Source: Candidatus Sysuimicrobiota bacterium CSP1-3 (GTDB lineage Bacteria; Sysuimicrobiota; Sysuimicrobiia; Sysuimicrobiales; Humicultoraceae). From it: a stretch of 39,515 nt of DNA. The position numbers and the translations under genes are program-made. The first letter of the stretch is position 1. Each line of letters begins with the position of its first letter. The notes below the pieces were generated by a model. It worked only from the letters and a program-made list of their open reading frames with translations, did not search any database and was not told the DNA's origin. The stretch spans positions 1 through 39,515 of the forward strand of contig LDXQ01000013.1 in the NCBI GenBank assembly GCA_001443485.1, given 5' to 3'. Below, piece after piece: positions 1 to 39,515 of the stretch.

Positions 1-1
1 C

Positions 2-91
2 TACGCCTTCACGCCGCGGGAGACGGAGATGCTGCTCGCCGGCGGCCTGCTGCGGTTGATCCGGGACACGCAGCGGTCTCCCGTTCACTGA
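2..91 (+). CDS. C-terminal end of a probable aconitate hydratase (partial)
   Basis: Only the last 29 residues are present; the gene runs off the left edge. The tail contains FTPRE followed by LLAGGLL. To my reading this resembles the C-terminus of bacterial aconitases, where a similar TPRE(R)EILLAGGLLN stretch closes the swivel domain. Aconitase interconverts citrate and isocitrate with a 4Fe-4S cluster, which would fit the citrate synthase gene further along the window. The stop is TGA at 89-91. The cluster cysteines and swivel domain lie outside the window, so this call rests on a short tail alone. Another member of the aconitase/isopropylmalate dehydratase superfamily is possible. Confidence 0.42.
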   Translation, partial: YAFTPRETEMLLAGGLLRLIRDTQRSPVH

Positions 92-186
92 ACGAGTCCG
101 ATCCGCATAACGGCCCTGCCGCACGCGCCGCGCTGCCGGGTGCGCTGCGTCGTCGTCCCCGTGGGCTGCTCCGCCTCTTCTTCAGA

Positions 187-624
187 GTGCCTGTGTGGGT
201 GCACCGCCTGGGGCTGGGCGGGTGGGAACGACTGCTCGGTCTCCAGTGGATGCTCATCACCACTACCGGCCGGCGCACCGGGCGGCCGCATCGCGTGATG
301 GTGGACGTGCTGGGCTACGACGCGGCGACGGACACGTACCACGTGGAGGCGGCCTACGGCCGGCGCGCCGACTGGTACCGGAACATCCAGGCCCATCCCA
401 TCTTCCACGTCCAGGTGGGTCGGCACCGGTTCGCCGCGCGGGCGACGCCGCTATCTCCTGATCAGGGCGGAGAGCTCATGGTCAGGTTTTTTCGTCGCCG
501 ACCGACCTACACAAAGGCCGTCTTGCGAATGGTGGGTGTGCGCGTGCGGACGGAGGAAGAACTGAAGCAGTTAGGACGGTCACTGCTGCTACTGGCCGTT
601 TCGCCGGTGGATCGCGCCCTCTAA
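187..624 (+). CDS. Deazaflavin (F420)-dependent nitroreductase-family protein (DUF385-like)
   Basis: A 145-residue protein of the DUF385/Ddn split beta-barrel family, which binds F420 or flavin and reduces varied substrates. The core signature is visible: LLTTTGRRTG-type text (here MLITTTGRRTGRPHR, residues about 22-36), then the strand-rich stretch YHVEAAYGRRADWYRNIQAHP (residues about 51-71) where the family has GG...P.WY.N..A.P, and a C-terminal helix. The start is the GTG at 187. The frame stays open upstream and reads LLRLFFR, which resembles the family's usual N-terminus, but holds no better start codon. It lies 95 nt after the aconitase tail. Substrate and cofactor preference cannot be read from the sequence. 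Confidence 0.8.
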   Translation: MPVWVHRLGLGGWERLLGLQWMLITTTGRRTGRPHRVMVDVLGYDAATDTYHVEAAYGRRADWYRNIQAHPIFHVQVGRHRFAARATPLSPDQGGELMVRFFRRRPTYTKAVLRMVGVRVRTEEELKQLGRSLLLLAVSPVDRAL

Positions 625-689
625 CCTCGTACTTTCCCTGCGGGCCCCGCTTCTATCCCCGGCAGAGTCTTCCTTTCTCCGGTCTCTTT

Positions 690-1514
690 CTACGGTCCCT
701 TCGCCCGGACGTACTCCCGCACATCGATGTTGTAGACTACTTCCTCGACGGTGAACACCGCCCAGGGAGTGCCCTCGTCGAACCAGGTGACCGCGGCGAC
801 AATGGGCACCGTATTCCGCCCAACTGGGCCCCAGCGTAGGGCTGCGTTGACCCACAGGGTCTTGACTTCGCTCGCCGGACCTTTGTAGCGCATCGTTTCC
901 AGGAAGCGCAGCATCCCCGTCTTGGGATCGAAGCGCGCAACGAAACGCTCCTCATGCTCGTTGAACGGCACCACTAGTACTGCTGTCACTTCGTCCACCG
1001 GCTCCCAGTGCACCCGCGGGTCGGTGACGAGAATTGAGGGCAGCCAGAGGGATTCGGCCCACAGACCCAGGTTCGCGGCCTGGTTCACCTTAGGCTCACC
1101 CTCAGTGACTCCAAAGGGCAGTTCCAGGCGGCTGTTGCCATCGAGGTAATGCTCGTTGACCTTCATCAACGGCCATCCGAAGATGGTCGCCTCGATGTAG
1201 TGCCGGTAACCGCGCCCGGCATCGTGGGTGAAACGGAAACGCCCCGGGAAGGTGATCCCGCGAATCCGCATTTTCGCCCGCCCGGTCATCACCGCAGACT
1301 TAATCACCGGCACGTTCTCGCCGTAGAGCTGACGGTAGAAGCGCTGCACGGGCGCGGGCAAGCCGTCGGGCAGGGGAACAGTTTCCAGCTTCGGAGGCTG
1401 CTGGGGAAACGCTGGAAAGGGGGCGGGGTCCACCTGCAATCCCAGCCAGCCGAGCACGATGAGGGCGGCAAGGATGCGGACAAGGATGGCCATAACCTTG
1501 ATAAGGTTTCTCAT
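690..1514 (-). CDS. DUF6544-like membrane-anchored protein
   Basis: A 274-residue protein with one N-terminal hydrophobic segment (residues about 5-25, [18 protein letters not shown]) and a largely beta extracytoplasmic domain. The text [14 protein letters not shown] (residues about 50-65) and the later [25 protein letters not shown] are typical of the DUF6544 family, whose function is unknown. The ATG at 1514 is chosen because AGGAGGG stands about 11 nt upstream. An upstream in-frame ATG at 1571 would put coding sequence through the terminator hairpin after gdhA. It lies downstream of gdhA on the same strand but behind that hairpin, so it is probably transcribed separately or by read-through. 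I assign no function. Confidence 0.7.
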
Positions 1515-1540
1515 GCGGGCCAACCCTCCTGACCTGACAA

Positions 1541-1576
1541 AATCGCGGAGGTGCGTGAGTACTTCGCGCACCTCCG
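1541..1576 (-). terminator. Rho-independent terminator of gdhA
   Basis: A perfect 10-bp inverted repeat (1546-1555 CGGAGGTGCG with 1567-1576 CGCACCTCCG) encloses an 11-nt loop. Read on the minus strand, the stem is followed by CGATTTTG, a short T tract. It lies about 29 nt past the glutamate dehydrogenase stop codon. This is the only convincing intrinsic terminator I found in the window. Confidence 0.75.
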
Positions 1577-1604
1577 GTCAGCAGTCGACGGCGTTGCGAT
1601 CAGG

Positions 1605-2876
1605 CTACGGGTAAATGCCGCGGACCATCAGGGCCTCGGCCACACGCTCGATGGCGCGGATCAGGGCGCCGGTCCGCATGTTCGTCTTCTTCTCCTGGCC
1701 CGTCTGCAGCACCTGGCCGAAGCTGCGCACCATGATGCGCTCCAGGTTCTGGTTCACTTCCTCCTCCGTCCAGAAGAACTGCTGCAGCCCCTGGACCCAC
1801 TCGAAGTAGGAGACGATCACCCCGCCGGCGTTGGCCAGGATGTCGGGGATGACCATGATGCCCTTCTTGTCCAGGATCTCGTCGGCGTCCGGCGTTGTCG
1901 GGCCGTTGGCGCCCTCGGCGATGATCTTGGCCTTGACGTCGGCGGCATTCCGGCCGGTGATTTCGCCCTCCAGCGCGCCCGGCGACAGGATGTCGCAGGG
2001 GAGGGTGACGACCTCCTCGATCGGCAGCCGCTCCGTGCCGGGGAAACCCACGACCGATCCCGTCTCCGCCTTCCACTTCAGGAGCGCGCGGGGGTCGAAG
2101 CCCTTCGGGTTGTAGACGCCGCCGCGGGAGTCGCTGGCGCCGGTGATGATGCAGCCCAGGTCGTGCAGCAGGTAAGCGGCCACAGAGCTGACGTTGCCAT
2201 ACCCGGTGACGACGACCTTCGAGCCCTTCAACGACGTGCCGAGGTGCTTGGCGGCCTCGCGCGCGGCGATCATCACGCCGCGGCCTGTGGCCTCAAACCT
2301 CCCCTGCGAGCCGCCGATGGGGATCGGCTTTCCGGTGACGACGGCGGGGATGGAGTAGCCGCGGTGCATGCTGTAGGTGTCCATGATCCAGGCCATCGTC
2401 TGCGGGTTGGTGCCCACGTCCGGGGCCGGGATGTCGCCCTCGGGGCTCATCATGATGCTGATCTCGGTGGCGTAGCGGCGGGTGAGGTGCTCCAGTTCGT
2501 CGCTGGACAGTTCCTTGGGGTTGACGACCACGCCGCCCTTGGCGCCGCCGTAGGGCAGGCCGGCCACGGAGCACTTCCACGTCATCCACATGGCCAGCGC
2601 GCGCACTTCGTTCAGTGTGACGTCGGGGTGGTAGCGGATCCCGCCCTTGGTCGGGCCGAGCACGGTGCTGTGGTGCACCCGGTGTCCGGTGAAGATGCGC
2701 ACGGAACCGTCGTCCATCTTCACCGGGAAGTTCACCGTCAGCTCCCGCTTCGGGTAGGCCAGAAACTCGCGGATGCCCCGCTTCAGCGGCAGATAGTCGG
2801 CGGCGATGTCAAACTGCCGTAACGCCATCTCCCAGGGGTCTTCACGCGCGGTCGGGACTAAGGTCTTGGCGGTCAT
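1605..2876 (-). CDS. gdhA: Glutamate dehydrogenase
   Basis: A 423-residue Glu/Leu/Phe/Val dehydrogenase catalysing reversible oxidative deamination of glutamate to 2-oxoglutarate and ammonia. Visible motifs: the substrate loop GPTKGGIRYHP (residues about 75-85), the catalytic-lysine stretch GLPYGGAKGGV (about 105-115), PAPDVGT with the catalytic aspartate (about 150-156), and a Rossmann motif VVTGYGNVSS. Length matches the hexameric bacterial/archaeal class of about 420 residues. The ATG at 2876 is preferred because AGGAGGGAGACA lies directly before it; an ATG at 2891 would overlap that ribosome site. The gene is divergent from malic enzyme, with tandem ATCGGGC boxes in its promoter. It probably feeds glutamate carbon to the TCA cycle. 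NAD or NADP preference cannot be read by eye. Confidence 0.95.
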   Translation of the reverse strand: MTAKTLVPTAREDPWEMALRQFDIAADYLPLKRGIREFLAYPKRELTVNFPVKMDDGSVRIFTGHRVHHSTVLGPTKGGIRYHPDVTLNEVRALAMWMTWKCSVAGLPYGGAKGGVVVNPKELSSDELEHLTRRYATEISIMMSPEGDIPAPDVGTNPQTMAWIMDTYSMHRGYSIPAVVTGKPIPIGGSQGRFEATGRGVMIAAREAAKHLGTSLKGSKVVVTGYGNVSSVAAYLLHDLGCIITGASDSRGGVYNPKGFDPRALLKWKAETGSVVGFPGTERLPIEEVVTLPCDILSPGALEGEITGRNAADVKAKIIAEGANGPTTPDADEILDKKGIMVIPDILANAGGVIVSYFEWVQGLQQFFWTEEEVNQNLERIMVRSFGQVLQTGQEKKTNMRTGALIRAIERVAEALMVRGIYP

Positions 2877-2971
2877 TGTCTCCCTCCTCATGGGGCGGAT
2901 TCACTCTTCGTCCGGGCCGATCACTTCCTCAAGTTGCCTGCGCAGGCCGGTAAGCGTGCGGCGCCATCAGC

Positions 2972-3039
2972 AGTATAGGGAGGGCGATTTCGACCCCCCA
3001 TCGGGCGAGAGGTGGGTTCTCATCGGGCGGTCGCCTGAT
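2972..3039 (-). promoter_or_regulatory. gdhA promoter with tandem ATCGGGC boxes
   Basis: On the minus strand a -10 hexamer TATACT (2972-2977) is followed upstream by a 22-nt gap and then box 3000-3017 (ATCGGGC-GAGA-GGTGGGT). A second box lies 22 bp further at 3022-3039 (ATCGGGC-GGTC-GCCTGAT). The 17-bp-spaced -35 position reads TGGGGG, unlike TTGACA, so an activator at the boxes is inferred. Confidence 0.5.
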
Positions 3040-3114
3040 GGGCGCCCGCGCCTTTCCGCCAGCGCGCGCGGGTCGAGCGCCGCGCCCGCGCATCCGCCCG
3101 AATGAGTAGGGAAA

Positions 3115-3159
3115 ATCGGGCTCCGGCCCGATGGAGGGGTTCATCCCCGACGATACGCT
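3115..3159 (+). promoter_or_regulatory. Malic enzyme promoter with the perfect ATCGGGC-N4-GCCCGAT box
   Basis: The box at 3115-3132 (ATCGGGC-TCCG-GCCCGAT) is the only instance with both 7-nt arms perfect. A weak -10, TACGCT, lies at 3154-3159 after a 21-nt gap, which would place the transcript start near 3166, about 32 nt before the gene. The right arm continues as GATGG, as in several other copies. Confidence 0.45.
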
Positions 3160-3197
3160 GGATCGGGTAGGTCTATCCGCCTTCATGAAGGGGTGCG

Positions 3198-5477
3198 ATG
3201 CCGATGCTGCGCGAGGACGCGCTCGAGTACCACAGCCGGGGTCGCCCCGGCAAGATCGCCATTGCCCTGACCAAGTCCTGCGCCACCCAGCGCGACCTCT
3301 CCCTGGCCTACACGCCGGGGGTGGCCGAGCCGGTGCGGGAGATCCACAAGGACCCGCTGGAGGCGTTCAAGTACACGGCTCGCGGCAACCTGGTCGCCGT
3401 GGTCACCAACGGCACGGCGGTGCTGGGCCTGGGCAACGTCGGCGCCCTGGCCGGCAAGCCGGTGATGGAGGGCAAGGGTCTGCTTTTTAAGCGCTTCGCC
3501 GACGTAGACGTCTTCGACATCGAGATCGACGCCACCGATCCCGACGAGATCGTGCGCATCGTCAAGGCGCTGGAGCCCACCTTCGGCGGCATCAACCTGG
3601 AAGACATCAAGGCGCCGGAGTGCTTCTACATCGAAGAGCGGCTGAAGGGACTGATGGACATCCCCGTCTTCCATGACGACCAGCACGGGACGGCGATCAT
3701 CAGCGGCGCCGCCCTGCTCAACGCTCTGGAGGTCGTGGGCAAGCCCATCGACAAGGTGCGCATCGTCATCAGCGGCGCCGGTGCTTCGGCCATCGCCTCC
3801 GCCGAGTTCTTCGTCAGGCTGGGCGTGCCCCGAGAGCACATCATGCTCGTGGACACCAAGGGCGTCATCTACAAGGGCCGTACCGAAGGGATAAACCCTT
3901 ACAAGGATCGGTTTGCCGTGGAGACACCGGCCCGCACGCTGGCCGACGCCCTGGTCGGCGCCGACGTGTTCCTCGGCCTCTCGGCGCCCAACATCGTCAC
4001 GCCGAATATGGTGCGGTCGATGGCCCGCGAGCCGATCGTCATCGCCATGGCCAACCCCGACCCGGAGATCACCTACGACGACGCGCGGGCGGCCCGGCCC
4101 GACGCCATCGTGGCCACCGGGCGGTCCGACTATCCGAATCAGGTGAACAACGTGCTGGGCTTCCCCTTCATCTTCCGCGGGGCGCTGGACGTGCGGGCGC
4201 GGGCGATCAACGACGAGATGAAGATCGCCGCCAGCAAGGCGCTGGCCGCTCTGGCGAAGGAGGAGGTGCCCGACTCGGTGCTGCGGGCCTACGGCCTGGA
4301 GATGCTGCGCTTCGGACGGGACTACCTGATCCCCAAACCGCTCGACCCGCGGGTGCCGCTGTGGGTGGCGCCGGCCGTCGCCGAGGCGGCGATGGCCACC
4401 GGCGTGGCCCGGCGGAAGGTCGACCTGGCCGCCTACCGCGAGGAACTGGCGCGCCGCCTGGTGCGTGGCTACGAGGTGACGTGCATCATCACCCAGAAGG
4501 CCAAGGCGGCGCCGAAGCGCGTCGTCTTCTCCGAGGGTGAGGAGCCGAAGATCATCCGCGCCGCGGCGATCCTGCACCGCGACGGACTGGCCCAGCCGAT
4601 CCTACTGGGGCGCGAGCCGGTCGTCCGCACCCGGATGGAGGAGATGGGGGTGGCCATTCCGGTCGAGATCATCAACCCCGATCTCTCGCCGCGCCTGGAC
4701 GCGTACGCCGCGGCACTCTACGAGGTGCGCCAGCGTAAGGGAATCACTCTGCGCGAAGCCCGGGCGCTGCTGCGCCAGCCCAACTACTTCGCCGCGATGA
4801 TGCTGCGGGCCGGCGACACCGACGCCTTCGTCGCCGGGCTGACCTACCACTACCCGGACGTCATCCGGCCCGCCCTGCAGGTGATCGGACCGGCGCCCGG
4901 GGTCTCCCGCGTCGCCGGGCTGTACGTGGTCATCCACGACGGCCACGTCTATCTGCTGGCGGACCCCACGGTGAACTTCGATCCCACGGCCGAGGAACTC
5001 GCCGACATCGCCGTGATGGCGGCGGAGAAGGCGCGGGAGTTCGACATCACGCCGCGCGTCGCCATGCTCTCCTTCTCCAACTTCGGTTCGACCCGTCACC
5101 CGCGGTCGGCCAAGATGGCCGAGGCCACGGCGCTGGTGCGCCGCCGCCGGCCGGACCTGATGATCGACGGGGAGATGATGGTGGAGATCGCGGTCTCGCC
5201 GGAGCAGCGCGCCGCGGACTATCCGTTCTCCGCCCTGGTCGGGGAGGCCAACGTGCTGATCTTCCCCAGCCTGGAGGCGGCCAACACCGGCTACAAACTC
5301 CTGCAGCACCTGGGCGGGGCCGTGGCCATCGGCCCAATCCTGATGGGCATGGCCAAGCCGGTGCACGTCCTCAGCCGCGGGACGGAGGTCTCGGACATCG
5401 TCAACATCGCGGCCATCGCGGTCGTGGACGCGCAGGAGGTCGACCGCGGGCGCGCCATCGCCAAGGTGGTCGCCTAA
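3198..5477 (+). CDS. maeB: NADP-type malic enzyme fused to a phosphotransacetylase-like domain
   Basis: A 759-residue hybrid of the MaeB class, which oxidatively decarboxylates malate to pyruvate. The N-terminal malic domain (about 10-160) has [23 protein letters not shown] and the metal/catalytic stretch [10 protein letters not shown]. The NAD(P)-binding domain (about 160-400) has [11 protein letters not shown] and [11 protein letters not shown]. From about residue 430 a phosphate acetyltransferase-like domain begins ([16 protein letters not shown]) and runs to the end. In characterised hybrids this domain is thought to be regulatory, responding to acetyl-CoA, rather than catalytic. The ATG at 3198 is preceded by GAAGGGG. 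It is followed after 12 nt by the CBS-BON gene, so the two are probably co-transcribed. Confidence 0.93.
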
Positions 5478-5489
5478 GGAGGGAATGCG

Positions 5490-6161
5490 GTGCAGGCCAA
5501 AGAGATCATGTCCTCGCCGGTGCTGACCGTGGCGCCGGAGACGCCGGTGCGGGACGCCGTGCAGTTGATGCTGGGCAACCACGTCAGCGGCCTCCCGGTG
5601 GTGGACGCGCGCGGCCACCTGGTGGGGGTCATCACCGAGGCGGACCTGCTCCTCAAAGAGGTGGAGCCGAAACCGCCCACGCCGGTGGTGGAATGGGCCG
5701 GGCCGTGGCTCTGGTTCGAGCGCTGGGTCGGCGCCCACCGCAAGGCCGAGGGGCGCACGGTGGGCGAGGTGATGACACACCACGTCGTCACCGCCGACGA
5801 GGAGACGCCGGTGCACGAGCTGGCGGCGCGTATGGTGCGCCACCAGATCAACCGGCTGCCCATCGTCCGCGGCCGGGAGGTCGTGGGGATCGTCACGCGT
5901 GCGGACATCCTGAAGGTCTTCCTGCGCAGCAACGAGGACCTGGCCGCGGAGGCGCAACGGATCGTCGACGACTTCATCCGGCCGCTAGAGGAGGTGCGCG
6001 CCTCCGTGAAGCGGGGGGTGCTGGTGCTGCGCGGGCGGCTGGCCTCCCCCGGGCGGCGCGCCACCCTGCTGGCGCAGGTGGAGCATATCGACGGCCTGAT
6101 CGCTATCGACGCCGCCGACCTGGAGCACGCCTTCCCGGAGCACGTGCGCATCGGGGAATGA
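5490..6161 (+). CDS. CBS-pair and BON domain protein
   Basis: A 223-residue cytoplasmic protein. CBS motif 1 occupies about residues 5-55 (IMSSPVLTVAPETPVRDAV, then GLPVVDARGHLVGVITEADLL). CBS motif 2 occupies about 92-142 (VMTHHVVTADEETPVHELA, then RLPIVRGREVVGIVTRADIL). A BON-like domain follows (about 155-215). CBS pairs bind adenine nucleotides, so an energy-sensing or regulatory role is plausible, but no partner enzyme domain is present. The GTG at 5490 follows AAGGAGGG, a strong ribosome site. It sits 12 nt after malic enzyme and may modulate it or simply share its transcript. Confidence 0.85.
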   Translation: MQAKEIMSSPVLTVAPETPVRDAVQLMLGNHVSGLPVVDARGHLVGVITEADLLLKEVEPKPPTPVVEWAGPWLWFERWVGAHRKAEGRTVGEVMTHHVVTADEETPVHELAARMVRHQINRLPIVRGREVVGIVTRADILKVFLRSNEDLAAEAQRIVDDFIRPLEEVRASVKRGVLVLRGRLASPGRRATLLAQVEHIDGLIAIDAADLEHAFPEHVRIGE

Positions 6162-6211
6162 TCGGCGCGACGTAGGTTCCTGAGACCACCGACTCCTCGT
6201 TTTCACTCGCT

Positions 6212-6260
6212 TACAATCTAGGGAGCGACCGTGCATCCGGGTATCGGGCGGGCGTCTGAT
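6212..6260 (+). promoter_or_regulatory. Aldo/keto reductase promoter region with a downstream ATCGGGC box
   Basis: A -10-like TACAAT lies at 6212-6217. A box (ATCGGGC-GGGC-GTCTGAT) follows at 6243-6260, directly before the Shine-Dalgarno region. Here the box would fall about +19 to +36 in the leader, a repressing position, unlike the other copies. On the opposite strand TAGATT (6215-6220) lies 22 nt from the box in the usual geometry, so a leftward antisense promoter is also possible. Confidence 0.35.
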
Positions 6261-6281
6261 CTTCGAGGGAGGGATCGGGGA

Positions 6282-7256
6282 GTGGAGTACCGCGAGTTCG
6301 GTCGCACGGGTTGGAAGATCTCGACCATCGGATTCGGCGCGTGGGCCATCGGCCGCGAATGGGGGCCGGTGGACGACCGCGACTCGATGACCGCGCTGCA
6401 CCGGGCGCTGGACCTGGGCGTGAACTTCTTCGACACCGCGGACGTCTACGGCAGCGAACGGTTGCTGGCCCGCCTGCGGCAGGAGCGGCGCGAGCCCTTC
6501 TACGTTGCTACGAAGGCCGGGCGCCGCCTCCGGCCCCACGTCGCGGATGGCTACAATCGCCAGAACCTCACCGCCTTCGTGGAGGACAGCCTGCGCGCCC
6601 TGCGCACGGAGACCATCGACCTGCTGCAACTGCACTGCCCGCCGACGGAGGTCTATTCTCGGCCGGAGGTCTTCGGGATGCTGGACGACCTGGCCGCGCA
6701 GGGGAAGATTCGCTACTACGGCGTCAGCGTGGAGAAGGTCGCGGAAGCTCTGAAGGCGATCGAGTATCCCCACGTGCAGTCGGTGCAGATCATCTTCAAC
6801 ATCTTCCGGCAGAAACCGGAGGAGGAGTTCTTTCCCGCAGCCCGGCGCCGCCGCGTGGGCATCCTGGCGCGGGTGCCGCTGGCCTCCGGGCTGCTCACCG
6901 GCAAGATGGCGCCCGCCACGGCGTTTGCCCCTGACGACCACCGGAACTTCAACCGCCACGGCGAGGCGTTTGACCGGGGGGAGACCTTCGCCGGGGTGGA
7001 CTTCGAGGAGGGACTGGCCGCCGTGGAGGAAGTGCGCCCGCTCGTGCCGGTCGGCGCCTCCATGGCGCAGCTGGCTCTGCGCTGGATCCTGATGTTCGAC
7101 GCGGTCAGCAGCACCATCCCCGGGGCGAAGAATCCGGCGCAGGTGGAGGACAACGTCCGCGCCGCCGACGTGCCGGCGCTGCCGGACGCGGCGATGGCGC
7201 GGATCCGGGAGATCTACGACCGGCGCATCCGCGCGCTCGTGCACCAGAACTGGTGA
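6282..7256 (+). CDS. Aldo/keto reductase
   Basis: A 324-residue NADPH-dependent (beta/alpha)8 aldo/keto reductase. The catalytic tetrad positions are visible: Asp and Tyr in NFFDTADVYG (about 46-55), Lys in VATKAGRR (about 77-84), and His in LLQLHCPP (about 118-125). The cofactor-binding C-terminal part has LVPVGASMAQLALRW and TIPGAKNPAQVEDN. The GTG at 6282 is chosen because the family's N-terminus (EYREFGRTGWKIS) starts right there and GGGAGGGATCGGGG precedes it. An in-frame GTG at 6231 would put the regulatory box inside the gene. The gene is convergent with the radical SAM gene, with only 3 nt between the two stops. The natural substrate is unknown. Confidence 0.92.
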   Translation: MEYREFGRTGWKISTIGFGAWAIGREWGPVDDRDSMTALHRALDLGVNFFDTADVYGSERLLARLRQERREPFYVATKAGRRLRPHVADGYNRQNLTAFVEDSLRALRTETIDLLQLHCPPTEVYSRPEVFGMLDDLAAQGKIRYYGVSVEKVAEALKAIEYPHVQSVQIIFNIFRQKPEEEFFPAARRRRVGILARVPLASGLLTGKMAPATAFAPDDHRNFNRHGEAFDRGETFAGVDFEEGLAAVEEVRPLVPVGASMAQLALRWILMFDAVSSTIPGAKNPAQVEDNVRAADVPALPDAAMARIREIYDRRIRALVHQNW

Positions 7257-7259
7257 CGG

Positions 7260-8177
7260 TCAGGTTGTTGGTTCGGACTCCGCAGGGACGCCGTACATCT
7301 GGTCCGGGGTGAGGAGGTCCGGGAACCGCTCCCGCAGGGCGCGGCGGGCCTCGTAGCAGAGGTGGCAGGCGTCCGCGTACCCCTCCTCGACCTGTAGCCC
7401 GTAGCGGCGGACCAGTTCCGCCGGACCGCCGGCCAGCAGCGGGCCGGCGATGGGATGGGTATCCGGGTCGAACTCCGCGCAGATCTCGCGCAGCGGGGTG
7501 CGGAAGAGATTACCCAGCACGATGCCCTGGCAGAGGTGCACGTAGCCGAACGGGTCCACGTGCACCCGGCCGGGATCGCGCAGATCCTCACAGGGACATG
7601 TCGTGAAGTCTGCCCACGATCGCCGGGCGGCGCGTTCTACCAGGCGGGCCGCCGCCCGCCCGCGGTGCATCACCGCCGATTCCCCCGGCGGAAGCTGGCC
7701 CACCGCGGCCGCGGCGCCGGTTGCCTCCGGTGCGGCGATCGTGATCACGGCCAGCGGGATGCCCAGGACCTCGGCCGCCGCCTGCGCAAACTCGGCTTGG
7801 CGCCCGGACCTCTCGCTGCCGTGGTACGGATCACGGCTGACGGAGAGATCCTGGATCAGGCCGGCAAAGGGCCGGAGCCACTCCAGGGCGTCCTTCAGAT
7901 CGGTGGCCCAGTAGGCGTTGGAGACCACACCGACCCGGAAGTTCAGGTGAGCGGCCATCCGCACCCCATGAAGGAGGATGGGGTAGTAAAGAAAGGGTTC
8001 GCCGCCTTCGAAGTAGATCCAGTCAATCGTGCCGACGTCCCTGGCCTGATGCAGGATCCGGCGGATGTCCTGGATCGTCATCGTGCCATCCTGCCAGGGA
8101 CTCCCCCAGACGAAGCAGTGGTCGCACTCGAGGTTGCACTGGTAGGTGAGCAAAAGGTGCAGACCGCGAAGGTTCAT
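7260..8177 (-). CDS. Radical SAM protein with a C-terminal cysteine-rich (SPASM-like) region
   Basis: A 305-residue radical SAM enzyme. The cluster motif CNLECDHC (Cys14, Cys18, Cys21) lies right after the LLLTYQ strand, and the glycine-rich stretch YFEGGEPFLYY (about 53-63) is the usual SAM-binding element. The C-terminal third carries extra cysteines (TTCPCEDL, HVDPFGYVHLCQG, DACHLCYEARR), resembling SPASM or twitch auxiliary-cluster regions of peptide-modifying members. The ATG at 8177 follows GGGAGGG. It is the last gene of a minus-strand operon, 13 nt after the 12-heme cytochrome, which raises the possibility that it modifies that protein or a partner. The substrate is unknown; no short precursor peptide is evident nearby. 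Confidence 0.85.
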   Translation of the reverse strand: MNLRGLHLLLTYQCNLECDHCFVWGSPWQDGTMTIQDIRRILHQARDVGTIDWIYFEGGEPFLYYPILLHGVRMAAHLNFRVGVVSNAYWATDLKDALEWLRPFAGLIQDLSVSRDPYHGSERSGRQAEFAQAAAEVLGIPLAVITIAAPEATGAAAAVGQLPPGESAVMHRGRAAARLVERAARRSWADFTTCPCEDLRDPGRVHVDPFGYVHLCQGIVLGNLFRTPLREICAEFDPDTHPIAGPLLAGGPAELVRRYGLQVEEGYADACHLCYEARRALRERFPDLLTPDQMYGVPAESEPTT

Positions 8178-8190
8178 CGGCGCCCTCCCG

Positions 8191-9141
8191 CTACTTGAAG
8201 CCGTGGCAGGTATTACATGTTGTCGGCGCGTTATGCGTGACCTTGTCCTGGTGGCAGGAGAGGCAGGACTGCCGCGACTGCACCTTCCAGGCATGCGGCA
8301 CGTGACACGTGGTGCAGGTGCTCGCGACGTGGGTCGGCCGTTGATGCAGCGCCGGACGCGCCGCCGCGTGGCAACTCGTACAGGCGACCACGGGCTGGGC
8401 CTTCTCGTGCGGTCTGTGGCAGGTGCTGCACGTCAGGGTGATGTGAGCGACGGGGGGCGGGAAGCCCACGGTCTTCTTCGGCGGCAGCGCCTGATGGCAG
8501 CCCAGACAGGTCTGCCGCGTCGGCCGGAGCGGACTGTTCAACCGCAGGAACTGGTGGCAGTCCACGCAGTGGAACTCCGCCATCTGCGGGATCTTGATGG
8601 CGCGCGCCCCGATGGACTGCGCCTGGTGACACTTGGCGCAGACCGCGGTCGACGGCTGGATGCGGTGCACCGCCTGAGAGTGGCAGAGGACGCACTCGAT
8701 CTGTCTCCGCTCCGCGTGCACCTGGTGCCCGGCGGTCTCCGCCACCTGCCGCCAGCGGGGATCGCCGCTGGTATGACAGGTGCGGCAGCGCTCCCCCGGC
8801 ACCACGGCGTGGCGGCCCACCCGCTCGGGGCGGCGGACGGCGAAGACGATGACCTGCCGGGCGCTCTCCGTGACACTCTGCTCGTGACAGGAGTGGCAGT
8901 CCACTTTGCGGTGCTCGCTCGTGGACCAGCGGGTCCACGCCGCCTCCATGATGTGGCAGGAGCGGCAGAAGGCGGGGTTGTTCATGGTGTAGTCGTAGGT
9001 GGTGTAGCCGGCGAAGGCCACCGCCGCCGCGCCCATCAGGACGACCGCCCCGCCGGCGAAGAGGAAGGGGCGGGGCAGCGCCCTCAGCCAGGCCCCAAAG
9101 ACCTTCAGCGTGTCGCGCAGGCCCGGCCGCGGCGGCTGCAT
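8191..9141 (-). CDS. Membrane-anchored 12-heme cytochrome c (NapC/NirT-like N-terminus)
   Basis: A 316-residue protein with an uncleaved N-terminal membrane anchor (about 25-47, PFLFAGGAVVLMGAAAVAFAG) and a large extracytoplasmic heme domain. I count twelve CXXCH motifs, in order: CRSCH, CHSCH, CRTCH, CVLCH, CAKCH, CVDCH, CLGCH, CSTCH, CTSCH, CTTCH, CLSCH, CNTCH. The first, right after the anchor (NNPAFCRSCHIM), resembles the quinol-side heme of NapC/NrfH-type proteins. It would accept electrons from menaquinol or a membrane partner and pass them along the hemes to an extracytoplasmic acceptor. It lies 6 nt after the 186-aa gene and 13 nt before the radical SAM gene, in the citrate synthase operon. 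The final acceptor is not encoded here. Confidence 0.92.
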   Translation of the reverse strand: MQPPRPGLRDTLKVFGAWLRALPRPFLFAGGAVVLMGAAAVAFAGYTTYDYTMNNPAFCRSCHIMEAAWTRWSTSEHRKVDCHSCHEQSVTESARQVIVFAVRRPERVGRHAVVPGERCRTCHTSGDPRWRQVAETAGHQVHAERRQIECVLCHSQAVHRIQPSTAVCAKCHQAQSIGARAIKIPQMAEFHCVDCHQFLRLNSPLRPTRQTCLGCHQALPPKKTVGFPPPVAHITLTCSTCHRPHEKAQPVVACTSCHAAARPALHQRPTHVASTCTTCHVPHAWKVQSRQSCLSCHQDKVTHNAPTTCNTCHGFK

Positions 9142-9147
9142 CGGCGC

Positions 9148-9708
9148 TCAGGGATAGTGCGTCAGCAGGTCCTGCAGTGCGGCCTCCGCCAGGCCTTCCG
9201 GCGCCTGCAACCACAGCACGTTGTTGCCGCTCTGATAGTAGAAGTGGCGCGCGCCCAGACCCGCGGTGGAAAAGACGGTCCGGCCGTGGATCTCCCGCGC
9301 CTGCGGCGCCGTGAAGACGGAGGTGCCGCCGGCCATCCGGCGGTTCATCCGCCACAGCAGCGCGGTCGCACTCAGCGCACTGCGGGACGTGGTGATCCAG
9401 AGGACGATGCCCTGCTCGTAATGCAGGACCAGAGCGTCGGCGGCGTCGATGCGTCTGCCGTGCAGCCGGGCGACCTCGCGCAGGGCCGCCGGGCCGCGCA
9501 CCGACTCCGCCACAGGAGCGCCGGCCAGGGCCGCCGGGGGACGCAGGTCGCCGGCGGTGGGGTGACCCGTTGTGGGGATGCCCGTGTTGGCTAGGAACGC
9601 GGCCACCACCACCGCCAGCACAACCGCGGAGCCCAGGCCGGTGGCGATCCGGCCGACGCCCGCTCTTCTCCCGCTCTGCGTCTCGCGACCGGCGGGATTC
9701 CTTTCCAT
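9148..9708 (-). CDS. Membrane-anchored extracytoplasmic protein of unknown function
   Basis: A 186-residue protein with a basic N-terminus and one hydrophobic segment (about 23-42, IATGLGSAVVLAVVVAAFLA), then a domain of about 140 residues outside the membrane. It has no CXXCH and no motif I recognise. A cysteine-free mixed alpha/beta pattern ends in QAPEGLAEAALQDLLTHYP. The ATG at 9708 follows AGGGA. It starts 3 nt after the citrate synthase stop and ends 6 nt before the cytochrome, so it is translationally linked to both. Its context suggests an accessory or assembly factor for the cytochrome; that is inference only. Confidence 0.65.
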   Translation of the reverse strand: MERNPAGRETQSGRRAGVGRIATGLGSAVVLAVVVAAFLANTGIPTTGHPTAGDLRPPAALAGAPVAESVRGPAALREVARLHGRRIDAADALVLHYEQGIVLWITTSRSALSATALLWRMNRRMAGGTSVFTAPQAREIHGRTVFSTAGLGARHFYYQSGNNVLWLQAPEGLAEAALQDLLTHYP

Positions 9709-9711
9709 TCC

Positions 9712-11034
9712 CTATGCCGCCTGGGCCCCGCGCCGGCTCAGCGGCGCGTACTCGCGGAGATCGTCGCCGTCGTAGATCTGCCGCGGCCGGCTGATCTTCT
9801 GCTCGGGGTCCTGCAGCATCTCCTCCCACTGCGCCAGCCACCCGGCGGTCCGGGGGATGGCAAAGAGCACCGGGAACATCTCCACCGGAAACCCCATCGC
9901 CTGATAGATGATCCCGGAGTAGAAGTCCACGTTCGGGTAGAGCTGGCGGCTGGTGAAGTAGTCGTCCGCCAGGGCGAGGCGCTCGAGTTCCAGCGCGATC
10001 TCCAGCAGCGGGCTGATCCCGGTGACGCCGAAGACCTCCTCCGCCACCTTTTTGATGATGCGGGCCCGCGGGTCGTAGTTCTTGTAGACGCGGTGGCCGA
10101 AGCCCATCAACTTGAACTCACCGGTTTTCACCCGGGCGACGTAGCCGGGCACGCGGTTCGGGGCTCCGATCTCGCCGAGCATACGCAGGACCTCGCCGCT
10201 GGCGCCGCCGTGCAGCGGCCCGTAGAGCGCGGCCGCGGCGCCGGCCAGGGCGGAGTAGGGGTCGGCGTGGGCGCTGCCGATGCCGCGCATGGCGGACGTA
10301 CTGCAGTTCTGCTCGTGGTCCGCGTGCAGGATGAAGAGGACGTTCAGGGCGCGCTCCAGGACGGGGTGGGGCGTGTATCTTAGCTCGGTGGTCTTGAAGA
10401 GCATGTTCAGGAAGTTGCCCGTGTAGGAGAGGTCGTTATCTGGATAGGCGTAGGGCAATCCGCGGCTGTGCCGGTAGGCGAAGGCGGCCAGGGTGGGCAT
10501 CTTGGCAATCAGCCGGATCGTCTGCTTGCGGCGCACCACCAGGTCGTGGATGTGCCGCGCCTCGGGATAGAACGTAGAGAGCGCCCCCAGCGTGCCGATG
10601 AGCATCCCCATGGGATGCGCGTCGTAGTGGAACCCGTCCAGAAACTTCTTGATGGACTCGTGGAGCATGGTGTGGTGGATGATCTCCTCCGTCCACTCTT
10701 TCAGTTGTTCGCGCAGGGGGAGCTCACCGTACAGCAGCAGGTAGGCGGTCTCCAGATAGGTGGACTGCTCCGCCAGTTGCTCGATGGGATACCCGCGGTA
10801 GCGCAGGATGCCGCGCTCGCCGTCGACGAAGGTCACTCGGCTGCGCGCGGCGGCCGTGTTCATGAACCCCGGGTCGTAGCTCATCAACCCGAAGTCGTCC
10901 TCGGACACCTTGATCTGGCGCAGGTCGGTCGCCCAGATGGCCGCGCCGGCCGCCGCGTAGGTGCCGTACAGGACCGGGATCACGTAAGACTTGCCCGTGC
11001 GGTTGTCGGTGATGGTGAGCGTGTCGCTGCCCAT
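9712..11034 (-). CDS. gltA: Citrate synthase
   Basis: A 440-residue citrate synthase condensing oxaloacetate and acetyl-CoA. It has the N-terminal beta-rich extension of the GltA class (TLTITDNRTGKSYVIPVL), the LMSYDPGFMNTAA and GILRYRGYPIEQLAE blocks (about 52-90), and the active-site stretches LYGPLHGGA (His), GFGHRVYKNYDPRA (His) and PNVDFYSG (Asp). The ATG at 11034 follows AAGGGAG; the longer open frame to 11256 is unsupported by homology and overlaps the divergent kinase. It is the first gene of an operon that continues into an anchored protein, a 12-heme cytochrome and a radical SAM enzyme, an unusual grouping. Its promoter carries two ATCGGGC boxes. Confidence 0.95.
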   Translation of the reverse strand: MGSDTLTITDNRTGKSYVIPVLYGTYAAAGAAIWATDLRQIKVSEDDFGLMSYDPGFMNTAAARSRVTFVDGERGILRYRGYPIEQLAEQSTYLETAYLLLYGELPLREQLKEWTEEIIHHTMLHESIKKFLDGFHYDAHPMGMLIGTLGALSTFYPEARHIHDLVVRRKQTIRLIAKMPTLAAFAYRHSRGLPYAYPDNDLSYTGNFLNMLFKTTELRYTPHPVLERALNVLFILHADHEQNCSTSAMRGIGSAHADPYSALAGAAAALYGPLHGGASGEVLRMLGEIGAPNRVPGYVARVKTGEFKLMGFGHRVYKNYDPRARIIKKVAEEVFGVTGISPLLEIALELERLALADDYFTSRQLYPNVDFYSGIIYQAMGFPVEMFPVLFAIPRTAGWLAQWEEMLQDPEQKISRPRQIYDGDDLREYAPLSRRGAQAA

Positions 11035-11067
11035 CGCCCCGTCTCCCTTCTGCCACCAACCCATCTC

Positions 11068-11136
11068 ATCATAGGGAGCGCTTGGAAGGAGCCGGAATCG
11101 GGCTGAAACCCTATCCTTATCGGGTGCGCGGCGGAT
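11068..11136 (-). promoter_or_regulatory. gltA promoter with tandem ATCGGGC boxes
   Basis: On the minus strand a -10 TATGAT (11068-11073) is separated by 23 nt from box 11097-11114 (ATCGGGC-TGAA-ACCCTAT). A second box follows 22 bp further at 11119-11136 (ATCGGGT-GCGC-GGCGGAT). The expected -35 reads TCCGGC. The layout copies that of gdhA. Confidence 0.5.
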
Positions 11137-11163
11137 GTAGCGCCGGTGCGCCCGCGCTAGGAT
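11097..11163 (+). promoter_or_regulatory. Sensor kinase promoter sharing the gltA boxes
   Basis: Read on the plus strand, the same pair of boxes stands upstream of a -10 TAGGAT at 11158-11163, 21 nt after box 11119-11136. The kinase ATG is at 11181, leaving a leader of about 10 nt that contains GGAG. One box pair could therefore control both divergent genes. Confidence 0.42.
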
Positions 11164-11180
11164 GGACGCGGAGCGTGAGC

Positions 11181-12815
11181 ATGACCGGTCCGCGCCTGGT
11201 GCTGGTGTTCTTCGTGTACGGCCTGGCGTTCTTCGCCATGGGCCTGGCCATCGCACTGGAGGCCCGCCGCACCACCGAACTGCGTCTGGCCCAGAGCCTG
11301 AAGTACCTGGCCGCGTTCGGGCTGCTGCACGGGTTCGTGGAATGGATCGACATGTGGCTGCTGCTCCCCGGCGACCTGGCGCCCGCCACGATCACGGTGC
11401 TGCGGGTCGTGCGGCTGGGGCTGTTTGCCACCAGCACGCTGCTGCTGGCGCTGTTCGGCACCACGCTGATCGGGCGGCTCGCGCCGAAGTACCGCTGGCT
11501 GGGATGGGTCCCCCTGGCGCTCTTCCTGTTCTGGCTGGCCAACTGGGGCGTGGGACCGCACCTCAACCCGCTGGCGACGCAGCAGTGGACGCCCGCGGCG
11601 CCCTCCTGTCTGCGCTGTCACGATCAGGGCGCCCCGAGTGTCACGGCGGCCGGCCCGGCCTGGGGTTCGTCGGTGACCGTGGCGGACATCTGGGCGCACT
11701 ATCTGATCTATCTGCCGGCCTCGCTCTTTGCCGCCGCCGCGCTGATCCTGCAGGGACGCCGTTTTGACGCCGGGGGGTACGCGCGCATCGGACGGGACTG
11801 CGGCTGGATGGCGGCAGCGTTTCTGGGCAACGCCCTGGTCGCGGGACTGATCGTTCCGCCGGCGCCCTTCGCCCCGGCCTCCTGGCTCAACTACGACAGC
11901 TTCCTCAACGTGGTCGGTCTGCCGCCGCAGGTCTTCCGGGCCGGCGTGGCCGTGCTCTTTGCCGTCTTCGGCGTGCGCATCCTGCGCGTCTTCGACATGG
12001 AGTTCGCGCGCCGGCTGGCCACGGCACAGGAGGGACAGCTGCGGGCGCAATCGCAGGCGCTGGACGTAGCCCGGCAGGCGGCGGAGTCTGCCGAGGCCTG
12101 GAACCGCGAACTCGAGGGGAAGGTGAAGGAGCGCACCGAAGAGCTCTTTGAGCAGGTGCGCCGCCTGGCCATCCTGGAGGAGCGGGACCGCCTGGCGCGG
12201 GAGATGCACGACAGCCTGGGGCAGGTGCTGGGCTTCGTCAACCTGAAGGCCAAGGTGGCGGCGGACCTGATCGGACGCGGCCACGCCGCGGTGGCCGCCG
12301 AGGAACTGGAGCAGATGCGCACCGCGGTGCAGGAGGCCTACCAGGAGGTGCGGCAGGCGATTCTCAGCCTCCGCACCACGCCGCAAGGCCAGGGGCTGCT
12401 GGCCAGCCTGCGCGAGTATGTACAGCGGCTGCGGGAGCAGTCGGGGCTGGACGTCCGCCTGGAGGCCGCCGACCACCTGCGCTTCCCCGAAGCCGTGGAG
12501 GCGCAGGTGATCCGTATCGTGCAGGAGGCGCTGACGAACGTGCGCAAGCACGCGCGGGCCTCCACCGTGACCGTGCGCTTTGCCCCGCAGCCCGGGGGCG
12601 GCACGGACGTCACCATCAGCGATGATGGGCACGGGTTCGATCTGGCCGCGGTGGAGTCGGGCCGGGGGACGCGCTTCGGCCTGCTGACCATGCGGGAGCG
12701 GGCGGAGAGCATCGGCGGGACGCTGTCGATTCAGACCGTCCCCGGGCAAGGGACGACGGTGCGGCTGTGGATTCCGGGAGGGCAGCATGGAACCGATTCG
12801 CGTACTGATCGTTGA
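11181..12815 (+). CDS. Membrane sensor histidine kinase (NarX/LiaS type) with a heme c motif in the sensor
   Basis: A 544-residue kinase. The N-terminal half has about seven hydrophobic segments (about 5-25, 42-62, 70-95, 107-125, 170-192, 208-228, 250-270). Between the fourth and fifth is a loop holding a single CXXCH motif (Cys143, Cys146, His147, in SCLRCHDQG). A coiled coil follows (about 275-330), then a HisKA_3 dimerisation domain (ERDRLAREMHDSLGQVLG, phospho-acceptor His343) and a HATPase domain (QEALTNVRKHA, then DDGHGFDL). If the loop is extracytoplasmic, the motif could carry covalent heme sensing redox state, oxygen or NO. The ATG at 11181 follows GGAG. It overlaps the response regulator gene by 29 nt, so the two are a pair. 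Confidence 0.9.
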   Translation: MTGPRLVLVFFVYGLAFFAMGLAIALEARRTTELRLAQSLKYLAAFGLLHGFVEWIDMWLLLPGDLAPATITVLRVVRLGLFATSTLLLALFGTTLIGRLAPKYRWLGWVPLALFLFWLANWGVGPHLNPLATQQWTPAAPSCLRCHDQGAPSVTAAGPAWGSSVTVADIWAHYLIYLPASLFAAAALILQGRRFDAGGYARIGRDCGWMAAAFLGNALVAGLIVPPAPFAPASWLNYDSFLNVVGLPPQVFRAGVAVLFAVFGVRILRVFDMEFARRLATAQEGQLRAQSQALDVARQAAESAEAWNRELEGKVKERTEELFEQVRRLAILEERDRLAREMHDSLGQVLGFVNLKAKVAADLIGRGHAAVAAEELEQMRTAVQEAYQEVRQAILSLRTTPQGQGLLASLREYVQRLREQSGLDVRLEAADHLRFPEAVEAQVIRIVQEALTNVRKHARASTVTVRFAPQPGGGTDVTISDDGHGFDLAAVESGRGTRFGLLTMRERAESIGGTLSIQTVPGQGTTVRLWIPGGQHGTDSRTDR

Positions 12816-13437
12816 CGACCACACTCTCTGGCGGCGCGGCGTCGCCTCCCTGCTGGCGAAGCAGGAGGGCCTGGAGGTCGTCGGCGAGGCCGCCGACGGG
12901 GAGGAGGCCGTCGAACGTGTGCGGGAGCTGATGCCCGACGTGGTGCTGATGGACATCAAGATGCCGCGGATGGACGGCCTGACTGCGGCGCGCCGCCTCA
13001 AGGAGGAGATGCCCTACCTGCGTATCATCATGCTCACCGTCTCCGAGACCGACGAGGACCTCTTCGAGGCGATCAAGGTGGGCGCCCAGGGCTACCTGCT
13101 GAAGAACGTCGACCCGGACCAATTGGTCACGGCGATCCACCAGGCGGAGCGCGGCGAGGTGCCCATCGCCCCCACGATGGCGGCGAAGATCCTGCGCGAG
13201 CTGGCCGCGCCCACCGAGCCCTCGATCCAGGCGCTCTCCGCGCGCGAGCGGGAGGTGCTGGAGCTGCTGGCCCGCGGCATGGCCAACAAGGAGATCGCCT
13301 TCCACCTGAAGATCTCGGAGAACACGGTGAAGAACCACCTGCGCAACATCCTGGAGAAGCTGCATCTGCAGAACCGCGTCCAGGCCGCCCTCTACGCCGT
13401 GCGCGCAGGACTGGTGGACAAGTCCACCGAGCGCTGA
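12787..13437 (+). CDS. NarL/FixJ-family response regulator
   Basis: A 216-residue two-component regulator partnered with the overlapping kinase. The receiver domain (1-120) has the acidic pair at residues 10-11 (IVDDH), phospho-acceptor Asp56 (VVLMDIKMP), the conserved Thr in LTVSE and the Lys in YLLKNVDP. The LuxR-type helix-turn-helix lies at about 150-212 (LSAREREVLELLARGMANKEIA, then NTVKNHLRNILEKL). It should bind DNA as a dimer when phosphorylated. NarL-type regulators commonly control respiratory genes, and cytochrome operons lie on both sides. Its binding sites are unknown; it is one candidate, though not the favoured one, for the ATCGGGC boxes. Confidence 0.95.
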   Translation: MEPIRVLIVDDHTLWRRGVASLLAKQEGLEVVGEAADGEEAVERVRELMPDVVLMDIKMPRMDGLTAARRLKEEMPYLRIIMLTVSETDEDLFEAIKVGAQGYLLKNVDPDQLVTAIHQAERGEVPIAPTMAAKILRELAAPTEPSIQALSAREREVLELLARGMANKEIAFHLKISENTVKNHLRNILEKLHLQNRVQAALYAVRAGLVDKSTER

Positions 13438-13480
13438 CGCGCGGCGGTGTCTGCGGAACCCGGGGACCGGTGATCGGCTG

Positions 13481-14623
13481 ATGGCGCAGCGCGTGGTGAT
13501 TATCGGCGGCGGCGTCACCGGGCTGAGTATCGCCTACCATCTGGCGCGCGCCGGAGAGCGCGACGTGGTAGTCCTGGAACGGGAGCAGATCGCCAGCGGT
13601 GCCACGGGTAAGAGCGCCGGTGGCATCCGTCTGCAGTTCTCCGAGGCGGTGAACATCCAGCTGGCGCAGCGCAGCGTCCCCGTCTTCGAGCGCTTCCCCG
13701 AGGAGTTCGGCGCGGAGTGCGACTTCCGCCAGTACGGTTATCTGATCCTGGCGGCGACGGAAGACGAGGAAGCGCTGTTTCGCCAGAACGTGCAGCTGCA
13801 GCGGTCGCTGGGCGTGCCGGTGGAGATCCTTTCCCCGGAGGAGGCCGGGCGGATGGTGCCGGGGCTGCGCACGGACGACCTGCGCCTGGCCACCTTCTGC
13901 CCGAAGGACGGCTACGCCGATCCGTACAGCGTGGCCATGGCGTTCGCGGCGGCGGCGCGCCGCCTGGGCGTGCGGATCTTGGAAGGGCATGCGGTCACCG
14001 GGATCGAGGTGCGGGACGGCCGCGTCGTCGGTGTGCAGACGGCGCAGGGGCCGTTTGCCGTGGACGTTGTGGTGGACGCGGCCGGGGCGTGGGCGGCGGA
14101 GATCGGCAGGATGGCCGGGCTCTCGCTGCCCATCGAACCGTACCGCCGCCAGGTGTTCGTCACGGAACCCTTCACCGAACTGCCGGAGCGGCTGCCCATG
14201 GTGATCGACTTCTACCCGCACTTCTACTTCCGTCGCGAGGGGCCGGGGATCTTGTTCGGCATGACCGACCTTGCAGAACCGCCTTCCTTCAACACGAACA
14301 TGGACTGGACGTTCCTGGAGAAGGTTGTGGAGCAGGCGCTGCGCCGCGTCCCGCCGCTGGCCCGGGCCAGCGTGCGCCGCGGCTGGGCCGGTCTCTACGA
14401 TACGACGCCGGACAGCAACCCCATCCTGGGGCGGGTGCCCGGTCTGGAGGGCTTCGTCGTGGCCGCGGGGTTCTCCGGGCACGGCTTCATGCTCTCCCCC
14501 GCGGTCGGCGAATGCCTGGCCGAACTGATCGTCACGGGGGAATCCAAAGCCGTTGACCTCACCCCGCTCAGCATCAATCGGTTCCTCTCCGGCGCGCTCA
14601 GACAGGAAGCCAACATCATCTAG
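13481..14623 (+). CDS. FAD-dependent oxidoreductase (DAO family, sarcosine/glycine oxidase-like)
   Basis: A 380-residue flavoprotein of the D-amino-acid oxidase superfamily. The FAD-binding Rossmann motif lies at the N-terminus (VVIIGGGVTGLSIAYHLAR, residues about 4-22), followed by a Glu in VVVLEREQIASGATGKSAGG. The family's mid-part (DGYADPYSVAMAFAAAARRLGVRI) and the C-terminal TPDSNPILGRVPGLEGFVVAAGFSGHGFMLSP match sarcosine-oxidase or dimethylglycine-oxidase relatives. It would oxidise a secondary or primary amino acid to the imino acid, with electrons going to oxygen or an acceptor. It begins 44 nt after the response regulator and may be read with it. It overlaps the ArsR-like gene tail to tail by 8 nt. 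Confidence 0.88.
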   Translation: MAQRVVIIGGGVTGLSIAYHLARAGERDVVVLEREQIASGATGKSAGGIRLQFSEAVNIQLAQRSVPVFERFPEEFGAECDFRQYGYLILAATEDEEALFRQNVQLQRSLGVPVEILSPEEAGRMVPGLRTDDLRLATFCPKDGYADPYSVAMAFAAAARRLGVRILEGHAVTGIEVRDGRVVGVQTAQGPFAVDVVVDAAGAWAAEIGRMAGLSLPIEPYRRQVFVTEPFTELPERLPMVIDFYPHFYFRREGPGILFGMTDLAEPPSFNTNMDWTFLEKVVEQALRRVPPLARASVRRGWAGLYDTTPDSNPILGRVPGLEGFVVAAGFSGHGFMLSPAVGECLAELIVTGESKAVDLTPLSINRFLSGALRQEANII

Positions 14624-15356
14624 ACGCTTTCCCCACCCGCCCGTCCATCCAAGACGCTAGGGGCCGCCGCAAGACGGCGCGCCGTGCGTTTCCCTCCGGG
14701 CGGACCACCCCGCTGCGAATCAGGTTCTCGAACACGGCCGCCCCCAGCGCGCCTCCGAGGTGCAGGCGGCCGGGCGACCAATCCGGACAGCCGTACGCAA
14801 ACTGACGCCGGCGCCGCCCTGCCCACAGCACGTTGACGCGTCGGCGCATGAAGGCCTGCGCCCCGCGACTGGTCATCAGGTAAGTCGGCCTTCCGTTCTC
14901 GGGATGCCGAATGAGCCACCGGCGGCGGAGGAACTCTTCCAGCAGATAGACTCCGGCCAGCCCGCCCAGATGGTCGTAGCAGGTTCTTGTCTGCCGCAGA
15001 TCTCCAGGCAGAGTGCGTGGCCGCGCGTGCATCCAGGCTCCTGGAGTGCGGGGTGGGTGTTTGATCCGCAGGTGGTTCAAGGCGACCAGGATCGGTCTGA
15101 TCGCAGGCGCGTCCGCCCGGTACACGATGAAGCGTCCATGCTTGGCCGACTGTAGCAGGGCATGCCTGCTCAGGATGGCCAGGTGGTACGAGAGATGATG
15201 CCGGTCAGCACCGAGTCGGGCAGCAAGATCGCTCACGGAAGTCTCCTTTCGAAGGAGACTCGTGAGCATGTTCAGGCGGATCGGCGCCGAGAGCAGCCTG
15301 GCAGCATAAGCCAGTTGTCCAGACGGTCGCTGTGCGGTCATGTCCGTCAGAATCAT
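14616..15356 (-). CDS. ArsR-type winged-helix regulator with a C-terminal CYDHL domain
   Basis: A 246-residue regulator. The winged helix-turn-helix (about 15-90) reads AYAARLLSAPIRLNMLTSLLRKE, then SVSDLAARLGADRHHLSYHLAILSRHAL. The C-terminal half (about 118-235) carries TCYDHLGGLAGV and YGCPDWSPGRLHLGGALGA, conserved in a widespread ArsR subfamily whose signal is poorly known. Cysteines and histidines there could bind metal or heme, but that is inference. The start is uncertain: ATG at 15356 is taken, with ATG at 15341 as an alternative. Neither has a strong ribosome site. It is convergent with the FAD oxidoreductase and has no ATCGGGC box upstream on its own side. Confidence 0.75.
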   Translation of the reverse strand: MILTDMTAQRPSGQLAYAARLLSAPIRLNMLTSLLRKETSVSDLAARLGADRHHLSYHLAILSRHALLQSAKHGRFIVYRADAPAIRPILVALNHLRIKHPPRTPGAWMHARPRTLPGDLRQTRTCYDHLGGLAGVYLLEEFLRRRWLIRHPENGRPTYLMTSRGAQAFMRRRVNVLWAGRRRRQFAYGCPDWSPGRLHLGGALGAAVFENLIRSGVVRPEGNARRAVLRRPLASWMDGRVGKASR

Positions 15357-15694
15357 CGCCGCCACACCGCCGGCTTGCGGGGGGTCTGTTCGCTGCCGCG
15401 ATGGGTCATGAATTTGACGGTCCGTGGATGCTTGGACGTATGGATGCAGCGCACGGGAGGGCGGGAGGCGCGAGCATGCGGAGAGGCTCCCCCACCGGAT
15501 GCGACTAGTTCCTCCGGACCAACTCACCGGCCGAACCGCACGCTTCCGCTAGTCCCTCCGCTGACCCGGTCGGGCCAGAGGAGCCCACCCTGTCGGGAGC
15601 GTCTCTCTAGCCTGGTTTGGGGGCCGTGAATCGCCCGCCCACTCGATGGGCGCGAACGCCTCCCGCTTCTACGGTAGAGGTGGAGGCGATCGTG
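15357..15694. other. Intergenic gap between the ArsR-like gene and the degenerate receiver gene
   Basis: About 338 nt without a supported gene. The plus-strand frame 15162-15629 is mostly a shadow of the ArsR-like gene. The right end holds a weak box (15630-15647) and a TACGGT hexamer. A TTGACG at 15414-15419 followed by GTATGG about 18 nt on is a possible but weak sigma-70 promoter. A loose CCGGA/TCCGG repeat near 15500-15520 is not convincing as a terminator. Confidence 0.45.
15630..15675 (+). promoter_or_regulatory. Weak ATCGGGC-type box and -10 before the receiver gene
   Basis: ATCGCCC-GCCC-ACTCGAT at 15630-15647 matches 5 of 7 positions in each arm of the consensus and continues as GGG, like other copies. 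TACGGT follows at 15670-15675 after a 22-nt gap. It is the weakest member of the set and could be chance. Confidence 0.28.
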
Positions 15695-16051
15695 ATGGCG
15701 GCGAGAGTGTTCATCTGGTACGGCCACCCGCTCTTCGCCCGGGCCATGGAAACGCTGCTGCGGCGCGAGGGGATGGAGATCGTCGGCGTCGCCGGCGAGA
15801 CGGCCGAAGCGGTGCCGGCCATCCTGCACTGCCGGCCGGACGTCGTCGTCGCGGACCGCATCGTGGAGCGGGAACACCCGCTGGCGATCGCCGAGATCAT
15901 CCGGGTCTGCCAGCGGGTTCGCGTGCTGGTGCTCGACTTGATCGAAGACGGAATGCGCATCTACGACGGTCAGGGGAGCGGTGCCGGGAAACTCGAGGCG
16001 ATCGTGCAGGCCATCGAGGAAGCGGTCCCGCACGCCGCCCCCGCGGCCTGA
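15695..16051 (+). CDS. Stand-alone degenerate receiver-domain protein
   Basis: A 118-residue protein with the fold pattern of a response-regulator receiver but no output domain. The presumed phospho-acceptor is kept (Asp54 in VVVADRIVE). The acidic metal-binding pair is replaced (IWYGHP at 7-12 instead of a DD pair), and no conserved Lys is seen near the end. It may therefore be a pseudo-receiver that signals by protein contact rather than normal phosphorylation. The ATG at 15695 follows GGAGG by about 9 nt; GTG at 15692 is an alternative. It is first in a run leading to two small membrane proteins and the 7-heme cytochrome, 15 nt before the next gene. A regulatory role there is inferred from position. 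Confidence 0.7.
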   Translation: MAARVFIWYGHPLFARAMETLLRREGMEIVGVAGETAEAVPAILHCRPDVVVADRIVEREHPLAIAEIIRVCQRVRVLVLDLIEDGMRIYDGQGSGAGKLEAIVQAIEEAVPHAAPAA

Positions 16052-16066
16052 GGGGAGGGACGGAGG

Positions 16067-16318
16067 ATGAACCCGATCGGAATCGCGCTGGCGTTCCTGG
16101 TCTTCTGGTCACTGGTGGCGGTGGGGACCTTCCTGCTCCTGACCGCGACCGGTCGGCTGCGCCGGGTTGGCGGGCGCGGGGTGACACAGGGCGACGTGGT
16201 GCACATGACCGCCGCCGACGGGCTGGCCATCGGCCTGCACTTGATGATGGGTCTGGTGGGCGCCCTGATGGTGTTCGCGGGTCTGTACGCCACCTACGTC
16301 GTGCTGCTGGCCCGCTGA
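16067..16318 (+). CDS. Small two-helix membrane protein
   Basis: An 83-residue protein with two hydrophobic helices (about 4-26, GIALAFLVFWSLVAVGTFLLL, and 56-80, LMMGLVGALMVFAGLYATYVVLL) joined by a loop with several basic residues (RLRRVGGRG). It contains three histidines or fewer and no heme or Fe-S motif. The ATG at 16067 follows GGGAGGGACGG. It sits between the degenerate receiver and a 36-aa membrane protein, upstream of a c/b cytochrome pair, so an accessory role in that complex is plausible. I do not recognise the family. Confidence 0.65.
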   Translation: MNPIGIALAFLVFWSLVAVGTFLLLTATGRLRRVGGRGVTQGDVVHMTAADGLAIGLHLMMGLVGALMVFAGLYATYVVLLAR

Positions 16319-16367
16319 CCCGCGGGCCCACCGCGCCTGGAGCGGCGGAGTGGGGGAGGAAAGGCAG

Positions 16368-16478
16368 ATGCCCGAACGGGGCGAGCGCTACGCCATGCTG
16401 GGTTACCTGGCGATGATTCTGCTCACCGCCGCGGTGGCCACGTTCATCGTCTCCTGGATCAACGCCGCGTGCTTCTAA
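16368..16478 (+). CDS. 36-residue single-helix membrane protein
   Basis: A very short reading frame: MPERGERYAMLG, then one hydrophobic helix (about 10-31) ending NAACF and TAA at 16476-16478. Support comes from a strong ribosome site (GGGGGAGGAAAGGCAG directly before the ATG), a charged N-terminus followed by a clean transmembrane segment, and its place 49 nt after another small membrane protein. Tiny single-pass subunits are common in respiratory oxidoreductases (CydX or CcoQ types), but I see no specific homology. It is a candidate small subunit or stabiliser of the downstream cytochrome complex. Confidence 0.6.
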   Translation: MPERGERYAMLGYLAMILLTAAVATFIVSWINAACF

Positions 16479-16548
16479 CGCCGTCAGGGGCGACGGGGGC
16501 AGCAATTCCCGGCATCCGCCGGTGCATGGTCTGAGCGAAGGATGGGAA

Positions 16549-16593
16549 ATCGGCCCAAGACCCGATGGCTTCACAGTAAGCGATCGGTACAGT
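16549..16593 (+). promoter_or_regulatory. ATCGGGC-type box and -10 before the 7-heme cytochrome
   Basis: ATCGGCC-CAAG-ACCCGAT (16549-16566) matches 6 of 7 positions in each arm, in a context (GGGAAAT...CCCGATGG) very like the malic enzyme box. TACAGT lies at 16588-16593 after 21 nt. A start near 16600 would leave almost no leader before the GTG at 16610, so transcription may also come from upstream. Confidence 0.38.
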
Positions 16594-16609
16594 GAAGTCG
16601 GAGGTTGCG

Positions 16610-17521
16610 GTGGGCCGACTTCCTTTATTGTTCGTCAGCCTGACCGCGTTCGCCGTGCTCCTGCTGGCGGGCGCGGCGGCGGCACAGGCGGCGCAGGAAG
16701 AGGAGGCCTGTCTGTCCTGCCACGCCGCCGAGGGGCTCACTCTCACTCTCCCCGGTAAGGAATCCCTGCCGGTCACCATTGATCCGAAGATCTTTAAGCA
16801 GTCGGTGCACGGCAGCGTCCTCACGTGTGCTACCTGCCACCCCAACAACACGCAGTACCCGCACCCGAAAGTGGCCGCCAAGACCTTGCGCGACTACAAG
16901 GTAGCGCGGGCGGAGATCTGCCAGACCTGTCACAGTGATGTGGCCAAGGAGTTTGCCGGCAGCATCCACGGGCGGGCGCTGGTGATGGGCTTTCCGGACG
17001 TGCCCAGCTGCACCTCCTGCCACGGCGCGCACGACGTCGTGCAGGCGTCCACGCCGGCCTTTCGCAACAACACGCCGCAGCTGTGCGGCACCTGCCACGG
17101 CGACCCGCGGATCATGGCCAAGTACGGACTGCGGCCGGTCTACGAGGCGTACATCCGGGAGTTCCACGGCGTCACCACTACGCTGTACAAGCTGACCAAG
17201 CCCTACAGCCCCACGCCGGCAGCGATCTGCTACGACTGCCACGGTGTACACAACATCAAGGACACCAACGACCCCGCCGCGCTGGTGGCCGCGGGGAACA
17301 TCCTCACCACCTGCCGGAAGTGCCACCCCACCGCCGGCCGGTTGTTCGCCAGCGCCTGGACCGAGCACGCGACGCCGGGTCCGCAGGCTAGCCCGCTCGT
17401 CTACTATGTGCAGGTCTTCTACCGGCTGCTCATCCCCTCGGTGCTGGGATTCCTGGTGATGCTCAGCGTGCTCGACCTGGGCCGCTGGGCGGGGGACCGG
17501 CTGAAGGGGCTGCGGGGATGA
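16610..17521 (+). CDS. Seven-heme cytochrome c with C-terminal membrane anchor
   Basis: A 303-residue exported cytochrome. The N-terminal signal (about 3-27, LPLLFVSLTAFAVLLLAGAAAAQA) is followed by seven CXXCH motifs: CLSCH, CATCH, CQTCH, CTSCH, CGTCH, CYDCH, CRKCH. A C-terminal transmembrane helix (about 265-287, RLLIPSVLGFLVMLSVLDLG) anchors it. The GTG at 16610 is preferred to the GTG at 16592, since GGAGG lies at 16600-16604 with 5 nt spacing. The stop overlaps the cytochrome b start (ATGA). Together they resemble membrane quinol dehydrogenase modules passing electrons from a b-type cytochrome to extracytoplasmic multiheme carriers. The terminal acceptor is not encoded here. Confidence 0.9.
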   Translation: MGRLPLLFVSLTAFAVLLLAGAAAAQAAQEEEACLSCHAAEGLTLTLPGKESLPVTIDPKIFKQSVHGSVLTCATCHPNNTQYPHPKVAAKTLRDYKVARAEICQTCHSDVAKEFAGSIHGRALVMGFPDVPSCTSCHGAHDVVQASTPAFRNNTPQLCGTCHGDPRIMAKYGLRPVYEAYIREFHGVTTTLYKLTKPYSPTPAAICYDCHGVHNIKDTNDPAALVAAGNILTTCRKCHPTAGRLFASAWTEHATPGPQASPLVYYVQVFYRLLIPSVLGFLVMLSVLDLGRWAGDRLKGLRG

Positions 17522-18294
17522 ACCGACGGAGCCGCGGGCCGACGGTGCAGCGTTTCACTCTGGCGCAACGGGTCGAGCACTTCTTCCTGATTCTTTCGTT
17601 CAACATACTGGCCTTCACCGGCCTGCCGCAGAAGTACTTCTATACCGGGTGGGCGGAGCGGATCATCCGGCTGATGGGCGGGATCGAGACCACCCGCCTC
17701 ATCCACCGCACCTTTGCCGTCCTGCTGATTCTGCAGTCCCTCTATCACATCGGTGCCGTCCTCGCGGCTCGGCGGGCGGGTCGAGAGCGGGGCGCGATGG
17801 GCCTCGGCTTCACGGACTTCCGCAACGTGCTCCTGGACATGGCCTACCTGGCCGGGCTGCGGCGGGAGAAGCCGTCCTTCGGCCGCTACGACTACCGGCA
17901 GAAGTTCGAGTACTGGGCGGTGGTCTGGGGGACGGCGATCATGGCCACCACCGGCCTGATCATGTGGTTCCCCGAGCTCCTCGCCCGCCTTGTCCCCGGC
18001 GTGCTCGTTCCCGCGGCGCGGGTGGCGCACGGTGGGGAGGCCATCCTGGCGATCGTGGCCGTGATCATCTGGCACTTCTACAATGCGCACTTCCGGCCCG
18101 ACATCTTTCCCATGGATCCCGCGATGTTCACCGGTCGGATGGAGGTCGAACGCCTGCGCCACGAGCACGCCGAGGAGTACGTCCGGCTGATGGAGACGGG
18201 GGATCTTGTCCCGGAGGCGGTCTCCCCGCCGGAAGTCGAACCTGCACGACCCGCGACGCCGTCCCCTTCCGAGGACCAGAACTCCTCGAGCTAA
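17518..18294 (+). CDS. Membrane cytochrome b subunit (formate dehydrogenase gamma/NarI-like fold)
   Basis: A 258-residue protein with four to five membrane helices. Histidines suited to heme b ligation lie in RVEHFFLILSFN (about residue 20), RLIHRTFAVLLIL and SLYHIGAV (about 64 and 78), VAHGGEAIL, and IIWHFYNAHF (about 180-190). Quinone-linked cytochrome b subunits of this kind carry two hemes across the membrane and link the quinol pool to a partner. Its gene overlaps that of the 7-heme cytochrome by 4 nt, so the two probably form one complex. The C-terminal tail (about 215-258) is hydrophilic, rich in Pro, Glu and Ser. The stop overlaps the stop of the convergent TRAP gene. Confidence 0.85.
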   Translation: MNRRSRGPTVQRFTLAQRVEHFFLILSFNILAFTGLPQKYFYTGWAERIIRLMGGIETTRLIHRTFAVLLILQSLYHIGAVLAARRAGRERGAMGLGFTDFRNVLLDMAYLAGLRREKPSFGRYDYRQKFEYWAVVWGTAIMATTGLIMWFPELLARLVPGVLVPAARVAHGGEAILAIVAVIIWHFYNAHFRPDIFPMDPAMFTGRMEVERLRHEHAEEYVRLMETGDLVPEAVSPPEVEPARPATPSPSEDQNSSS

Positions 18295-20255
18295 ACTCGC
18301 CGGTCTCCTTCGGTGGGATCTGTGGCCACCGGGCGCAGGGCCGGGCGGGCGCGCTGCAGCGCAACGACGGCGAGCAGGAGCCCGAGCCCCACCACGTCGG
18401 TGACCAGGCCGGGCCGGATGAGCAGGAGCGAAGCGACCAGGAGGACGCCGCGCTCCGCCCAGGTGGCCGGGCGGATCAGGTAGCCGATCACCGCCCCGGC
18501 CAGGGCCAGCGTGCCAATCGAGCCCGTGGCCAGCGCCAGGACCGTCTCCGTCCAGGGCGCCTGAGCGACGAACATGGCCGGCCCGTACACGAACATGAAG
18601 GGGACGATGTAGCCGGCGAGTCCCAGGCGCATGGACTCAATCGAGGACTCCCACATGGGGGCCCTGGCGATGCTGGCGGCGGCAAACGAGGCGAAGGCCA
18701 CCGGCGGCGTCACCGCCGAGATCACCGAGAAGTAGAAGATGAACATGTGGGCAGACAGTGGCGCGGCGCCGAGCTTGACCAGCGCGGGGGCCAGCACGCT
18801 GGCCCCAATGGCGTAGGCGGCGGTGGTCGGTAATCCTGTGCCCAGGACGATCGCCGCCACCATCGTGGCCGCCAGGGCCAGGAGCAGGTTGCCGCCGGCC
18901 ACGTTGATGACCAGTTCGGAGAACTTGCCGCCCAGACCGGTGAGGGCCAGGATTCCGACGATGATCCCGGCCGCGGCGCAACTCACGCCGATCTCGATCG
19001 TGCGCTTCCCGCCCTCTTCCATAGCGCTGATGATCTTCCGCAGGGTGAGGCGGGTGTCCGCGCGGAAGAGCGAGACCACCAGCGCCGTTGCCAGCGCGTA
19101 GAGAGCGGCGCGGAATGGAGACGCGCCGGTCCCCATGATCAGGTAGAGCAGCACGACCAGCGGAACGAACATGTAGCCGTGCTGGAGCATGACCGCGCTA
19201 AAGCGCGGCAGGTCCCGGCGGGGCAGCCCCCGCAGGTTCTGCGAGGCGGAGTAGAAGTCGATCATCCAGTAGGCGGCCACATAGTAGAGCAGCGCCGGCC
19301 CGATGGCGGCTACGGCCACGGTCGCGTACGGGACCCCCAGGATGTCAGCCATTAGGAAGGCACCCGCGCCCATGACCGGGGGCACGATCTGCCCCCCCGT
19401 GCTGTTCATCGCCTCGACGCCGGCCGCTACCGTGGCCCGGAAGCCCGTGGCCTTCATCAGGGGGATGTTGATCACGCCGTCCACCATCACGTTGGCGGCG
19501 GAGGAGCCGCTGGCCGTCCCGAACAACGCGCTCGTCAGGATAGAGACCTTGGCCGGCCCGCCGCGGCGGCCGCCGGCCACGCTGAGCGCGGCCTGCACGA
19601 TGTACTTACCGATGTTGGTCGCCTCGAGGAAGGCGCCGAACAGAATGAAGAGGTAGACGTCCCGGGCGGAGACCTGGATGGGAATGCCGTAGATCCCGTT
19701 GTCGCTGAAGAGAAACGAGATGACCGTGTTGAACGAGAAGCCCTTGTGCTCGAGCAGCCCCGGCAGGTAGGGCCCGATGAACGGATAGAACGCGAAGAGC
19801 GCGCAGAGAATCGGCAGTGACCAGCCCGTGGCCCGCCGCGAGGCCTCGATCGTGACGATGACGAGCAGCGACCCGATAATGACATCACTGCGGGTCGGGA
19901 AGACCCCGGCGCGGCCGGTCAGTTCTTCAAAGGTCACGAACATGTAGGTGACGACGACGAGGCTCGTCAGGATGAGCAGCCAGTCCACCACCGTCGGCCG
20001 GGTCGATCCCCGCCGCCCGGGGATCAGCAGGAAGGCCAGTACCACCACGAAGGTCAGGTGCATGCCGTAGAGCTTCTGCGGCTCGGTGACGATGTCGAAG
20101 AAACGGCCGAGGACCAGGATGTGGTAGATGGCCATGGCCGCGGCGACCGCCTGGACCAGGGCCCGCAAGGGGCCGTGCAGCGAGCGCACGGTCAGCTCGG
20201 AGGCATCTCCGAGCTGACTCGTGTCGACCGGCAGGCCGGAGGTGGAATTGCTCAA
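18291..20255 (-). CDS. TRAP transporter fused permease (TAXI type, 4TM+12TM)
   Basis: A 654-residue polytopic membrane protein combining the small and large TRAP membrane subunits, as is usual in TAXI systems. Characteristic blocks include SALFGTASGSSAANVMVDGVINIPLMKATGF (about 230-260), NSTGGQIVPPVMGAGAFLMA (about 270-290), LGTGLPTTAAYAIGASVLAPAL (about 470-490) and FYFSVISAVTPPVAFASFAAASIA. These glycine/proline-rich stretches form the DctM-type transport core. It takes up a carboxylate (dicarboxylate or glutamate-like in studied cases) using an ion gradient with the adjacent binding protein. The start appears to be TTG at 20255 with GGAG about 10 nt before, 25 nt after the binding-protein stop. 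Confidence 0.93.
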   Translation of the reverse strand: MSNSTSGLPVDTSQLGDASELTVRSLHGPLRALVQAVAAAMAIYHILVLGRFFDIVTEPQKLYGMHLTFVVVLAFLLIPGRRGSTRPTVVDWLLILTSLVVVTYMFVTFEELTGRAGVFPTRSDVIIGSLLVIVTIEASRRATGWSLPILCALFAFYPFIGPYLPGLLEHKGFSFNTVISFLFSDNGIYGIPIQVSARDVYLFILFGAFLEATNIGKYIVQAALSVAGGRRGGPAKVSILTSALFGTASGSSAANVMVDGVINIPLMKATGFRATVAAGVEAMNSTGGQIVPPVMGAGAFLMADILGVPYATVAVAAIGPALLYYVAAYWMIDFYSASQNLRGLPRRDLPRFSAVMLQHGYMFVPLVVLLYLIMGTGASPFRAALYALATALVVSLFRADTRLTLRKIISAMEEGGKRTIEIGVSCAAAGIIVGILALTGLGGKFSELVINVAGGNLLLALAATMVAAIVLGTGLPTTAAYAIGASVLAPALVKLGAAPLSAHMFIFYFSVISAVTPPVAFASFAAASIARAPMWESSIESMRLGLAGYIVPFMFVYGPAMFVAQAPWTETVLALATGSIGTLALAGAVIGYLIRPATWAERGVLLVASLLLIRPGLVTDVVGLGLLLAVVALQRARPALRPVATDPTEGDRRV

Positions 20256-20280
20256 GCGCCCGTGCTCCGGGGGCCCGGTC

Positions 20281-21282
20281 TCACTTCCTCATTTCCGGCG
20301 GGATATGTTGGTCCAGCAGTTTCGTTCCTGCTTCCCGGAAGTACCGGACCGCGCCCGGATGCAGGGGGAGCTTGATGTAGAAGAGGTTGACGGGCAGCGT
20401 CTCCCCCGCCGACGGGTGTACACTCTCCAGAAAGTCACGGTTGGAGAAGATCGTCTTGACGAGTTCGTAGACGAAGTCCTCCGGCATGTCCTTGTGCACG
20501 ATGGCGGCGTTCCACATCTGCAACGTGCCGATGGGCATGTCCTGTCCCCGGTAGACGCCGGGGCGGATCGCCGCGCGGGCCAGGTAGGGCATCCGCTCCG
20601 TGAGTGCCGTCACCTGTTCCGGAGTGAACCCAAAGAACCGGACGGGTCGGGTGACCGCGGCCTCGAGCCAGGCGGGTACCGGCACGCCGATCACGCCGAA
20701 GTTCGCGTCCACCACGCCGTCGCGCATCGCCGAGGCGCCGTCGGCAAAGCCCAGGTAGACGACACGGCGCGCCTTGATGCCGAACAATTCGAGGACGCGG
20801 TCGCCGACAAACTCCGCCGAACCGCCCCGCGGGCCCAAGCTGACGACCTTGCCGTTGAGGTCCGCCACCGAGCGAATCGGCGAGCCGGCGTCGACCATCC
20901 AGTGGGCGAAGGAGGTGTACATGGGGAAGGCGACGCGGACGGTGTCCATCTTCTTGCCCTTGAACTCGCCGATCCCGTTGAGGGCCTCATACAGCGGGCC
21001 GGTCGTCGTCATGCCGAGTTCGATCTCCTTGGTGAACACGAGCTGCACGTTCTGCACCGGACCGCCGGTGACACGGTTCGTCGCCGGCAGCCCCATCTTC
21101 TCGCCGATGATGCGGGCGTAGCCGCCGGCCACGACGAAGTAGACTCCCCCGATCGATGCCGAGCCGATGGTCACGGTGCGAGGCCAGCCCGGGCGCACCT
21201 GGGCGTGACCCGCCAGAGGAAGTACCAGCGTGATCGCCACGATGACGATCGCCGCCACCCGTGTTGCTACGGCCATCCGCAT
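20281..21282 (-). CDS. TAXI-family TRAP transporter substrate-binding protein
   Basis: A 333-residue exported binding protein. The signal peptide (about 5-28, ending PLAGHA) is followed by the TAXI core: VTIGSASIGGVYFVVAGGYARIIGEK (about 37-62), the Asn/Gly-rich TNRVTGGPVQNVQLV, and LNGKVVSLGPRGGSAEFVGDRVLELFG. It delivers substrate to the fused permease encoded next. The ATG at 21282 is chosen because AGGAGGG lies about 8 nt before it and the signal peptide begins there; the ATG at 21330 is unsupported. Tandem ATCGGGC boxes precede its promoter. The substrate cannot be read; the metabolic neighbourhood favours glutamate or a C4-dicarboxylate. Confidence 0.92.
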   Translation of the reverse strand: MRMAVATRVAAIVIVAITLVLPLAGHAQVRPGWPRTVTIGSASIGGVYFVVAGGYARIIGEKMGLPATNRVTGGPVQNVQLVFTKEIELGMTTTGPLYEALNGIGEFKGKKMDTVRVAFPMYTSFAHWMVDAGSPIRSVADLNGKVVSLGPRGGSAEFVGDRVLELFGIKARRVVYLGFADGASAMRDGVVDANFGVIGVPVPAWLEAAVTRPVRFFGFTPEQVTALTERMPYLARAAIRPGVYRGQDMPIGTLQMWNAAIVHKDMPEDFVYELVKTIFSNRDFLESVHPSAGETLPVNLFYIKLPLHPGAVRYFREAGTKLLDQHIPPEMRK

Positions 21283-21340
21283 GTAGTATCCCTCCTGTTT
21301 TCGTCGGGCTGGCTGACAGAGATTCTCCACTTTAGCACCC

Positions 21341-21411
21341 AGTCTAGCCGACCGCTGAGAGGCCGTGCCATCGGGCGGACGCCCGAGGCCGCCATCGGGC
21401 GGACGGGAAAT
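21341..21411 (-). promoter_or_regulatory. TAXI operon promoter with tandem ATCGGGC boxes
   Basis: On the minus strand -10 TAGACT (21341-21346) is followed upstream by a 23-nt gap and box 21370-21387 (ATCGGGC-GGAC-GCCCGAG). A second copy starts 24 bp further at 21394 (ATCGGGC-GGAC, weak second arm GGGAAAT). Both left arms are preceded by GCC. The expected -35 reads GGCACG. Confidence 0.5.
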
Positions 21412-21512
21412 ACTGCGTCAGTCCGATTGCTCCGCGTCATCCTGGAATGGACACTGTAATGTAGGCGGAAATCTGTCAAGAATCGCCGGTTTTCCTGCCT
21501 GGGGGTGTGACC

Positions 21513-22052
21513 ATGAGTGACGTCATCGTCCTGGCCATGCACGGGGCGCCGCCCACCGACTTCCCGCCGCAGGAGATCGGCGAACTGTTCATGCTGCACA
21601 TGCGCCTGGAGCACGTTGCCGGCCCCGAGCGGGCGGCGCTGGAAGGGCGTTTCGCCGCACTGGACGCCCGGGTCCGGGCCTGGCCGCGCACGCCACAGAA
21701 CGATCCTTTCAATGCCGGCTCGCTGGACCTGGCCGCGCACCTGGAGCGGCTGACGGGGTTGCCGGTTATCGTGGGGTTCAACGAGTTCTGCGCCCCCAGC
21801 CTCGATGAGGCGCTGGACCGGGCCGCGGCGACGTCCGCGGACCGTGTCGTCGTCGTCACCCCGATGGTCACCCGCGGCGGGGAGCACTCGGAGATCGACA
21901 TCCCTGCCGCCATCCGGCGCGCCGGGGAGCGCCATCCCCAGACCGCGTTCGTCTACGCCTGGCCCTACGGGATCGGGGCGGTGGCCCACTTTCTGGCCGG
22001 GCAGGTCCGCCTGGCGACGACGGCGTCGCTCTCCACCAAGACGCTCGAATAA
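21513..22052 (+). CDS. CbiX/SirB-like tetrapyrrole metal chelatase
   Basis: A 179-residue protein resembling the class II chelatase superfamily that inserts cobalt, iron or nickel into sirohydrochlorin or related tetrapyrroles. The first metal-ligand histidine motif is VLAMHGAPP (His10). The second lies in VVVVTPMVTRGGEHSEIDIP (about 112-131), equivalent to the LAPGxHxxxDIP element. A family-atypical insertion of about 50 residues lies between HGAPP and the core. The ATG at 21513 follows GGGGGTG; GTG at 21507 is an alternative. It precedes feoA by 102 nt on the same strand, so an iron or siroheme/heme link is plausible. Metal and substrate are not determinable. Confidence 0.7.
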   Translation: MSDVIVLAMHGAPPTDFPPQEIGELFMLHMRLEHVAGPERAALEGRFAALDARVRAWPRTPQNDPFNAGSLDLAAHLERLTGLPVIVGFNEFCAPSLDEALDRAAATSADRVVVVTPMVTRGGEHSEIDIPAAIRRAGERHPQTAFVYAWPYGIGAVAHFLAGQVRLATTASLSTKTLE

Positions 22053-22154
22053 GCCCCCCGGGGACGCGTTCCGCCAGGCAGAATACACCAGCGGCCTGAT
22101 TGCCGCCCCGGCACCCCAGCCCGACACTGAGATTCAGGAGGAATCCGCTCAACA

Positions 22155-22433
22155 ATGCCCCAGCCGGTGGGGAAGGCCGGTCTGAACGGCGAGGGCGCGC
22201 TGCGCAGTCTCGCGGACCTTCCAGTGGGGACCCGCGCGGTTATCGCCCGAATCCCCCTAGACGATCCAGGGACGGCCGCGGAACTCGCCGCCCTGCGTAT
22301 CCTGCCGGGGGAACCGGTGGAGGTGGTGGAGGTCATCCCCCTCCATGGGCCGTTGCTTGTCCAGACGGCCGGCGGTGTGTATGCGCTGGGTCGGCGGCTG
22401 GCCGGCCGGATCGCTGTACACGGAAAACCGTGA
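22155..22433 (+). CDS. feoA: Ferrous iron transport protein A
   Basis: A 92-residue cytoplasmic SH3-like FeoA protein that assists the FeoB transporter. The core reads LADLPVGTRAVIARI (about 19-33), then AALRILPGEPVEVVEVIPLHGPLLVQ (about 45-70), and VYALGRRLAGRIAV, the usual pattern of FeoA. GGAGGA lies about 11 nt before the ATG. Its TGA overlaps the GTG of feoB (GTGA), so the two are translationally coupled. Confidence 0.9.
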   Translation: MPQPVGKAGLNGEGALRSLADLPVGTRAVIARIPLDDPGTAAELAALRILPGEPVEVVEVIPLHGPLLVQTAGGVYALGRRLAGRIAVHGKP

Positions 22434-24421
22434 GCACTCTGGCCTGCCACCGGACTCCGTCCGCCGCCCGGCGAGACGGCCTCACCGTCGCTCTGGCCGG
22501 TAACCCCAACGTCGGCAAGTCGACCATCTTCAACCGCCTCACCGGTCTGGAGGTGCTGACCACCAACTACCCGGGTGCGACCGTCGAGGTGAACGCGGCG
22601 GTCGTCCGCCTGGACGGGCGCGTATTAACCCTCGTCGACCTGCCGGGGATCTATTGCCTGACCTGCTCCTCCGGTGATCAATGCGCCGCCCGGGAGGCCC
22701 TGCTGGAGAATCCGCCCGATGTCGTGGTGGCCATCCTGGACGCGACGAACCTGGCGCGGAACCTCTTCCTGGTCCTGCAGTTGATTGATCTCGGCTTCCG
22801 GGTCGTCGTCGCCCTCAACCTCGCCGATGCCGCAGAGCATGCCGGGATCCGGATCGATGCCCAGCACCTGCAAGACCTGCTCGGGGTCCCGGTGATCCCC
22901 ACCGTCGCCACCCGGGGTCACGGGCTCCGGGAGGTTCTGGCCGAGGCGCTGCGCGCGAGCGGCCGTCCGCCCGTGATCCGACACCGCTACGGACCGCGGT
23001 TGGAAGGGGAGGTCGCGCGGCTGGCCGGACAGCTGGACGGGCAGATGCCGCTGCCGGCCCGCGGTGCCGCACTGCTGGTGCTGGAGGGAGCCGCAGATGC
23101 GGGGATCCTGGCTGGCGCGGAGCCCGCGTCGAAGTCCGCGTGGACAGAGCGCGCGGCGGCGGCCGCCGATCGGGTGGCGGCGGCGTACGGGGAGCCCGCC
23201 TCGATGGCCGTGGCGCGCGAACGCCACGCCCTCGCGGACCGCATCGCGGCGAAGGTTATGGTGTCGCCGGGCGAGTTCCGCGGCCGCGCGGCCTGGCGGG
23301 TGGCCGTCCGTCCGGCCACGGGGATCCCGCTCCTCCTCGTCGTCCTGGCCGCCATCTTCGCCGGCCTGTTCTGGGGCGGTGGCGCGCTGGCCGCACTGGT
23401 GGACGGAGCGTGGGCTACCTACGCGTCGCCGCTCATCCGCGTGCTACTGCTGACCGTCTTCGGCGAAGGCGTCGTCGTGCGCACGTTGCTGTGGGGGCTC
23501 GATGCCGGTCTCAACGCCGTGCTCTCGGTGGGCATCCCGTACGTGCTCACCTTCTACGCCGTCCTCGGCGTATTGGAAGACACGGGATATCTCAACGCGG
23601 CCACGGTGCTGCTCGACCGGGTGATGCGCGGCCTGGGGCTTTCTGGGCGGGCGGCGATTCCGCTGGTCGCCGGCGCCGGGTGCAACGTGCCGGCGATCAT
23701 CGGGCTGCGCACGCTGCGTACCGAACGGGAACGGCTCATCGCCGGCACCCTGATTACCCTGGTGCCCTGCAGCGCGCGGACCGCCGTGATCTTCGGCGCC
23801 GTCGCCTACTACCTGGGGTGGTCGTGGGCCCTCGCGCTCTACGGGATCGTCACCGCGGTCGTGCTCGGCGCGGGCTGGGGGTTGAACCGGCTGATTCCCG
23901 GCGGCACGCCGGATCTGCTGGTCGAAGTCTTCCCCTTCCGCATCCCTGCCTTCCGCACCGTCGTCCGCAAGACCTGGGTCCGCGTGCGCGACTTCATCTT
24001 CGTGGCGGTGCCGATCGTGCTGGCGGGGAGCGTGGTCCTCGGCGCACTCTACGAGACGGGGCTGATCCGCCTGGCCACACGGCCTCTGGCGCCGATCGTG
24101 GAAGGCTGGCTCGGATTGCCGGCCGTGGCGGGCCTGACGCTCGTCTTCGCCGTCCTGCGCAAGGAACTCGCCCTGCAGTTGCTCGTGGCGCTGGCCATCG
24201 TGGAGTTCGGCCGCGGCGCCGAGAACCTGCTCTCCTTCATGAGCAAGGACCAACTGTTCACGTACGCCCTGGTGAACACGATCTACATCCCCTGCATCGC
24301 CACGATCGCCGTGCTCAGCCGCACGCTCGGCCGGCAGCGCGCGGCGGTGATCTCCCTGGGGACCGTCGCGCTGGCCGTGCTGCTCGGGGGGGTGACCATG
24401 CGGCTGCTGGCCCTCCGCTGA
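22430..24421 (+). CDS. feoB: Ferrous iron transporter B
   Basis: A 663-residue Fe(II) transporter with an N-terminal G domain and a polytopic membrane part. G-protein motifs: G1 GNPNVGKST (about 23-31), switch region NYPGATVEV, G3 DLPGIY, and a NLAD element where FeoB normally has NMxD. The membrane part begins at about residue 290 (RPATGIPLLLVVLAAIFAG) and carries the two gate motifs, GAGCNVPAIIGLRTL and VFAVLRKELALQLL. Starting at the GTG at 22430 gives a normal N-terminus (STLACHRTPS...LTVALAGNP); the open frame reaching further upstream belongs to feoA's shadow. The length is at the short end for FeoB. It implies growth where Fe(II) is available, as in anoxic settings. Confidence 0.95.
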   Translation: MSTLACHRTPSAARRDGLTVALAGNPNVGKSTIFNRLTGLEVLTTNYPGATVEVNAAVVRLDGRVLTLVDLPGIYCLTCSSGDQCAAREALLENPPDVVVAILDATNLARNLFLVLQLIDLGFRVVVALNLADAAEHAGIRIDAQHLQDLLGVPVIPTVATRGHGLREVLAEALRASGRPPVIRHRYGPRLEGEVARLAGQLDGQMPLPARGAALLVLEGAADAGILAGAEPASKSAWTERAAAAADRVAAAYGEPASMAVARERHALADRIAAKVMVSPGEFRGRAAWRVAVRPATGIPLLLVVLAAIFAGLFWGGGALAALVDGAWATYASPLIRVLLLTVFGEGVVVRTLLWGLDAGLNAVLSVGIPYVLTFYAVLGVLEDTGYLNAATVLLDRVMRGLGLSGRAAIPLVAGAGCNVPAIIGLRTLRTERERLIAGTLITLVPCSARTAVIFGAVAYYLGWSWALALYGIVTAVVLGAGWGLNRLIPGGTPDLLVEVFPFRIPAFRTVVRKTWVRVRDFIFVAVPIVLAGSVVLGALYETGLIRLATRPLAPIVEGWLGLPAVAGLTLVFAVLRKELALQLLVALAIVEFGRGAENLLSFMSKDQLFTYALVNTIYIPCIATIAVLSRTLGRQRAAVISLGTVALAVLLGGVTMRLLALR

Positions 24422-24463
24422 TTCCGGGAGTTCCCCCTCGGGTTCTCGCCGCAGAGAAGTCGC

Positions 24464-25603
24464 TTAGCGCAGGGGATATGCCCGCGCAGTCCCGCCGGTC
24501 TTGCGCTCCGGGAAGACCGGCAGGTGCCCGGCGATCCAGCTGTAGGCCAGGATGCCCGCGGCGATGCTGGCCAGCGTGACCTGAATCTCCATCCAGGACG
24601 GGACGTAGCGGGTATGGCTGCCCGCCAGCATCCCGATGATCGACACGTTCAGCCGGTTGAGCACAACGCCGAAGACCACGAGCCCCGCGGCAATGACCAG
24701 GCCGCGCGCGGAGCGGCCCCCGTTCACGGAGAGCAGCGCCATGGGGATCAGAATTCCGAGCACGACCTCCAGGCTAAAGAAGATGCCCTCCAGGGACGGG
24801 GTGAGGGCGTAGGCCCACGCACCGCGGACCACCAAGTCGATCACCTTGATTCCCAGGTAGATGGACAGCACGACGAAGGTGACGCGTCCCAGATCCATCA
24901 GCAGGGGTAGTTCCAGGGCGCGGCGGAAGGCCCGCGCGCTCAGGTAGGATTCCACCACCACCATCGCCAGCCCCACAGCGACCGCTGAGATAAAGAAGAG
25001 GATGGGTAAGAACGGCGTGTACCAGAGCGGATGCAACTTGCCCGGCACGATCAGGAAGAGAGTCCCCAGGGAGGACTGGTGCAGCGTGGAGAGGATCACC
25101 CCCGCCACGACGAGCGGCGGCAGGGCCAGGTGCGTGATGCGCAGCAGGGCCGTCCGCCCCAGCCGCTCCAATACGATCTGTCCGAACTCCAGGGCCAGCA
25201 CCAGCGTGTAGAGCATGACGCACCAGGCGACCTCGAACATCACCGAGTGCGGGTTCCACATGACCAGGGGGTGCCAGATGCGGTAGGGGCGGCCCAGGTC
25301 GAGCAGGAGGTTGGCGATCACCAGCACGTAGCCGACGAACCCGGTGACGATGGCCGGCCGGAGCAGCGGCCGGTACCGCTCCAGGTGCCCCACGTAGACG
25401 GCGGCGGCCACGGTGAACCCCCCGGCCGCCAGCGCGACCCCGGTCATCACGTCGAAGCCGATCCACAACCCCCAGGGGAAGCGGTCGGAGAGGTTGGTTA
25501 CCGAGCCCAGGCCGAGGGCGAAGCGCACCACCCCGATGACGGCGGCGCCGAGCAGCATGCCCCAGAGCAGGATCCGTCCGGGAGAGATCCGCCGGCGCGT
25601 CAT
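24464..25603 (-). CDS. HybB/NrfD-type quinone-reactive membrane subunit
   Basis: A 379-residue protein with about ten membrane helices, of the polysulfide reductase NrfD / hydrogenase-2 HybB family. Recognisable blocks are FPWGLWIGFDVMTGVALAAGGF (about 43-64), LLDLGRPYRIWHPLVMWNPHSVMFEVAWCVMLY (about 100-132), and LSTLHQSSLGTLFLIVPGKLHPLWYTP (about 170-197), the last very typical of HybB. Such subunits exchange electrons or protons with menaquinone without heme. The gene overlaps that of the ferredoxin subunit by 4 nt. No hydrogenase, reductase or cytochrome catalytic gene adjoins it, so the partner must be elsewhere or be a cytochrome of this window. Confidence 0.9.
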   Translation of the reverse strand: MTRRRISPGRILLWGMLLGAAVIGVVRFALGLGSVTNLSDRFPWGLWIGFDVMTGVALAAGGFTVAAAVYVGHLERYRPLLRPAIVTGFVGYVLVIANLLLDLGRPYRIWHPLVMWNPHSVMFEVAWCVMLYTLVLALEFGQIVLERLGRTALLRITHLALPPLVVAGVILSTLHQSSLGTLFLIVPGKLHPLWYTPFLPILFFISAVAVGLAMVVVESYLSARAFRRALELPLLMDLGRVTFVVLSIYLGIKVIDLVVRGAWAYALTPSLEGIFFSLEVVLGILIPMALLSVNGGRSARGLVIAAGLVVFGVVLNRLNVSIIGMLAGSHTRYVPSWMEIQVTLASIAAGILAYSWIAGHLPVFPERKTGGTARAYPLR

Positions 25604-26487
25604 CGGGTCTGCTCCTTCTCCCTGGCGAGTTGTTCGTTGCGGCGGCGGGCGATGGCCTCAAACGCGGTGAGCATCGCGCCCAGGGTGACGACGACTCCCG
25701 GCAGCTTCCCCAGCACCCGCCAGGTGAAGGCCGGCAGCGGTTCGCGAGAAGCCACGGGGAAGCCCAGTTCCTCAAAGGGCACGTCGGACACGTACAGGAA
25801 CGAGGTCCCGCCGACCTCCTCCGCGCCATAGATGGCCGGGACGTACCGGCGGTCGCCGGCAATCCGCCGCGCCGCCTCCGCCAGCATCGCCGGGCGCGTC
25901 CCGAACTGCAGCGCCTGCATCGGGCAGGCGGCCACACACGCCGGTCCGTCGCCGCGGCGCAGCCGCTCGGCGCACATGTTGCACTTCGTGATCACGGGGA
26001 GCGGTTTGCGCCACTCGAAGCGCGGCATCTGGAAGGGGCAGGCGACCATGCAGTAGCGGCAGCCGATGCACCGCCCGGCGTCGTAGGTCACCGGTCCCTC
26101 CGGGGTCTTGCGCAGTGCGCCGACCGGGCAGGCCGAGGCGCAGGCGGGGGAGGCGCAGTGCATGCACTGTGTCTTGATGGTGCGCCGGGCGGCCCCATCC
26201 GCGCCGAGGTTCAGGTGCGGCCGCGGCGTGCGCAGGTTCTGCGTGCGCACGTAGGTCCAGGCGGTCGGGCTGAGGTCGGCCGCCTCTCCCGCCGGGAACT
26301 TGTGATACGCCTTGCACGCGGCCTCACAGCTGCGGCAGCCGATGCAGCGGGCGACGTCAATGAGGACGGCGTGCCCGGAGGCGCTGGTCGTCGCCAGCGC
26401 CGGCCGGCCCGCCGAGAGGACGGTGACGCTCGCGCCGGCGGCCGCCGCCAGCTCCAGGAACTGCCGCCGCGTCAGACGCGTGGCCAT
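25600..26487 (-). CDS. HybA/NrfC-type four-cluster ferredoxin subunit with Tat signal
   Basis: A 295-residue exported iron-sulfur protein. It begins with a twin-arginine signal (TRRQFLEL, residues 6-13). It holds four 4Fe-4S binding groups: CIGCRSCEAAC, CMHCASPACASACP, CIGCRYCMVACP, and CNMCAERLRRGDGPACVAACP. A C-terminal hydrophobic helix (about 255-280, LGKLPGVVVTLGAMLTAFEAI) anchors it, as in HybA. It would connect an extracytoplasmic catalytic or cytochrome partner with the HybB/NrfD-like subunit encoded next. The ATG at 26487 fits the Tat signal and lies 2 nt past the upstream gene's stop; a TTG at 26499 is an alternative. Confidence 0.92.
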   Translation of the reverse strand: MATRLTRRQFLELAAAAGASVTVLSAGRPALATTSASGHAVLIDVARCIGCRSCEAACKAYHKFPAGEAADLSPTAWTYVRTQNLRTPRPHLNLGADGAARRTIKTQCMHCASPACASACPVGALRKTPEGPVTYDAGRCIGCRYCMVACPFQMPRFEWRKPLPVITKCNMCAERLRRGDGPACVAACPMQALQFGTRPAMLAEAARRIAGDRRYVPAIYGAEEVGGTSFLYVSDVPFEELGFPVASREPLPAFTWRVLGKLPGVVVTLGAMLTAFEAIARRRNEQLAREKEQTR

Positions 26488-26489
26488 CA

Positions 26490-26801
26490 CTAGTGCCAAG
26501 CCGCGACGAAGGCGGAGATGAAGAACATCGAGAGGCCCAGCACGATCACCCCGAGCACGATGCCGGAGACGGCTTCGTCGAACCCGCCTACCCCGCCGCG
26601 GCTGCGGGCCACCCTATAGCACCCCAGCACGCCGGCGCCGACCGCCGCCAGCGCCAGCGCGCAGTTCACGCCCGGCATCCAGCAGAGGCGGAGGGCAATT
26701 AGACCCAGCGTGAAGCTGAGCCCGGCCAGCGGACAGACCGGCCGGCCGGCCGTACTGGTGGGTCCCGGCAGTCCTCGGTACTGCGACGTGGCGGACATCA
26801 T
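26490..26801 (-). CDS. Small membrane protein (DUF4190-like)
   Basis: A 103-residue protein with two or three hydrophobic stretches (about 22-40, LAGLSFTLGLIALRLCW; 43-58, GVNCALALAAVGAGVLG; 75-100, IVLGVIVLGLSMFFISAFVAAW). The pattern of an ALxxGxxGL helix pair with a short GCYRVARSR loop resembles DUF4190-type proteins of unknown function. It is first of the three-gene HybA/HybB-like operon and 2 nt from the next start, so it may be a membrane accessory. The ATG at 26801 is used, with a second ATG at 26798; GAGGTG precedes them. The open frame to 26924 lacks support. Confidence 0.6.
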   Translation of the reverse strand: MMSATSQYRGLPGPTSTAGRPVCPLAGLSFTLGLIALRLCWMPGVNCALALAAVGAGVLGCYRVARSRGGVGGFDEAVSGIVLGVIVLGLSMFFISAFVAAWH

Positions 26802-27169
26802 CGTGACCACCTCGCCTTTACCGTAGTCCCGGGGGGTGCCGCCGGCATCGAGCAAGCTCCCTAATCGGCCGGGGGAGAAGAGCCCGAAAGTCCTCCGAGT
26901 TGTCCCACAAGTGGGTCTGCACATCGCGGGCGTGAAGCCAGGCGACCACTGGCGCTCCGTCGATGCCGCAGCGCATCTGGGTGCGACTTTGACGCGCGGT
27001 AGTCCGGTCGGATCAGGCCGCTAGTTCGAAGGGGGGATGAAGATACAGTTGTCGCGCGGTTTCCCGGGGAACGCGCGGCAATGGTTTCATCTGACCGCCC
27101 GATAGGCACCATCAGGGGCCACATCTAGGATGAACCAGGATGGCGGAGAGTCTCCAAAGAGGGTGGCCC
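26802..27169. other. Divergent gap between the HybA/HybB-like operon and the Hdr operon
   Basis: About 368 nt without a supported gene. It contains a small hairpin CCCAC-AA-GTGGG near 26905-26916 and the Hdr operon box and -10 (27086-27131). The minus frame 26861-27124 has the Arg/Ser/Pro-rich look of noncoding high-GC DNA. No clear promoter was found for the leftward operon. A near-box ATCGGCC at 26864 has no second arm or correctly placed -10. Confidence 0.5.
27086..27131 (+). promoter_or_regulatory. Hdr operon promoter with an ATCGGGC half-box
   Basis: The right arm GCCCGAT is perfect at 27097-27103 and the spacer is GACC, but the left arm (TTCATCT) is poor, so this is a half-site. A -10 TAGGAT lies at 27126-27131 after exactly 22 nt, identical to the kinase promoter hexamer. 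Transcription would start near 27138, favouring translation from the ATG at 27170. Confidence 0.42.
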
Positions 27170-28378
27170 ATGCGCGATGCGGCGGGGATTCCGGAACGGA
27201 CAGACGCTGAGCCGGTTCTGGCGAATCTCCTGGCAACTCCTCAGGGCAGGAGGATCCTGACCTGCATTCAGTGCGGAGTCTGCGCGGGGACCTGCCCCTA
27301 CGGAGAGGTGATGGACTATCCGCCCCGCCGCATCATCGGGCTCCTGCGCGCGGGGGAACTCGATGAGGCGCTATCCAGCGAGAGCCTGCTCGGCTGCGTG
27401 GGATGCTACGCTTGCATGGCCAAGTGCCCGCGGGGCATCCGGCTGACCGAGGTCCTGCTGCCCCTGGTGAAGGAAGAGGTCTTCCTCCGCCTCCCCGACG
27501 TCCCGACGGAGTTGAAGCGGGCGCTCGACAACACGCTGCGCTACGGCAACCCGATGGGGGCCGCACCGCGCAAGCGCGCCGAGTGGGTGAAGGGCGCGGG
27601 CGTGCCCATCCGCAGCCTGGCAGACGCCCCGCAGCCGGTCGACGTTCTCTGGTTCGTCGAATGCTATCCCTCCTACACGCCGCGCGGACAGGAGGTCAGC
27701 CGGGCGACGGCCCGCCTCTTCACCGCGCTGGGGATTGACTTCGCCATCCTGGCCAATGAGGAGAAGTGCGCCGGCGAATGCTCGCGGCTGGTGGGCGAGG
27801 CGGGGCTCTTCGGGACGCTGACCGACTACAACATCGCGATCTTTCGCAAGTACCGGTTCGGCCGCGTCGTCACCGGGGACCCGCACGCGTACGACGCCTT
27901 CCGGTACCAGTACCCGGCCCTGGGCTTTGACGCCCACGTGGAGCACACGGTCCCCTTCCTCGTCCCGCAGCTGGAGCGGCTGCGCCCACTGCTGTCGAGG
28001 CGACTGGACTATGCCGTGACCTATCACGACTCCTGCTGCCTGGGGCGCCACAACGGGTACTACGACGAGCCGCGGGACCTGCTGGTGGCGATCCCCGGCG
28101 TGCGGCTCGTGGAGATGGTGCACAACCGGGTGAACACCATCTGCTGCGGCGGGGGCGGCGGGGGGATGTGGCTCGACGCCTACTACAAGACCAAGGGATA
28201 CGAGCGGCTGGCCGAGCGGCGGGTCCAGGAAGCGCTGGCCACCGGGGCGGACGTGCTGGCCGTCTCCTGCCCGTATGAGATCGCGCGCTTCGAAGACGCG
28301 CTGAAGGTCCTGGGAGAAGAGAAGCGGATGGTCGTGCGAGACGTTGTGGAGCTCCTAGCGGAAGCCATGGGGCCGTAG
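27170..28378 (+). CDS. Soluble HdrD-like Fe-S oxidoreductase
   Basis: A 402-residue protein combining an HdrC-like ferredoxin part with an HdrB-like cysteine-rich part. Two 4Fe-4S groups are near the N-terminus: CIQCGVCAGTCP (about 32-43) and CVGCYACMAKCP (about 75-86). The C-terminal part has two CCG-type repeats. The first is degenerate (FVECYPSY, then KCAGEC, then TGDPH where CXXC should be). The second keeps C, CC and C (DSCCLGRHNG, TICCGGGGGG, VSCPYE), so probably one noncubane cluster forms. No membrane helix is present. The ATG at 27170 follows GAGGG and fits the predicted transcript start; ATG at 27140 is an alternative. First gene of the long Hdr operon, 4 nt before the kinase. Confidence 0.87.
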   Translation: MRDAAGIPERTDAEPVLANLLATPQGRRILTCIQCGVCAGTCPYGEVMDYPPRRIIGLLRAGELDEALSSESLLGCVGCYACMAKCPRGIRLTEVLLPLVKEEVFLRLPDVPTELKRALDNTLRYGNPMGAAPRKRAEWVKGAGVPIRSLADAPQPVDVLWFVECYPSYTPRGQEVSRATARLFTALGIDFAILANEEKCAGECSRLVGEAGLFGTLTDYNIAIFRKYRFGRVVTGDPHAYDAFRYQYPALGFDAHVEHTVPFLVPQLERLRPLLSRRLDYAVTYHDSCCLGRHNGYYDEPRDLLVAIPGVRLVEMVHNRVNTICCGGGGGGMWLDAYYKTKGYERLAERRVQEALATGADVLAVSCPYEIARFEDALKVLGEEKRMVVRDVVELLAEAMGP

Positions 28379-28382
28379 GGAC

Positions 28383-30404
28383 ATGAGCGCGGTCAGCCAT
28401 TCCGAACACGGGATGCGCGCACGACTCCCCACGCCCGCCGCGTGGAGGCGCATGCTGGACGTGGTCGCGGCGCGCCGGGGGCGCCTGCCCATCGCGGCCA
28501 AGTTGATCCTCAGCTACCTGCTGATCATCGCGGTCGCCGTCGTTGTCTTCGTCGTGGTGGGGACACAGTTGGTTGGGCGGCTGATCCTCTCCGAGGCGCA
28601 GAGCTCGGTGAGCAACGCGCTGAACACGGCGCGCGAGGTCCTCTCCGGCCGGCTGGACGACGTGCACGATGTCGTCCGCCTGACTGCCGACCGGTTCGCC
28701 CTGAAGGACGCGCTGCAGAGCGGGAAGGTTGAGGAGGTCGCCGCGGAGCTGGCCCGCGTCGCCAGGAGCGAAGGCCTGGACTTCCTCACGGCGACCGACG
28801 CCTCCGGGAGGGTCCTCCTGCGCACCAGCAACCCGGGGGTGGTCGGCGACTACCGCAACCACGACCCGCTCATCGCCGCGGCACGCACCCGGAAGGTCCC
28901 AATCGCCGCGGTGTCCGTTATGGCGGCGGGCGACTTGCGGCAGGAATCGGCTGTCCTCGCGGATCGGGCGTACTTCCGATTTATCCCCACGCCCAAGGCG
29001 CGGCCCCGGAGAGAGACGGAGGAGACGTCCGGGATGGTCCTCGAGGCGGTTGCCCCCATCCTGGATTACCGTAGCGGCCTGATCGGCTTTCTCTACGGCG
29101 GGGTGCTGCAGAACCGGAACTACGAGATCGTGGATAAGGTCAAGGAGACGGTCTTCCAGGGGCTGCGGTACGGCGGCAGGGATGTGGGGACCGCCACCAT
29201 CTTTCTGGACGACCTCCGGATCGCCACCAACGTCCCGAACGCCGACGGCAGTCGGGCGGTCGGCACGCGCGTCGCCGCGGATGTCTACCGCCGCGTGGTC
29301 GGCGAGGGGCAGCGCTGGACCGCCCGCGCCTTCGTGGTGAACAACTGGTACATCACGGCCTACGAGCCCATCCGCAACATTAACAGCCAGACGATCGGCA
29401 TCCTGTACGTGGGGGTGCTGGAGCAAAAGTACGTGGACATCCGCCGGCGGACCATCGGCGCCTTCCTGGCCATCGCCCTGGCCGGCGGGCTGCTCTCCAT
29501 GGCGCTCTCCTACTACATCTTCCGCCGGGTCTCGCCCACCCTCTCCCGGCTGGCTTCCGCCGCGCGGGAGATGGCGCACGGCAGGCTGGATGTGCGGGTC
29601 ACGGCAAAAACTGACGATGAACTGGAGGACCTCGCAGACGCCTTCAACGCCATGGCCGCCTCCCTGCAGCAGCGGGACGAGCAACTGCGGGAATTTGCCC
29701 AGAGCAGGATCCGGGAGTCCGAGCGGCTGGCGATCACCGGTCAGCTGGCCGCCGGCGTGGCCCACGAACTGAACAACCCGCTCCAGGGCATCATCGCCTA
29801 CGCCCACATGCTCCTGGAGAAGGTGCCGCCGGACAGCCCCCTGCGGCCTTCCCTGCAGAAGATCGCCGCGCAGGCCGACCGCAGCCGGGAGATCATCCGG
29901 GGGCTCCTGGACTTTGCCCGGCCGCGTCCGCCGCACGTGCGCCCGGCCAACGTGAACGTCATCCTTCAGGAATGCGTCGCCCTGGTAGAAAACCAGGCGA
30001 TGTTCCACAACATCCGGGTCATCCGGAACCTCCAGCCCGACCTCCCCGCCGCGGTCGTCGACCCCTCGCAGATGCAGCAGGTCTTCATGAACATGGTCGT
30101 CAACGCCGCGGAGGCGATGGCGGGGGTGGGCACGCTGATTCTGAGCACCCGCTTCGACCCCGCGCAAAGGCGCATCGAGATCGCGATCAGCGACACCGGC
30201 CACGGCATCCGGCCGGAGGACCTGGAGCGGATCTTCGATCCCTTCTTCACCACGAAGCCGTCGGGACACGGCGTGGGGCTGGGGCTGGCCATCAGCTACG
30301 GCATCGTCAAGGAACACAAGGGCACGATCACCGTGCAGAGCGAGGTGGGGAAGGGCACGACCTTCACCATCACGCTGCCGGTCGAGCCGGCGGAGGGCGC
30401 GTAG
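28383..30404 (+). CDS. Membrane sensor histidine kinase with large extracytoplasmic Cache-like sensor
   Basis: A 673-residue kinase. TM1 spans about 40-64 (AAKLILSYLLIIAVAVVVFVVVG), followed by a sensor domain of about 290 residues resembling Cache domains (FLTATDASGRVLLRT, then NNWYITAYEPIRNINSQTIGILYVGV). TM2 (about 359-380) leads to HAMP (about 380-432, with SRLASAAREMAHGRLDVRV). The HisKA site is GVAHELNNPLQGI (His461), and the HATPase part has MNMVVNAAEAM, DTGHGIRPEDLERIFDPFFTTK and GVGLGLAISYGIVKEH. It is thus an NtrB/ZraS-like kinase. It lies inside the Hdr operon, 3 nt before the receiver-kinase, so it probably senses an external substrate and adjusts Hdr/Etf function or expression. 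Confidence 0.93.
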   Translation: MSAVSHSEHGMRARLPTPAAWRRMLDVVAARRGRLPIAAKLILSYLLIIAVAVVVFVVVGTQLVGRLILSEAQSSVSNALNTAREVLSGRLDDVHDVVRLTADRFALKDALQSGKVEEVAAELARVARSEGLDFLTATDASGRVLLRTSNPGVVGDYRNHDPLIAAARTRKVPIAAVSVMAAGDLRQESAVLADRAYFRFIPTPKARPRRETEETSGMVLEAVAPILDYRSGLIGFLYGGVLQNRNYEIVDKVKETVFQGLRYGGRDVGTATIFLDDLRIATNVPNADGSRAVGTRVAADVYRRVVGEGQRWTARAFVVNNWYITAYEPIRNINSQTIGILYVGVLEQKYVDIRRRTIGAFLAIALAGGLLSMALSYYIFRRVSPTLSRLASAAREMAHGRLDVRVTAKTDDELEDLADAFNAMAASLQQRDEQLREFAQSRIRESERLAITGQLAAGVAHELNNPLQGIIAYAHMLLEKVPPDSPLRPSLQKIAAQADRSREIIRGLLDFARPRPPHVRPANVNVILQECVALVENQAMFHNIRVIRNLQPDLPAAVVDPSQMQQVFMNMVVNAAEAMAGVGTLILSTRFDPAQRRIEIAISDTGHGIRPEDLERIFDPFFTTKPSGHGVGLGLAISYGIVKEHKGTITVQSEVGKGTTFTITLPVEPAEGA

Positions 30405-30407
30405 GCG

Positions 30408-31571
30408 ATGAGCGCGGGCGCCCGGGTCTTGATCATCGACGACGAGGAGATCGTGCTGGACGTCTGCCGCGAGATCCTCGAGGGCGATAACTACACCGTG
30501 GCGACGGCCCCCGACGGGGCGCAAGGGCTGTCGCTCGCAGAGGAGTTCGGACCGGACGTGGTCTTCGTCGACCTGAAGATGCCCGGCCTCTCCGGTTTTG
30601 AGGTTCTGGAGCGCCTCCGCACCCGTGATCCGTCCATCGTGCCCATCGTCATCACCGGCTACGCCACGCTCGCCTCGGCCGTGGAGGCGATGCAGAAAGG
30701 CGCCTACGACTTCGTCCCCAAGCCCTTCACCCCGGAGGAGTTTCGGCTGATCACCCGGCGGGCGCTGGAGAAGCGGCGGCTGGTGCGGGAGACCATCGCC
30801 CTACGGCGGGAGCAGGAGATGCTGCGCGAGAACTTCGCCGCCATCGTCGCCCACGAACTGAAGGCGCCGCTGGCCGCGGTGCAGCAGAACCTCCTCCTGC
30901 TGACGGTGGAACTCGCGGACAGGCTGACGGACGCGCAGAAGGAACGGCTGGCGCGCCTGCGGTCCCGCCTCGACGACCTCCTGAAGATGATCGATACCTG
31001 GTTGCGGGCGATCTCCGCCGATCTGGGGAAGATCCGGGAGCGGTTCCTGCCGACGGACGTGGCCGGCGTGATCGCCAAGGCCGTCGAGACCGTGCAGCCG
31101 TACGCGGCGCGCAAGGACATCGAGATCACACAGGCGCTGCCGCCGTCCCTCCCCGCGGTGCACGGGGACGAAGGCACGCTGGGCGAGGCGCTGACCAACG
31201 TCCTGAGCAATGCCGTCAAGTACTCCTACGCGGGCGGCAAGGTCGGCGTGAGCGCGCGGGTGGACGACGAACGCATACTCATCGCCGTGACGGACGCCGG
31301 CGTGGGGATCGCCCCAGACGAACTGCCCTACATCTTCGGCGACTTCTACCGGGGGCGGGCCGGGGTCACCGGTGAGGCGGGAGCCGGGCTCGGGCTGGCC
31401 GTCACCCGCCGGATCGTCGAGGCGCACGGCGGGACAATCACGGCGGAGAGCATGCCGGGGAAGGGCAGTACCTTCGTCATCACCCTGCCGGTGCGCCGGG
31501 CGGCGGAGGCGGCGCGTGATCGACCGGAGGCGCAGAACCGACCAGTGGCACCGTTGGGGGGTGCGGTATGA
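30408..31571 (+). CDS. Receiver-first hybrid histidine kinase
   Basis: A 387-residue cytoplasmic protein with receiver and kinase in reversed order from typical hybrids. The receiver (1-122) has the acidic pair in LIIDDEE, phospho-acceptor Asp55 (VVFVDLKMP), the Thr in VITGYA and the Lys in VPKPFTP. After a coiled linker comes HisKA (IVAHELKAPLAAVQQN, His149) and HATPase (NVLSNAVKYSYAGGKV, DAGVGIAPDELPYIF, GLGLAVTRRIVEAHGG). It lacks a membrane segment and a DNA-binding domain, so it looks like a relay step. It overlaps the next gene by 4 nt (ATGA) and follows the membrane kinase by 3 nt. Confidence 0.93.
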   Translation: MSAGARVLIIDDEEIVLDVCREILEGDNYTVATAPDGAQGLSLAEEFGPDVVFVDLKMPGLSGFEVLERLRTRDPSIVPIVITGYATLASAVEAMQKGAYDFVPKPFTPEEFRLITRRALEKRRLVRETIALRREQEMLRENFAAIVAHELKAPLAAVQQNLLLLTVELADRLTDAQKERLARLRSRLDDLLKMIDTWLRAISADLGKIRERFLPTDVAGVIAKAVETVQPYAARKDIEITQALPPSLPAVHGDEGTLGEALTNVLSNAVKYSYAGGKVGVSARVDDERILIAVTDAGVGIAPDELPYIFGDFYRGRAGVTGEAGAGLGLAVTRRIVEAHGGTITAESMPGKGSTFVITLPVRRAAEAARDRPEAQNRPVAPLGGAV

Positions 31572-31987
31572 GTGAGAAAGCCAGAGTGCTGATCATCGAC
31601 GACGATCCCGATTTCGTGGACGGGATCCGAGGCGTCCTGGAAGCGGCGGGCTACCAGGTCGACGCCGTCTACAATCCCAAGGCCGGCTTCGAGGCGCTGA
31701 AGCGCCGGCCCCCCGACCTGCTGCTGCTGGACATCCTGATGGGCCGGGGTGCGGAGGGGGTCATGCTGGCGCGCAAGATGCGGAAGGATCCGCAGCTCAG
31801 CCAGATCCCCACGCTCATCATCACCGGCCTGCGGGAGCAGATCGCCTTCCTCTTCCCGGGACAGGCGGTGCATCCGCACATCCTCGCCGTCGACGAGCTG
31901 ATGGAGAAGCCGGTCGACCCGCAGCTGCTCCTGGACCGGGTGAAGGCTCTGCTGGACGCGGCCGCCCGGCGCCGGGTGGCGGGGTAG
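31568..31987 (+). CDS. Single-domain response regulator
   Basis: A 139-residue receiver with no output domain. Conserved positions are all there: acidic pair in LIIDDDPDF, phospho-acceptor Asp55 (LLLLDILMGRG), Thr in LIITGLRE, and Lys in LMEKPVDP (about 113). An insertion (QIAFLFPGQAVHPHILAVD) lies before the final helix. It may act by contact with a partner protein, perhaps an Hdr or Etf component, or serve as a phosphate sink. It ends 9 nt before hdrC. No DNA-binding domain is found in any of the three signalling proteins of this operon. Confidence 0.92.
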   Translation: MSEKARVLIIDDDPDFVDGIRGVLEAAGYQVDAVYNPKAGFEALKRRPPDLLLLDILMGRGAEGVMLARKMRKDPQLSQIPTLIITGLREQIAFLFPGQAVHPHILAVDELMEKPVDPQLLLDRVKALLDAAARRRVAG

Positions 31988-31996
31988 GAGTGGACG

Positions 31997-32560
31997 ATGG
32001 CCCGGACGCTCACGTTTGAACAAGAGATTGCCAACCTCTTCTATGCCATGGACAGCAACCCGGTGCAGGCCTGCATTCAGTGCGGCATCTGCTCCGGGAC
32101 GTGCCCGGCCGTGGCGTTCATGCAGCACTCGCCGCGGGCGATTATCGCCATGATCCGCGCCGGCCAGAAGAAGGCGGTCCTGGCCAGCAATACCTACTGG
32201 GCCTGCGCCTCCTGCTACGCCTGCAGCGTGAAGTGCCCCCAGGGGATCGACGTGGCCGCGATGATGTACGGGCTGAAGCGCTATTCCCTGTGGCGCAACC
32301 ACTACCGGACGGTCCCCCTGGGGGCGGACTTCTCGCGCCGTTTTGTCCGCCTCATCACCAAATACGGCCGGTCCTATGAGCCCGGCCTGGCCGCGCCCTA
32401 CGTGCTGCGGCACGGGTTCCGCGGCCTGCTGGACGAGATCCGCACGGCGCTGGGACTGTTGCGCAAGGGGCGGCTCCCCCTGCTGCCGCACCGGATCAAA
32501 CGCGCGGAGAGCCTGCGCCGGGTGATCTGGCAGATTCTGCCGGTGGGAGGACGCGCATGA
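31997..32560 (+). CDS. hdrC: Heterodisulfide reductase subunit C-like protein
   Basis: A 187-residue ferredoxin-type subunit. Two 4Fe-4S groups, CIQCGICSGTCP (about 26-37) and CASCYACSVKCP (about 70-81), match HdrC, which passes electrons between HdrA and HdrB. The rest (about 100-187) is a basic helical tail longer than in minimal HdrC. The stop overlaps the hdrB start by 4 nt. No CoM-CoB chemistry is expected in a bacterium; the true disulfide or other acceptor is unknown. Confidence 0.92.
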   Translation: MARTLTFEQEIANLFYAMDSNPVQACIQCGICSGTCPAVAFMQHSPRAIIAMIRAGQKKAVLASNTYWACASCYACSVKCPQGIDVAAMMYGLKRYSLWRNHYRTVPLGADFSRRFVRLITKYGRSYEPGLAAPYVLRHGFRGLLDEIRTALGLLRKGRLPLLPHRIKRAESLRRVIWQILPVGGRA

Positions 32561-33429
32561 AGGCCTACAGCTACTTTCCTGGGTGCTCCCTGGAACGGAT
32601 GGCCGCCTCCTATCGCCTCTCCGCGGCGGAGACGGCGCGGGCGCTGGGCGTCGAACTGCGTGAACTGGAGGACTGGAACTGTTGCGGGGCGACGGCGTAT
32701 TTCCACATCGACGAACTGCTGGCCGCGACCCTCTGCGCCCGCAACCTGGCGATGGCGGAGCAGGAGGGGCTGGACCTGGTCACGCCCTGCAGCGGCTGCT
32801 ACAAGAACATGTACTTCACGCGTGCTCATCTCCGGGAGGATCCCGACCTGGCGGAGCACGTGAACACCGCCCTCGCGGAGGACGGGCTGCAGTTTCGAGG
32901 CACCGTGCAGGTCAGGCATCTGATCGAGGTGCTGGTGCAGGACGTGGGCCTGCCGGAGATCAAGAAGCGCGTCACCCATCCCCTGCGCGGCCTGCGCGTG
33001 GCACCCTACTACGGCTGCCAGATCCTGCGGCCGCGCAAGGGGCGCGAGGACGATGAGCAGCCCCGCTTCTTTGAGGATCTCCTGACGACGATCGGGGCGT
33101 CCCCGGTCGACTTCCCCTTGCGCGACCGGTGCTGCGGCGGGTCCCTGATCGTCACCCACCGCCAGGCCGCCCTCAGCATGGCGTACGCCCTGCTGCAGGA
33201 TGCCATTGATCACGAGGCCGAGGTGATTGCCACTGTCTGCCCGCTCTGCCAGGTCAATCTGGAGTGCTACCAGCGCCATGTCAACCGCACCTTCGGCACC
33301 AACTTCGGCCTGCCGGTTCTCTACTTCACGCAGCTCTTGGGGCTGGCGCTGGGGATTCCGTCGCAGCGATTGGGGATCGGCAAGGAGCTGATCTCTCCCG
33401 CTCCGGTGCTGGCGCGGGTCGGGGGATGA
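32557..33429 (+). CDS. hdrB: Heterodisulfide reductase subunit B-like protein
   Basis: A 290-residue HdrB-like catalytic subunit with two complete CCG repeats (CX31-39CCX35-36CXXC). Repeat 1: FPGCSLERMA (Cys9), DWNCCGATAY, TPCSGCYKN. Repeat 2: YYGCQILRP, RDRCCGGSLI, TVCPLCQVN. In methanogen HdrB these hold two noncubane 4Fe-4S clusters where the disulfide is cleaved. Full conservation here, unlike in the two HdrD-like paralogues of the operon, suggests an active disulfide-type site. It lies between hdrC (4-nt overlap) and etfB (25-nt gap). Confidence 0.93.
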   Translation: MKAYSYFPGCSLERMAASYRLSAAETARALGVELRELEDWNCCGATAYFHIDELLAATLCARNLAMAEQEGLDLVTPCSGCYKNMYFTRAHLREDPDLAEHVNTALAEDGLQFRGTVQVRHLIEVLVQDVGLPEIKKRVTHPLRGLRVAPYYGCQILRPRKGREDDEQPRFFEDLLTTIGASPVDFPLRDRCCGGSLIVTHRQAALSMAYALLQDAIDHEAEVIATVCPLCQVNLECYQRHVNRTFGTNFGLPVLYFTQLLGLALGIPSQRLGIGKELISPAPVLARVGG

Positions 33430-33454
33430 GGGTGGGAGAGAGGAGGCGGGCCGG

Positions 33455-34237
33455 ATGCTCAACATCCTCGTGCTGGTGAAGCTGGTCCCGGACACTGTGG
33501 AGGAACTGGAGATCGCCCCCGATGGCCGGTCCCTGGATCCCGCCTCCGTCCGGCTGATCCTGAGTGAGCGCGATGAGCACGCCCTGGAGCAGGGACTCCT
33601 GCTCAAGGAACGATACGGCGGAACGCTCACCGTTATCGCCCTCGATGTCCCCGAAGTGGACGACGTGCTGTTCACGGCGCTGGCGAAGGGAGCGGACCGG
33701 GCAGTGAAGATCACGGGGATGGAACCGGGTCCGAGCACCTGGACCGCCGCCGGACTGGCTGCCCGGACGCTGGCTGCCGGGCCGGGGCTGCTGCCGGCGG
33801 ATCTCATCCTGACCGGAGTTCAGGCCATCGACGACCTGGACGGCCAGGCGGGCCCCATCCTGGCGCGGCTGCTGGAACTGCCATACGTCGGCATCACCTG
33901 CCGCGTAGAGGTGGATCCGGGCGCCCGCAGCGCCGTGGTAGTGCGGGAGTATGTCGGCGGGGTGACGGGGACCTTTGAGGTTTCGCTGCCGGTGGTGCTG
34001 GGCGTGCAGTCTGCGGAGAAGCCACCGCGCTATGTCCCGGTGGCGAAGGTGCGCGCAGCGATGAAGTCGCAGCGGCTGGAATCGGTACCAGCGTCGGGAG
34101 AATCCGCGGTGATGCGCGTGGAGATTCTCCAGTTGATGAAACCCGAGGCGACAGGACGCGCCGTCATGCTGGACGGCGCACCGGAGGAGGTCGCGGCGCA
34201 GCTTTGCGATGTTCTGGCGGCACGCGGCCTCCTGTAG
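33455..34237 (+). CDS. etfB: Electron transfer flavoprotein subunit beta
   Basis: A 260-residue EtfB, which binds AMP or FAD together with EtfA and moves electrons from acyl-CoA or similar dehydrogenases. Typical elements: VLVKLVPDTVEELEIAPDG (about 5-23), LSERDEHALEQGLLLKE (about 36-52), ADLILTGVQAIDDLDGQAGPILARLLELP (about 116-144), and the closing LPVVLGVQSAEKPPRYVPV. GGAGG lies about 7 nt before the ATG. Whether this Etf bifurcates cannot be decided by eye. Its place beside a membrane Fe-S oxidoreductase favours electron delivery to quinone. Confidence 0.94.
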   Translation: MLNILVLVKLVPDTVEELEIAPDGRSLDPASVRLILSERDEHALEQGLLLKERYGGTLTVIALDVPEVDDVLFTALAKGADRAVKITGMEPGPSTWTAAGLAARTLAAGPGLLPADLILTGVQAIDDLDGQAGPILARLLELPYVGITCRVEVDPGARSAVVVREYVGGVTGTFEVSLPVVLGVQSAEKPPRYVPVAKVRAAMKSQRLESVPASGESAVMRVEILQLMKPEATGRAVMLDGAPEEVAAQLCDVLAARGLL

Positions 34238-34249
34238 GCGGTGAGGCGT

Positions 34250-35230
34250 ATGGCCGGTGAGATCTGGGTGTTGGTGGAGCAGTGGCGCGGCCGGATCTCT
34301 GACATCACCTATGAGGTGCTGGCGCTCGGCCGGGAAGTCGCGGAAGCCCTTGCCGGGAGCCTGCAGGCGGTCGTGTTGGGGCCCGGCGCCGGGGAATCGA
34401 TTTTTTCGCTGGGCGCGGCTGACGGTGCGCTGATGGTCGAACATTCGGCGCTGGCCGAACCGGTGCCGGAGGTCTACGCGCTGGCTCTGGCCCAGATCAT
34501 CCCGCAGCGACAGCCGCAGGCGCTGCTGATCCCGCAGACCAACGTGACGATGGAGCTGGGGCCGCTGCTGGCCGCGCGCCTGGCGGTACCCTTCCTCAAT
34601 TCCTGCCGGGACGTGCAGGTGACTGACGGCCGACCTGTGGCCCGCTGCATCCTCTACGGGGGCAAGGTCGAAGCCTCCGTGACCCCGCAGAGTGCCCCCG
34701 CCGTTTTCGGGATTCTCCCCGGGGTGCGGCCGCCGGAACAGGGACGGGTGGAGCGGGCGCCCGCCGTGAGGGCGCTCTCCGTTGATCTGCCGACGGAATT
34801 CCCGCTGCGGTTCCGCGGCTACACCGAACTTGAAGCGGGCGATGTCGACATCACGAGGGAGAACGTCCTGGTCGCGGTGGGGCGCGGAATCCAGCGGCCG
34901 GAGAACGTGGCTCTGGCGGAAGAACTGGCGGCAGCGCTGGGCGGCGCCGTCTGCGGATCTCGCCCGGTGATCGACCAGCGCTGGTTGCCTCCGTCGCGGC
35001 AAGTCGGGACATCCGGGATGATCGTCAAGCCGCAGCTCTATCTGGCACTGGGCATCAGCGGCGCCCCGGAGCACGCGCAAGGGATGAAAGAAGCCGCGCT
35101 GATCGTCGCGATCAACACCGATCCCCGGGCGCCCATCTTCGACATCGCCCACTACGGCGTCGTCGGTGACCTGTTGGAGATCGTTCCTGCCATGACCACA
35201 CGGGTGAAGCAGGGAAAGCAGGCGGCATGA
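34250..35230 (+). CDS. etfA: Electron transfer flavoprotein subunit alpha
   Basis: A 326-residue EtfA. The N-terminal part (EIWVLVEQWRGRISDITYEVLALGREVA) is typical, and the C-terminal FAD-binding domain has VAVGRGIQRPENVALAEELAAALGG, SRPVIDQRWLPPSRQVGTSGMIVKPQLYLALGISG, and INTDPRAPIFDIAHYGVVGD. ATG at 34250 gives the usual N-terminus; GTG at 34241 is a close alternative. The spacing to etfB is 12 nt, and the following gene starts 1 nt after the stop (TGACATG), so the Etf and the membrane oxidoreductase are tightly linked. Confidence 0.94.
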   Translation: MAGEIWVLVEQWRGRISDITYEVLALGREVAEALAGSLQAVVLGPGAGESIFSLGAADGALMVEHSALAEPVPEVYALALAQIIPQRQPQALLIPQTNVTMELGPLLAARLAVPFLNSCRDVQVTDGRPVARCILYGGKVEASVTPQSAPAVFGILPGVRPPEQGRVERAPAVRALSVDLPTEFPLRFRGYTELEAGDVDITRENVLVAVGRGIQRPENVALAEELAAALGGAVCGSRPVIDQRWLPPSRQVGTSGMIVKPQLYLALGISGAPEHAQGMKEAALIVAINTDPRAPIFDIAHYGVVGDLLEIVPAMTTRVKQGKQAA

Positions 35231-35231
35231 C

Positions 35232-37274
35232 ATGACCCCGCTGCGGGAGACCTTCTGGAACATCCCCAAGTGGGCAGAGCTCTCGCAGTATGTCTTGGGT
35301 GTTGTGGCGATGCTCGTCTTCGTCTACGGCGTCTACCGTCGAGTGCGCCGGTGGAGACTGGGGAGGCCTGAAGTCCTGACGGGGACGCTGAAGGGACGGG
35401 TCTGGGCTTTCATTCTATACGCGCTTGCCCAGGTGCGGGTGGCCACCGACCGGTTCTCCGGCGTCATGCACCTCTCGGTTTTCTGGGGCATGGTTGTGCT
35501 TTTCTTCGGCACCATCCTGGCCACAGTGGACTGGGATGTCACCCGCCCCCTGCTGGGCTTCCGCTTCCTGCAGGGAAACTTCTACCTGGGATACGAACTG
35601 CTCCTGGACATCTTCGGCATCTTCGTCCTGGTCGGGTTGGCGCTGGCCCTGTATCGGCGATACATCCTTCGAGCCCCGCGGCTGAAATCCGAAACGCTTC
35701 CCACCTTCGTCTGGGACGACGCCTACCTGCTGGGGATGCTGCTGGTGATCGTCATCAGCGGCTTCCTGATCGAGGGGGTGCGGATCGCTGCCTTAGACCC
35801 GCCGTGGAGCGGCTGGTCGCCGGTAGGCGCCTGGCTGGCCAGTTTCTACCAGCCCCTCTCCCCCGCTGCCCTGTCGGCTGTGCATTTCGGGCTTTGGTCT
35901 GCCCACGGTCTCCTGGCCTTTCTCTTCATCGCCAGCATCCCATTTACCAAGGCGTTTCATTTTGTCACGGCGCCCCTGAACATCTTCCTGCGAGACTTCT
36001 CCTCACCGGGGGCCCTGAAGAAAGGCGTGGAGTCCGGCGCGGAAAAGATCACGGATTTCTCCTGGAAGCAACTCCTGGAACTGGAGGCATGCACCTGGTG
36101 TGGGAGGTGCCAGGAGGCATGCCCCGCCTATGCCAGCGGCCTCCCGTTAAATCCCAAGGCTTTGATTATGAAACTAGATGCCCAATTACTTCGTCTTCCA
36201 GCGGCACGGCGACTGAATCCAGATATGCCCCAGGACGTTGCGCTCCACCTCCATGGCGTGTTGGTCACCGCGCCGGAGCTCTGGTCATGCACAGCCTGCG
36301 CCGCCTGTGCAGAAGTCTGTCCGGTTTTCGTCAGACATCCTGGCATCATCGTGGAGATGCGGCGATACCTGGTGAATCAGGGAGCCATGGATGGCCGGCT
36401 GCAGGACGCGCTGATGAACCTGACGCGCTACGGCAACTCCTTCGGGCAGTCGGAGCGCGCCCGCGGCAGGTGGACTCAGGGGCTGGGCTTCGAAATCCCT
36501 GACGCGCGGCGGCAGCCGGTCGAATTTCTCTGGTTTGCAGGCGACTATGCCGCGTTCGACCCGCGCGTCCAGGCGATTACTCGTGCCACCGCCAGGGTTT
36601 TTCGCGCCGCCGGGCTGGACGTAGGCATCCTCTACGAGGCGGAGCGAAACGCCGGCAACGATGTCCGGCGGGTGGGGGAGGAAGGACTGTTTGAGGCTCT
36701 GATGGAGAAGAACGTGCAGGCGCTGGGTAAAGCGCAGTTCCGGCAGGTGGTGACGACAGACCCCCACACCTACCATGTGCTGAAGAACGAATACGGGGTC
36801 TGGGGCGACGGTGCCCCGGACGGCAGCGCCAGGGTCCTCCACTGCACCGAACTGTTGGATACCTTGCTGCAGACAGGGCGGCTTCCCATCAGGAAGAGAC
36901 TGAGTGTGCGCGCCACGTACCACGACCCGTGCTTCCTGGGACGCTACAACGGCGTCTACGACTCTCCCCGTCGAGTGCTGGAGGCGCTGGGGATCACTCT
37001 GCGGGAGATGCCCCGAAGCCGTCGGCATAGCTACTGCTGCGGCGCCGGCGGCGGCCGCATCTGGATGGAGGAGACCCCGGGGATCAAGGAACGGCCCGCG
37101 GAGAGCCGCGTGCGGGAAGCGGCCGCGCTGGGCGTGGACACGCTCGTGGTAGCCTGCCCGAAAGACTACGTGATGTTCCAGGACGCGCTGAAGACGACCG
37201 GACTAGAAGGGAAGCTGGTCATCAGGGACGTGATGGAGCTGGTCGACGAGGCCACCGCTCCGGCGGAGGGATGA
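35232..37274 (+). CDS. Membrane Fe-S oxidoreductase, Etf:quinone type (HdrDE/NarI fusion)
   Basis: A 680-residue fusion. The N-terminal part (about 15-255) has six membrane helices of NarI/HdrE type with histidines for heme b (SGVMHLSVFWGM, AVHFGLWSAHGLLAF, AFHFVTAPL). Two 4Fe-4S groups follow, CTWCGRCQEACP (about 287-298) and CTACAACAEVCP (about 353-364). Then come two CCG-type repeats; the first has lost its cysteines, the second keeps YHDPCFLGRYNG, SYCCGAGGG and VVACPKDY. This is the layout of the Etf-linked membrane oxidoreductases (EMO or DUF224 type) that pass EtfAB electrons to menaquinone. Its position directly after etfBA supports that role. The stop overlaps the hdrA start. Confidence 0.9.
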   Translation: MTPLRETFWNIPKWAELSQYVLGVVAMLVFVYGVYRRVRRWRLGRPEVLTGTLKGRVWAFILYALAQVRVATDRFSGVMHLSVFWGMVVLFFGTILATVDWDVTRPLLGFRFLQGNFYLGYELLLDIFGIFVLVGLALALYRRYILRAPRLKSETLPTFVWDDAYLLGMLLVIVISGFLIEGVRIAALDPPWSGWSPVGAWLASFYQPLSPAALSAVHFGLWSAHGLLAFLFIASIPFTKAFHFVTAPLNIFLRDFSSPGALKKGVESGAEKITDFSWKQLLELEACTWCGRCQEACPAYASGLPLNPKALIMKLDAQLLRLPAARRLNPDMPQDVALHLHGVLVTAPELWSCTACAACAEVCPVFVRHPGIIVEMRRYLVNQGAMDGRLQDALMNLTRYGNSFGQSERARGRWTQGLGFEIPDARRQPVEFLWFAGDYAAFDPRVQAITRATARVFRAAGLDVGILYEAERNAGNDVRRVGEEGLFEALMEKNVQALGKAQFRQVVTTDPHTYHVLKNEYGVWGDGAPDGSARVLHCTELLDTLLQTGRLPIRKRLSVRATYHDPCFLGRYNGVYDSPRRVLEALGITLREMPRSRRHSYCCGAGGGRIWMEETPGIKERPAESRVREAAALGVDTLVVACPKDYVMFQDALKTTGLEGKLVIRDVMELVDEATAPAEG

Positions 37275-39277
37275 TGCGAATGCCCCAGATAAGTGGCAGC
37301 CCAAACGGCAGGCCACGGGTCGGCGTCTACATCTGCCATTGCGGCACCAACATTGCCGGAATCGTGGACGTGCGCGCCCTCTCGGAGCATGCGGCCACGC
37401 TGCCGGGCGTGGTGGTGGCGCGGGACTACAAGTACATGTGCTCCGATCCGGGCCAGGAGCTCATCATCCGGGATATTGCGGAGCACGATCTGCACCGGGT
37501 GGTCGTCGCCTCCTGCTCGCCGCTGCTGCACGAGCAGACGTTCCGCAACGCGGCGGCGAAGGGCGGGCTGAACCCCTTCCAGGTGCAGATGGTGAACATC
37601 CGCGAGCACGACTCCTGGGTGCACGCCGACCGGCAGGCGGCGACGGCCAAGGCCAAAGATCTCATCCGCGCGGCCGTCCGCCGGGTCGCCCTGCACCGGC
37701 CCCTGGAGCGGCGGCGGGTGCCGATCAACCCCGACGCGCTGGTGGTCGGCGGCGGCATCGCCGGGATCCATGCCGCCCTGACGCTGGCCAACGCCGGCAA
37801 GCACGTCTACCTGGTGGAGCGGGAGCCGACCATCGGCGGGCACATGGCCCAGTTCGACAAGACCTTCCCCACGCTGGACTGCGCGGCGTGCATCCTCACG
37901 CCGAAGATGACCCAGGTGCGGGCCCACCCCAACATCACACTGTGGACCTACTCGGAGGTCGCGCAGGTCGGCGGCTACGTGGGGAACTACGAGGTGACGG
38001 TGCGGCGCAAGCCGCGCTACATCGTCGAGGACCTCTGCGTGGGCTGCCGCGAGTGCATTGAGGCCTGCGTATATAAGGAAGGGAAGACGCGCGACGAGTT
38101 CAACCTGGGACTTTCGAAGCGCAAGCCCATCTACATGCCCTTCCCGCAGGCCGTGCCCCAGCTGGTGGTCATCGACCCCGAGACCTGCATCGAGTTCAAG
38201 AGCGGCAAGTGCAAGAAGACCTGCGTCGAGGTCTGCGGCGACCGGAAGGCCATCGACTTCACGCAGCAGGAGCGCGTGGAGACCATCCACGTCGGGACGA
38301 TCGTGCTGGCCACCGGGTTCAAGGTCTTCGACGCCCAGCGCATCCCCTATTACGGCTATCGGACCTACCCGCAGGTCTACACGGCGCTGGAGGTGGAGCG
38401 GCTGGTCAATGCCGCCGGCCCTACCAGCGGGGAGGTCGTCCTGCGCGACGGTCGCCGGCCGGAGTCCGTGGCCATCGTCCACTGTGTGGGCAGCCGGGAC
38501 GAGAACACCAACCGCTGGTGCTCGCGGGTCTGCTGCATGTACTCGCTGAAGCTGGCGCATCTGATCAAGGAGAAGACCGACGCGGAGGTCTACAACTTCT
38601 ACATCGACATCCGCACGCCGGGCAAGGGGTTCGAGGAGTTCTACAACCGCGTCCAGGAGGAAGGCACCCACTTCATCCGCGGGAAAGTGGCCGACATCTA
38701 TCCGGCGGGCGACGACCGCGGCCGCCTGATCGTGCAGGCGGAAGACACCCTCCTGGGCAAGGTGCGCAAGATCCCGGTGGACATGGTGGTGCTGGCCGTG
38801 GGACTGGAGCCGCGGCCGGACACGCAGGACGTCCGCCGGCTGTTCAACATCACCTGCTCCACGGAGGGGTGGTTCCTGGAACGGCACCCCAAGCTGGCGC
38901 CGGTAAACACCTTTACCGACGGCGTCTTCCTGGCGGGGGCCTGCCAGGGGCCCAAGGACATCCCCGACAGCGTCGCGCAGGCGGGAGCGGCGGCGGCGGA
39001 AGCCCTGGCGCTGATTGACGCCGGTTCGGTGGAACTGGAACCGTATACGGCCTTCGTGGTCGAGGAGGACTGCTCCGGCTGCAAGACCTGCATCCCGCTC
39101 TGTCCGTACAACGCCATTGCCTTCGTCGCCGAGACGAAGAAGGCCGCGATCAACGAGGTGCTCTGCAAGGGGTGCGGGGTCTGTGTCGCCGCCTGCCCCT
39201 CCGGGTCCATCACGCAGAACTTCTTCGAGGACGAGGCGATCTTCGAAGAGATCAAGGGGGTGTTGGCCCATGCCTGA
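37271..39277 (+). CDS. hdrA: Heterodisulfide reductase subunit A-like FAD/Fe-S protein
   Basis: A 668-residue HdrA. The N-terminal [18 protein letters not shown] (about 17-34) carries the extra-cluster cysteines. The FAD-binding motif [19 protein letters not shown] lies at about 158-176, followed by [14 protein letters not shown]. Ferredoxin-like groups are [11 protein letters not shown] (about 257), and near the C-terminus [12 protein letters not shown] and [13 protein letters not shown] second FAD-domain part shows [15 protein letters not shown] and [27 protein letters not shown]. HdrA is the electron-bifurcating flavin subunit in HdrABC-MvhD complexes. Overlapping starts at 37271, 37274 and 37280 follow GGAGGG. 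It overlaps mvhD by 8 nt. Confidence 0.94.
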
Positions 39278-39515
39278 GGAGACGTTCGAGCCGAAGATCG
39301 TCGCGTTCTTCTGCAACTGGTGCACCTACATCGCCGCCGACCTGGCGGGGACGTCCCGGCTGAAGTACGCGCCCAACGCCCGCGTCATCCGCACGATGTG
39401 CTCGGGCCGGGTGGACCCGCAGTTCGTCCTGGAGGCCTTCGCCCAGGGGGCGGACGGTGTCCTAATCGGCGGGTGCCATCCCGGCGACTGCCATTACCAG
39501 GAGGGGAACTACAAG
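39270..39515 (+). CDS. mvhD: MvhD-like iron-sulfur subunit (partial, runs off the right end)
   Basis: The first 82 codons are visible. [29 protein letters not shown] and [17 protein letters not shown] are diagnostic of MvhD/FlpD, the small 2Fe-2S subunit that connects HdrA to a hydrogenase, formate dehydrogenase or NADH-type partner. The ATG at 39270 lies inside the end of hdrA. The electron donor genes are expected just past the window. Confidence 0.92.

Follow-up and report, generated by a model that had tools for sequence, protein, structure and literature searches.

At class II promoters of Escherichia coli, the activators CRP and LuxR are centred at -41.5 and -42.5, respectively. IscR compensates for a missing -35 at the ydiU promoter (PMC8561392). 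The sites of DevR, a response regulator of the NarL subfamily from Mycobacterium tuberculosis, are closely packed, the proximal one overlapping the -35 (PMC3029386). Here we describe promoters of a related layout in Candidatus Sysuimicrobiota bacterium CSP1-3, a member of a phylum of likely facultative anaerobes (Sysuimicrobiota, or CSP1-3; PMC11604079). The window is a stretch of 39,515 nucleotides (contig LDXQ01000013.1, forward strand), in which an earlier note had described a recurrent box upstream of eight genes and read their promoters as needing an activator that overlaps the -35. That reading is supported by a fixed offset between box and -10, absence of TTGAC, weak -10s, and conservation of the offset across species, from which we infer activation.

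Aligning the eight box and -10 pairs of the window side by side gave an 18-bp palindrome, ATCGGGYNNNNRCCCGAT, with the ends ATCGGG...CCCGAT. What had been called the box is the right half of this palindrome, a genuine part of a longer element, and all eight pairs lie in the sequence at the distances originally given for them. We scored mismatches of the window boxes against ATCGGGYNNNNRCCCGAT. On the reverse strand, gdhA has two boxes: a proximal one, ACCCACCTCTCGCCCGAT (3000-3017; four mismatches, one good half-site), 22 nt from the -10 TATACT (2972-2977), and a distal one, ATCAGGCGACCGCCCGAT (3022-3039; one mismatch), exactly 22 bp further upstream. The malic enzyme gene (mae) is preceded on the forward strand by an exact box, ATCGGGCTCCGGCCCGAT (3115-3132), at offset 21 from TACGCT (3154-3159); its product (3198-5477, forward strand) also contains a fused domain of the phosphate acetyltransferase type (PTA_PTB, MaeB-like). 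The gltA box ATAGGGTTTCAGCCCGAT (11097-11114, reverse strand; one mismatch) is at offset 23 from TATGAT (11068-11073, reverse strand), and 22 bp from it lies the forward-strand box of a kinase gene, ATCGGGTGCGCGGCGGAT (11119-11136; two mismatches), at offset 21 from TAGGAT (11158-11163).

The remaining pairs lie further along the window. A receiver gene has the box ATCGCCCGCCCACTCGAT (15630-15647, forward strand; three mismatches) at offset 22 from TACGGT (15670-15675), and a cytochrome gene has ATCGGCCCAAGACCCGAT (16549-16566, forward strand; one mismatch) at offset 21 from TACAGT (16588-16593). This cytochrome -10 overlaps the first GTG of the open reading frame at 16592 (window 16588-16610), so the true start is probably a later codon, for example the GTG near 16610 behind GGAGG. 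The TAXI box CTCGGGCGTCCGCCCGAT (21370-21387, reverse strand; one mismatch) is at offset 23 from TAGACT (21341-21346, reverse strand), and the box of the Hdr operon, TTCATCTGACCGCCCGAT (27086-27103, forward strand; four mismatches, one good half-site), is at offset 22 from TAGGAT (27126-27131). This Hdr/Etf-type operon (27140-39277, forward strand) carries signalling genes embedded between Fe-S/CCG proteins: a Cache/HAMP/HisKA kinase (28383-30404), a receiver-HisKA hybrid (30408-31571) and a receiver (31568-31987). Single weak members of the window set could be chance.

Four of these promoters, those of mae, the kinase, the receiver and the cytochrome, are kept in the sister species G001 with their box, their gene-specific offset (21, 21, 22 and 21) and their -10, and the spacer bases between have diverged. 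The -10 of mae reads TAGGCT in G001, the cytochrome box is identical, and the 22-bp tandem of boxes at the kinase is retained. No gdhA box was found upstream of G001 gdhA, which sits in a different context.

The palindrome is enriched well beyond the window. In the 2.54-Mb draft genome to which the window belongs, ATCGGGCNNNNGCCCGAT at no more than two mismatches has 46 sites, compared with 11 for the reversed pattern, roughly a fourfold excess, and at no more than one mismatch nine sites compared with one; enrichment is also seen in most relatives. Across the 43 genomes of the phylum, which are mutually related drafts, so that some orthologous sites of close relatives are counted more than once, an exact box followed by N21-23 and TANNNT has 73 matches in 22 genomes, and the reversed control has none. 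With two mismatches allowed over box and -10 together, there are 456 matches at offset 22 and six in the reversed control at that offset; at offset 29 there are 168, and in many of these the box is good and the mismatches fall in the -10. Most exact boxes of G005 cluster in a stretch of about 130 kb on a single 3.15-Mb contig (G005:C1:680001-835000), resembling a metabolic island. In 30 other genomes, reached through relatives of the window's own LuxR-type regulator, the box with its -10 has two matches; their coordinates coincide with matches in G032 and G014, both members of the phylum, the first being Armatimonadetes bacterium RBG_19FT_COMBO_69_19. This small sample thus shows no sign of the box outside the phylum. 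An Rfam scan of the window returned nothing that reached the gathering threshold, and the boxes there are therefore not accounted for by a known RNA family.

The distance from box to -10 is nearly invariant. We selected boxes blind to any -10 and outside the window, and in both the source genome and its relatives TANNNT begins 21-23 nt beyond the edge of the box, most often at 22. In the source genome, boxes with zero to two mismatches have 16 such hexamers against 0.9 expected, and the counts at offsets 19 to 25 are 0, 1, 2, 11, 3, 0 and 1, other offsets averaging about 0.3 each. In the relatives, the same pooled set has 77 against 2.7 expected, with counts of 1, 2, 15, 50, 12, 2 and 0 and a mean of about 0.9 at other offsets. 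The excess is present at every level of box quality: 32 against 0.5 for exact boxes, 25 against 1.3 with one mismatch, 20 against 0.9 with two, and 12 against 1.6 with three. Exactly 22 nt separates box and -10 in 62 of 99 box promoters, the remainder having 21 or 23. The genome-wide preference that the earlier note had proposed to look for is thus found, both in this genome and phylum-wide; and the selection bias that it conceded is not the source of the pattern, because blindly chosen boxes outside the window keep the offset that hexamers chosen by eye had suggested.

The elements around the box are poor. Ordinary promoters of this genome use a TTGAC -35, as TTGACN-N17/18-TANNNT has 77 matches in it and the control pattern 25; not one of the 99 box promoters has TTGAC at spacers of 15 to 20 bp, and their best string averages about two of six matches to TTGACA, in agreement with the original claim that nothing like TTGACA is present. 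That claim had placed the -35 at a fixed 17 bp: the absence of a good -35 stands, and the best -35-like string sits instead at an 18-bp spacer for offset 22, where the box end and the next bases form ATGnC, overlapping the box end by 2 bp. Judged by its sequence, ATGnC is a weak, vestigial -35. The -10 hexamers are weak as well, TAGGCT (15 of 99) and TACGCT (10 of 99) among them, and +1 is often G. Because there is no TTGAC and the -10s are weak, box promoters should be feeble unaided. Setting the -10 at -12 to -7 makes the palindrome span -52 to -35 at the commonest offset and refines the proposed centre near -43 to about -43.5. The arrangement is that of class II sites: in this genome and its relatives the box overlaps or abuts the -35 position, its spacing from the -10 is fixed, and the -35 itself is poor or missing. 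The 99 box promoters yielded 13 cases of a second box 22-24 bp further upstream. Second upstream boxes, seen in several genomes, also form a smaller cluster at 54-58 bp, and both spacings are near whole helical turns. Directly 5' of the box, opposite the -10 side, the bases are A/G-rich and GGGAAA-like (window 3107-3114 and 16541-16548, and box promoters generally); this flank is perhaps an UP-like element or a place of extra contacts.

Genes downstream of boxes include those for glutamate dehydrogenase, citrate synthase, malic enzyme and isocitrate dehydrogenase, for a flavoprotein of the succinate dehydrogenase/fumarate reductase type and for a protein of the NDP-forming acyl-CoA ligase type. 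Uptake and redox functions are represented by TAXI and other periplasmic binding proteins, multihaem cytochromes and Hdr/Etf-type proteins; CBS, Hsp20-like and receiver proteins also follow boxes, as do, in relatives, a Usp-like protein and a large protein that by eye resembles PFOR. Dozens of central-metabolism genes across this uncultured phylum appear to share one box switch, most likely a response-regulator site.

We searched for the regulator by comparing the box distribution with two families, the Crp-type HTH (PF13545) and LuxR-type proteins. In the source genome, on another contig than the window, G000:C107:2818-3465 encodes a receiver joined to a GerE domain (Response_reg 99.9 bits, GerE 70.3 bits) and lies directly downstream of boxes; beyond it (L050:4203-5939, G000:C107), behind a two-mismatch box at L050:4032, are a receiver gene and an aconitase-family gene. 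In a 93-row tree of LuxR-type response regulators, its clade has 41 members, 19 of them with a box in the 320 bp upstream; the other main clade has 35, none with such a box. In many clade members the box lies 21-22 nt ahead of a TANNNT directed towards the regulator gene, box and -10 forming the members' own promoters in at least five families; members without a box often directly follow a kinase gene. A clade member is present in 24 of 25 box-rich genomes and 7 of 18 box-poor ones (p = 5e-5 over 43 genomes, a value that overstates independence because the genomes are related). The exceptions are G036, where 10 sites make the genome box-rich and no clade member was found, G003, a 78% complete genome with exact boxes and no clade member found, and seven genomes with a clade member and few boxes. 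There are several paralogues per genome, and the recognition helix of the clade reads KTVQTHRAHIM. Among PDB entries the regulator is nearest to VraR (154 bits), NarL (124) and DevR (110). In G005 and G001, clade members have neighbouring kinases of the GAF-HisKA_3-HATPase type, and the solved structures nearest to a kinase beside a clade member are VraS, DesK and DevS. The activator is likely this NarL-family clade, rather than the LuxR-type regulator encoded in the window.

The window regulator (12787-13437, forward strand) and its neighbouring kinase could instead be a local two-component activator that binds the box, as the gene pair sits among boxes and the kinase promoter beside it has a box at offset 21 that is kept in G001. 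We regard this as quite improbable, as the regulator's orthologue is absent from several box-rich genomes, G005, G007 and G025 among them, and present in the box-poor genus g2, the orthologues show no association with boxes over the 43 genomes (Fisher p = 1.0), and none has a box within 900 bp of the regulator gene start. Phyletic pattern and the lack of a box near its own gene led us to reject this protein as master; it looks like a target. The same geometry and activation could also be due to an activator of another protein family, of which the NarL-type clade is merely a conserved target. G036, with boxes and no clade member found, fits such a reading, and our regulator comparison covered the PF13545 and LuxR-type families. 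It is nevertheless rather unlikely: the clade and the boxes co-occur, and the presence of the box in the clade's own promoters in several families is typical of autoregulation. A Crp/Fnr-type regulon in particular is unlikely, as the box-bearing genomes G001 and G013 (97-100% complete) have no full-length match to HTH_Crp_2 (PF13545).

Whichever protein binds, the box might be a repressor operator beside the -35, its occupant blocking polymerase. The box abuts or overlaps the -35, the weak ATGnC touches the box end, and for IscR a few bp decide between activation and repression (PMC8561392). Repressor sites, however, usually accept varied positions, and the fixed spacing found here argues against simple repression, as do the lack of TTGAC in any box promoter and the weakness of the -10s; we consider repression very unlikely. 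That the pattern is chance or hindsight, hexamers having been picked by eye in a G+C-rich genome, is conceivable for single sites: the selection was admitted at the outset, and in two of the eight boxes, the Hdr box and the proximal one of gdhA, just one half is good. For the set as a whole it is refuted by the recurrence of the offset at independent sites, both beyond the window and across 22 genomes, with none in the reversed control, and its probability is negligible.

We therefore favour, with reasonable though not full confidence, class II activator-dependent promoters of one regulon, read by the housekeeping sigma factor and probably bound by the clade of the NarL/FixJ-family regulator on C107. 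From the sequence evidence assembled here, a dimer of this regulator, presumably phosphorylated, would bind the palindrome so that its downstream half abuts the -35 position. Held there in a fixed helical phase, it would replace the missing -35 by contacting RNA polymerase, through sigma region 4, the alpha CTD or both, and so let a weak TANNNT -10 be used. The second boxes 22-24 bp upstream at gdhA and at gltA and the kinase suggest cooperative dimers. Predicted targets are TCA-cycle, glutamate, uptake, cytochrome, redox and CBS/Usp/Hsp20 genes, together with the regulator itself. Redox or oxygen as the signal is no more than a guess, based on the composition of the regulon and the GAF-HisKA_3 kinases beside clade members. 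A bolder proposal, that one NarL-family response regulator activates central carbon and respiratory metabolism almost globally throughout the uncultured phylum, at promoters largely without a -35 and in the role held elsewhere by Crp/Fnr-type proteins, is possible, and we put it forward tentatively.

For a phylum without genetics, these results supply an operator, the layout of its promoters and a candidate regulator by name, and they predict which genes switch together: those of the TCA cycle, glutamate metabolism, uptake, cytochromes, Hdr/Etf proteins and stress proteins. The fixed distance from box to -10 allows activator sites, -10s and likely transcript starts to be read from the raw sequence of uncultured bacteria. 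A literature search found no LuxR-type regulator with this operator; the mechanism would be of a known kind, and in the papers searched we found no description of the operator, the regulon or the candidate regulator.

VraR/VraS and NarL/NarX-type systems provide the closest solved structures to the regulator and kinase, a relation at family level only, and differ in targets and operator. DevR/DosR and OsdR of Streptomyces share several features with the system described here: these NarL-subfamily proteins likewise join a receiver to a LuxR-type HTH, have G/C-rich palindromic operators (AGGGCCGATCGGCCCT for OsdR; PMC5069765), have a box upstream of the regulator's own gene, and count Usp and heat-shock genes among their targets. 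The operator here is not of this Dev-box type; it is 18 bp long with its own conserved ends, the core of the regulon is TCA-cycle, glutamate and respiratory genes, and the clade has its own recognition helix. Compared with the class II activators of E. coli, the centre lies one or two bp further upstream, the operator is unrelated and activation is what we infer; but, as with CRP, LuxR and IscR at ydiU, the site overlaps or abuts a poor -35 at a set spacing from the -10.
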